From Artocarpus heterophyllus (Eukaryota; Streptophyta; Magnoliopsida; Rosales; Moraceae), in the NCBI GenBank assembly GCA_025403435.1, contig CM046335.1, positions 12,058,776 to 12,122,775 on the forward strand: DNA of 64,000 nt, written 5' to 3'. Below the pieces are notes generated by a model that saw only the letters and a program-made list of their open reading frames with translations, did not search any database and was not told the origin of the DNA. A program made the translations under genes and the position numbers. Shown here piece by piece: positions 1-64,000 of the stretch. How positions within the stretch are numbered: position 1 is the first letter of the stretch; each line of letters begins with the position of its first letter.

Positions 1-2142
1 TCTTGTTACTCATAACAGTGGGAAAAAACAAAGCATCAGTATTCTTTATGCAAAAATTCTAGTTTTAAAACTTTACAGTTTTAACCCTAATTTTCAAATC
101 TTGACGATTTCACCTTTAACGTGTTTCTCTTTCTTTTCTTGATAAAAACTTTAAATTCCTTCAAGCTTAAAATTTATGGTTACTCACTACCTATAGCAGT
201 GTAGAAAACTAGCATTTCATAGTGAAAAGTCTAATTCCACATGGTTTTACAATTTTTGGCCAAAAAGACAAAATCTTGACATTTTTGCCCCTAGAACCAA
301 AAAAAACTATTTTCTACCAAAGCGTCTAGTTTCTCACAAGGATTAAAACTTAGAAAGGCTCCTTGGTCAAACTTAAATAATTTCAAAATGTTTTCCTTGT
401 TTCGAAATTTCATGATTTAAATCTCTTAAAACTTATAACTTAAAATCCGTGAGAATTTTCACAAACCATTCATGTCTCTTGATAGTTTTGGCGAGATTTA
501 CAACTCTCACGCTTTAAATTGTCTCATGATCATTCATCTTCATAGAGTTTTTGGAGGGGTAAAACTAAAATCAACATTTTTGACTTGTTTTAATCAGAAT
601 TTGAGTGAGATTTTTACATGAAAATTGTCCATCTCAACATTTCCAATAAATCTCCTATTGAACTCAAAAAAATGAATCAGCCTCTATGGGCCTCATATAC
701 TTAAATCTTTCAAAATAGCCCTTAAACACACTTTTGCGGCAAAATTTTGCCTAACTTACTTTGTTAGGGTTTAATCTCATTTTAACCCTTTAAACACTCT
801 TTCATACACTTGATACTTAAAATAATCATGTCATAACATTTTTTTTACATGTCATGATCCAAAACATTTTATCAAACACCTATTATACTTGAACTTTGTG
901 TTATGAGAAAGTTTATTGTACTTTCTTGTTTTTGGTTCAAAGCCCTAGTTTTCAACTTATCAATCTCATCTTCATTAGCATAACACATCAACTAAACATG
1001 CCATAGTGTTTTTCTGGCATGGCATATTCCATAATATACATCAAACACTGGATATGCATACTTAAAAATATAAACTTTCAAGTCTAGAGTTTAGAATTTT
1101 ATCTAAGCTTTTCCAAGCCTTTTAATCCTCCTCTTTAGTACTTGAAAGCTTTTTAAAACCCTTGCAACAATCATAACACATCCCATGAAAATTTCATCCA
1201 AAATAGAAGCAAGACCCCTTAAACACAATAGAAAAAGTTTTGAGTTTTACCTTGAAACTTCCTTATTCTTCCTCCAAAACATGATTTGGAGGCTTAAAAT
1301 CATCAAAAATTTAGAAAATTTTGATCTAAAAGGGGCGGTTTTGTGTGGAGAAATGGGTATGGGTGTCTTTTTCTCATTTTCATGGAGCAAAATTACTTCA
1401 TTCATTCTAAGGGACTTTTTGCAAATAAACTTAGCCCTTCATCCACTTGGATCCACCGGTTTTTTTAAGGAGGATGTGGACATTTTTTCCATCTTTGGGG
1501 TGTCACTAATTGGGCCCCACTTGACCTTTTAAACAGTCTAAATTTATACTGACAGTATTTTTTCTATATTGCCAGTATACTTCTTATAAAGTCAGTATTC
1601 TTTCCTATACTGTTACAAACTTCCACAGCATTCCTTACTCCTCTATATCCTCTACACAGTATAATTTTTATATTGCTTAACTTTATATAATATTATGCAG
1701 TATAATCCTTATATTGCATTACTCTAATACTGTATAACTTTGATACTGCTTAATTCTTATACTGCATAATTTTCTATATTTTCATATAGTATATTTCCTT
1801 TATAGTATTTGTATCTTAAATTTTATTGCAACACATTCTGCAATAATTACGCTTTCTAGCTTATTTTCCTCTTGTTCATCAATTAATTCTTTTCTTCATA
1901 TTGTTTTTACTTTATTCAAGACTATGGCATGATTTGTAATTTTAAAAATCCAATATTTATTTTGATTAAATTTATCATAAAGATTGGATTTAAACAATAA
2001 TTCTTGTGACACTATAATTACTCATTAAATTCTTAACAAATTTTTTAGCATAAATTATAGCACACAAAATTTATATATTAATTACTTAACATAACTTTTA
2101 ATTATTGCATATATAATGCACTAAAAATTTATAGGTGTCACA
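1..2142 (-). mobile_element. Gypsy-type LTR, inverted, truncated by window edge
   Basis: Read on the minus strand, this stretch begins TGTGACACC at 2142 and aligns in order over more than 2 kb with 27034-29400: the start region with the shared AGTGCATTATATATGCAAT-like segment, a low-complexity block of repeated GCAGTATAAAAATTA-like units, and a long AT-rich body. The second copy has a complete LTR outline, so this is read as part of an LTR of the same gypsy-type family in reverse orientation. Its other end and any internal region lie outside the window. The open frame at 1185-1532 is not supported as a gene because it lies inside the repeat. Confidence 0.75.
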
Positions 2143-2229
2143 ATTTTCTTTCACAAAAATTTAAAAATTTTGTATTTTAGTTCCAACTCCTGTTTAAACC
2201 GACGAACCAAATGATCCACGTTCCCCCTT

Positions 2230-3259
2230 TTAGTAACCACCATTGGAGATTGACTTGGGTTCTGTGGTGAAAAAGAAAGGCCCAACAGTGAACATTTTGA
2301 TCTTCTTGTTCTCAAGGAAGTGTGATGAGAAGAAAGAAGAGCACCACTAACGGCATTGTTAACGTCCGTTGGATCATTACATGGAGAGAGCTCGAGAAAT
2401 GCCCTGCACTTTGTTAGCTTCGTATTGGCTGAAATCTCTGAAGGACATAACGTGGCCAAGAAATAACCATCTTTACTAGTCGCTTCACTCAAGAACGAGA
2501 ACGGCGCCGTTTCGAAACCGTATTTGTCGACAGCTTCGCGAGTTACCCTCGCCACGGCTCCTGTACGACAAAATTTCAGCAATAATTAATAAACGACATG
2601 TAATAAGACTGACTGGCAAATCTAGAGGATGTAGATATAAGTACTTTGGACGTTTTCAGAAATATTTTGTTTTATATTTTTTGAGATAAAAATTTTAAAA
2701 ATATTCTTAGTATAATTTTTTAAAATTTTTATTTTTTTTTTAAAAATTATTTTTATCTATTTTAAAAATATTATCAAATGGGCCTAAATGTTTCTGGAAG
2801 ATTATGCAATAGTAGAAAAAAATTCTAATATTGGTGTAAGGAGATGCTTATGATCAACTATCAGATTTTTATTGTTTATTTACTTATTACTACAGTTAGA
2901 TTATGGTGTAACAAATATAACAAGTGCTCTTAGCTTAATAGTTTTTCGTTAGCTAAATCCAAAGAATGTAGATATAGTATTTTTTTTTTTTGGCTGAGAA
3001 AAGAAAAATATAATAATTAAGCATAAAATTAACGAAATTACCTTCGAGTGCGACGGTTTTCTTTTTAGGGCCTTCTTTGCGGTAAATCATTCCCTGAATG
3101 CCTATAGTCGTAGATAATATGTTGTCGTTTTCTGGCTTGGGCTTCCCATCAGAAAAAGGTTTTAGACCCGCCATCACAATTAGCCGAAGAGAAAACCAGA
3201 AGTGTCAAGAAAAGCAAGATTGCTGCAGAGAAGGAATACTGGTATTTAAGACCAGCCAT
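2230..3259 (-). pseudogene. Frameshifted Ole e 1-domain proline-rich protein gene
   Basis: This is the decayed tandem partner of the gene at 6443-7784. Exon 1 is 3042-3259, with its ATG at 3257-3259 followed by a signal peptide (hydrophobic AAILLFLTLLVFSS). Exon 2 is 2230-2560, and the GT-AG intron has the same phase 1 as the partner. Two lesions are visible. In exon 1 the signal-peptide frame meets a TGA at 3149-3151 beside a run of five T (minus strand), and the mature part (TTIGIQGMIYRKEG) continues one base out of frame. In exon 2, after GALLSS, the expected C-terminus (TVGPFFFTTEPKS, stop 2230-2232) is in another frame, implying a base lost between about 2312 and 2330. Two Cys conserved in the family read Arg (IYRKEG, VTR). 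Either lesion alone could be an assembly error; both plus the lost Cys favour a pseudogene. Its TATA box survives. Confidence 0.8.
2641..2787. repeat. MITE-like repeat, family A, copy 1 (in intron)
   Basis: An AT-rich element of about 147 bp in the intron of the Ole e 1 pseudogene. It ends TATCAAATGGGCC and is collinear with 4583-4737 and 57891-58042 (blocks AAAAATTTTAAAAA, TATAATTTTTTAAAA and ATTTTAAAAATA in the same order). The ends read GG(T/A)CC..TTTG(A/G)TA and TATCAAA.GG.CC, as in small terminal-inverted-repeat elements. No protein is encoded. Confidence 0.5.
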
Positions 3260-3321
3260 ATAGTTATCTTAGAGAGAATGTGAATATTGGATTGATAATA
3301 CCATAGTGCTCGGTTGGGGCG

Positions 3322-3329
3322 TTTTTATA
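3322..3329 (-). promoter_or_regulatory. TATA box of the Ole e 1 pseudogene
   Basis: On the minus strand the sequence reads CCTATAAAAACG about 63 bp upstream of the ATG at 3259. The intact paralogue has CCTATAAAAT at a similar distance, so this copy may still be transcribed. Confidence 0.55.
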
Positions 3330-4582
3330 GGAGATGGTCCGATGTTCTTGTTATTTATTTTAAAATATTTAAATAAACCAAGTGCGAAGTAACTTGGTTG
3401 CACGATAGCGAAAGGCTGGTGATATGCTCAATAATTGGGATCCCATCTTGTTTGATTACTATTAGTAATACGTGAGGGAAACTAGCATTTGGAAAGTATT
3501 TTTCTGTTTCGAAATTCATTGCATCTTTTGGGGGACTTGACGGATATGTAGAACATAATTGGCGTTTTGTTGGACCCTGTGATTTGTGAGCACTTTCTAA
3601 ATATTGTTTTTTTTGTTTCCTAGAATAATGTAACTTTTGATTTTGAGGAAACTCATATAATGTAACATTGTAATGTATGTATATGTAAATTTAATCAAAG
3701 AATTCAGTTCCGTTCCTTTGATTATGATAATCGCAACTGCCCCGACTTTTAAAAAAAATAAGGGAATGATCTTTCTTGCAACAATACATTATTGATTAAC
3801 ATATGTACATCTGATTAGTTATAATTTATCAGTAATTTGTTGGAGAGATCTCTTTAACATGTTTAACATTAAAAGAACACGTTAAAATGAGTAAAAAAAC
3901 ATTTCTTAATGTGTTTTTTAGTCAGTATGAGACGTCGCGGTGCTCAAAAGTTGAGACCACGGTGCTAAAACATGCAATCAGCGTACGAAAAGGTAGAGAG
4001 CTCAGTGCCATGGGCGCTATGACGTTGGCCTGCCAATGCGCGAGCATCTGGACGCTAGGTTTTTGGGAGCCATTATGCCCAATGGTTCTTATGTGCAATT
4101 TTTTTTGTCCCATGCACCTAGAGCCGCGGAACCAATAAGTTGCCATCGCGGCGCTCTCTTGAGCTAATATGTGAGATTTTTTGTATCTTCTGAGTTGTTC
4201 CAAATCGATATATTCAATGTTGCATATTTTTATACAAATCTGAATATCAATTAGCATCAGACACATCTGTTGTAATAGATATATAGATACATAAATAGAG
4301 ACTTTTACGAATAAAGAGATAATTTTACGTTTGATGAAGTACCTTTTTATAAAGGTTGTATGGATTGATCGGTTATGTCCATTCTTCAAATGACACTCCT
4401 ATCTTTTCATAAACTTCATAAATATAACAGAATTTATATCTTGTTCTTGAACACCATATTGTTGCTAAATATAGTGTATAAGTATCTGTTGTATCTTGGA
4501 GATAATTTGCCACAAAACTCTGTAGCAAACTTAAATAAGTGAGGATAAATAAAACCTTGAAGGAAAGTGTTTTATATGTGTG

Positions 4583-4737
4583 ACCTCGTTTGATATTGTT
4601 TTGAGAGTTTTTGGAAATATTTTTACATGTTTTTGAGGTAAAAATTTCAAAAACACTCTTAACATAATTTTCAAAAAATTCTTATTTTTCAAAACAAAAC
4701 CATATTCACCTATTTTAAAAATACTACCAAACGAACC
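4583..4737. repeat. MITE-like repeat, family A, copy 2
   Basis: Collinear with 2641-2787 and 57891-58042. It begins ACCTCGTTTGATATT and ends ACTACCAAACGAACC, so the ends are near-inverted repeats. Confidence 0.5.
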
Positions 4738-5449
4738 TAAATTCCAAAAAATTCAAGCCTCCATTGTCTCTATTATCACAAATACACCAACATAATTTAC
4801 TAATTAATATTAATTAATCATTGATAAACCATAGTAATAAATTGTCAAGTTAATTAACCATTAAATAAAAGATCATTTCCTTAATTTTAAAAACTTCGGC
4901 CATTTATTTTAAAAAAAAAAGTTCTAAAACGGCCATTTATCCTCAAACCTTAAATTATTTGCATAGTTAACAAGTTCAATATTTTAAAACATGATAATGC
5001 TTTTTGAAGCTAAAAATATGTCATTTGCTGCAATTTTCGAGGATGTGTTATAGCATTTTCAATTAGGGTTGAGCATCCAATTTAATCTTTTCACTATGTC
5101 TAATCCAAGCCAATGTTATATTGATTTTTAAAATGTTACATTGGGAAAACACTACAATACTCACGTAGCAGAAAATAAATTGAAACATAAATCAACAAAA
5201 AAAAAAAAAAACATAGAGAAGATAAAGATTTGTATGGCTCGGCAAAATTGCCATGTTTGGAGATAGAGAGAACAAATTCATTTCCTTTGAGATTACTCAC
5301 TTAATAATTTCTTACAATCTCTCTCTACCCTAAACTTTTTATACCCTTTGCCTATCTCTCTTCTCACTTTTATCTTATTCCGTCAAAAAAGGACATTCTT
5401 TTCTCTTTTCTCTTTTCTCATCATATACGACCCTATTACATAGCGGACA

Positions 5450-5471
5450 TATATATATATATATATATATA
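5450..5471. repeat. (AT)n microsatellite
   Basis: An uninterrupted run of alternating A and T of about 20 bases in non-coding sequence, preceded by a CTTTT-rich tract. Confidence 0.8.
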
Positions 5472-6442
5472 AAACTTCCGAATCTTGGTCTTATCCTCTC
5501 CCATACACACACTCAATCACTTGTGTTAACCTCAAGTAGTATAAAAGACTTGTTTATAGGCGTTTAATGAGCCACAATTTTAAGGCTCACCCAAAGTCAC
5601 AAAAGAGTAACCTAAACTCATTAAAACAAATTTGAGTCACACTTAACAACATCTAATCCAATTCAATTTATTTACAAATCCAGTTCAATTCGGATTGGCT
5701 GTTAAATTAATTAGAGAAGTATAAATAATTTCGAAAGCCAAATTTAGACATACATTTTCAAAAGTATTTCAACATACTATGCGCGTTAAGCCATCAACTA
5801 CAATTCAAGCACAAGTAAAAAACCAAACCATACAAGTCTAAAAATAAGCAAACATGAGTAAATCTGATACGAAAATAAAAACTAAAGCGACTAAAGTCTA
5901 GAGTTTTTCAACATTAAATTGATTAGGTGGGTGTATAGTAAGTATTTTTAATAATAACCAAAATTAATATTTTTTTTGTAACTTTATATAATTAAAAGGA
6001 TTATTTTTATAAATTCCCAACTATTTCACCTTGCCTTCCGATTTTTTAAAATTGGTTAAACACTCCCTTAGAATTATTAAAAAAGTCAATTTGTCCCTTA
6101 TATGTTTAAATAAAATTGCTTACATGGCATATAACTAAATATTAAAATTTCATTTAAAATGAGAAGTATATTGTCTTTTGAAGATAAATAATTGCAAATG
6201 ACACATATCAATCGGCAAAAAAAATAAATTATTACATGACCTCTCAACTCAAACAGCAAAGGAGGCCTTTGGACGTATCTATGCAAACCTTCTTTACACC
6301 AAATGAATGAATCCTTAAACAACAACAACAGCAACAGACATTAAGACGTGCTCATTCTTTCTCATCTCAAAAACTCAAACAAAATTAGCCAATAAAAAAC
6401 CAACAAAAAATAACGAAAGTCCCCAAATCAAACGTGACATAA

Positions 6443-7784
6443 TTAATAGCCATTAGAAATTGGCTTCTTATAACTAGGTTCTGAAGTGTAGAAGAAAGGT
6501 CGGACGGAGTAGAGCTTGATGTTGCTGTGCTTGAGGATGCTATAAGAAGAAAGAGGATCGCCGGTGGTGCCATTGTTAACGTTGGTCGAGAATTTGCACG
6601 TCTCGAGCGGAGAGTGATCGAGGTACGCCTTGCAATCCGTGATTTTCCATCCATCATTTCCAAGTGATGCCGGTGGAGATATAGTTTCATAGAAGTAGCC
6701 CTTTGAATCACATGCTTTAGTTCTAACTGAGAAATAACTTGTCTTATGGCCATTCTCCTCAACAGCAAGGCATGTTATCCTCACCGCAGCCCCTACACAC
6801 AAATATATAAAGAATCATGTATATATATTTTATTATAATGCGTATAACTTCCACATTTGAAGTTTCTATTGACAATATAAAACAAAATTTTGATACTAAT
6901 TGAAATTAATCACAATATAATTTTTAACCAATTACAAGTGAAAATTTTGGTTATTAAAATAGTCAGCGATTGGACATATTGGGCCTTTTTTTTTTTTTTT
7001 TTTTGTATAGATGTGAATGAGTAGCGAGTGAGTTATATTTGATAAGTAGTGCTCTAATGTAGAACTTCAGTGACATTTTTTTTTTAATATTGATATCAAG
7101 TTGTGACTAAAAAGTTAATGTTAGTACTATTTACATATATGTATGCCAGCTTTAGATGTTTTTGTAACTTTAACTTATATGAATGGAAGGTTAGAGAGTA
7201 ATAATATAATTACCTGGGATAGGGAAGTTTTTGGGGCCTGATTTACACAAAACAAGTCCTTGAACACCAATGGTTCTTGGAAGTACGTTCTTTGTTCCTT
7301 CTGGAACTGGTTTCTTGTAGTATGGTTTTGTATAATTAGGGACAAGCTTTTCTTCTCCTTCTGGCTTCGGTTTCTCGTAGACTGTTTTCGTGTGAAGAAC
7401 CTTTTCTTTCTCTTCTGTCTTCTTTGGCTGCTGATAATCTGGTTTTGTAATCGGAATTAGCTTCTTGTTCCATTCTGGCCTCGGCTGCCTATGGTTACTC
7501 GGTTTCACCGGAGGAATCTTTACCTTTCCCTCCGATGGCTTTGGCTTGACATACTTAATTGGTTTTGCAGGAAAAGGCTTCACCTTTTGATCATCTGGTT
7601 TCACCTTCTCATAGTCTGGCTTTGGTGAATGATCATATTTTGGTAGCTCTCCTTTTTCCTCCGTCGGCTTCTGCTCTTCGTGTGCTTCAGGTTTAGGATC
7701 ATGCCCTGCATAACCAGAAGCAGAGGCAAGAACTAACAAGGACAACAGGAAAATAGAGGTCATACAGAAGCTGAAAGGAGCCAT
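6443..7784 (-). CDS. Proline-rich cell-wall protein with Ole e 1 domain
   Basis: A two-exon gene. Exon 1 is 7214-7784, exon 2 is 6443-6792, with a phase-1 GT-AG intron, and the product is 306 aa. Residues 1-22 are a signal peptide with hydrophobic core FLLSLLVLASASG. Residues ~30-170 are a hydrophilic repeat region rich in Pro, Lys and Glu, with degenerate units of the KPDY/KPKPEG type and spaced Tyr, as in cell-wall PRP/extensin-like proteins. The C-terminal ~130 residues match the pollen Ole e 1/extensin family: the motif GVQGLVLCKSG, then Cys in ITC, KAC, TDC and ETC, ending VRPFFYTSEPS. The protein is expected to be secreted and cross-linked in the wall; root-hair PRP1/PRP3-type proteins of Arabidopsis have this architecture, so a similar role is inferred. 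A TATA box lies about 75 bp upstream. The tandem paralogue at 2230-3259 is broken. Confidence 0.9.
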
Positions 7785-7857
7785 TTCTTTTAAATGTGTA
7801 TGGAGAGAGAGAGAAAAGCTATGGTTTAGTGAGGATCCAACACTAGATGATCATGTC

Positions 7858-7865
7858 ATTTTATA
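7858..7865 (-). promoter_or_regulatory. TATA box of the proline-rich protein gene
   Basis: The minus strand reads CCTATAAAATG about 75 bp upstream of the ATG at 7784. A short GA-rich leader lies between them (GAGAGAGAGA on the plus strand at 7803-7813). Confidence 0.65.
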
Positions 7866-9336
7866 GGAGGAAAATTTGATTATTATAACATATCTTGGGA
7901 AATAAAATATAGAAAAAAAAACTAGGGACTAAGTTGTCTGCATGTCAGTGAAGAAGAAAAATGAAAAGTCATGAATGCTTACAATGAAGCCATTGCATAA
8001 AGTCATTTTCTGAAATAAATATTTGTATCACTTCTTTGAATTAAGACGTGCAGGCATGATCTGCCACCCAAGAAAACAAGTCACCGACCAAAACTCCTAA
8101 ATCCTGGAAACTGGAATAATATTGGTTTTAAAGGGTAGAACTTTCTAGACTTTTTTTTTTGAGGTACTGTAGCTATGTAATTGTCGATTTATCTAAGTTC
8201 ATGAAATTTATTTGGGTGAGATTGCGATTCATATAACTAATTGAGAACATTTTGGCTGTGGATCGAAGTGGAGCATGCAGCTAATTTTGTTATATAGAGT
8301 AAACGTAACAAAATTGTAGACTTGCATGGTATTTTCTACCTGACAAAAAAAATACAGTTTTGGATTTTATTTATCATCTCAGATCAAAAATCACTTAATC
8401 AATTTGAATTACCACTTCAACCCACACTTTCCAAACTCTCTTCGCAAATCAAAAAGTTTAAGGGGTGTTTGTTTTGCATATTTAAACCTTTTTGGATTCA
8501 AATTTTAAAATCGTTTAGATACTTATTTGTTTCCTTTAAAATTTAAATCAAATGAATCTTTTGAATTTCAGTTTTTAGAGTTCTATCTCTCTTAAACCTT
8601 TTATATTCGGATATATTTGCTACAACAAAAATTGAAATACTCTCTCCTATATTTGAGAAAAAAATCATAATTTTTTAATTTGATATCTGATTGAGATAAT
8701 TCTTTTTTCATTATGTTTTTAATGAAGAAAGGAATAAATTAAGATCCATATTATATTTTTTTAGGATAATAAACATTAAGATTTTGTTAGATTTGTTAAT
8801 AAATCAAAAATATTTTTCACTGTCTATTCAGATACAAATTTTAATTTATTCTGTGATTAAATTATCACTTTAACTATACACGTATATGTTAATTAAATAG
8901 CAATCTAAATCGTTAATTTAGACCATACAACTTATTAAAATAATCTAAATCAATATAATTTAAATAAATATTACTATATATCTCGATATTGGGAGGGCCG
9001 AGCTACAGCTCGACCGAAAAAAAAAGTTATTCAATTTGAATTCATTTAGCAAAAGGGGGCTAGACTACTAGGTTCGAATAGATAAGCCAAATGCATTGCT
9101 ATTTTAACGAGTAATTTGATACTTTTTGAGACCAATTATTTCAGACCACGGTTCCATATAACCAGTGCCAAAGCTCGCCGCATTTTGTCATTACACGTGT
9201 CACGCTCACATATCACGGAAGGGAACATAAACCCAAACCAAAAACCAGACCTTGCGAAAGGCCTGCATAAAAAATACAGGGAGAGAGAGCAAACAATATC
9301 AAACCCAGGGGCCAAGACGGTGGTCACCCATCGCAA
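7866..9336. other. Intergenic region upstream of MRS2
   Basis: AT-rich, with no gene supported. Most of 8461-8945 is a dispersed repeat whose inverted relative lies at 61611-62150. From about 9150 the base composition rises toward the GC-rich first exon of MRS2, so the 5' leader probably begins here. Confidence 0.5.
8461..8945. repeat. Dispersed repeat family B, copy 1
   Basis: About 480 bp that aligns, in opposite orientation, with 61611-62150. Shared blocks include TATATTTGCTACA, ACTCTCTC.TATATTTGAG, AAAAAAATCATAA, TAATGAAGA and AGATCCATATT. It starts AGGGGTGTTTG, typical of small DNA-transposon derivatives. No coding capacity. Confidence 0.55.
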
Positions 9337-11831
9337 ATGAGGGCTCATCCTCCTCCGCACGCTACCAAGCCGAACCACACTCCGCCCGAGGAAGATCCGG
9401 ACCTAGCTCGGCCCACATCCGGTGGGCTGGGCCTATCCGTGGGCGCCGGGCTGCGGAAGAAAGGGACGGGGGTGCGCCCATGGCTGCTGGTGGACTCGAC
9501 GGGATCGGCCCAGGTCGTGGAGGCCGGAAAGCACGCGATAATGCGGCGGACCGGGCTGCCGGCGCGTGATCTCCGGATTCTTGACCCGCTTCTGTCGTAC
9601 CCGTCGACGGTGCTGGGTCGTGAGAGGGCGATCGTCATAAACCTTGAGCACATCAAGGCCATCATCACCGCCCAAGAGGTCCTCCTTCTCAACTCTCGAG
9701 ACCCCTACGTCACCCCCTTCGTCGACGAGCTTCAGCGCCGCCTCACGCGCCACCACCAAGCCACCAAAGCCCAGGTTTTTCCTTTTTCCCCTCTTTTAAT
9801 CCCTTTCTTTTGTTGTTAATTCTTGTCAATTTCCTTAAACTAGGGTTTCTTTTTGACTTTCTAGTTTTTCTAATTGGTTTTTTGGGATTATGGTGTTAAA
9901 AGTTGATCAAGATTTCGCGATTTTAGTTTAATAATATCTTTATTGAGAAGATTTAGCAATTTTTTTCAGCAATGTGAGTACGAATTTATGGTTAATTTAT
10001 TTGAATTCTTAGTATTAATTAGAATTAGCGTCTTACTTCCTTTAGCCCTAATTCGTATTTGGTTATTAGCTTAGCCATGTGAGGACGAATTTGTGGCTAG
10101 CTTACTTATTTGAATTCTTAGTATTAATCAGAATTAGCTTTCTACTTTTCCCCCTAATTCGTATTTGGTGATTGGTTCTTGGTTCTAAGCTTCGAAATTT
10201 GGACTCAATTAAACAAACCCGTAATTGTTTTGATGTTTCTTAATGCGGTTTCTGTTTGTTTGTCTGTTGTTCTTTTATAGGGGGGAAATGGTGATGATTC
10301 AAACTGGAAAGATCTGTATGATATGGAAGATCCACAATCAAGGGGCCATAGCCCTCAAAATTCCGGTGACGGGTTTCTGGTTCCGCAGTTTCAGGACCGG
10401 GATGTAGAAGGCAAGGGAGAAGGGAAAGAAGGTCTTCAAAATCAAGATGGACTCAAGGTTTTGCCGTTTGAATTCGTGGCACTGGAGGCGTGCCTTGAGG
10501 CAACTTGTAGTTGCTTAGAAAATGAAGTAAGTTTTACATTGTTATTCCGGTTTATTTTTAGCATCTGCTCTCTTTCTTTTGTTGTGTAAGTTATTACTTA
10601 TTTTTCTTCATTGTTTCTATCTGTATTTGCTTTGGAACCAGGCAAGGACACTGGAGCTAGAAGCTCATCCTGCCTTAGATAAGCTGACTTCAAAGATTAG
10701 TACTCTCAATTTGGAGCGGGTCCGTCAAATTAAGAGCCGCTTGGTTGCGATAACTGGACGTGTGCAGAAGGTTTGCTGGTCTGAAATTTTTTATTTCCAT
10801 CTGCTTTCCCTGTCAGTCTGATGTTCAAGGGCATCACTGCACTTTCTCATATAGCTAGCGTCATTCGTTTACAAGTTATGATTAAACATGCATGTGCTGA
10901 TTTTCAGGTGAGGGACGAACTTGAGCATTTGCTTGATGATGATGAAGATATGGCGGAGATGTATCTCACTGACAAGTTGGAACAACAACAGCTTGAGAAT
11001 TCCTCTGCCTCTTCTATGAATGAGAGAGATGGCATGGATGATGAAGTTCTTCGATCCGACGTGGATGACAGGTACGTTGATATCTAACTGTCATTTTTCA
11101 TATAGGGTTGCAATTATTGAGTTGTTTGTATTCAGTTTTCTGCTTAATATTGTGCCAGGGGCCCGACTGAAATCTCATTGGATACTGGTGGGAGTTTTGC
11201 AACCTATGAAGGCGATATTCGAAACACAGATAACCCCCAGGATCAATTGTTTGGAGCACCTAATGTTCTTGGTAGGGACAGCCATGGGACCCATACTAGT
11301 ACAACCCGTAGTGCCATAAGCAAGAACCTTGATGTTGAGGAGCTTGAAATGCTTTTAGAGGCGTACTTTGTGCAAATTGATGGTACACTAAACAAACTAA
11401 CCACGGTATGCAACTCCACTTGACCAATTCAATTCCAATCTTTGTGATATCAAATTATATAAGTTGGAACTTAAATCGAAGCAAATGGGTTGCGGTGTTG
11501 TGGTCTATCATCTGAGTGATACTCTGTTGTTTCTTTTTTGAAGTTAAGGGAGTACGTAGATGACACAGAGGATTACATCAACATAATGCTGGATGACAAG
11601 CAGAACCATCTCCTTCAAATGGGGGTGATGTTGACAACAGCAACCCTTGTGGTCAGCGCGTTTGTCGTTGTGGCTGGTATATTTGGCATGAACATTCACA
11701 TCGAGCTCTTTGACGCAGAAAAGGCAGGTATGCCGGAATTTTTGTGGACCATTGGTGGCGGTACTACTGGGTGCATATTCTTGTATGTCCTTGCTATTGC
11801 CTGGTGTAAACACAAGCGCTTACTGGAGTAA
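9337..11831 (+). CDS. MRS2-3: MRS2/CorA-type magnesium transporter
   Basis: Six exons: 9337-9774, 10281-10526, 10642-10770, 10908-11071, 11159-11405 and 11544-11831. All introns are GT-AG and the frame is kept throughout, giving 503 aa. MRS2/MGT proteins form pentameric Mg2+ channels. The N-terminal domain carries the family signature RTGLPARDLRILDPLLSYPS and then the ERAIVINLEHIKAII block. The middle helices contain LPFEFVALEACLE, an acidic DDDEDMAEMYLTDK block and LEMLLEAYF. Two membrane helices close the protein at ~434-455 and ~474-496. The GMN signature of the pore sits at residues 456-458 right after the first helix, and the tail is basic. The Pro-rich start and the KKGTGVR.WL block look like the Arabidopsis MRS2-3 (MGT4) subgroup; family assignment is certain, the subgroup less so. 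Exon 1 is markedly GC-rich compared with the rest. Which membrane it occupies cannot be told from sequence. Confidence 0.95.
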
Positions 11832-12614
11832 TGGAAGGGCCAACTTTGTACGATCAAGAGAGGCAATTCAATTGAAGTGTGTGAATTGTGATATATTGTC
11901 CTACATGCCTTTTTTGGGACATGAAAACAACTCTATAAACATGGCTATCATCATTGAGCAAATTTTGTATTATGAGAAAATAAAAAGTGTTTGACAAAAT
12001 CAGTTCTAATTAAAATTCTTTGTAGCTATAGCATTAAGCTCTCTTATGCTACAGTGATTAAAAAAAAAAAAGTAAGTTGTTGTAAAGCTCTTGTATGTTA
12101 CAATTTTCACTTTTAAAGTTTTAGTTTAAACTATATTTTTCATATACTTTATAATAGGCCATTTGAAAATTTAATACAAATCACAAAATTGTGGTTCAAA
12201 ATAAATTTTGTGATAATATTCTCTCATAAAATTTAGATTTTAAACTAATTTTAATTTAAACTACCATTAATACTGCTAGTAGTATTATTATAATGAGTGC
12301 TTTTTGGTTGAGTGAGATTTTAGTAGGAGTCCAGCATGTAAATTATTGAATGTCTTTCAAAATATTTTATGATGGCAATCAGTTTTACACATTTAACCCT
12401 GCATGTGTTATGTACGAACTTTTTGAACCAGGTTGGAAAAAGACTTCATGACACGTGTAAATTTAAGTTATAGAAAGGGTCTATTCTGTAATTTGGCTTA
12501 AGAAGCCACACGAGGATAAACTTGTCCAACCAAAAAAAAAAAGCCCCATCGTCTAATTCATCATCGTCTAACTTGATGCTCAGGAAAACGGGTGGCTAAC
12601 AGTGGAAGACCGAT
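11832..12614. other. Intergenic region between MRS2 and the PsaN-like gene
   Basis: This holds the MRS2 3' untranslated region (A-rich GAAAATAAAAAG near 11975) and an AT-rich spacer. The segment 12030-12125 contains a partial copy of the 'AGCTCTC.TATGCTACAGT' repeat family seen elsewhere in the window. No gene is supported. Confidence 0.5.
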
Positions 12615-13790
12615 ATGAGTTCAATAGGCCAAAGCATTTTGATGGCTCTGACTGTTACTGTGAATAAATACGCTTCATCAAATGTACAAGCAGTTCATAG
12701 AAAGGGGAAACGACCAACCACAACTACTGATATTGGAAGAAGAGGGCTCTTCTTATCCGCTGTCGTTTCGGCTCTCCAAGTCAGCGACTCTAGAACTGAA
12801 CTTCTCAAAAGTATGGCACAACTATTCTCTCTATAATAACCTCTCTTTCTCTCTCTTTTCCTTGTTTTGAATACTTGTATTGATGATTTTGCAATTGAAA
12901 TTTTGTGTTCAGAGTATCTCAAGAAGTCGGAGGAAAACAAAGCCAAAAATGACAAGGAGGTGAAATTGTCTTGAATCCACACTCTTTTTGAGTGATTTTT
13001 TTTCCATATACATGCGACTGGATATTATAACAGGAATGCAATTTTTTTTTTTTTGTTTAAATATCATGAACGAGATGTTTTCAAAACACAGACTTTATCT
13101 TATGGGTTGTCACTACAAATTCTATTGCAACGGCAATTACCAAGAGCATATTTAAATGTGTCATTCTAAATCACTAATGGTGTGGTGCGCCAATTATAAT
13201 AACATTTTTTTTTTTATGGGAATGGGTTCAAAATTTGACATTTTATAGTCCCACTTTAACAACAGACTGTGTGGTCTTAGGCTCGTGGTGGTTGAGTGAG
13301 AGTGAAATTGATCACATCCGTTGTATAAAATTGGATCAGGTCACTTTTATTACATTGGTGGTCCTTAAATTTTTGCTATTACTGTCATTCTATATTATTA
13401 GGAAAAAAAAAAAAAAAGACATTTTGAAACGCGAGTCCACATGTTTATATAAAGCAAAATTGCATCATGCCATTTTTATTAAATTAATAGGCCCTGGGTT
13501 TGTGATATAAATAAAGGGGTTAGAATACGGGATGAAATCAATGATTCCTTTTACCAGAAAAGGAAAAAAAATTCACATTTTGAAATCTTGATCCATATGT
13601 TTGAAATATTAGTTCGGTGACTTTACAATTTACATCATAGGATGACATGTTTTCTCAGAGACTGGACAGTTATTACAAACGCAATTACAAGGACTACTTT
13701 GAGTTGGTGGAAGGATCTTTGAAGGGAAAAGAAGGAGAAATTTCAGAAGCAGAGAAAGGTATTCGTGATTGGCTTCAAAGAAACAAGTGA
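12615..13790 (+). CDS. PsaN-like thylakoid protein, small
   Basis: Three exons (12615-12810, 12913-12959, 13659-13790) join in frame across GT-AG introns to give 124 aa. Residues 1-~55 look like a bipartite plastid/lumen presequence: a Ser/Thr/basic start without acids, then GRRGLFLSAVVSA, where a twin-arginine precedes a hydrophobic stretch and an Ala-X-Ala-like end, as in Tat-pathway lumen proteins. The mature part begins near LLKKYLKKSEENKAKNDKE, which resembles the N-terminal segment of photosystem I subunit N. It then diverges into a short charged C-terminus ending IRDWLQRNK. True PsaN is longer and has Cys residues, which are absent here, so this is called PsaN-like (as in the small Arabidopsis PsaN-domain protein At1g49975) and not PsaN itself. 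A possible extra splice (donor in the last codons, acceptor at 13969-13970) would give a different tail. Confidence 0.72.
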
Positions 13791-15581
13791 AAACCTGCCT
13801 CTTGGATTGTTACTTGGAAATAATCGGAAGTGTATAATCTGCTAAAAAATGTCCCTTAGCATCTACTCATTTTCCACGATTTCTTCTTCTGTTTTTGGCA
13901 GAGTTATTAAATGGAATTTCTTATATATATACATTTCTCCTTCCTTTTTTGTTTTTCCTTGATTTGCAGTGAGATGATGGGTGGTTTACAACGTAAACAC
14001 GAGACATCTACGTTTTGAATCATTCCCAGAGCCAAGAAAATAATATATGCTACATGGTTGTATTTGTATTTAATCTTGTTATCTTATACAATATAATATA
14101 AAAGTTACCATAAAAAGGGAAAATTATGACAAGTGAGAGCAGCTTAGTTGGTTGTAAGTCCTTCCACTTTAACTATAGGTTGAGAATTTGAATCACACTT
14201 AGCTCTATTAAAAAGTACTGACATTTTTTCTCCCTTTATATATATAAAAAAAAGGAAAATTCTTACACGATAACAACGCAGAATAGAAATGGACAATGTA
14301 TTTCAAAAACGATAATTACTCTTCAAATGACAACGTATATTAGGATGACATAAAAGAATACCATAGTAATTTAAGAAACGACAATGTCTCTTACAAAACG
14401 AACAAAATATGAGAAAGACGCTTGTAAAACGACACCTTCTTGATCCACAATGACTATCCAGACGACAAAGATATACAATATGAAAAATACATGAGAAAAC
14501 TAATTCATTAAAAATGAAGACAAGAAATTGAGGGTTTGTTTAAGAAATCAGTTAGAATTTGAAATTGAAATTTAAACACTATAGTAAATTGAACTTATTT
14601 TTTAAACGGGGTTCCAAAACAAAATGTGAGACAACATATGTCGACATATGAGAATGACTACAAATGACAAATGACAAAGTTTTATGGAATTATTTAAAAT
14701 AAATTAATTGCTATAAAAATTTATATATATTTTTTAAAACGACAGCCATTGACAATAAGCTATATTTTGGATCCAGATATCCAAAGAAAAACACCAAATC
14801 ATCATCCAGCGAAGAAAACATCATCCTGCCATCGAAAAATAGCATAACATCAAATTGAAGTCTGATTAATCTATTAAACGGTTCAGGTGAGAAATTATAT
14901 TTGAGGAAAACTTGCGTCTCACTAAACGTTTTCAAGACTAAGATATTCATGCAAATCCAAAGTACCAAAATATTTGTATTAGGAGTCTAAAACATATCAC
15001 ATTACGATTGTGTACGGGCGGGTTCTGTGGGTTGAAGCACCAGAAAAACCTCAGTTTTATCTTAACTCAACACCACCCAGGCCAACAATGCGGGCGGGAT
15101 GGAGATGAATGGCAGCGGGTAAAGATTTGTGGGTCAACTTTGTGATCCATTTCTCTTTTTTTTGGGTTTTGCATAGGCCTAAAATTATAATTTTGATACT
15201 CTGTATTTTAGAAAAATATTGCATTGGTATCTTATTGTTTTGAATATATCAAACTTATAATTTTTAAAAATATCATTTGGTACCTTAAACTTGTGTTTTC
15301 TTAATAAATCACAAGTTAATTTTGCAAAACTATAACAGAAAATCTAACAAAAGATTAAACAAAATTTATAAAAAAAAAGTCTATGTGTGACTTTATTAGT
15401 TTGTTTGGTTCTTTATATTTATTTCTTTTATGGTTCTAACAAATAATTTAAGATTCATTAATAAAATAATAAGTTAAACATTTCCCATCACTCAGATAGC
15501 AAAATGATATTTTAAAAATTATAAGGTATCGTTTTGATTTTTAGGTGGTTTAATTTGGGTGACACAAAACTTACCAGTAAC

Positions 15582-15619
<38 letters not shown>

Positions 15620-15635
15620 GTTATTGTTGTTGTTA
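15582..15635. repeat. (TTA)n microsatellite
   Basis: About 13 consecutive TTA units followed by an imperfect TTG/TTA tail. It is in non-coding DNA. Confidence 0.9.
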
Positions 15636-18600
15636 TTAACCTGTAAAAATCGTGTTCTGTTAAATTGTATTGTCAGCTGTACTTATGAATAAAAAATAAT
15701 ATATAAAAAAAATAAAAAAATGGTGGACGAATATGTCCAACTTATGAGCTAATTTTCAAAACCATCAACCCACTGAAAAAGGCGTAGGGGTTAAATACCC
15801 GCTCAGAAAAAGGGTCAAAAAAGGTAGGTGTGATGCCCCCAATTTTATCGGAAGTGCAGAGAGTGGTTTGAAAAGATTAACAGGTTAGCCGTACAATCTT
15901 AAATCACATTATTAATAAAAAAATTAAGCCTAAAAATTAAAAGATAACAAATAATAAAAACTAGTTGTTGTAGCTCTTTTTGGAGTCCCACAAGTTGAGT
16001 ACGAGCGTGCGTATTTGGTGAGTCATTTTGTCTTCTGTTTGTTAGCATTGATTAGTTAGTTGTTAGACTTTGTTGAGTATTCTACTAGTTAGTTACTTTT
16101 TGTCAGAAGACCTTGAGTCCAATATGTTGAATAAAAAGGACATGATTGTGAATAGAAAGGTATGGTTTGATTGTGGAAACTGGGGTAAAAGAAAAAAGGT
16201 GTGGATAAAAAGGGTTATAGCACAAAAAGATATGGTAAGACTAATTACAAGTAAATTGTTAAAAAAATAGGTTATATTTTTAGCTATGGTCGTTTCTAAC
16301 TTATTGGTCAGAAAAAAGGTGTGTGCGAGGGTGGTTTAAAGCTTGGGAAGTTAGGATGTGATTGAAAGGCTTAAAACTATAAAATTTAAGATAGAAATAA
16401 GTTGGTTTACAGAGTCATTAGTTTCTCTAAACCTATTTATCCACTGATAATGCATCCAGGGCCATCTAAAATTTTGAGATCTTATGCAAATTATAAACCT
16501 TTTATCAATACAATATCACCTATATTTGAAAAGTAAGAACATCCTCTCATTTTGGCACAAGTTCAAGAATTATTTGCATTCAAAATACATGTCTTTTGAA
16601 AATTAAGATAAGTTCAAGTATTATTTGCTTAAAAAATACATTACCCAATTCCAATACAAATTAACTGTCATTATACCTGAAAACTGACCCTTTTTTTTTT
16701 TTTGGCATAAAAAGTCTATTGCTGAATGAGGTAATTTTAAGTTAAACTCTCAAGCACGTAATTATATAAAACTTTAACTTTCCAAAGAAATATTTGTGCA
16801 GTAAATGATTTTACCGCATGATGTAGTTAGCTTGAATTTCAGTTTAAGATCTACCAAAGCTTTGTAAATTCTGTACCTCACCTTTCTTATTATGCTTCCC
16901 AAAAAACATAACAGATTCTCTTTCCAGTTAAAATAATATAATGCAACTGTAAAATTGATAAAGCGAAAAGAAATTTGTATGTCAAATGGAATCCTTGTAT
17001 TCTAAGAAAGGAACATGTTACACGTTACAGAAAAGTGACTATCATTTTAACTATCATCTTCACTCTCAGTAAATTAAAATGGACTGGATCTACTCTACAA
17101 TTCGACTTTGCAATAGACAAAACACATGTTTCACACTTGTGATATATTTATTCGATATCTCAACTCTCTAGAGCTCTTTTTGCAAGCAGAAAAACTGCAA
17201 TAATTCTCAATACATCAATTAACCAAACCAAGAGAAAACGTTTCCTAACTGGACCCCCTCCCAATCTAGAAATTTATAGAGAGCATGAAAACGACACTCT
17301 AATTGGTAAGGATTAGATCCAAAATGTAACATACATACGTATCCTTATATTTAATATGTGATCGGCAAGCTTCCAAGAGAGGAAATATTGTTGCACAGTA
17401 GTATGATGTATATTTTAGGTTGTTGATCCTAGCGAGTACATGCACAGTGGTATCTCTAAATGTAGGCAGAGATAGGTAAGGGAAAAGCAGAGAGTTTGTC
17501 CCGAGAAACGGGAACACTTAAAAAATTAAGAGTGGAAAAGAAGGCGATCACTGTATATTAATAGGACACATGCAAGAAACAGCAAAGACCCTCTATGTGT
17601 TGCAGGAATTGAAGGTTTTGTTTTGGCGGTGGTTGGAAGGGCAAGAGATGTTTTTTCCCATGCCCCTCTTTACATTCATATCCTAATATTTTAATGGATT
17701 ACTCCAAGGCAGAAGGGACGACTAACCACGATCACTTTTGGTTTTTTTTTTTTTGTTTCTTTCAATAGTATTTCTATGATCCTATGATATATGTATTTTG
17801 CGAAGAATTTGAATATAAAGATAAACAAAAACTTATAAATACATTAGGTCATCTAATTTAATAAAAAAGAAATCAATGGTGTCTTTACGCCTCTAAACCA
17901 ATATCACTATGGGAATTTACTGATGCTACATGTGGAATAGTAAGAGGTCCATCAAGGTTCAATATGCCGAGACCTCAAAGGTTTTTGGTGTTCACAATAC
18001 AGGGCCCTAAGCCCTATCCCAACACCAAAAATATACCAAAGCACAGGTAAGTTGGGCAAAAATTGAATATGTGTTGGGAGCATGGAGATACATTGACTAA
18101 CGTCCCTTAAACCACTATGCCATCACCACCAGCAATAAGTCCAAGATCTTAAGTCTAATTTCTGATATGGTATCAAAGTCCAACAAACTTAAATTTAATA
18201 CAAGGTTGTTGGCTTTAAAAAGAGTACTATAAATGCATAAAAAAAAATAACTTTGAGTTTAAATAAAAAATAAATTCAAGTTTTACATTATTATTTAAAA
18301 ATAAAAATAATTATAAACTAAAAAAGATACTGGTCAATCTTTTAACCTAGAAGTCCAAACCTTTTTTCTAATTAGCTTGTATATGATGATTGTGTGGAAA
18401 TGATCATATCTTATCACTGAACTTGAGAATTAAATATGAGGATATAACATGTGGGTAGGACTTGGAATTTTGAACAATCCTAAATTCCAAGAGCTTTATA
18501 TTGTTTATTATCCTTCTTTTTCAAATCTTCTTTTTTAGCCGGAAATGAATTGTTTTATTTGACTGGGGGATAGTTAGAGGAATAAAAGAATGGGAAAGGG

Positions 18601-18953
18601 GGAAGACACATATAATTGTTGCATGACATCAACTCCAATGACAGCTTCAGAGCAGACAAGCTCGGAGAATGGGGAGAGCAAATAGGAAATAACATTATTA
18701 AACAAACACATAAAAAGTATTTTAGATATAAGATCCTTCCAAATGAGATAAAGAGGACACATATTAAACAAAATGGGGCATGTTCCATTGGGTCAGGAAG
18801 ATCTCAGGCAGGATCTCCCTGGCTCATAAAAAATAAAAAGAAAATTCAAAAAAAAAGAGGGAGGTCAAAGAAATTAAGATGCATATGAAATATTCCAACA
18901 CTATGTTTGGCATTTGCTCACTCATCTCTGTGGTGCTGATTAGACATTTACTA

Positions 18954-19125
18954 GCTGTTTGGCTGAGTGGTGGGAACCACAGTTGCCACCACAAACTCAG
19001 TTATAAACAGTGAAAGCTCTCATATGTTACAGTAATAATAAAAAAAAATTGTTACAGTGTAAAGCTCTCACATACTACAATAAAAGTGGTTCTAACCAAC
19101 GGTTCCCACCACCCTTTCAAACACC
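18954..19125. repeat. MITE-like repeat, family C, copy with inverted ends
   Basis: About 172 bp. The left end GCTGTTTGGCTGAGTGGTGG and the right end (reverse complement GGTGTTTGAAAGGGTGGTGG) form imperfect terminal inverted repeats. The interior has two AAAGCTCTCA(C/T)ATNNTACAGT-like units. An inverted relative is at 57377-57520, and further partial copies lie at 12030-12125, 23195-23545, 24632-25164, 55490-55632 and 58970-59070. Confidence 0.6.
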
Positions 19126-20580
19126 TTTTAGACTGCTCATAACACACTTTTTCATCATCCTTGTCTCATTTTCATGTGCTTCTTATGTCTAAATTTTATT
19201 TTAGTTATGAGAAACTATGGAACAATAAGGAACAATGGAGTCCTGTCCGATCCTTAGGGACATGAAAGCCTTGTCCTTATTAGTGTCTAAGCCTTTTTCT
19301 CTAAGATTTGGCTCTTCTTATATCTACAGATATATGTACATATATATATATAAAGGTTTTTTATACCCTTTTGAAAGAATCCCACCTAATCAAATATGGT
19401 GATTTATCTGTATTTGGATCACATTCCTTGCGAGTAAGTAGCAAAGTTAGGTTGAGTTTGGGTACATTTTAAGAGTAATCTAAAAGGATCTAACCACTTT
19501 CATTAATTTAATGGAACTACATGTACAATTTAGTCACGGATGCCACATATTCTTTTTCTTTCCTTCCTTTTTTTTTATATATATATATAAGTGCTTTATC
19601 AGCATATATATGATCAGGCTCTTGTCGTTTGGAGCCCTTAATTTCAATATTTTTCTAGAAGATAACGTAAGATATAATTATCTAGAAGATTGATTTCTCT
19701 CATCGCCTAATTAAATCTCCTACGAGTTTTTTAAAACTTGGATTTGAATGCATTAACTTATTAATAGTTGTGACAAACAAGTACCCAATTCTGTTGACAC
19801 GATTGTGGTGGCAATAACAGTGCAAGAAAAAAAAAAAGTGTGACTCACTTTTATTGCTTAGAGATCCATTTTAAAAGCAGTTCCTATCCTTCCCAAAAGG
19901 CTCCAAAATTAACCATATTTTGAGAGATTATTAAATTGCCCAATTAATGAATGGATAAAGTCGTAGCTAGTAGCCACATACTTCTTTTTTTAAGGCCTAT
20001 TGATATTTTTTTTATGTTATTAATTGGACTAATTGTTCTTGTCTTCTATATTCTAGGATTCAACTAATCCTTGCAAGTATTGTAATAAATAGAGAGCATG
20101 GGGCTCCATGAAAACAAACAATGGCTGCAACGTTTGCGCAGAAACTGCATGAACAAAGAGGCGCAGCTTATTTTGTACCCACTATTCAATGACAATGAAA
20201 TTAAATTCTGGAAAACAAGATATTAATTCCCAACGTTTCATCTCGGGTTGTTTCCCACTGCTTTGACATGCCAAGGGGGCCCAAAAAAAAACAAAGAAAA
20301 TAATAATCAAAATAATAAAATGGAATAAAGATGTCACTTATTGAAATCCAATTCCAAATCTAGCTACTTTGATAGCTTAGCTCTTGCACTAGGCACAAGA
20401 AATGAAAAAAAAAAGAAGAAAAAGAGCCATCATAGCTGATCATTTCCACCTCCTAGTTCCCTTCAAACCACCTGTGAAGGAATTGAAAGAGCTCTCATCA
20501 GCTAAGGAGTTTGAATTAACCCAATACAAAAAAAAAAAAAAAAAAAGTGTAATGAAAAATATGTACAAGATTCTAAAATA

Positions 20581-21428
20581 CTAACTCATTTCCTGATGAA
20601 GTTGGTTTCCAGATGGAGAAGAGCGCAAGAATGATTCATAGGGATCTTGGAATGCAGGTCCTCCCTGCCAAGGAAAAATAACACATTCTTTTTGTAAAAT
20701 ATGCATATTATTAGATTCAATGAAACATAAAATATGCATTGTAAGAAACTAATAGATTAGTACCTGAAAATGAGTACTAGCTGAGAAACCTTGTGAGTAA
20801 TCTAGGACACTCTCCATTGATCCTTGGTTATTTGTCAGAGCAAAGTCCTGCTGCCAAATTACCCAACAAAATCAATATCCTCATCATTATCATTACTTGC
20901 AAAACCATATAAAATTTCAAAAAAAAAAAAGACAGAGAAAAATATAATGCTTACCAAATTATTGGATTTGGAGAAGTTGAAGACCGGAGAGCTAGCAGTG
21001 TCGTCTAGAAAATTACTAGATGCTAAGCCCTGCTGATGATGATCATCTTTCATTTTCTGCCGTTTTTTCCCAGTACTGTTCTCGGACAACTTAATATCAT
21101 CCTTGGAGGTATCAGGAAAAAAGCAATGCTGCTTGTTATTATTATTATCGTCATTCAAGTGAAAAACTTGATTACGATCTTCATGGAAATGTAACGGAGG
21201 CCCAGAAGACGCATCAGAAACCATCGAAAGATCTTCCTCTTCTTCTTCATCTTCATCTTCCTCTTCTTTGATTCCCTTCTCTTTATTATGTCCAATAATA
21301 TTTTTGCAAATATTGCCACTTTTCCCACTTCGCTTATGCGAAGCATTCGGAGAAAGGAGTGATTGTTCTAAGTATAGAGTCCAACCAGACTCGCAGCCAC
21401 TACTGCATTCCGAATCCAAAAAGTTCAT
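20581..21428 (-). CDS. SOFL: SOB FIVE-LIKE (SOFL) protein
   Basis: Three exons, 20955-21428, 20764-20850 and 20581-20664, all phase 0 with GT-AG introns, give 214 aa. SOFL proteins are small plant-specific nuclear/cytosolic factors; in Arabidopsis, overexpressed members raise cytokinin levels and activity. Both family motifs are present: motif A as SSGCESGWTLYL (residues 9-20) and motif B as SMVSDASSGPP (68-78). Between them is an acidic run (54-66). A basic stretch GKKRQKMK (120-127) could act in nuclear import. An Asn-rich linker and a C-terminal tail with FALTNNQGSMESVLDYS follow. The exon 2 acceptor reads GGCAGCAG, a tandem NAGNAG site, so forms with and without Gln159 may coexist. The leader is a long GA-rich tract (CT-rich on the plus strand, 21575-21628). 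A sibling number (for example SOFL4/5) cannot be fixed without alignment. Confidence 0.92.
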
Positions 21429-21574
21429 TCTTTTCTTCTTCTTTTTTTTTGTATTTTTTTATTTTATTTTTTGGGTCTTGTTTTCTTCAAAGAAAACCAA
21501 ACAAACCCGAATGAAATTTCTCCTCTACAAACCTCCCTTGTATGAAGTATGGAAGAGAGATAAATTGATAAGAA

Positions 21575-21642
21575 CAACTCTCTCTTTCTCTTTCTCTTTC
21601 TCTCTCTGTCTCTTTCTTTCTCTCTCTATGACTCTATTTATT
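21575..21642 (-). promoter_or_regulatory. SOFL core promoter and GA-rich leader
   Basis: On the minus strand a TATA-like AATAAATAG lies at 21634-21642, about 210 bp upstream of the start codon. It is followed downstream by a GAGAAAGAGAAAGAGAGAG-type tract at 21575-21628. GA-rich leaders are common in plant regulatory genes; assigning the TATA is inference. Confidence 0.5.
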
Positions 21643-23194
21643 GTTTCTGTCCATCAAGTGCTCATTGTAGAGGCAGCCAAAGTAAGAAACGTGACAATGT
21701 GTCCGTTTTGGGGCTTTTCACCTTAGTAACGTAAGATCAAAAAAGAAAAAGTTAAAAAAAAAAAAAGAAAAAAAAGTGGGGGCAATAAGAAGAATAATAT
21801 TAACAAATAAAACACTTGTCGGCAACTCTCAATCAGTTTTCAACTTATTGTCTTTAAAATCATCCATTATTATAAGACTCACGTGGTTTTTCCTGTAACT
21901 TGTAACCAATCACATATTTACATATATCCTCTTATTAAATTTGCAGTAATTTTTGACAAGGAATCAAAAAATACATGTGGCATTTTGTGCAAGGGAAAAG
22001 AACAAAAGTGAATCGAACCGGAAAGCCTGGAGTGGTTTTGTCGTTACTCTCCTGCCACCCTAGTGTCCACCATTACGGGTGTGTTTGTGAATGGATCAAA
22101 AAAATGCCAGTTGGGAAGGCTATTGGTGGGTCTGCATGTAAGAGAGAGCGAGAGAGAGAGCGCCACAATCTCTTCACATGGCAGACAGCGAGGCACTGTG
22201 TACGCTCTTTAACAAGACCGGTACACGTCCATCTCCTCCTTCCCCACTGCATGGACACCTGTCCATTGCGGTAAAGAAATTATACACCACTTGCACTAAG
22301 CATCATAATTAATAAAAAAACTAATATTATTGTGGACTTCGTGTTGTAAGATCCATGTCTTTTAGTGTGTGATGGTCAATATCACCCGACTATTGTTACG
22401 CCCTAACATTATGTAAAAAGAAAAATACTTAAAAGCACTATTGTTACGTCCTAATATTGTGTAAAAAGAAGAACACTTGAAGCACCACCACAATACAACT
22501 TTTAAAACGTGGACTATATCTATAAACAATGTTATAGAGTTTAATTAACAGTGTTCAATATCACATACAAATAGAGAGTAGATCCTCCGATGTAAAGCTG
22601 AAAAATGATACCCGCCTTTATTAATTATAGTGCTAATAGTAATAGTGCCTCTGAAGCATTTTTCTCGCAATTTATAAGTCACATACTTGAGAGTGAAACA
22701 CGTTCTACTATCTGAACACCACCGGTGTCCCTAACCTATCGTTTGTTCATCCATCCTGCATCCAGGCTTCAGCAATAACGCCCTCTTGGTTCTTGCCCTC
22801 TCTCTCTATATACAAAAACACCTCTTGGCCTTTTGTTTCTCTCAGTTGCGTTGTTTGACTTTATCCATATGGGCAAATTTTTAATTGAACTTACCCCCCA
22901 GTAATACATACATCTTATATGCAGTACAAATGTATACGTACATGGTCCTTCGTATTAAATACGCTCTTCTATGCATACATAAGATGTTCAGCTTTTCTTG
23001 TACGAATCATTAATGTTTGAGAAGGAGTATTTCGTAGCTTCTCTTAGATATATGATAGCCCTTAGGATTAAGCTACTCTATTGGTTCAATATATATAGTA
23101 CAACACATGTGACGATACAGAAAGGAATGTGAACCGGCTAAATAATTTTAGGTACATAGAAAGTTATATGGCGTTGTCATTCTGTAACTATCAA

Positions 23195-23545
23195 TATTAA
23201 TGAAATGATTATTAATAAGGTGTTTATAACCCGGTTTCAACTAAAAAAATTGATTCAAAACTGTAACATATAAAATCTTTACACTGTAACAGTTTTTTGC
23301 TTTACATTATAGCATGTATGTAAGACTTAGCATTGTTATTAATTTGAATCAATTAGTTTTAAACTATAAATATTAATGAAATGATTATAAATAAGGCTTT
23401 TACAAATCGGTTGGAACTAAAAAAAATTGGTTTAAAAACTATAGCATGTAAAATCTTTACACTGTCATAGTTTCTTGCTTTACACTATAACATGCATGTG
23501 AGACTTAACATTGTTATTAGTCCAAACCAATTAATTTAAACCGTT
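23195..23545. repeat. Tandem duplication, ~176-bp unit
   Basis: Two head-to-tail copies start with TATTAATGAAATGATTAT at 23195 and 23371. They share the blocks AAAATCTTTACACTGT and TTGCTTTACA(T/C)TATA.CATG. They belong to the same 'TACACTGTAA...AGCATG' repeat family as 18954-19125. Confidence 0.7.
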
Positions 23546-24430
23546 TTGCCAATCGAGGTTAATAAATTAGAAAGGGTGTTTTAGAAATAAAGATCAGCTA
23601 ATTAGAGGCTGAGTGGGGTAGAAATTTTCTTGGGGCAAAGTGCAGTTGACTGGCCTTTTTATGAATTCACATGCAGTCACATTCCCATTTCTGTTTTTTT
23701 TTTCCCTCTGTTTTTTTTTTTCTCTTTCCTTTTCTCAAGAAATTTTAACAGGATATTTTCACTCTTTTAATCTCTAAGAACTCACACAAACATGTGGGCA
23801 CGTGTGCATATGCAAGTGCTAGCTTCCATAGTCACACACACATGTCTGCACGTGCAACACGCACTTCAACCTAAATTGCTCTCTTAAAAGTTGCATCTCT
23901 AAAATATTGTCATTTGTGATCTTCGTTACTCTTTTCAATGCCAAAGTAATATTCCCTCTCATGTTCCTTCCTCTGTATTTATGCGTTAACCAACAACCAC
24001 AATGCGCTCAATCAGTTTTATTTTTGGTTCTAATTTCTTTCATCTATTTCTGAACTTGCAACCAAAAAACGAAGTACAGAAAGCAGATTCAATAAGTGAT
24101 TAATCTAATCAGTGACAGAATAAACCTTGCATTAGGTTCAAATGCGGCCAAAAATTAAGATTGCCAATTAAAAAATGGAAAATAAAAGGCCTATTACGCA
24201 TGTGTGGTGGCCAAACCAAAGGAAAGGGAAAAGGGTGCCACCTACTTATCCTAATAGTATCAAATAAGAAAAACCGTACTACCGTGATGACTGATTTTCA
24301 TTGATGCTTTTATTTTATTTTATTCATTTATTGCTTTACTTATTTATTTTTATTTCTTATTATTCCTATTTTGTCGGTTTTATGGTGAGAAGAAGGATCT
24401 ATTTTAAGATGGCGCAGGCGCTATAATTAA

Positions 24431-25103
24431 CTTGAACAGCGAAACCTTTAAAAGGGAGGAATGGAAAAACGGTTTCCACTAAACAAAATAAATTTAAATA
24501 CTGTATTTGAGAAATTATAATATATTTTTGTTTTATCTGACAATATTGAACTCTTAAGCTTGAACAATTTTGCCAAACAAAAAGTACAACTTTTTTTTTT
24601 CAACTTTTTTTTTTTTTGAAAGGGGACTATTAGGGTGTTTGAAATAATGGTTCAAACCACTAGCTTGCAATATGAACCGTATAAAGCTCTAACGTGATAC
24701 AATAAAAAGTTACAGTGTAAAACTTTCATATACTACAGTAAAAAACTAAAATGTAACTATTATTAACTTGAACAACAAAACCTTTAAAAGGGAGGGATGG
24801 AAAAACGATTTCGACTCAAAAAAATAAATTTAAATACTGTAATACGTGAGAATTATGATATTTTTTTATATGACAATATATGAGAGTTTTAGACTGTATA
24901 TGTTTTGAACTCTCAAGCTTGAACAATTTTGCCAAACAGAAGGTACAACTTTTTTTTTTTGCCTTGAAAGGGGACTATTAGGGTGTTTGAAACAATGGTT
25001 CAAACCATTAGTTTGAAATATGAATAGTAAAAGCTCTCACGTGTTATAATAAAAAGTTACAATGTAAAACTCTCATATGCTATTGTAAAAAGCTACCGTG
25101 TAA
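24431..25103. repeat. Tandem duplication, ~336-bp unit
   Basis: Unit 1 begins CTTGAACAGCGAAACC at 24431 and unit 2 begins CTTGAACAACAAAACC at 24767. Both run through CCTTTAAAAGGGAGG, AGCTTGAACAATTTTGCCA and GGGGACTATTAGGGTGTTTG to the AAAGCTCT...CTACAGT motif. They are diverged, with small indels, so the duplication is not recent. Confidence 0.75.
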
Positions 25104-25200
25104 AGCTCTTAAATCTACAGTCTCAAACCAAAACTTATAGTTTAAACTACTCTCCCAAACACTGTATATAACTCATTTAACTTGTAATATAAAAGAAGGG

Positions 25201-25658
25201 TTAATTACATAACTATACATCCTCGCTTTAGCTATTTCTTAATTTATCCTTTTGTTTTAAGAAACTATAAATATATCCTTTGAATTTAAAAAACTTGTTT
25301 CAATTTTATCTCTTGTAGACTTTTTGGACAAAAAATATGAATATAAAACAAACATACCCTTAATTAGACCGAGTTTAGTTTTCAAATATATTTTTTCTTG
25401 AGAAAATTTTGAAAAATATTTTAACATTTAAAAAGTCATAACACTTAAGAATTTTTTATTGAAATTTGATGTTTTTTTTTATGAGTTTTATGTTTCTATT
25501 TCCATGAGATACTTTTTATTTGTTTAAAGGTAATTATGTTTTTTGTCTAATTTTTTCTATTTATAGGGATGAGATTAAAATAAGTTTTTTAAATTTATAG
25601 AACACCTTTGTAATTTTTAAAACTAAAAAATAAATTAAAAATATAATTATATAATTAA
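25201..25658. repeat. MITE-like repeat, family D, copy 1
   Basis: About 458 bp with inverted ends: it starts TTAATTACATAACTATA and ends TATAATTATATAATTAA. It is collinear with 63253-63727 through blocks GACTTTTTG, GGTAATTAT.TTTTTTG and TTTATAGG.ATGA(A/G)ATT. Non-coding. Confidence 0.65.
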
Positions 25659-27033
25659 GGATTAATGAGACAATTGGCCCAATTACGTTTATTGAATTAA
25701 AATATGACTTTAATTTATAAAAATTCTACAAATGTCTTATAATAATATCATTAAAATTATTTATATGTAATTATATAGTACAATATATAATACCATTAAG
25801 ATAATTACTATATCATTGAAGACATTTTTAAGATATTTTAAATATTGTGTTAGATTTAAATTTTATAACAATAATTTAGACACGTATTGTAATTTTTTCT
25901 ATAATTAATCCTATTAAAAAAAAAAAAAAACCAATGGTGCATAGCCAGAGCCCACATGAAAGCAAAAAGGAAACGGAGGCGAAGCTTTAAAACCCATGTG
26001 CGATTCTCCATTGGATCACTCATTATCAATGCCTTTCCTCCCCATCCAAACAGATGCAATATAAGGGTAATCCAAATTTCTGCCAAGTGTTTGGAAACCC
26101 TTCCTAATTGGAATTTGGAAACTGTCATAAAGAGACCATTTATAATGATTTTGGAATTCTCTCAACAGGGAAAAACAAAAATATTTGGCCCATCTATTTC
26201 TTGAATATATACCACTGTTAAATTCAAATTTTTTATTTAGATAATTTAACTTTGAGCACTCTTATTTGACCTATAGGTTAAAATCTCGCTATTTATAAAA
26301 CAGTAAGTTTCAATTTAAAAAATATATTATAAACTAGACTAGGTTTTACTATTTTATAAATAGTGAGATTATAACCCTTAAGAATGAAAATGATTTTTCT
26401 TTTAACTTTTAAATTTAACAAAATATAAAACGTTGTTAATTTGATGATAAATATTAAAATTTAGGGGAAAAAAAAAGGTCTTCAAACATGTTAATTTGTA
26501 AAGGAGACACTGAAATTCCAAATGGCAATGAAGACATCATGTCATTAACATAAGCTTTTCATTTCAAATTCTAACATCATTTATTAATCATTATGAGTTT
26601 TATCCCAGTTAGAACCCTCTATATTTCTTGAATCAAGCATTACAAGGTACCGCTTGAGCTTACATTCCAGCTCAACATAGGACACATTTTCAGAAGCTTC
26701 TTTGGGTCTTCTCACCAACGTTGGGCCCTTGACTTTTTTTTTTTTTTATTTCATTGTCCAAGTGAAAGAGTCCATTTTTTTTTTATTGAATGTGAAGTGA
26801 CTTCATTGAAAACTCTTTCTAATTAAGTTGTCAAAGTCTGTTAAGATTGAAGAATTGTGATTCACAGTGCATGTTCACCATGTTTAGAAAGTGTTTAAGA
26901 CAATCAGAAAGGTTACCACTCATTGTATTTTGGGATAAAAAGTGAGTTTTGCCCCTAAACTATGACCATAGTTCCTAGGGACAAGCAAAACAATTTGTTT
27001 AGATAAGGAATTAAGATACACAGAGGGCTTTTT

Positions 27034-30000
27034 TGCGACAGCTGAGAATTTCTAGTGCATTATTATATATGCAATAATTAAGAGATTATTTAAGAAAATT
27101 ATGCACGAATTTTATGAGGTAAAGTTTATACTCAAGCATTTGTTAAATATTTCAAGAGTATAAAGAGTATCACAAGGATTGTTGTTTTAATCCGATTTTT
27201 ATGATAAAGAGCAAAAATGAGATTTTTAAGGTTAAAAATTATGCTATAGTTCTAAACAAAAAAGGAATGATAAGAAAATAAACTAGAAAGCTTAATTGTT
27301 GCAAAATATATTGCAACAAATTTGAAGACAAAAATACAGTTTAGGAAAAATACTATATAAAAATTATATAGTATAAAAGTTAAGCAGTACAAAAATTAAA
27401 CAATATTAAAATAATACGGTATAAAAATTATACTAATAAAGTTAAGCGGTATAGAAATTATACTACATAAAGTTATGCAGTATAAAAATTAAACTGTATA
27501 AAGCTAAGAAGTATAGGAATTATTCTGTGTGGAGGATATATATAAGTATGGAAGGTTGTGGGACCTCATAAATTGTACAGAATAGAATATTGACACGTAT
27601 GAGAAATATACCAGCAACATAGTAAAAACACTATCAATATAAATTTAGACTGTGTAAAAAAGTAATGTGAGGTCCACTTGATGATACCCAAAAAGTGGAT
27701 AAAATTTCCACATATCACCAATAAGAGAACCAGTTGTGGTACATGGTGGGACAAGTTTTCTTAATTTCAAACTAGCCCCTAAACTAAGCTATTTTACAAC
27801 TAAGGACTTAAGTGTATAAAGTCCATCAAAGTGCCACCTAAATAATGGGAAATTGGCCACATCCTCTCGTTGTGGTGGATCTGGTTTTGGCCTCAATTTA
27901 GGATTCAATTTTTGTTCCATTTTAGTCCATGTGAGGTGTCATCACATGTCTAAGAGAAAAGGTTCAAAATATCTCTTTTGTCTCCATCATTTCATGCAAA
28001 GCATAAAAAATATGCTCATTTTCTCTCTACCAAAACCAGTTGCCATATGCTCACTCCCTCTTAATATTTTTCAAGGAAACAATCTCCAATTAAGTTTAGA
28101 ATCAAGTTCATATATTGGTGATCAAGATTAGCCACTTTTGAAGGTAAAAATCTAAACTTTTTCTTATGGATTTTAGTGGTTTTCTTGAGTTTGTGGATGG
28201 GTTTTGATGGGAAGTTTTGCTATGGTTTATGTCAAGAAAAAATATCAAGGTTTAAGCTTCACAAAGGAGGATCAAAAGCTTGAAGAAATCCTTAGTAAAT
28301 CCTAAAAACTTGCCTTCAAATTTTGGTTGTTTATATATGGTTTGTGAATTTTGTAGATATATCATGCAAGAAAAAACATTATGGTATGTTTTGTATATGG
28401 GTTATAAGGATGATGGTGATTATAGAAGAAAAGGAACTAGGGTTTATGCTCAGAAAGAGAAGTCATAACAAACCTTATCATAGCACAAAGCCTTAGCTCA
28501 ATGTTAAGTTTTTTAAGTGTTTGATAAAAGGATTATGAGCATGACATGTAAGAAAAATATTATGGCATGTTTTGTTTATATATTAAGTTCTTGATGATAA
28601 GCTTAGAAGGATTGAAAATGAAGGTTTTAAGTGTAAATGAGGAAGTTTGTTAAACTTTGTCAAAAACATAAAGTCTAACTAGTTTTAAAAAATTGAATGT
28701 TTGAGGTACTTAGGGGCTGAATTGTTTTATGAGTTCAGCATATAGTTTATGGAAACATCGAGTTGGACAACTTTTGTAAAGAAATTATGCTCAAAATCCA
28801 ATCAAAGTAAGCTCAAAAATATTGATTTTGGTTCTGCCTTTTCAAAAATGCCATTGAGATGAATTATTTTGAGGAAAGTTAAACCATAAAATGTTTATAT
28901 CCCAACCAAACTATTAAGAATCCTAGATGGCTTGTGAAAATTCTACACCGATTTTAAGTTATGAATTTTACGATATTTTAAGCACAAAATTTTGTAAAAA
29001 GGAAAACAGTTTGAAATCATTTGAATTAGTCCAAGGAGCTTTATAAAGTTTTAAGCCTTTCAAAAAACTAGACTTTTTAGTATAAAGTGGTTGTCTTTGG
29101 TCTTGGGGCAAAAATGTTAAGATTTTTGTGTTTCAAATTAAAACCGTAAAACCACGTAAACCTAGATTTTCATTGAGAAATACTAGTTTTGTGCACTGCG
29201 ATAAGAAGTTTGAAAGAATTTAAGGTTTTTATCAAGGAAAGGAAAGAGAACAATGTTAAAGGCTTAATCATCAAGATTTTTGTATTACGTGTAAAAACTG
29301 TAAAGTTTTGATGAAATGGATTTTTTACAAAAAGGAAACTGATATTTGGTTTTTCTATAATATTATGAGAAGCAGGGAAATGCAAGTCTTATTCTAAAAT
29401 AGGTTCTAAAATTTTTCTAAGTCCTATCAAGAGCAAAATAGTTATTTTTTATCAAACGGCCAAAACAGACCTTGAAACGCCTGATTTAGGAAAACACCCC
29501 TTAGTGGGAATTTTTTTCATAACATGTAAGTAATGGGGTGGTAAAGTTAAACAAGAAGTTTAGAAAAATTACGAGGCTTACAAAAAACTCATAAGGGTAA
29601 AACCGTCATTTTAAAGGAAACTGCTATAACCAAGCCCAAGTTCTTTAAATTAGCAAAAGTCCATAGATGGAGAATGATTCATATCATGTTAAATATTGAA
29701 ACTGTCAAGTGAGGCGAGATATTCGACTAAGGAATGTTAAAGTTAAATAATGGAAAGGTAATCCAATATGAAACAAGGTTAAGTAAAAAAGAATAAATAG
29801 AAATGTTTAAGTTTTGTTATCGAACGAGTAAGTCAATATGAGAAAGTCAGCTAATAGACAGGTGTCGCTTGAACAGGATACAAAGCCGACTAATAGAAGA
29901 AAAATGAACAAAATGGGAACGTTAGAGCTATGTTTAAGTAAGTTTCAAACCTCACCTATGTCATCAAGAAAATGATTTTCAATGCTTTGAACACATTTAA

Positions 30001-32996
30001 AGTATGGTTGCATTTGTTATACAGGATGATTTAAAGTTCAAATCATGATTTGCCTTGTGATTGCAACTGTTATGTTTAACGATTCATACATTAAGTTATG
30101 CCTTACATAATGTTTGCTAAGATCATAAGATTGGTAATCAAAACCCACATGTTAAGATAAGTAAGTGTCATATCAGTCTCCTTGATGTGAGATTTATAAG
30201 TTATGTTAAAGTTATAACCTCATGGCTCAATGGTCTTAAGTCTTCCATAAGGGAAGCATTATGCTTTCATAATTGATGATGTTAGTACGAGTACTTAAAT
30301 TCACAAGATAAAGAAAAGATAAGAATGATGATAAGAAGTTCAAGTAAGTTAAGAATGATAATAAGAAGTTCATAATTGATCATAAATGGAATCATGCATT
30401 ATGATATTGCTTGCATTATTTTTAAGTAACATTTTGTAAAAATGTTTTATGAGAAATGTTTATGAATAACATTTTATGAAGAATGTTTACAAGAAATGTT
30501 ATGAGTAAGATGTTTTACAAGAAAAGTTTTTAAGAATAACATTTAATATTTTATGAGATTATGTTTGATCTTACTAAGTAAAAGCTCGTTATAAGTTCTT
30601 TGACGCTATAGGTAGTTCTACAGGAGATGAGTTAGACTGGTTGAAGAGCTCAGTGTCGCAGTAACAGATGCGAAGGTTTGGTATGGATATCATTAGCGTA
30701 GTTTTTCGCTACTTAAAGAAAAATTTTTCCACTATTCTAAAAACAAAGAATAAAAATGCTTTAAAAAGTTTTTAAGAAAGTAAACGTTTCTTAATAAATT
30801 ATAGAAAACATTTTGAATGATTTTAAAGTCAAGATTTGAGCTAGTCTCAAATTTTGTTGCAATGAAAGTTGCAATAATTTTAAGTATGTTTTTTTAAAAA
30901 ATTACTTTGTATTTTCTTACTAGTAAGTAAGATATGTTAGGATTGGTACCCTAAGGAATAAATACTCAGATTGTATTTATCATATTTTTGGTCAAATAAA
31001 TAATAATGTGAATATTTCATATATTAATAATGGTCCTCATATTATTATCATATTAATGATTATATATTAGCAAGCATGTGATTCGTGACTATTAGAACCA
31101 AATCTTGGAATTGGGCATATATAGAGTTTATATGCGTAAAGATCCGATTCAGATATTTATAGTCTAAATCATATAGTCCGCAGTCAATGTACAAAGTTGG
31201 GCACTTTATAATGACAAGGCTATAATGGGAATCTATGCCCAATTGGGGAGACGGCTTATCTTGGTCGTTTGAGCAGATTGAATCTATGGTAGACACATTA
31301 GTGTGATAGACCTAATGGTGATCATACACTAGACTAGACTTAAAATTGAATTAATATAATAATAATTCCGTTTGACTTAAATCAATTCTCTTTGATAATC
31401 ATTTATGTGTTATCTTAATCCTAAAGTGGATTCATGAGTCCATGTTTATAGCTTGTATCTTTTGATATGCCAAAGGCAGAAGTTTCGATGAACAAAGGCT
31501 CCATTATCTATATATTGGAGATGGAACCTATATTCAATAAGAACATAATCCACAGACACAAAATCCATAACTATTTAACAAAAAATGAATGTTATCCTTT
31601 CAAGCAAATTATTCAGGTATTAAAAAATGCAACGAGGTTTCGGTCATCTAGATACATATAGTAATAAGATGATATTCTTTTTGTATGTGTTATAAAAGAA
31701 ATGATTTTTCTGATAGTGAGATAATGGAACTTTGGGATAAAATAGTCGGAAGGTAAAACGAAACTAAGTCCTTCTCCAATTAGGGATAACCTATGGAATA
31801 CACATAATTTGAGAGTTCATGGCTTAGACTTATATTAGAGGAGTCTCATAATACATATATTTTCAAGAGTGTACCTTCGGGTCGATAGTGGAAAGACACT
31901 GAAATGAACAATTAAATAGATATTGCTTAAGGATTAATTAATCTGTTATTATTAGAGCTTGAAAATATATGTCCATTGGGTCCCAATGCTAGCTCATGAA
32001 TTCTTTAACTAGTTGTGTAGAATAGTTTACCATAGATAATACAGGAGGTTACACTAGATGAGTTATTGAACCTATCAGTGTGTAAGTCCGACAGTCCAAC
32101 TGGACTATGGTTGGTGCCTGGAATAGTCCTATTAGACTATGGCACCTACAATAGGGGTAGATCTAAGAATTAGTTAATTAATTATTTAATTAATTAATTT
32201 CAATATAATATTTATTCAAATTTAATTTTTGTGATTTTGTGAAAATTAATTATTTGAATAATTAATTTAAATCCTAATTGTATTTGAATTTGAATAAAGG
32301 ATAATTATTCATAATTCTTTATGTTAGATAATTATCTAGAATTATTGAAATCTAATTTAAATAGAATTATTTGAATGGGAATTATCTTGGATGTTGTAGA
32401 TAATCACAGCGCCGTGCATTATGATTAGCTGGGATTTGAATTCTCCTTTATTTATAATTGACATGCACAATGAGGATAATCCCTCTATGATGGGCATACA
32501 AAGCAAGGGAGGAGAGAGAAAAATCTGATAATTCCTTATGATGGGTGTGTAAAGCAAGGGAGGAGAGAAAAAAATCTTCTCCTAATTCCAATAGAGTTCT
32601 ACCTCCTCCTATAAACTCTATAAATAGGTACCTCTCCTTCTCATTTATTATAAGTCAAAAATATTATGCATCTTTAGAATGACAAAAATTAGAGGAGAGT
32701 CTGTGGCAAGTTTCTATTGAGTTATGCCTACACACACAACAACTAGCAGGGAGAGAATAGCCTTAAAGATCTAACCATAGAGATTCATTCTTAAAGAATT
32801 GTTCAGTCATAAGTAATGTTTCTAGTCTCCAACAGGTATGTTAAATTAGATTTAATTTATTGTTTATAACATCATGAGTTAGATTCCTGATGATTCGTAA
32901 AAATTTTTAAAATTCTGCTGCATTACCGAGTCGATTTTTCCAACAAAATCAAGTTTAAAAAAGCTAAGTGACAGCCTAAAAAGTCAGGTCGTTACA
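27034..32996 (+). mobile_element. Gypsy-type solo LTR, interrupted by a copia LTR
   Basis: The outer repeat starts TGCGACAGC at 27034 and ends GTCGTTACA at 32996, and is flanked on both sides by TTTTT (27029-27033 and 32997-33001), a plausible though low-complexity 5-bp target duplication. Removing the inserted copia LTR (30935-32945) leaves about 3.95 kb with no gag-pol. This fits a solo LTR produced by LTR-LTR recombination. The first ~2.4 kb aligns with the inverted copy at 1-2142. It has a block of GTATAAAAATTA-like minisatellite units at about 27360-27510. Its short open frames are not supported as genes. Confidence 0.7.
30935..32945 (+). mobile_element. Copia-type solo LTR nested in the gypsy LTR
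   Basis: 2011 bp from TGTTAGGATTGG to TTTTTCCAACA. It is a diverged relative of the LTRs at 35705-37739 and 53209-55224, with matching blocks in order (GTACCCTAAGGA versus ATGCCCTAGGGA; TGTTATCTTAATCCT; CTTTTGATATGCCAAAGG; terminal TTTTTCCAACA). TATAAATAGG at 32619-32628 is the likely LTR TATA box. I see no clear target duplication (AGATA left, AAATC right), so decay or a recombined junction is possible. Confidence 0.75.
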
Positions 32997-34793
32997 TTTT
33001 TTGCATTAGCTTTTTGTAAGGGCTTGCTGAATTCTTCAGTACAAAGCTAAAGATTGTATTTTAGTAGAGTTTGAGCACTTGAAAAAAAAATAGTTTAAAT
33101 CACAAAATGTTGCTCCCAAAACAAAGTTAAGATTGTTATAAAAATTAAAGAATAGAAAGGCAAATTACAAAAATTAAAAAAGAATTTTAGAGAAAGAAAC
33201 TCTTATTAATCTCATGATTCAAGTATGCGTGTAATAAATCATAGAATGGCTATGACTACTTTAATAACTATTATAGTGACTACTATAGTATCACCGCCGT
33301 GTTTATGATAACTGCTATAGTAACATCCGTTAATATTGGTAGGCAGCCACCATTTACTTTTGATTTTCATAACAAGGAAAAGTTTATAAACTCTATTATA
33401 GCATTTTTGTTCTATTTATAAATTAAAATTCCATTTTCATCTCGTTAGCTCTTTGAAAAACATAGTTCCAAAGAGTTTTTATTCTGATCAGTGGTAAGCT
33501 TCTTTTGGAGGTGGTGGTGTCGACTCGGATGTTGACGATAGTGGCATGTGTGCTTCATATTTTGTTGTTTGAAGTCCTCTCATCCACTTTGCCACTTGTC
33601 CCTAGAAGCGTTCTTGCTACTCTAATGGTTCTTTTGTCGGCTATACTTTCATTAAAGGTTTGTGATAGTCATGGTTTTGGTTTTAATTGTCCACCAGATT
33701 TAAGTCATAGCGAGTTAGAAGTTCTATTAGTTATGAGTCTATATGGAGATGTTGGTGGCCTTAGAGCTACACTTTATATGCTCTCGATAGATCGAAAGCT
33801 TTCATCAATTGTAGTGGTTTCAAAAAAAAGCCTTATGTGTGCTTAAATTGATATGTCGAGGAATTTTTTCGATATCAGGTCATGTCTGTGTCATCTTCTT
33901 TGTGCCTTATGCATGCTTAAATTGATATGTCGAGGAATTTTTTTCAACATTAGGTCTTGTCTGTGTCATCTTTTTTGTGCTTTATTAGAATTTACTAATA
34001 GAACTGGTTTTTATCGAGTATCTTGTATTGTGTACCATAGGGTCATAAACATTATTATTGGTGTCTGTAAGACCTTCTAGTTAAATGAATTATTTTACCT
34101 TAGAAAAAGAAAAACATATTTTCAAATGCTAATTGAACAATAATTAATGTTTATGCACTATAACAAGACAATTTAATTTGTATTTTTTCCTCATTCAATG
34201 ACTATAAGGTCAAAATTAAATGTGGATGCTTCAATGGTGAGGAAAAATAGAGGAAGTTTGGCTTTTATGCCCAATAAATAGGACTTCTTTAAGTCTCCAG
34301 TTTTGGATGACATTGCCATTACTTCCAAAAGGTACTACCAAACAAAAAGCATACAACTTTAAGAAGTGGCTATTGTTTTAGAATATTACTTTATGAGATG
34401 AAGATTTTCCTGGCTTAATGTAATATAACATGAAGGGTGCGTTTGGATGACTAAAGGCACTCTTTTGATTCCTCCTATTCCTCTTCAACCAAGGACTCAG
34501 AGGGAGGTGGAGGTTCCGAGAATCTAGTCTGAATTGACTGGGCATCAGGGATATCATTTTTTTTAATGAAAATAGAGCTTGATAGCAAAGGGGAGTCAAG
34601 GAAAAAGGTAAATCCTTGTTTGGTAGAGCATCTATCATAATTGACTCTTAGATTGAATATAAACCTAAGCCTTCAATCATTTTCCTCCTCTTGCCACGAG
34701 CCCTCTTGGTGACGATTTCTAATCACCGAATTCAAGAGTGGGGTGTGGGTTGGCTAAAGGAAGAACATTTTTTTGAAAACGAAGGTGATAGTA
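32997..34793. other. Non-coding spacer with degenerate repeat remnants
   Basis: No gene is supported. The frame at 33505-33846 (113 codons) has no domain I recognise. It is followed by an imperfect tandem duplication of about 75-80 bp (about 33836-33990, repeated core TTAAATTGATATGTCGAGGA) and an A-rich stretch near 34100. This could be a LINE 3' region, but that is a guess. Confidence 0.4.
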
Positions 34794-35700
34794 TCAAAGC
34801 GTCAAGAGAAAGAGAGCTTGACTTACGAAACAAAGCCTTCCCTTGATAAGCACCTTAAGAGCCAGAGCCTGGTTTGCAATGTGCCAAGGTCCCTCTTCTA
34901 ACACCCAATCCCTGGTTCGGTTGTTTGGAAATTTGAACACCCCAAAATCTTTATCAGCTGCCATAACTTCAACTGATCCATCACGTCCCCAAAGCATGTT
35001 TGCAACATTGTAAACAAGGCTATATTTAGGATTTTTCCTAAATATTTGCCCTACAAGACAGCTATCCCAATGCTGGATCCCTTCTTGAATAACTTCTTTA
35101 GGTGGTTTCACCACTTTTTGACCTCCAATTTCAGTTGGTTTGTAATATTCCAGTAATTGGTTATTTGATGATTCATCAAACAGAGACCTTCATCCAGTGA
35201 TTGCAGAATTATGACTTTGTTGAGAAAAAGAATTTGTAACTACCTCCATTGCAGGGTTGGTTACTGAGTTGAAATTAACTGTCACTGAATCCTCACGCGC
35301 GAGTAATCCTCACGCACTTCTGCAACAGGGCCTTTCCCTTGCAAGATAGCTTTCTTCAATGGAGGGAATGTCTGAGAATCACCAATCTTGGGGCAAGATT
35401 CTGTTTCAGAGGAATTTAAAAGAATCGAACTACCCGAACCTATACTTTTGTGAAAAAGACTAAATGTTGGATGACCTAGAGTCAAGGCCTTTATTCATGC
35501 TTGTATGGCCCACGCAGCCTATTTTCCACACCATTGTGTTGCAATTGACCAAAACTTCAAGGGACATGGGAGCATTTACCCATTGTTATTCCAATTCAAG
35601 GCGTTACTCGTTTCATTTTTTATTCCCTCTTTCTTTCTAGAGTTAGGGAGGCCATAGTGAAAGCCTTTTCAGCAAACTCTTTCTGCTTCTGTTTTTGAAT
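34794..35700 (-). pseudogene. LINE-associated DUF4283 protein fragment
   Basis: On the minus strand, 34794-35114 encodes a segment with the DUF4283 hallmarks: a W..CLVG.IF opening, LWG..GSVEV, F.V.KF....RDWVLEEGPWHIANQALAL. DUF4283 is found in the ORF1/gag-like proteins of plant L1-type LINEs and related genes. The upstream part (to ~35700) is open only in pieces and carries a second frame at 35282-35485, so the reading frame is broken. The copia element is inserted immediately beyond it at 35704/35705. This is a dead LINE fragment and not a cellular gene. Confidence 0.6.
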
Positions 35701-35704
35701 CTAG

Positions 35705-37739
35705 TATTAGACATGTATGCCCTAGGGAGTAAAAATGTAATAAGTTTTTGGAGACATTTTTTATCAATAAAGAATTTATTCATTATTTATACCAAATCTT
35801 GTCCTCTTTACGTTCATATTTGTTGAATGTATGTTAAGCAAATAATAGTCTGAGACTGTCGGTCTAAACCTTAAGAATTGGATATATGATGGATGGATTA
35901 TACGAAAGACACGATTCTTAAGGTGATGGTCTAAATCATACGATCCGCAATCAAGGGAATAAAGTTGGGCGCCTTATTCATGCAAAGATTGTTATGTTGT
36001 CTATATCCCTTTTGGGAGATGGTTTGTCTTGACCATCGGAGATGGACTCTATGAATAGAAACATTGGCATGTTGTCATAGGTGACAATATGTTGGATCGG
36101 GACATAAAGTGAATTGATTTGGATTAATAATTCTGTCTCGTCAAATTGATTCACTTTAGACAATTATTTGTGTTGTATCTTAATCCTGAGATGAATAATG
36201 GGCCCGTTGTCTTGACTTATGTCTTTTGATGTACCAAAAGGTGATACCCACATCTTAATAGTGGTATGCATGCCAGTACGTTGGAGGCATGGCTCTTGAT
36301 GGCGTAGACTTGTTATTCATAGATATGGAATCCATAGCTCCTCTTTAGAAGTGATGATATCCTCTTATATGCGTTATCCTGCAATTGAAAAACTGAAGCC
36401 CTCAACCATTTGGATACATAAGTGTAACCGAATGGTATACTATCTTTGGATAGTAAGTTTTCTGATGGTGAGATGATGGAACGTAAGATAAAAATAATCG
36501 GGAAGGTAAGACAAAACTTGTCCTTAAGCCGATTATGGATTATCATATGGGGATACAATACACTATGATATGTCATTGAGACTTGGCTATACGGGCTTCG
36601 TAATTCTATGTAGTTCGAGAGTGCAGCTCCAAGCTTTTAGTGGAGTAGTGTTGGAGTTGATAATTATGAAATGTATATATGGGATATTGGGTTCATGATT
36701 ATCAGGAGCTTGAACTATATAGGTCTATTTGGTCCCCTTTGCTGGCTCACAAAATCCTATAACGACACGACGTGCTTTTTCAATAATTGGTGACTTATGT
36801 TGGATTTATCAGATTGGTTAAATTTGGAAGAATTAAATAATTCATGTCTGTTTATCGGTTGAATTAATTTTGTAATAAAATTAATTCAAGATAAACTTGT
36901 TGAATTATTGGGATCGGATAATTCTTGTTTGTTATCGGTTGATTTAATTGGATAAATTAGATTAAGATAAACTTGTAGAATTATTGTGAATTGATTTATT
37001 TTCTTAGAGATTATCTTGATAAAGTTGTTTTGATCAGATAACTTCTCTATTGGATTATTTGAATTAAAACTAAGACTTTATCTTATAGAATCTCGGGTAA
37101 AAAATAAAAGATTCGCGGAGATATTTACGCGGCAATTCGGCCTACCGATCTACGTGTTTGGCCTGCCGATCAGGATGTTCGGCCTGCCGATCAAGATGTT
37201 CGGCCTGCCGATCAGCGAGAGATAAGATTACACGTTTTCACACGGATCTTATCAGATATTGATCCAAACTTGATTCTATTTCAAGTTTTTGAGACCTAAT
37301 CTGATAAAGTTTGACCCTATGACCAATCGCTATATAAAGGGAGTAAGTCTCATGAGTTACTTAGATTAGTTGAGAGATTAAGAGTGATACTCTATTGGTG
37401 AGCATCTGAAAACTCCCTGAGAGCTTTTGTTCACGAATCACGAACACTTACTTTGGGTTCTCTCGATTGGTTGGAAGGAGAGTCACCGGTGAAAGAGCTA
37501 TACGTGTGAGCCCACACTTACTCCGGTCGTGGATAGAGAATAGCAAAGAAGACCAGTTGGTTGAGGCTCTTCTAGAACGTCACTTCTCTTCACGGATTAC
37601 GGAGGTTCTTCGACACACAAAGGTTAGTAAGATCTGTTTAATTTATACATATAGCATGTCAAACTTGTGTTTTAGAAAATACTCTAATGTTAAAATTTTT
37701 AAAATTCCTGCTACATACCTCACACTATTTTTTCCAATA
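35705..37739 (+). repeat. 5' LTR of the copia element
   Basis: 2035 bp. It starts TATTAGACATG where the 3' LTR has TGTTAGACATG, and ends CCAATA where the 3' LTR has CCAACA, so both termini have mutated since insertion. TATATAAAGG at 37331-37340 is the likely promoter TATA. A 4 x 21-bp repeat lies upstream of it at 37136-37219. Confidence 0.9.
37136..37219 (+). repeat. 4 x 21-bp dyad-containing tandem repeat in copia 5' LTR
   Basis: Four consecutive 21-bp units each begin TTCGGCCTGCCGATC or a one-base variant. TCGGCnnGCCGA is a perfect dyad. The repeat sits about 110 bp upstream of the LTR TATA box. The 3' LTR has only three units (54642-54705). Confidence 0.85.
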
Positions 37740-38343
37740 ATTGGTATCAGGGCCGTGGTTTTTACATAAAATTACGAGTTTGTGATCATACTATATGCAT
37801 AAATTTTGTGATCTTAATCGCTCTTATGCTTGAATTTTATTTTATAGAGAGTTGGCACTCTAGGTTTCTATATAATTATATGTTGTCATGGATTATGTGG
37901 TGAATATTCATTAATTAATTATGGTTGATTAAATTGTTATTTAATTATTTATTAATTAATTAATTTATGCTGGTTATGGTTCCTTAGAAGTTAGAATGTG
38001 TATCTAGGTTTTTCATGTAATTAGATGGCGGACTATCATCTCCGTCTATGAATTATTATTTAATTTTAAATTTATAAAAATTTTATAATTAAATAATTAT
38101 TCGGATTAAACGGAGCTAGAAAGCGGATTTAGAAGATGGATAATGGCGCACCCAGGTATTTCCTGAGTCTTTAATTTTATGTTTTTGAATTGTTGAAAAT
38201 AAAATTGATGAATTGCATTAAAATTGTATTTTATGGAATAAGAGATTTATGCTCGGTCGGCATGCCGAACCCTCTAGTTCGACAGGCCGTCAGTGGGGCA
38301 GAAATCAGGTGGCTCTGCCAATAGGCCAAACTTTCATGGGTCG
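37740..38343 (+). other. Copia primer site and leader, part 1
   Basis: Begins with the primer-binding site (TTGGTATCAGGGC) and continues as non-coding leader. Near its end, further dyads of the GGTCGGCATGCCGAACC and TTCGACAGGCCG type occur. The inner gypsy-type element is inserted at a GGTCG in this cluster. Confidence 0.7.
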
Positions 38344-40317
38344 TGTGACACCCGTTATTCTCCTAACGGGTATTGAGGTAATTAAATTAATTTTTAATGT
38401 ATAAAAAAAAATTGCTTTATTTAAATTTATTTTATAATATTTATTTTTATCTATTTTTAAATTTTCTAAAATTCTCCTATATTTATTTAGTATGATTACT
38501 AAAAAGTATTAGAACTTCTAATAAATCTCAAAAATGTCATATTGGCATTATGTGTGTTAAAGTCTTTAGATGAGACATAAGGATATATTTTCCAACTACT
38601 CTTGACCCTTATTTTCTTTATTTCCTCCGTGACATGCTTCAACATGTCTCCTCTATAATTGTTTCTATCACTTCTCTTCAAAGACTTCATCTTTTCTTCC
38701 TTTCTCTTCCACGGTTCCCACACTCTTCTTCTTATTTCTTTGCTGAAGCAAAATACTTAGAGAACTTCTTCAAGGCAGCCATAAAAATCAGCCACGATCA
38801 CCTCCATTTGAGCAAGAATTTCAGTCATACCGAACTAAAGGAACCTGTTTTGAAGCCATTTCAAGCTTCCAACTAACCATAATCCGAGGTTAGAATCTTA
38901 TGAACAAATTTAGTCTTTCATTTATAAATTTTCTTTTATACTAAAGGATTATTCAAATTTGCGTTCTTAAACCTAAGTATATGTTTGTTGCTATTTTGGA
39001 GCATATGTATGAAGTCTAAGTGTATATGCCCTAGACAGAAAATTTATATTGTTAAACTTTATAATACCTCTATGGGCAGTGGTTATTTCTTGAAATTCTA
39101 AGATTAAATTAAAATAAATTTTATGAATGTAGTTGTATGTTGTGCTTTAGTTTTAATTGTCCTTATGCACGCCTTAGGATCAAGGGAGTATGGAGCTAAC
39201 GTTAACTGATTCCAGGATTAAAAGATTGTTGATAAGCTTGAAAGGTAGGGATTCTATTACTCATCTTTTGTGAGGTTTTTATAGAATTAAAATTGATTGT
39301 TTTGCCGCAATATATATATCTCTATGTTGAACTGATATTATATGATTATCACATATGAAACTATGACATGGACTCGTCTTGTATTGTACGGCGAGGAACA
39401 TAATGAATTGACACATGTTATAAATTGAGAAGCATGGTTAGGAAAACTAACTCTATTAATAATGATTCAATATAGAGAAATTGTGAGACATGAAGAGGGC
39501 GACGGTTACGTCCTTGGGCATGAATACCCTAAAAGGTAAAATAGGGGGAAGGCGATGACGCTTCCTTGGGTTGAAAGTCCCAGAACACACTGTACAGGAA
39601 TCGACTTGGTGAGGACTCGGGGCTTGATGTCCCCTCACCGGAACACCCTTGGAATGTTTATAGGGTGATCAAGTGCGCCCATTTGGGTTTCGATGAGTTG
39701 AGTGATACTCAATTTAACATGGATACCTAGGAACAATGATAATTGGTAATATTTGTATAAATGTGTAATTATGACACTTGGTAATGATTAACTATGGTAT
39801 CCATAAGATGTGATCATAATAAACCTCATAATCTGGAATATGATGTAACTTATTAACCATGCAGGTTTTAATGTGGTAATGATAAAAACCTAAAGGTGAG
39901 TAATGGTTTTCTCTACTGAGCATAGTGTTGCTCATTCCCTTATGTTTATATCTTTTCAGGACTCACTAAGTGTGAGGTGGCTACGAGAAATATAGTTGAG
40001 GAAGTGATGTAGCTATATTACATTGGGACTGCTTCAATTGTTGAGAATGTTCTTCATGATAATGTAAGCATCAATTGTTACTTTCTGTGACTGTATTACA
40101 ATGTGTTGAGGGTTAAAATGATGATAACAACAGTTTATATTATTAAATTTAAGGTGCTACATTAAAACTGTGGTTTAATTGTCGTTTATATTTTTTTTTT
40201 TGAGTTGAGAGTTTTCATTTAAGTCCCGGGCAAATTTTATTTTTAAGGTTTTACTTTTATTATTTATTTTTATTTTATCTCATTAAAAACTGTTAACCCC
40301 CACATAGGGGCGTTACA
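38344..40317 (+). repeat. 5' LTR of the inner gypsy-type element
   Basis: 1974 bp from TGTGACACCC to CGTTACA, nearly identical to 44570-46542. Differences include a C/T in TTGCTTTATTT, an (AT)n length change near 39310, and several substitutions around 39640-39680. Open frames inside are repeated identically in the 3' LTR and are not genes. Confidence 0.95.
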
Positions 40318-41805
40318 GAATTTTTGGTATCAGAGCCTAGGTTCGGTTAACCTAGGGAGTGTAGCACCACTTTAAAAAAATATATTTTTGAGATGGTTTT
40401 GAAGTTGAATTTTCATTGTCATCATCAAAATGAACCTTCACATTGATTTATACAGTCTAGAAGGATGTAACATGGAAAGGCCATAGAATGAAAATATCAA
40501 TAGTTATATGAGTACAATAATTATATAGAAGGAAAGTATTAATAGTTATGAGGGAATGATAATTATATGGAATGAGTTTATAAGTAGATTGCTTATGAGA
40601 GATTCGTACAATATTAGGATCTATAAGCATATCTAATTCGTATAAACGATGAGAAATTCGTATAGATACGAGGATTTAAAAGCCTTTTGTCTCGTGAAAA
40701 ACAATAAGAAATATAAGGCTTGATTTATTGATTTTAAAGTTTGGCATAGATATGCCAAATTTTTCGTAATTGATTCAAACCTAAGTAATGATTATGTGTG
40801 GATTCGATGGAGCACATAAGTGTTAATGTCTTTTCTTAAAAGTTCTATATATTTGAGGAATATGATATAAGTTGGGAATCATGGTATTGAATCTTGAGAG
40901 AGATAAATGTTAGACTTTTGGTCTGTTGAGACTGTGTAAAGTCTAGAATACATGAATCTCAAAATTGGAATATTTTGTTACGTACATTGTATTTAAGTGT
41001 ATCAGTGAATCTTTTGGTTACCTAAGGTTTTGTTATATGAGGAAATTGTATATTGTATAAGTAGAATTGTGGGGATTGTAGATGTTCATAAGTAGTAACA
41101 TCTAGTGTCTTTGTTCATTGATATGGTCTACGTTGGAAGACGTAAATCGTATTGATTTCAAGGTTAGTCGCATTCTAAACCCTTGGTAGTAATGATGATG
41201 AATCCATTGATAGATGTTGAGTATTAGGAATAACATATGGGTGTATGTATTGTTCAATAAAGTTTTGATTAAAACAAAATCATTTGAGTTGCTGGAAGAT
41301 TGTGTTGTTATGAAATGATTTTAAATATCATTCAGGAAGATCCTTGTTGTCGTTAAATTAGATTTGTTGTTTATAGTTAACTTTATCTATAGTGGGCTTT
41401 GAATTGGGTTTAAGATTCATACGAATTGGTTTTCAATTTTATGTTTGTTATTTAACTCGTTCTAAATGTGTTAAGGCCGAAACAACCTGACCATTTTCAA
41501 CTAAGAACATTTGGGCCTAGTTCAAATCTTAAATCAGTTTGATTCACACTGTCTCTCCCACGTGGTCTCTATACGTGTCATATACAGTGGTTTAATCATT
41601 GTTTACATATACGTTTACTGTGCATAGGAGCTTATTTCTCTGAGTTCACTTTTTCTCTCTTAATTTGTTATTTTCTCTCTAAATCGCAAATCCACTTCTT
41701 TTTCATTAGAAATTCTTCTTTTCCTCTAAAAGAAGAAGGAATTCTAGGATTCTGCAATTTACTATCTTAATTTTTCCTTTCTATTTACTCTTCTTTCATC
41801 TCATC
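40318..41805 (+). promoter_or_regulatory. Leader of the inner element, upstream of the Cys-rich ORF
   Basis: A non-coding leader of about 1.5 kb. It starts with the primer-binding site (40325-40336) and shows no gag similarity. The last ~190 bp (about 41610-41805) changes to a pyrimidine-rich, TTCTCTCT-laden sequence ending CTTTCATCTCATC just before the ATG at 41806, resembling the 5' untranslated leader of a plant gene. Possible TATA-like strings (CATATAC) lie at about 41579-41610. An internal promoter is inferred, not shown. Confidence 0.45.
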
Positions 41806-42327
41806 ATGGACCCAAAGTACCAACACATGAGAAAGTATTTCCCATCACTCTCCCAAAAGATTCTCAGAAAGAAATATAAGGCTAGAATTACTCGGTTGTG
41901 GATTCTTATGCGTTTTGGCATCCCTTGTGATGTGAGAATGTTGATAGAGGGGAAGATCCGTCCGAGTGACTTTAGTCAAGATGTCGGTTTACCAGGAACA
42001 GGTACCAGTCGTAGTGCAATGAAAAGAAGAGCCCGTGCCATCGTGGTCGCTTGTAACAAATGTGGAAGACAAAATTGTAACGGTAAATGTACTTCACCTG
42101 GTTATATGTCTACGAATAGAGAGGATAAAATAAGGTTTTGTAGGGATGGACTTTCAAAGGAGAACTTGGATAGCATCCATCCTCCTCTCCACGGTCACCC
42201 TAGTGGATATGTTCAAGGAGCTATTTTTAAACTCTGGCCTAAATTTTATACAGAAAGACAACGCCTTAGGAATATGGTATTTCTAGATCCTGTTTGTCAA
42301 GCCATAAGAAAACTGGATGGGGAATAA
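41806..42327 (+). CDS. Cys-rich, basic, carlavirus NABP-like protein
   Basis: An intact intronless 173-aa ORF inside the inner retroelement. N-terminal residues 20-50 are basic with helical character (RKKYKARITRLWILMRFGIP, then DVRMLIEGK). The core is GTGTSRSAMKRRARAI (64-79), an arginine-rich patch, directly followed by four cysteines C83, C86, C91 and C95 (CNKCGRQNCNGKC), a probable zinc-binding knuckle. A G-x-G-x-S/R, basic patch, CxxC order preceded by a 'GIP.DV' segment is what I know from the nucleic-acid-binding proteins of carlaviruses and related flexiviruses, which bind nucleic acid and in some cases act as suppressors or transcription factors. The C-terminal 75 residues resemble nothing I recognise. 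The viral link is inferred from motif order. A host zinc-finger origin is the alternative. Confidence 0.62.
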   Translation: MDPKYQHMRKYFPSLSQKILRKKYKARITRLWILMRFGIPCDVRMLIEGKIRPSDFSQDVGLPGTGTSRSAMKRRARAIVVACNKCGRQNCNGKCTSPGYMSTNREDKIRFCRDGLSKENLDSIHPPLHGHPSGYVQGAIFKLWPKFYTERQRLRNMVFLDPVCQAIRKLDGE

Positions 42328-42970
42328 GTCATCGCCCTATAAAGGTTATTTAGTCTTTACTTATTTGAAGCAATTTTAGCTGATGTTCAACAGTTTGTGT
42401 TTTTCTTTTACTCAGAATATTTGCTTTTGTGTTTGAAATAATTGTGATTATTAGATTGATACAGTAAGTGTTAATATCTTATTTAATTTATGATTTTCTT
42501 AAATATATATATAATAAAATATATTATCTTATCAGACACGTCACATACGGTACAGTAATATGTTTGAATTTTGAAAAGCTTATCCAGATATTTCAAGATT
42601 TGTGTCTCAAATTTCAAAAGTTCTACAGTATTTGTCGTTTATATTAAATTTCTAGACTTGGTGTATATTTGTCAAAAAGTCTACAGTTGTGTCATGAGGG
42701 TCTTCTGTCGAATTGTTCTCAATTGTCAAAAGTTATACAATTAGAGTCTAATCTTTTTCAAAAAGTGAATCAGATTTTCTGTAAACTATCAATCACCTTA
42801 TCTTACTTTCTTATCCGCACAAGATTTTGTTTAAATCTTTGGATTACCTTTTCATTACCTACTCGTCTATCTCTTTAGCCCTTTTTGTATATTTCTCATC
42901 TTTAAAATCTCATGTAGAACCCGAAGTCTAAGTGGAGCAGACATTAAGCAACCACTTCTATAAACCAAAT
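42328..42970 (+). other. Spacer between the two cargo ORFs
   Basis: 643 bp, AT-rich, no ORF of note, and no splice signals that would clearly join the two ORFs. The end, from about 42800, is again pyrimidine-rich (CTTTTCATTACC, CTCGTCTATCTC), similar in style to the leader before the first ORF. Confidence 0.5.
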
Positions 42971-43621
42971 ATGTCTACCTCCCAATCCACGAAGAAAATA
43001 AAGAATGTCTGTGTCTTTTGTGGTTCCAGCCTTGGAAAAGATAAAGCTTATTTAGAAGCTGCAAATCACTTAGGGCAAGTCCTAGCACGCAAGAAGATTA
43101 ACATAATCTATGGGGGTGGTAGTATAAAAATGATGGTAAATATGGCACTAGCAGCTAGGTCTAGCGACGCTACTGATGTAAGAATTTGGCCTCATATTCC
43201 AGTTGAAGGAAACCTTTGTAAGGAAGCCATAGGTAAGGGAGAAGGAGTCAGGAGTATCCCTAAAAATTTTAAAGACATAATCTATAATTCTGATGCTTTT
43301 ATAGCATTACCTGGTGGTCTAGGTACTCTTGAGGAAATATTTATAGTTGCTTGTGGGCAATTGTTGGGCTTTTATTCCAAACCTTTGGGACTGCTGAACG
43401 TAAAGGGTTTTTATGACGGTCTTTTGAAATTTCTAGATTACGCTGTGGAAGAAAACATCACTACAGAATCGGAGAGACAAATCCTTGTCACTGCTTCAAC
43501 AGCTGAGGAATTGATAGATAAAATGCAAATCATACATCCAGAATCCGACACTGCAACATCCAAGCTTGAATGGGAAAGGGAAAGCCGGGAGCGGCCAATT
43601 GATTTGAATCTCCATCTGTAA
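42971..43621 (+). CDS. LOG: LOG-like (LONELY GUY) phosphoribohydrolase homologue
   Basis: An intact intronless ORF of 216 aa from the ATG at 42971 (the frame extends upstream to a GTG at 42932). LOG enzymes hydrolyse cytokinin riboside 5'-monophosphates to active cytokinins; family length is ~210-230 aa. Landmarks in order: VCVFCGSS (13-20), YGGGSIKMM (47-55), DAFIALPGGLGTLEE (108-122), KPLGLLNVKGFYDGLL (137-152), and a C-terminal helix with ASTAEELIDKM. Oddities: the usual GGGSxGLMG loop is GGGSIKMMV, PGGYGT is PGGLGT, and the segment normally carrying the catalytic Arg (M-H-x-R-K) reads IPKNF, placing Asn99 at the Arg position. The PGGxGTxEE Glu is kept. It may be catalytically weak, altered or non-catalytic. 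Plant LOG genes have several introns, so an intronless copy inside a retroelement suggests capture through an mRNA. Confidence 0.85.
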   Translation: MSTSQSTKKIKNVCVFCGSSLGKDKAYLEAANHLGQVLARKKINIIYGGGSIKMMVNMALAARSSDATDVRIWPHIPVEGNLCKEAIGKGEGVRSIPKNFKDIIYNSDAFIALPGGLGTLEEIFIVACGQLLGFYSKPLGLLNVKGFYDGLLKFLDYAVEENITTESERQILVTASTAEELIDKMQIIHPESDTATSKLEWERESRERPIDLNLHL

Positions 43622-44569
43622 TCTTTTTGTTTTATCTTTGGCATGTAGGCATGTGTGTCCGTATTTCGTGTGTTACGAATAACCGTTTGCCTTGTATTAT
43701 GTGTTTCTTGTGGTACGTCGTTGTTAAATCTTTTAGATTCATTGAGCCTAATGCCGGGATGGCTGGATACGGAGTACTTGATGCTCTCGAAACGCATCTT
43801 TCTTAAGGTCCGATCTTTTGTTTATCGATGTTTTTGTATCCTCTAAGCATGCATGATATGGATAGCTGGTATACGGAGTGCCTTGTACTCTCGAAACGTA
43901 TCCGCATCATGTTTGTAATGTGTAATATTCTGTTAATATTATGTGGAAGTACCAAAGTCAGTTATGGGGATATTCCATATGAGTATATTATTTGGATTGA
44001 ATGTTTGTGTCATGAGGATAGCTGTTTAATGAAAAATATGTCGGGTATGTTTGCAACTCTGAGATTCCGTTTAATATCTCTATGAATAAGTTTAATGTAT
44101 GGTTTTGAATATAAGTGTTTGTGATATATGTTTTATGATTATGTTTTAGTTTATTAGTTGAGGTATGAAATCAAATATATTTGACTTTTCCTTACTCAAA
44201 AAGGAAAAGGAACCTAAAGATGAAGTATATAAAATTTCTCTGGCAATCTCCTTAAATGTGATTGTAAATCACAGTCCATGGACAATGAAGGACTGGAATC
44301 ATGATATGGTCAATATGTATGCCTGATCAGATTCTTAGACTATTATATGGTGTTATAAGTTGAAACTCGTCAGAAATACTCTCATTGAGGGATTTAGGAG
44401 TAAGATTTATTATGCAAGTAAATGAGTGGAGATACGATAACTTAAATTTGGAGGACAAACAACATTAACGGTTTAGACTCGGAATTGGAATCATAATGGA
44501 ATTAAAATTTTTACTAATATTGCTAGAATTGAAATTTCGAGGACGAAATTTCTTTAAGGGGGGTAGAGC
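43622..44569 (+). other. 3' non-coding region with hairpin pair, then polypurine tract
   Basis: It contains two imperfect copies of a ~39-bp unit (43761-43798 and 43864-43902), each able to fold through GGATACG/CGTATCC-like arms. A third possible stem (TATTTCG...CGAATA) lies at about 43661-43681. The far end carries the polypurine tract TTTAAGGGGGGTAGAG (about 44553-44568) that primes plus-strand synthesis. No protein similarity seen. Confidence 0.55.
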
Positions 44570-46542
44570 TGTGACACCCGTTATTCTCCAACGGGTATTG
44601 AGGTAATTAAATTAATTTTTAATGTATAAAAAAAAATTGCTTCATTTAAATTTATTTTATAATATTTATTTTTATCTATTTTTAAATTTTCTAAAATTCT
44701 CCTATATTTATTTAGTATGATTACTAAAAAGTATTAGAACTTCTAATAAATCTCAAAAATGTCATATTGGCATTATGTGTGTTAAAGTCTTTAGATGAGA
44801 CATAAGGATATATTTTCCAACTACTCTTGACCCTTATTTTCTTTATTTCCTCCGTGACATGCTTCAACATGTCTCCTCTATAATTGTTTCTATCACTTCT
44901 CTTCAAAGACTTCATCTTTTCTTCCTTTCTCTTCCACGGTTCCCACACTCTTCTTCTTATTTCTTTGCTGAAGCAAAATACTTAGAGAACTTCTTCAAGG
45001 CAGCCATAAAAATCAGCCACGATCACCTCCATTTGAGCAAGAATTTCAGTCATACCGAACTAAAGGAACCTGTTTTGAAGCCATTTCAAGCTTCCAACTA
45101 ACCATAATCCGAGGTTAGAATCTTATGAACAAATTTAGTCTTTCATTTATAAATTTTCTTTTATACTAAAGGATTATTCAAATTTGCGTTCTTAAACCTA
45201 AGTATATGTTTGTTGCTATTTTGGAGCATATGTATGAAGTCTAAGTGTATATGCCCTAGATAGAAAATTTATATTGTTAAACTTTATAATACCTCTATGG
45301 GCAGTGGTTATTTCTTGAAATTCTAAGATTAAATTAAAATAAATTTTATGAATGTAGTTGTATGTTGTGCTTTAGTTTTAATTGTCCTTATGCACGCCTT
45401 AGGATCAAGGGAGTATGGAGCTAACGTTAACTGATTCCAGGATTAAAAGATTGTTGATAAGCTTGAAAGGTAGGGATTCTATTACTCATCTTTTGTGAGG
45501 TTTTTATAGAATTAAAATTGATTGTTTTGCCGCAATATATATATATCTATGTTGAACTGATATTATATGATTATCACATATGAAACTATGACATGGACTC
45601 GTCTTGTATTGTACGGCGAGGAACATAATGAATTGACACATGTTATAAATTGAGAAGCATGGTTAGGAAAACTAACTCTATTAATAATGATTCAATATAG
45701 AGAAATTGTGAGACATGAAGAGGGCGACGGTTACGTCCTTGGGCATGAATACCCTAAAAGGTAAAATAAGGGGAAGGCGATGACGCTTCCTTGGGTTGAA
45801 AGTCCCAGAACACACTGTACAGGAATCGACTTGGTGAGGACTCGGGGCTTGATGTCCCCTCACCGAAACACCCTTGGAATGTTTAGAGGGTAATCAAGAG
45901 CGCCCATTTGGGTTTTGATGAGTTGAGTGATACTCAATTTAACATGGATACCTAGGAACAATGATAATTGGTAATATTTGTATAAATGTGTAATTATGAC
46001 ACTTGGTAATGATTAACTATGGTATCCATAAGATGTGATCATAATAAACCTCATAATCTGGAATATGATGTAACTTATTAACCATGCAGGTTTTAATGTG
46101 GTAATGATAAAAACCTAAAGGTGAGTAATGGCTTTCTCTACTGAGCATAGTGTTGCTCATTCCCTTATGTTTATATCTTTTCAGGACTCACTAAGTGTGA
46201 GGTGGCTACGAGAAATATAGTTGAGGAAGTGATGTAGCTATATTACATTGGGATTGCTTCAATTGTTGAGAATGTTCTTCATGATAATGTAAGCATCAAT
46301 TGTTACTTTCTGTGACTGTATTACAATGTGTTGAGGGTTAAAATGATGATGACAACAGTTTATATTATTAAATTTAAGGTGCTACATTAAAACTGTGGTT
46401 TAATTGTCGTTTATATTTTTATTTTTGAGTTGAGAGTTTTCATTTAAGTCCCGGGCAAATTTTATTTTTAAGGTTTTACTTTTATTATTTATTTTTATTT
46501 TATCTCATTAAAAACTGTTAACCCCCACATAGGGGCGTTACA
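44570..46542 (+). repeat. 3' LTR of the inner gypsy-type element
   Basis: 1973 bp, from TGTGACACCC to GGCGTTACA, followed by the target duplication GGTCG at 46543-46547. Nearly identical to 38344-40317. Confidence 0.95.
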
Positions 46543-46983
46543 GGTCGGTAGGCCAATCTTTTCGATCAGTAGGCCGATGAAGCATGACCGACAGGCCGAT
46601 CACCCAAATCGGCCTGCCGACCGAGAACTTAAAAATTTCCAGAAAATGTGCAATTTTTGAAGTACAGTTTTAATTTTATTTATGAGACGATTCTGAGAAA
46701 CATTAAATTTGGATATGACTAGAAGTATGAAGTATTTGATTCATACAGGATTGAAGGCTTGAAGATGAAAATTACATGAAAAATGATACAACTTGAGGAT
46801 TCAAGGATGAAGAATCGATATATGTCTCGATTATTCTCTTGTAAACTTAGTTTTCTATTCTCTAGGGTGGAACCATAATATTTCGGTAATTATTATTTTG
46901 CTTGTAGCTTTGCTTGTCTGCATTATAATATGATTTGCCATGTATATTGATAACATGTCAAATAGAATAGGAAGTGCCGCTCA
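46543..46983 (+). other. Copia leader, part 2, with dyad cluster
   Basis: Resumes the copia leader after the inner element. Within 46543-46625 there are five further TCGG/CCGA motifs (GGTCGGTAGGCC, CAGTAGGCCGATG, GACCGACAGGCCGATC, ATCGGCCTGCCGACCG). The first hAT element begins at 46984. Confidence 0.7.
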
Positions 46984-47808
46984 TAGGGATGAACGGCGGG
47001 CGGTTTAATGGTTTTTGGGCGGGTGAGGTGCAGTTTTTTTGGATGGCAGGTTGGCGATTAACCAACCCGCAAACCGCCCACCACATGGCGGGTGGTTTCA
47101 GTTTGATTTTGGGTGGTTACGGGCGGGTTGAGGCGGTTTAGGCCTATGCTATTGTCCAATGTAATTTTTAGGACCTTTTTTTTAGAAAGTGAAGAAAATT
47201 TGTAGAAAATATAAGATGATAATACATAAAGCATTCCCAACAAGTTTGATGCTTAAAGACAATGACCATATTCAAAAGTACAAATTAAGAAACATAATCA
47301 TTCACTGCAACAAGAAACATCAACTACAGATGAAGTGATGAACAAAGTCAAGAGTCCATAAAGATTAAAGCCTATTCACTGGGTTCAAAAATAATAGAAT
47401 GCTACAAATAAAATGATGAACAAAGTCAAGTGTTCTTTTTCTTTTAGGGCTTTCTCTACTAACTTATTTGATTTGAATTTTGATTACTTCACAAAATAAA
47501 AGAAGAATTTCCAATTTTTAATATGTCAAGAGCCAGCCGAGCCAGTGCTTGGAGTGTTGGATTGTTCAATCATCTCTAAAATAAGAACAAAATCAAATAA
47601 ATGATAAGTTTTTTTTAAAATATATAGGCAGACGGGTGCGGGTTGAACCCGCCCTAAAAAACTTAAAACCAAGCCCGCCCATCGAATATATTGGTAGGTG
47701 GGTGAACCCGCCCACCAGTGGGTTGCTAACGTAAACTTGCTTTTTTCGAGATGGGCAGGTGTTGGCGTGGGCGATTGGCGGGTGTGGGGTGATTTTTGTA
47801 CAGCCCTA
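46984..47808 (+). mobile_element. Non-autonomous hAT element, copy 1
   Basis: 825 bp with an exact 8-bp target duplication GCCGCTCA (46976-46983 and 47809-47816). The terminal repeats are TAGGGATGAACGG on the left and TAGGGCTGTACAA (reverse complement) on the right. Subterminal regions are full of GGCGGGCGG/CCGCCC motifs. There is no transposase. This matches the hAT pattern (8-bp duplication, TAGGG-type ends). Confidence 0.88.
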
Positions 47809-47816
47809 GCCGCTCA

Positions 47817-48246
47817 TATTAAAATTATTCAAGCACAATTTTAAAATAAAACCTTGATTTCAAAAGATTGAGTGGGAGAAGGTTTTCGAAGAGAGAACCT
47901 AAGGCCTCCATCGTTGGTCCATAGGAAGAATATGGTGGTCTCGACCCCTAGGAAGGGATTTCTATCATGTACCAGATTGGATCTCTGAGAGGATAAGATA
48001 TTTTAGCATGATTTATGGTTACACACCCCTAGGTGGTGATTATAAATCATGGATAAAATATTGAAACAATGGTTATACACTCACGTTAATTTTATTATTA
48101 ACCTCCCCTAGGAGCTCTGTTAATAAAATTAATGGCCAAAAAAATGATTATTAATATATGCTGGATCAGACGGGTCTTGGATGGCATATATTAATCAGGA
48201 GGGGATCCGTGTTCCTGATTGAATTTGGCATGACTCCCCTAGGAGC
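47817..48246 (+). other. Copia leader, part 3, with CCCCTAGG repeats
   Basis: Non-coding leader with the octamer CCCCTAGG at 47945, 48026, 48105 and 48236, the first three spaced about 80 bp apart. CCTAGG is palindromic. It is bounded by the two hAT elements. Confidence 0.6.
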
Positions 48247-49072
48247 TAGGGCTGTACAAAAACTGCCCCGCACCCGCCAACCGCCCACGCCCGCGCCCAC
48301 CCATCTCAAAAAAAGCGGGTTTACGTTAGCAACCCACTGGTGAGTGGGTCCAATATATTCGGTGGGCGGGTTTGGTTTTAAGTTTTTGAGGGCGGGTTCA
48401 ACCCGCACTCGCCCGCCTATATATTTTTTTAAAAAAACTTATCATTTATTTCATTTTGTTCTTATTTTAGAGATGATTGAACAATCCAACACTTCAAGCA
48501 TGGGCTCGGCTGCCTCTTGACATATTAGAAACTGAAAATTCTCTTATTATTTTGTGAAGTGATCAAAATTCAAATCAAGTAAGTTAGTAGAAAAAGCCCT
48601 AAAAGAAAAAGAACACTTGACTTTGTTCATCATTTCATTTGTAGCATTCTATTATTTTCGAACCTAGTGAATAGGCTTTAATCTTTATGGACTCTTGATT
48701 TTATTCATCACTTTATATGTAGTTGATGTTTCTTGTTGCAGTGAATGATTATGTTTCTTAATTTATACTTTTGAATATGGTCACTGTCTTTAAGCATCAA
48801 ACTTGTTGGGAATGCTTTATGTAATATCATCTTATATTTTCTACAAATTTTCTTCACTTTCTAAAAAAAAGGTCCAAAAAATTACATTGGGTAATAGCAT
48901 AGGTCTAAACCGTCTCAACCCGCCCGCACCCGCCCGCAACCACCCAAAACCAAACCAAAACCGCCCGCCATGTGGTGGGCGGTTTGCGGTTTGGTTAATC
49001 GCCAACCCGTCATCCAAAAAAACTGCACCGCACCCTTCCAAAAACCATCAAACCGCCCGCCGTTCACCCCTA
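48247..49072 (-). mobile_element. Non-autonomous hAT element, copy 2, inverted
   Basis: 826 bp, flanked by CTAGGAGC (48239-48246) and CTATGAGC (49073-49080), an 8-bp duplication with one mismatch. The ends read TAGGGCTGTACAA and, from the other side, TAGGGGTGAACGG. It is the reverse-orientation relative of 46984-47808 along its whole length, and its short open frames are not genes. Confidence 0.87.
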
Positions 49073-49254
49073 CTATGAGCTTATTGAATTCTGAGTTGAG
49101 AATTATCATTGTAAGGTTGTAATATTTTCAAGGTTTTGACACATAAACACATTTGTATATTTTTACATGATTGTGTTATCTTACTAAATTATTATGATAT
49201 GTTTGCTTATGTTTAGTATATGATTCTTTATTGTAGATTAAAAATGTCTAAAAA

Positions 49255-50156
49255 ATGCTTTATCATTGATACTTGTCAACTGGTGAGAATTATAATGATT
49301 GGAAATAGAACCTGGATATCGTCCTATCCTTTGAGAAACGAAAATATGTTTTGACAATCCCTTGTCCTCCCGAGCCTACAGGAGACTCATCTAATGAGCA
49401 ATTCCAAGCGTATGACCGCTAAAAAGATGCTAATGATCAGGTCTGTTGCAATGTTATGGCCAGCATGAATAATGTGCTGCAGGCTCAACATCAAGATTAT
49501 GAGACTGCGAAGTAGATCTTGGATAATCTTGAGGACATGTTTGGAGGCCAAGCCATAACAAAGCGGCAAGGGGCGCTTCGAAAACTTCTTAACTACAGAC
49601 AGAGACCGAGGACATCTGTAAAGGAGTATATGATGTTGGTCATGGGTTACCTCGTTGAGGCTCAATCCAATGGAGCAGACATCGATGCTGAAACTCAAAT
49701 GACTATGGTCTTTGAGACTCTATCTAAGAATTTATTCTGTTTAGAGCTACATTTAATTTAAGCAATAGACGGGATATGACCTTGACAGCGCTGATGAAAT
49801 AGTTGTAGGAGTTTGAACTGCTGATCAGGGAGTCTCCTGCGAGTAGTGAGGCCAACATGGTAGCTGCTTCTAGTTCCAATTCTAACTTTGAGAATGGAAA
49901 GAAGCAACGGGCCAAGAATGGGAAGTCTTCTATTCCTGCTAACTGCAAGAGCAAGAAGAAGAAGAAGAAGAACCCAAAGAAGCTTAAGTGCTTCCTATGT
50001 GGAAAGATCAGGCATATTAAGAAGCATTGCAAGGACTTCCTTTCCAAAGGAGGTAGGTGTGATCTTCTATATTTAGAAACTTATTTGGTTGAGGAATCCA
50101 ATGACATTTGGATCATAGATTCTGATGCAACTAATCATGTTTGTGTTTCTCTATAG
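49255..50156 (+). pseudogene. Copia gag, zinc knuckle and protease, degenerate
   Basis: Gag-like sequence (GENYNDW, LSFEKRKYVLT, LDNLEDMFGG) is interrupted by in-frame stops at 49306, 49420, 49513 and 49759. A nucleocapsid knuckle CFLCGKIRHIKKHC follows at about 49990-50030. The protease start reads WIIDSDATNHVC, where the aspartic-protease triad DSG has become DSD. This part is dead. Confidence 0.88.
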
Positions 50157-50204
50157 GGATTCAAAGAAACGAAAAGTCTGCTTCATGAAGACTTTACACT
50201 TCGG

Positions 50205-51656
50205 ATGGGCGATGGATCCTTGGTCTCAGCGGAAGCAGTGAGAGACGTCCATCTTTACTTTGATAACTATAGGAATTTATTTTTGCAAGATTGTTTTTAT
50301 GTTCCTAAATTTAAAAGGAATTTAATTTCTGTATCTTGTTTATTTAAAGACTCTTACGTGGTATCTTTTAATGAAAAAATGATGATTCATAAAAACAAAT
50401 CTTTTATCTGTTCTGGATGGAAGCAAAATAATCTATATTTTATCAAGCCTCAGATGGACTTATTGCTTAATGCTGAGATGAATGATAATAACTCTAGAAG
50501 ACTTAAAACTGCTCACTCTAATAAGACTTATCTTTGGTATTTGCGCCTTGGTCACATTAACCTGAATAGGATTCAAAGGTTGGTAAGGGATGGACCTTTA
50601 AGTCACTTAAAGGTGGAATCTATACCTCAATGTGAATCTTGTTTGGAGGGTAAAATGACCAAAAGACCATACGGGTCTAAAGGCAATAGGGCCGAAGGGG
50701 TTCTAGAACTTGTGCATAGTGATGTTTGCAGACCGATGAACATCCGGGGACGAGAAGGGTATGAGTACTTCGTCACTTTTATTGATGATTACTCAAGGTA
50801 TGGGTATGTGTACCTGATGCACCACAAAAGCGAAACTTTTGACAAGTTTTGGGAGTTTTGAGCTAAAGTGGAAAAACAATTGGGTAGACCCATAAAGGCA
50901 CTTCGATCCGATCGAGGTGGAGAATACCTTTCTGATGAATTCTTGGGACACTTGTTAGAGAATGATATTTTATCCCATTTGATTGCGTCGGGCACTCCGC
51001 AGCAGAATGGCGTAGCAGAGAGAAGAAATAGGACTTTGTTGGACATGATTAAGTCTAAGATGAGTTATTCATCATTACCTTTATCCTTTTGGGGATATGC
51101 ACTAGAAACTGCATATTATCTTTTGAACAATGTGCCTTCAAAATCGGTCCCTAAAACTCTTCATGAGTTGTGGACAAGAAGGAAGACATCCTTAAACCAT
51201 ATTCGTATATGGGGATGTCCGGCTCATGTCCTGTTTAAGGATTTGAATAAGTTGGAAGCACGTTTAGAAGTTTATGTGTTTGTAGGATATCCAAAATGGA
51301 CTAAAGGGGGTTATTTTTATAGCCCAAAGGAAAATAAAGTCGTTGTTTCAACTAATGCAACTTTCCTTGAGGAGAGTTATATGGACGACTTTAAACCTCG
51401 AAGCAAAGTGGTGCTTGAGGAGTTAAGGAGTGATCTGATCACTCCGAAGGTTCCAAACGAAACCATTCCGATCAGTGTAGAAAAACCAAACGAACCTGAG
51501 CAACGACCTAAGGGGCTTCGGCGTAGTGGGAGGATCGGGTGTCAACCTGAGAGATATATGTTCATTGGAGAGGTCTTCTTGGCTGAACCGAATGAACATG
51601 ACAGGGATCCTTATACTTATGCAGAAGCTATGGAGGATGTTGATTCAAAACTCTAG
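50205..51656 (+). pseudogene. Copia integrase, degenerate
   Basis: A GAG-pre-integrase domain (LGHINLNRIQRL, CESCLEGKM) leads into the DDE core: HSDVCRPM, FVTFIDDYSRYGYVYLM, SDRGGEYLS and GTPQQNGVAERRNRTLLDM. The frame is broken by a TGA at 50859-50861 between the first two catalytic aspartates region and the Glu motif, and the second frame ends at 51654. Confidence 0.9.
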
Positions 51657-53165
51657 ACATAGGCCATGAACATAGAGATGAAGTCTATGGAGACTAATCA
51701 GGTCTGAAAGCTTGTGGATCTTCCCGAAGGTATAACACCCATAGGGTGTAAGTGGATCTATAAGAGGAAAAGAGGAGTGGATGGAAAGGTTGAAACCTTT
51801 AAGGCTAGACTGGTAGCTAAGGGTTATACGCAAAAGGAAGGAATCGATTACAAAGAAACCTTTTCGCCTGTAGCCATGCTTAAGTCCATCAAGATTCTCT
51901 TGTCCATAGCTGTCGCTCTCGACTTCGAGATTTGACAGATGGATGTCAAGACGGCTTTTCTGAATGGCTATCTTGATGAGTCCATTTATATAGAACAACC
52001 AGACGGGTTCAAGGTCACAGGTCAATAGGGTAAAGTTTGTAAGCTGTTAAAGTCAATTTATGGACTTAAGCAGGTTTCTCGTTCTTGGAACATAAGATTT
52101 GATCAAGTGATCAAGACTTATGGGTTCTCATAAAATGTGAATGAGCCATGTGTTTACAAACACATAAAGGACGGGAATGTGGTTTTTCTACTGCTTATGT
52201 AGATGACATTTTGCTAATTGGCAATGATGTTGGGGTGTTGTCATCGGTCAAATTATGGTTGACCAAGCAGTTTGACATGAGGGACTTGAGTGAGGCTAAT
52301 TTTGTTCTCGGTATCCAGATCTTTCGGGATAGGAAGAACAAGATGATAGCTTTGTCACAGGCTAGCTACATAGATAAAATTCCCAGGAGGTTTGCAATGC
52401 AAGATTCCAAGAAAGGTTGGCAACCATCTAGGTCTGGAATTATTCTTTCTAAGAAAGACTCTCCAAAGTCTTATGAAGAAAGAGAATACATGAAGAAGGT
52501 GCCTTATGCTTCAATAGTAGGTAGTCTCATGTATGCCATGCTTTGTACACGACTGGATATTAGCTATGCAGTCGGGATTGGTCGGGATTGTAAGTCGATT
52601 TCAGGTGGATCCAGGACCGAACCACTGGGTTGTGGTAAAGTATATTTTCAAGTACCTACGAAGGACTCAAGGGTATATGCTTGTATATTCGGGCGAGGAC
52701 CTGACTCCTCTAGGATATACTGATTCAGATTTTCAATCTTGTCTGGATTCTAGGAAATCAACTTCGGGTTTTGTGTTTACTCTAGGCGGCGATGCCATTA
52801 CTTGGAGAAGTGCTAAGCAAGATTGCACTTCAGATTCAACGATGGAGGCCGAGTATGTGGCAACTAGTGATGCTTCAAAAGAAGTAGTGTGGCTCCGCAA
52901 GTTCCTTGGGGATCTTGAGGTTGTTCCTGGCATGGATAAGGCGGTATCACTGTACTGTGATAACAGTGGGCGGTAGCTAATGCTAAGGAACCAAGATTTC
53001 ATAAGAACAGTAAACATATTGATCGGAAGTATCATGTGATAAAGGACTTCGTTGAGGGCGGGCATGTCACGCTATGCAAGATTGCGTCAGAGGACAATTT
53101 AGCTGATCCATTTACGAAGAAACTTACTAGGAGAGTCTTCGAGAGGCATGTGGAAGCTATGGGGA
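51657..53165 (+). pseudogene. Copia reverse transcriptase and RNase H, degenerate
   Basis: RT landmarks are present: [44 protein letters not shown], and the catalytic YVDDILLIGND. RNase H follows (GYTDSDFQSCLDSRKSTSGF, DSTMEAEYVA, CDNSG). In-frame stops occur at about 51706, 51933, 52027 and 52130, plus a frameshift near 52560, so no functional polymerase can be made. Confidence 0.9.
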
Positions 53166-53208
53166 TGCGAGATTTGTCATATTTACTCACTTAGTGCAAG
53201 TGAGAGAT

Positions 53209-55224
53209 TGTTAGACATGTATGCCCTAGAGAGTAAAAATGTAATAAGTTTTTGGAGACATTTTTTATCAATAAAGAATTTATTCATTATTTATACCAAA
53301 TCTTGTCCTCTTTACTTTCATATTTGTTGAATGTATATTAAGCAAACAATAGTCTGAGACTGTCGGTCTAAACCTTAAGAATTGGGCATATGATGGACGG
53401 ATTATGCGAAAGACACGATTCTTAAGGTAATGGTCTAAATCATACGATCCGCAATCGAGGGAATAAAGTTGGACGCTTTATTCATGCAAAGATTGTTATG
53501 TTGTCTATATCCCTTTTGGAAGATGGTTTGTCTTGACCATCGAAGATGGACTCCGTGAATAGAAACATTGGCATGTTGTCATAGGTGACAATATGTTGGA
53601 TCGGGACATAAAGTGAATTGATTTGGATTAATAATTCTGTCTCATCAAATTGATTCACTTTAGACAATCATTTGTATTGTATCTTAATCTTGAGATGAAT
53701 AGTGGGTTCGTTGTCTTGACTTATGTCTTTTGATGTACCAAAGGGTGACACCCACATCTTAATAGTGGTATGCATGCTGGTACGTTGGAGGCATGACTCT
53801 TGATGGCGTAGACTTGTTATTCATAGATATGGAATCCATAGCTCCTCTTTAGGAGTGATGATATCCTCTTATATGCGTTATCCTGTAATTGAAAAACTAG
53901 AGCGCTCAACCATTTGGATACATAAGTGTAACCGAATGGTATACTATCTTTGGATAGTAAGTTTTCTGATGGTGAGATGATGGAACGTAATATAAAAATA
54001 ATCGGAAAGGTAAGACAGAACTTGTCCTTAAGTCGATTATGGATTATCATATGGGGATATGATACACTATGATATGTCATGGAGACTTTACTATACGGGC
54101 TTCGTAATTCTATGTAGTGCGAGAGTGCAGCTCCAAGCTTTTAGTGGAGTAGCTTTGGAGTTGATAATTATGAAATGTATATTTGGGATATTGGGTTTCA
54201 TGATTATCGAGAGCTTGAACTATATAGGTCTATTTGGTCCCCTTTGTTGGCTCACAAAATCCTGTAACGACACAGCGTGCTTTTTCAATAATTGGTGACT
54301 TATGTTGGATTTATCAGATTGGTTAAATTTGGAAGAATTAAATAATTCATGTCTGTTTATCGGTTGAATTAATTTTGTAATAAAATTAATTCAAAATAAA
54401 CTTGTTGAATTATTGGGATCGGATAGTTCTTTTCTGTTTATTGGTTGATTTAATTGGATAAATTAGATCAAGATAAACTTATAGAATTATTGTGAATTGA
54501 TTTATTTTCTTAGAGATTATCTTGATAAAGTTGTTTTGATCAGATAACTTCTCTATTGGGTTATTTGAATTAAAACTAAGACTTTATCTTATAGAATCTA
54601 GGGTGAAAAATAAAAGATTCGCGGAGATATTTACGCAGCAGTTCGGCCTACCGATCTACGTGTTCGGCCTGCCGATGGGGCCTGTTCGGCCTGCCAATTA
54701 GCGAGAGATAAGATTACACATTTTCACACGGATCTTATCAGATATTGATCCAAACTTAATTCTGTTTCGAGTTTTTGAGACCTAATCTGATAAAGACTGA
54801 CCCCGGGACCAATTGCTATATAAAGGGAGTAAGTCTCATGAGTTACTTAGATCAGTTGAGAGATTAAGAGTGATACTCTATTGGTGAGCATCTGAAAACT
54901 CCCTGAAAGCTTTTGTTCACGAATCACGAACACTTGCTTTAGGTTCTCTCGATTGGTTGGAAGGAGAGTCACCGGTGGAAGAGCGTACGTGTGAGCCCAC
55001 ACTCACTCCTATCGTAGATAGAGAATAGCAAAGAAGACCAGTTGGTTAAGGCTCTTCTGGAACGTTACTTTTCTTCACGGATTGCGGAGGTTCTTCGGCA
55101 CACAAAGGTTAGTAAGATCTGTTTAATTTATACATAGAGTATGTCAAACTTGTGTTTTAAAAAATACTATGATCTTAAAATTTTTAAAATTCCCGCTGCG
55201 CACCTCACACTGTTTTTTCCAACA
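53209..55224 (+). repeat. 3' LTR of the copia element
   Basis: 2016 bp, TGTTAGACATG to TTTTTTCCAACA, with intact TG/CA ends and followed by the target duplication TCTAG (55225-55229). TATA motif TATATAAAGG at 54817-54826. The 21-bp repeat is reduced to three units at 54642-54705. Confidence 0.92.
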
Positions 55225-57376
55225 TCTAGATGGTGGCTTTGGGTGGAAAAGACAGTGTTTTGGTTATGGCTTAGGGCTAGTGAGTTACTACACGCTCGTG
55301 AGGCGGTCGAGCGCTCATAGACAAAAAACCATTTTCGTAGAGCGACTTAGAGAAGAATCCCTATGTTTTTCTAAAAAGACAAATGTCAGTTTCTTGGGAA
55401 ATTGTAAAACAGTTCCGCACCGACTCCCTTCTTACCTCTATCCTATCTTGTTATAGCCTATTCCCCAAAACTGCTTGCCTCTAACTATAAGAGGTGGATT
55501 TGGAACTGCTACAGTATAAAATTTTTACATACTATAGTATAAAACAAAGTAAAGTACAGTATAAAGCTCTCATACACGCTATAGTAAAATTGTTCTAACT
55601 TTTAGTTTTAACTGCGCTACTAAACACACTTGGAAAAAGAGAGGAAGAAAGCCTTTAAACTTTGTATTTTATAATTAGAATTTTAACATATTTACGAAAA
55701 ATGCCACACAAAAACCCAGTGGATTAAACTTTATCACACCTTAAAAAAGTCTTGCATTTACTATCATATTGTTTAAACAAAATTATTTTGTTAGATAATT
55801 ATATCCTCTTAATCAACAAACATTTCAACAAAAATAAAAATTATAGAGCTTAATTGACATGAATCATAAAGTTTAAAAGCATATTTTGTTTTTTAAATAT
55901 ATTATCCAACATGATTATGGTATTTTTAATAAATATTTTTTTTGTGGTATAAATCACTCCGAGGCTAAAATTTGTGGCATTCTTGTTTCCTAGAATTTAC
56001 CACACCTGTCAGAAGTTTATGATATGATGTTGTTGAAAGTGCACGGCCCAGTGTCATGCAGAAAGTGGGAGCTCTTTCATACGCGTTTGGGAAGAGGCCT
56101 TTTACTGAAAGAGAGATTGGAAATGGTCGATGAAGTTTCAGCTTGGCCCATACTCATACTTAATGCGGCTCTTGAAAGACGTATTTTTAAATGGAATATT
56201 TTTTTTATTCCTTAAAAAAAATACTTTTTATAAACACCACATATGTTTAAATATGACATTTAAACATGTAATATAAGTAATAGTATGGTATAATTTTTTT
56301 AGTATGACATAAACAAATAAGTGTGTCATACCATGTAATTTTATCAAAAAGCATTATTTGAAGAAGGCTTTTCTACTCATATAGCAAAATTTTGGTGATA
56401 AAGTTAAAATACAAGAAAATTTATAGAATATTTCAAGAATATGGAAGGTACAATTAAAATAATTACTATATAAATTATATAATATAAATCATAATATCAT
56501 TGTGATAATTATTATGTAATTTTTGCTATTTTAAAAATGTTATAAATATTTTTTAAAATTTCAAACTCCATAGAAAAAAATTTGTGTAGTATACTTTTTT
56601 AAAATAAAAAAAAAAAAACTCTAACAAAAACTTTACTTTTGGATTTATGTGATTAATACGTTTCAATTTTGTGTTGTACAAATTGACTAGTTAGAGGTAA
56701 AGGAAGCATAGTATAAATCTCAACCATAAATATATATATGACACAAATTCAAAGACATAAAATTGTGACGTTTCACCTAATTTTCTCTCTAGGAAATTTG
56801 AAAAATGTGTAGCCGACTATCTTTTTTTCTCTTGAGCACAAAGTGAAATTTTTTTTTTAAAATTTTTGAATCCTTAACTCAGCTCCTTCTCTGTGTTATT
56901 CTCTTATAGATCAAAGTTATTATGTACCTTTCAATGCATAACGCGAGAAATAGCGACCAAAAAGTAATTATAAAAATAGTATAAATTTTAGTGGTCATTT
57001 CTTCAACTTTCCCCTAATACTTTTCCAACGTGAAAACTGCTTACTCGATCCAAAATCAAAATTGACTTTCATGGAGTTATTTCACCGATTAAATAGTTCT
57101 TGGAAACAATCTCAGATTTTTTTTCAATGCAACCTATTATAAAACGTGATTGACTACTAATTGCTTCTTATGTCTTCCCAACCCTCAAAAAAAGATGGAA
57201 AAGGAAGGAAAGAAAAAGTCATACACATCACCCCCTAAGTCAGCAAAAATAAATTAGCAAAAAAAATAACTTAACAATAAGTATCTATTTTTAATTTTTT
57301 TAAATAATTTTTATAAGATTTAATGGTTTAACAACATGCGAAAATATTCGCTCAAGGACCCAACCCAACTTATAAA

Positions 57377-57520
57377 GTGTTTGGAAGGGTGGTGGAAACC
57401 ACTTTACTGTAGCATGTGAGAGTTTTATATTGTAACATATTTTTTTATTGTTACTGTAGCATATGAGAGCTTTACACTGTTCATAATTGAGATTGTGGTA
57501 GAAATTAAGGGTATGTTTGG
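57377..57520. repeat. MITE-like repeat, family C, inverted copy
   Basis: The reverse complement aligns with 18954-19125: AAACACTTTAT end, GGTGGTGGAAACCAC near one end, and two GTAGCATNTGAGAG(C/T)TTTA units in the interior. Confidence 0.6.
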
Positions 57521-57890
57521 TTGAATATTCAAATCAAGGTTCGAATCATTTTGCTACAGTATTTTCTCTCATAAAAATTTAAATCTTTATTCAAATATTT
57601 TACTCAAATACTCGAACCAAACGAACCCTAAATGGTTCCCATCACTGTTAAAGTAGTAGTACAGAGACCATAATTAAATCCATCTACCCCAACCGTCCTG
57701 ATGGAGTGTCAAATAGTTGAATTGTACCATTTCCCTCAATCACCAGGAGTCACTGTCTTCAATATTTGGCCACAAGACAGCCAACATTGCACCGCATGAG
57801 GGACGGTTTTTTCATAGCACATTTCTTGTCGAACTCAATTATGTAAATAAACATATGCCAAAATCTACAAATGTTTAGGCTGAAAAAATT

Positions 57891-58042
57891 GGTCCCATTT
57901 GGTATTATTTTAAAAATTTTGAGAAATATTTTTTATGTTTTTTATGTAAAAATTTTAAAAACACTCACAGTATAATTTTTTAAAAATTCTCATTTTTTCA
58001 AAATAAAATTATTTCACATATTTTAAAAGCACTATCAAACGG
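57891..58042. repeat. MITE-like repeat, family A, copy 3
   Basis: Starts GGTCCCATTTGGTATTA and ends CACTATCAAACGG. Collinear with 2641-2787 and 4583-4737. Confidence 0.5.
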
Positions 58043-61000
58043 TAAGTTGCCTTCCATATAATTTATTTGACGAAGTATGTTATTTGTGCTCTCTTTTTAT
58101 TGTTGACATTTGGCATTTTGTATGAATTTGCAGGCTTTTGAGAGAGCATGCTCATTAATATGGCTCTTCTAATAAAATGATCATTTTATATAGCTGGCCA
58201 AAGCATCTTTTCACCTCACAATCTGCAGATTAATCTGTAGAGTAAATGTATACAATAAAATAAAGAAAGTACATGAACCTTAATTTGATCTTATATTATT
58301 TTGTATCAAAAGATGTCAGGAGAAGAAAATCTTATAACAAAGTTCCACCAAACAAAACTATAAATATAGGGCTATAAAATATCGATCTTTTCAGTTTGGC
58401 AAATTTTGAATTTCAAAATGCATTTTCATTCTTTAAAGTTAATTAGAATTTTACACTAGAGTCAAGTAAAGACTTTGTTTTGAATGGTCTGACCCATATT
58501 TTGTAATATCAATTTTGTAGACTTTGTTATCTTGATGAATCTTTCACCAGATTTAAATTTAAAGTTCAGAAACATACATTACCAATACAAAATACTATTC
58601 CTAGTAAAGCTCGTAAGTTAAAGTTGCCGTACAAATAGAAGCGATACATCTTTGGGATATAAGGGAACACAAAGAAATAAAGATCTAGAGGGGGAAAAAG
58701 GCCCACATAATGGTCCAAACCAGCATTAATTTTCCTTCTTGACAAAACCCAATGCAACTGGCATCAAGAAGAAATAAGTGCAACTAGCAGAACCTAGCAA
58801 ATGCATGGTATTATATGCCGAGTTGCAAATCATATATATAGAAAGTTGCAAATCACATTGATGTGGTTGGACAGAGGACAGAGACATAGCATGCCAATTG
58901 GGCACACAAACGATGAGGCCATAGGATTGGTCTTAAGGCTCTCTTTCATGTTAAAAGGCTGATAGGGTGTTTGGCAAAGCAGTTGGAACTGAAAATATTG
59001 GTTTCAAAAATTTAACATGTAAAAGTTTTATACTGTAGCAAGTAATTACTGAAAGCTTTATCTTGTTTGTTTTTGAAATCGACATGCTATACATAGGCTA
59101 AAAAGAGAGGTGATATTTGTTGGGTTGGCGGTGCTTGTGAAAGGGGTTGTTAATGCTGGTTTGTCTCTTGTATTGGCATCTTCTTTCCGTTTTACTGATG
59201 GAGAGTAGTTAGTCCTTTTGTCTCAAATGGTCAGACCCCAGCTGAGCTCCAACACTTTCTTACTTCATTTCTATTAGAGAAGGCTATTACTATTTGCTAC
59301 CACAAACTGCAGGCACCCCTCCAGCTTGAGGGTGGGGGGTCCATTTCCTGTCCTGAGCCCAGATTTCACATGTACACCAACAAATATTTGAATGACATAC
59401 AGAGATACACTATTTTTTTTATGCATACATATTATATATATACACTTTTTCTTTTCCATGTATGCTAAAGCTACAATATATGTATACTTTGTTCATATAT
59501 ATATGCTGTTCCTGCAGTGCAGGAAACATTATGAAGGAAACTAGGTCCCACCCTCTCAAACTTACAGCCTGTATGCTGGCCCGCTCTTGACTATAATTGT
59601 TTATAGGAATTTTATTTTCTTCATGTTTTTTAAAAAGAAAAGGTATAAATAGGGTTGCATTTTAATAAATAAGAAACTTACGTTGTCTCTTTATATGAAG
59701 AAGAGAGAATAATTTTGGAAAAAAAAAAATTGATGGGACACTATTTTTTTTTTTTGAAGGGGTGGGACTAATGGTTAAATCTCCATCAATTTTTATAAAT
59801 TATGATTTTTTTTAATCTAATATGATTTTGATATAAATTTACGATTCAAAATTTTGTCTTATAGCAGGTAGGTTTTTCTTTACCTGAGACATTGTTTTGT
59901 CTGATCGTGCTAGAGCAAGGTTTTTTTAGTCATTTGATTAATTTTAAGAGTCTATATTTATGAATGTTCATATCAAAAATAGCATATTATAACATAGAAG
60001 TGCTCACTCTTATAGATTATACGATTAAAATTTAATTGAATTGACAAGAAAATGCTTGCTTTATAAGGAAGGCAAAACAACGTGCTCGTTAGATTTTCTA
60101 ATAATGTTATAATTTTTTTTTTTTTGTGAATTTGAATTCCACTCGATATAATTTATAAAGCGAAATCTCGTGGTATAATTCCAAAAGGCCAAAAAATATA
60201 TATATATTGATGATGAATACTTTTGAAGGATCAATTTTTATTCGCATATTGCTTAATTAATTGGTTATGGAGTATAATTTTCATATATGATGTTTAAAGA
60301 CGTGTAGGACACACTAGAACCTTTGCTCAAAAAGCCTAATTAGTCATAATTTTACTGGCAACATGTAATATTATGATGTCAAAATAATGCCTAATGGCAT
60401 TTAGATTGTTCGAGTTGCCGATTCAAATTGAAAAATGTTGTGGTAATTTAAATTTTATAAGAAAAAATACAATAAAACCGATTCAGATTAAAATTTTACT
60501 GCCTTAAACTAATGAACTAAACATCACTTTAGGGATGATGACTTTTAGTTATCACTTATGCTTTTGTCCTATTTTTGCAGTTTTATCTGCATGACGAGGA
60601 AAAATGAAAAGGAGTAGAAGATATAAGCGGGAAGTTCATGAAGAAAATGGAAGAGATACCGCAAGTGGAAGTTGAAAAGCCAGAAGTACCGCATTGGAAA
60701 GATTTTGGAGTCTATTTTACAGGGCTTTTGCTTTTCATTATTAGAAGAATATAAACAAAAATTATGGCTATTCAATCGGTATTTGAAACCTCATTTTTTT
60801 AACAAGCTTAATAGGTTGAAATGATTTTGCAATTTTCTGATAAAAAATAAAAATATTAGAATAAAAGCACCGTCCTACTACAAGACCAATACAAGTTTTA
60901 AAGTCTTTTCAAAAGAGTTTTCTTAGAAGCTATAAATAGTTTGGACTAAAATCTCTTCTAACAGATTATAGAGATTGAGGATTCACTGTAATTTTTCATA

Positions 61001-61610
61001 GCAACTTATTCTTTTCTTTTCTTCTCTTTTTTTCTCATTTTCTTTCTGCTTCAACAATTTTCTCCACATTTTCTTTATCAGAGTATTCGCAGGAGTAGAG
61101 AGGCGTCTACATCACGATGTTAAATATGTCCAAAGGTTAAAAAAAGAATAAAAAAAGAACCAATTAATAATTATTTCTAACAAAAGACGTGAAGATAAAA
61201 GAGAAAATCTGATGTTAACATCACGAAAGAAAAAAAGTTGCACAGGACAAAGCACCTGATGAAAGACTTAAAATTATTTGTTATGTTCTACAAATTCATG
61301 CCACGTGTTCCTGGTGGATTTTACAGCGTAAAACCATCTATAATTCTCCGGTGTGTTTTTCTTATTCAGTTTCACTTGCACATTCATGGTCCCTTGATGC
61401 ATTTGTAGTCCAGCATTTATATTCCATATGAGTAAGGGGTTGTAAGTTCCTTCGTCCGAATTACAGGTTAAAAATTTCAGTCACGTTAAACCCTACTTGA
61501 AAGTAATAAACATTTCTCTTTATATATAAAAAAATAAAACTTTCAACACAAAAGGAAAAAAATGTTTTTTTTTTCTTTTTATTGTTCACCCGTCGTCATA
61601 GAGTGGTTGA

Positions 61611-62150
61611 GGGTCCGTTTGGTAAAAAGATTCGAATTAATGATTTAATTTAAGTTAGTGTGATTTGAATTAAGATTTGAGTTAGTGATTTGAATTGTTA
61701 TTCGAATTGACGTTTGGATGTGCATTTAAGTTTTAATCTGAGTATAAAATAAAATTAAAATTTGTGTTTGGAGAGATAGTGAAGATAGTTTTTAATTTAT
61801 TAATAAATCTAATAAAATATTAATGTTAATGATCTTAAAAAATATGCAATATGGATCTTGATTTATTCTTCTCTTCATTAGAAACACAGTGAAAAAAGAA
61901 TCATCTCAATTGGATATTAAATGAAGAAGTTATGATTTTTTTCCTCAAATATAAGAGAGAGTATTTTAGTTTTTACTGTAGCAAATATATCGAGTATCAA
62001 AAATTTAAGAGGGGATGAGAACTCTAAAAACTTGAATTCTTAATACTCAAATTATTAGGATTTTTAGAGAAACAAATGCGTATCCGAAGGATTCTTCATA
62101 CTTAAATCTAAATTTGAGTCTATTAAGTTTAAAAAATGCATGAAATAAAT
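61611..62150. repeat. Dispersed repeat family B, copy 2 (inverted)
   Basis: Reverse complement of the family at 8461-8945. The start GGGTCCGTTTGGTAAAAAG is typical of small plant DNA-transposon derivatives. Non-coding. Confidence 0.55.
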
Positions 62151-63252
62151 ACACCTTTAGAGTACAGAAATATTTAGTGGGGATTTTTCTACCCAAAAGA
62201 TGATTGCGTACTTTTCTTTTCTTTTCTTTTCTTTTCTTTTTTTTGGTTTTTGCTGTGGGTAAAAGGAAAAAAAAAAAAAGATGTTTACTTCTTTTTAAAG
62301 GTGGATAAATGAGTCCAACCTCACATGAGAGAAATGAAAGAAAAATAAAGTTTCGAAATTGGAAACGTGTAATCTGTAACGTAGACTTCCTTTATCTAGC
62401 AGGTGCAAATGTACAATTCGATTCTTCAAAATTAAACAACAACAACAATAATAACAATAATTTTCAAATATATATGTGCAATGTCTATGCTATATACAGA
62501 TTTATAGATATATATAGAACGATAGAGTTATACATGGACCAAAATAGATGATCGTTTCTAAATTTTTTTCTTTTAATATTATATATAAAATTTTATAAAT
62601 ATTATATTAAGTTTTTTTTAAAATTATATTTTGTTCTCTTAAAGTTTTATATCTTCTTTAATTTTTTTTACTATGTTAATATATGCATTGTCTCTTCTCA
62701 CTAATTTATATAAAAATGACTTTCAACAATAGTGTTATTATACTATTATTGTTATTTTCATAAAACAATAGTGATATTGTTCATTTCAATGCTAAATCTC
62801 ATCATCAACGCAGAATATGGTGCATTGACGGACGACATGAATCTGCACAAACCAAGCAAAAAAAAAAAAAAAAGTTTCATCCAACCTTTTGTAAAATTGA
62901 TATAAATAATAAATAAAATAATAAAAGCTAACGCAATTACAACAAACAGAACTTTTCCTGTGATGTCTAGCTACACTATCTCAATTATTTCTTTGTTCCT
63001 TTAGTCTATGATGATGATATGACATAAGATATATAGATATACGTATATATATACATAGGGTTATATCATAAAAAATAAAAACTAAGAAGAAGGGGTGGTC
63101 GTAAAGAAGGGTTCTTTTTGGCTTGATGTTTCCGTACAAGCTCCTAGGGGTGATGATGTGACGACTTTATGACCTAAACGTCAAATCAAATCTTTGTCTT
63201 AGTGATATCATGGCATATATTGTCTCTATTTTTCGCTAAATTTTTTTAGGAG

Positions 63253-63727
63253 TTGATTGTATAATTATATTTTTTTAGTTCTAATTATTTTTAATTTATT
63301 TTTTAATTTTAAAAATTATAAAAACATCTTTTAAATTTAAAGACTTGTTTTAATTTGATATCTGATAGACTTTTTGCATCAAAAAAGTAAAAATAAGACA
63401 AATATACCTTTAATAGGCTTAATTGTTTTTAAAATATATTTTTCTTTGTGAAAAAAATTTAAAAAAATATACTAACTTTCAAAAAGCTATAAAATTTAAT
63501 TTTTTTTTGAAATTTAATGTTTCGTTTTAGGAATTTTTATATTTTTAAACTTATAAGATATATTTTAATAATTGTTTAAAGGTAATTATATTGTTTTGCT
63601 CAATTCTTTCATTTATAGGAATGAAATTGAAACAATTTTTTTAAATTCAATATTTTTTTATAGTTTCTAAAAACAAAAAGATAAATTAAAAAATGACTAA
63701 AACTAAAAAATATAATTATATAATTAA
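63253..63727. repeat. MITE-like repeat, family D, copy 2
   Basis: Same orientation and block order as 25201-25658, with ends TTGATTGTATAATTATA and TATAATTATATAATTAA. Confidence 0.6.
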
Positions 63728-64000
63728 ACTAATTTTTAATTTATAAAATATTTAAAAAATAATAATTTAAATTATTAATTGATGCTTAAAAACTATAATA
63801 TATAAAAAAATTTATATTATAACTTTTTACTATACTATATAAAACTTTATTCTATTTATATTTTAAACCATTCGTTTTAACTATTCAACCAAAGCACCTG
63901 TTAATCAGCCTCCAATCAGAAAACTGCTGACCCCTCTTTACAGCTGGACGGTCCTGATTGAGTTAACCCCTGTCTCCCACAGCCCCACCACTCACATCTT

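What the first reader, a model, noticed from the sequence alone, without database searches (positions are those of the whole stretch)
38344..46542. Retroelement with no gag-pol that carries a virus-like Cys-rich protein and a LOG-type cytokinin-enzyme homologue
Seen: matched LTRs, exact GGTCG target duplication, Met-tRNA primer site and polypurine tract, with a 4.25-kb interior that has no retroviral enzymes but two intact sense-strand intronless ORFs. Known: LOG enzymes release active cytokinin; carlavirus-type Cys-rich proteins bind nucleic acid and can change host gene expression and growth. Inference: the element is a parasite of an autonomous chromovirus and moves a two-gene cassette that could affect cell division. 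Intact ORFs in an element surrounded by dead ones suggest recent origin or selection. I know of no described family with this gene pair.
Basis: partly seen in the sequence, partly recalled or inferred. Interest (0 to 1): 0.93.

Follow-up and report, generated by a model that had tools for sequence, protein, structure and literature searches.

The report
Jumping gene keeping two borrowed genes
A common plant jumping gene that seems unable to move by itself carries and preserves two extra genes, one resembling a plant-virus RNA-binding protein and one derived from a hormone enzyme that has lost its active site, and a different kind of jumping gene in the same genome carries the same pair.

Summary
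It is one of many copies: of 39 other copies chosen by their leader, 38 have each ORF region; the 150 ORF1 places scored are all at least 99% identical. The ORFs are not neutral. Private changes look neutral (ratios 0.92, 1.08); shared ones are constrained, clearly for ORF1 (0.22, P about 0.001), marginally for ORF2 (0.41, P 0.035; not significant under stricter settings). Between families omega is 0.11-0.23 and 0.15-0.27. ORF1 is related to betaflexivirus nucleic-acid-binding proteins. ORF2 has a LOG fold but has lost the proposed catalytic Arg99 and five cytokinin-pocket residues, so the cell-division idea is not supported. The pair is an old cassette: two independent 150-row lists share 74 same-strand pairs (0.06 expected), and another element type, with a TGGCGCC primer site and gag-protease, carries it too. 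LOG in LTR elements was known; my searches found no description of the pair. The autonomous partner was not found; function is inferred.

The parts
38339..38343 (.). target-site duplication GGTCG, left copy
38344..40317 (+). 5' LTR, TGTGACACCC...GGGCGTTACA
40325..40337 (+). primer binding site TGGTATCAGAGCC (Met-tRNA type; the tRNA match is recalled)
40318..41805 (+). leader region without long ORF; behaves as non-coding in the substitution test; its part 40400-41400 was the copy probe
41806..42327 (+). ORF1, 173-aa Cys4 protein of the Carla_C4 / Viral_NABP type
   Evidence: selection
42328..42970 (+). interval between the ORFs, non-coding control region
42971..43621 (+). ORF2, 216-aa LOG-fold protein without Arg99 and prenyl-pocket residues
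43622..44569 (+). 3' interior without long ORF
44532..44567 (+). 3' interior end, 81-91% identical over 33-36 bp to the 3' interior end of three Tekay-type elements of the same genome
44556..44569 (+). polypurine tract AAGGGGGGTAGAGC
44570..46542 (+). 3' LTR
46543..46547 (.). target-site duplication GGTCG, right copy

Best explanation
This is one copy of a large, young family of non-autonomous LTR retrotransposons. Its ends are of the Tekay chromovirus type, so its RNA is most likely packaged, copied and integrated by the proteins of an autonomous chromovirus (inferred; partner not found). In place of gag-pol it carries a conserved two-gene cassette (shown). ORF1 is a small four-cysteine protein of the betaflexivirus nucleic-acid-binding type. 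ORF2 has a LOG fold but has lost the cytokinin site. ORF1 is kept by purifying selection while the element propagates and decays neutrally after insertion (shown); the same is likely for ORF2 (shown between families, marginal within this one). The likeliest mechanism (inferred) is that the cassette works for the element: ORF1 binds the element's own RNA, either protecting it from the plant's RNA silencing, as viral cysteine-rich proteins do, or carrying it into particles as a stand-in for gag nucleocapsid. ORF2 would act as a nucleotide-binding or dimerising partner, not as a cytokinin enzyme. The cassette is modular, since an element with another primer type and gag-protease carries it too (shown).
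Against: No autonomous partner with this LTR was found (only three elements looked at). No expression, binding or silencing data. The ORF1 structure model is weak (pLDDT 71.7, pTM 0.45) and its best structural hits, betaflexivirus proteins, are not significant (best E 0.45). Within the family the ORF2 signal is marginal: P 0.035 and 0.047, but 0.051 without CpG and 0.121 when variants must occur in three copies; with the 20 element-length copies 0.107 at default, 0.261 without CpG and 0.633 (ratio 0.93) with three copies. One control, frame 0 of the 3' interior, also fell below 1 (0.53, P 0.028). Pairs of closer loci give higher omega, 0.18-0.62 for ORF1 and 0.32-0.66 for ORF2. On the window-family branch the omega of ORF2 is 0.51 (0.26-1.24) or 0.65 (0.32-2.04), depending on the loci compared.
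Confidence: 0.55

Rival explanations
1. One reading: the element spreads an active cytokinin-releasing LOG enzyme and so influences cell division.
For: LOG fold, PGGLGTLEE motif kept in nearly all copies, frame open in 31 of 39.
Against: Arg99, proposed catalytic in CgLOG, is Asn in all 38 rows readable at that site, window included; Met96, His97, Lys100, Glu125 and Trp129 of the prenyl pocket are Ile, Pro, Phe, Ile and Gly (PMC4979012 passages). GGGxxGLMG is GGGSIKMMV.
Confidence: 0.06
2. Deletion derivative: an autonomous Tekay family with gag-pol plus the cassette exists or existed, and this family lost gag-pol afterwards. The cassette then served the autonomous element.
For: Tekay-type 3' end and primer site; open chromovirus-type frames of 1,554-1,578 aa exist in the genome; a second cassette carrier keeps gag-protease.
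Against: In the cassette loci looked at I saw no long reverse-transcriptase frame beside the cassette (flanks of 1.5 to 5 kb, frames of 80-90 aa or more only); older subfamilies with 86-91% identity in part of the LTR already have the same interior.
Confidence: 0.2
3. Host benefit: the plant keeps the proteins, for example as decoys against betaflexiviruses, and selection acts on the host.
For: Sequence similarity to virus proteins; purifying selection.
Against: At least 150 near-identical ORF1 places, so a host-level benefit of any single copy should be negligible (inference); private changes in single copies look neutral.
Confidence: 0.09
4. Passengers: captured genes that hitchhike and look intact only because copies are young.
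For: Many copies are very young.
Against: Shared changes in ORF1 are strongly biased to silent ones while private ones are not, and 8 of 9 non-coding control frames show no such bias at the default setting; low omega at dS 0.74-2.4 between families.
Confidence: 0.04

Closest known systems
Plant Ty3/gypsy elements with extra ORFs that hold a LOG (YgdH) domain
   Same: LOG-type ORF in LTR elements, reported for Citrus and Populus (PMC9289625 section 12, read, citing Steinbauerova 2011; the latter is not held, and I recall from its abstract two Athila-like elements with LOGL4 similarity).
   Different: Here the LOG protein is paired with a virus-type nucleic-acid-binding protein, sits in an element without gag-pol and with Tekay-type ends, and has lost the catalytic Arg and the prenyl pocket.
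LARD-type and other non-autonomous LTR elements (for example Dasheng with RIRE2; recalled)
   Same: LTRs, primer site and purine tract but no reverse transcriptase; moved in trans (LARDs: PMC6431247, passage seen).
   Different: LARD interiors are usually described as non-coding (recalled; the passage says 'not necessarily coding'); this one codes two conserved proteins.
Betaflexivirus cysteine-rich nucleic-acid-binding proteins (Pfam Carla_C4, Viral_NABP)
   Same: Most aligned family members match both Pfam models; four Cys and a basic patch. Related cysteine-rich viral proteins act as silencing suppressors (said of allexiviruses in PMC12389679, passages seen; some carlavirus entries bear that name).
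   Different: Carried by plant retroelements, with a helical N-terminal part in the model; no close relative confirmed in the IMG/VR contigs scanned.
ORF3 types shared between unrelated retroelements of bdelloid rotifers (PMC5408684, abstract seen)
   Same: The same accessory gene type in unrelated retroelement lineages.
   Different: There single accessory genes beside gag and pol; here a gene pair, in elements in which I saw no reverse transcriptase.
Tekay 5' additional ORFs of sunflower (PMC11728184, passages seen)
   Same: Conserved extra protein in Tekay-clade elements; its authors suggest a role in RNA silencing.
   Different: Different protein (no known domain reported there), in elements with gag-pol.

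Membership tests
LTR retrotransposon | paired LTRs, target duplication, primer site, purine tract | tested here: met
   exact 5-bp duplication also in 5 of the 9 other copies where both LTRs were delimited, one mismatch in 3, none recognised in 1
Tekay chromovirus | Tekay-type termini and Met primer site | tested here: met
   3' interior end 81-91% identical over 33-36 bp in 3 of 3 elements with SH3_Tf2-1 (that these are Tekay is recalled from the motif); TGGTATCAGAGCC (assignment to Met and to chromoviruses recalled)
Tekay chromovirus | gag-pol with chromodomain | tested here: not met
   no such frame in the interior (four interior frames)
Tekay chromovirus | place in the reverse-transcriptase tree | not testable with these tools
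   element has no reverse transcriptase frame
LARD (non-autonomous LTR element with long interior) | long interior without gag-pol | tested here: met
   4,252-bp interior
LARD (non-autonomous LTR element with long interior) | interior non-coding (as usually described; recalled) | tested here: not met
   two ORFs; purifying selection on ORF1, likely on ORF2
Athila-type element with LOG ORF | TGGCGCC primer site and gag-pol | tested here: not met
   window has TGGTATCAGAGCC and no gag; L056 has TGGCGCCGTTGCCGGGGA and gag-protease, no reverse-transcriptase frame seen
cytokinin-activating LOG enzyme | LOG fold and PGGxGTxxE | tested here: met
cytokinin-activating LOG enzyme | catalytic Arg99 (CgLOG numbering) | tested here: not met
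   Asn in 38 of 38 readable rows, window included
cytokinin-activating LOG enzyme | prenyl pocket Met96, His97, Lys100, Glu125, Trp129 | tested here: not met
   Ile, Pro, Phe, Ile, Gly
cytokinin-activating LOG enzyme | phosphoribohydrolase activity | not testable with these tools
   needs purified protein
Viral_NABP / Carla_C4 protein family | match to the Pfam models | tested here: inconclusive
   window protein 16.2 bits against cut-off 23 and no family at E<=0.01; 61 and 59 of the 67 aligned sequences match
Viral_NABP / Carla_C4 protein family | four-cysteine finger | tested here: met
   Cys83, 86, 91, 95 in 39, 38, 39 and 39 of 39 rows
Viral_NABP / Carla_C4 protein family | same fold as viral members | tested here: inconclusive
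   best BFVD hits betaflexivirus proteins, E 0.45 and 1.2

The most novel reading that the evidence does not exclude
A swappable two-protein module (virus-type RNA-binding protein plus a LOG-fold protein that has left cytokinin chemistry) acts for retroelements without reverse transcriptase, as an anti-silencing or RNA-packaging kit, and is passed between unrelated LTR lineages. This would be a satellite-like strategy among plant retroelements in which a gene pair replaces gag-pol.
Probability: 0.35. Interest if true: 0.88.

Novelty: new variant of a known kind. Interest (0 to 1): 0.74.

Why it matters
Non-autonomous LTR elements are usually thought to carry nothing of use to themselves (recalled). 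Here such a family is abundant and still selects for at least one protein of its own, probably two, and the same pair sits in a gag-carrying element with another primer type. That makes several questions testable: whether parasitic retroelements carry their own countermeasures to plant silencing, how betaflexivirus nucleic-acid-binding proteins and plant retroelements are related, and what a hormone enzyme becomes after it leaves its chemistry. It also warns against annotating the many intronless LOG-like frames of such genomes as hormone genes.

Tried and rejected
Rejected: one-off capture; neutral passengers, at least for ORF1; active cytokinin enzyme in this family. Led nowhere: two scans of IMG/VR for ORF1 relatives, 54 and 65 pattern matches, none confirmed by tblastn. 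Search for the autonomous partner through SH3_Tf2-1: 150 rows listed, 3' ends of three elements fetched (open frames of 1,578, 1,554 and 1,098 aa), none with this LTR. The LOG tree (116 of the 120 listed homologues, chosen by length, plus the window) puts the window protein and P0016 on a stem of 1.19 changes per site, so its source among plant LOGs is unresolved. Foldseek of ORF1 against viral models gave nothing significant. Paper searches for the pair or its parts showed me no description of the pair; I looked at listings and opened eleven papers in part. The library lacks most subscription papers, and Steinbauerova 2011 is not held. One search was swamped by its two generic terms. The 150 copies were not used for dN/dS because they were chosen by protein similarity; the 39 were chosen by the non-coding leader. 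An early script used an ORF2 start three bases late and so labelled every ORF2 'BROKEN'; one search corrects it. One search counts indels of three bases as broken too. ORF1 of L053 is only partly covered (77 codons), and several of the eight loci hold stops. The first-look candidate numbers (2,845 to 5,817) are unverified and not used as copy counts. The 74 pairs belong mostly to the older L054-like families, because the ORF1 query was P0002; pairing in the window's own family rests.
Full report
OBSERVATION. The LTRs are 38344-40317 and 44570-46542, 99.34% identical (9 transitions, 4 transversions, one indel), flanked by GGTCG on both sides, with a 4,252-bp interior. At rates that I recall (1.3e-8 to 4e-9 per site per year) this is about 0.25 to 0.8 million years. 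The primer site is TGGTATCAGAGCC and a purine tract abuts the 3' LTR. The interior has two long frames and none other above 127 residues. The ORF2 start is ATG 42971. The element lies inside 2-kb direct repeats (35707-37737 and 53211-55222, 94% identical), with copia pol fragments at 50157-52720.

A LARGE YOUNG FAMILY. The window lies at G000:C9:12058776-12122775 of a 985-Mb assembly. A 1-kb piece of the leader gave 40 scored matches, all at 98% or more, the window included. Of the 20, all have ORF1 and 19 have the same order of parts and ORF2, one with an internal deletion in ORF2; in the twentieth another copy of the family is inserted before ORF2. Over all 39, ORF1 is free of stop and indel in 30, broken in 8 and absent in 1; ORF2 in 31, 7 and 1. 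Of 19 copies examined for LTR age (L028 was not), both LTRs could be delimited in 9: divergence 0 to 0.0036; the target duplication is exact in 5, has one mismatch in 3 and was not recognised in 1. In the other 10 the LTRs were cut by the fetched stretch or variant, best pieces 97.0 to 100% identical.

SELECTION WITHIN THE FAMILY. Copies were chosen by non-coding sequence, so the ORFs were free to vary. Changes seen in one copy only (after insertion) and in several copies (in the propagating lineage) were compared with a null that keeps mutation type and CpG context (39 rows for each ORF, window included). ORF1: private 35 changing to 12 silent, ratio 0.92; shared 9 to 16, ratio 0.22, P 0.001. 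ORF2: private 24 to 10, ratio 1.08; shared 9 to 10, ratio 0.41, P 0.035. In one search ORF1 stays below 0.3 in every setting (P 0.018 or less). ORF2 weakens: P 0.047 at default, 0.051 without CpG, 0.121 when a variant must occur in three copies; with the 20 element-length copies 0.107, 0.261 and 0.633 (ratio 0.93 in the last). Nine pseudo-frames of the leader, the interval and the 3' interior gave shared ratios from 0.53 to 1.79 at default; one, frame 0 of the 3' interior, was 0.53 with P 0.028. Wrong frames of the ORFs were not significantly depleted (0.86 to 3.5). ORF2 also has fewer shared variants per site than the non-coding interior (13 of 648 against 111 of 2,436, P 0.0023), while ORF1 has not (20 of 519, P 0.56). 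So ORF1 is clearly constrained while the element propagates; ORF2 probably too.

THE CASSETTE IS OLD AND MODULAR. Tomato LOG3 as query found 150 scored intronless LOG frames, 44-52% identical, across the genome (capped). The eight fetched loci all carry ORF1 upstream on the same strand, at 55-95% identity to the window's ORF1. Between families, at dS 0.74 to 2.4, omega is 0.11-0.23 for ORF1 and 0.15-0.27 for ORF2; between closer loci it is 0.18-0.62 and 0.32-0.66 (Nei-Gojobori, dS partly saturated, stop codons of broken copies skipped). An independent list of 150 places for a distant ORF1 homologue and the LOG list share 74 same-strand pairs with LOG downstream, median gap 652 bp, none reversed, where 0.06 is expected; these are mostly the older L054-like families. 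The L054 family has ORF1 55% and LOG 51% identical to the window. Its copy L056 has the primer site TGGCGCCGTTGCCGGGGA (Athila/Tat type by recall), a gag domain (PF03732, 4e-19) and an aspartyl protease match below Pfam's cut-off, then the cassette. I saw no reverse-transcriptase frame in the 9.9 kb fetched, judged from frames of 90 aa or more of which six were run through Pfam. Two further copies are 95% identical to L056 upstream of the cassette and show the same gag-protease frames, so 3 of 3. Similarity between L056 and the window element is limited to the cassette and one 35-bp match just upstream. L057, a copy of the L050 family, shows no gag-pol frame in 9.9 kb. The window element instead shares its last 33-36 interior bases with three Tekay-type elements. 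The cassette has therefore most likely moved between retroelement lineages, in a direction that I cannot tell.

ORF1. None of the named proteins among the 15 hits and the 120 listed of 855 is from a virus; the named plants are Hibiscus cannabinus, Xanthoceras, Populus, Acer, Rhamnella and Orobanche, and most entries carry no organism. Pfam links the group to betaflexivirus nucleic-acid-binding proteins. The structure model is of middling confidence, and the best, non-significant, structural hits are the 15-kDa protein of Cherry mottle leaf virus and an RNA silencing suppressor of Helleborus mosaic virus. Two scans of IMG/VR confirmed no close viral relative. Virus-to-element or element-to-virus transfer is open.

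MECHANISM. Shown: element structure, copy families, cassette pairing, selection on ORF1, lost LOG site. Inferred: mobilisation by a Tekay partner; ORF1 acting on the element's RNA. Selection on a protein in an element without gag-pol is easiest to understand if ORF1 acts mainly on the RNA that encodes it, because a freely shared protein would relax selection on each copy. Whether it hides that RNA from silencing or helps to pack it is undecided.

NOVELTY. LOG ORFs in plant gypsy elements are in print (PMC9289625 section 12, read). In the papers seen (parts named under closest known; PMC7264820 part 1 of 3; passages of PMC6317226, PMC6431247, PMC6338049, PMC2714080, PMC3136472) and in the searches listed under Tried and rejected, I found no virus-type nucleic-acid-binding ORF in plant LTR elements and no such pair. 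I file it as a new variant of a known kind, the non-autonomous LTR element with additional ORFs.

Noticed in passing
window 35707-37737 and 53211-55222: 2.0-kb direct repeats, 94% identical, enclosing this element, copia pol fragments and a large inverted repeat: probably the LTRs of an older nested element.
   Followed up: partly
window 46984-47810 and 48245-49072: Inverted repeat of about 830 bp, 90% identical, around a 434-bp spacer, some 440 bp downstream of the element; may form long double-stranded RNA if transcribed.
   Followed up: no
window 37136-37215: Overlapping 38-nt repeats at 21-bp spacing (TTCGGCCTGCCGATCA..); similar short GGCCTGCCGA motifs lie beside the insertion site.
   Followed up: no
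window 20862-21458, minus strand: Frame with MNFLDSECSSGCESGWTLYLEQS resembles SOB FIVE-LIKE proteins, recalled as cytokinin-related; no Pfam match at E<=0.01.
   Followed up: no
window 34797-35189, minus strand: DUF4283 fragment (2.1e-9), a domain common in plant retroelement remnants (recalled).
   Followed up: no
window 2154-2585, minus strand: Pollen Ole e 1-like domain (2.2e-6), probably a host gene exon.
   Followed up: no
L048-L055: At least 150 intronless LOG-like frames in this genome, likely to inflate LOG gene counts in annotation.
   Followed up: partly
window family against L049, L051, L052, L055: ORF1 is 90-95% identical but LOG only 67-72%, with higher dS in LOG as well: suggests recombination inside the cassette.
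   Followed up: no
L009, L011, L023, L026 and L012, L016, L021, L022: Two LTR variants within the family, with sequence unlike the window's added near LTR position 780 or replacing positions 68-835.
   Followed up: no
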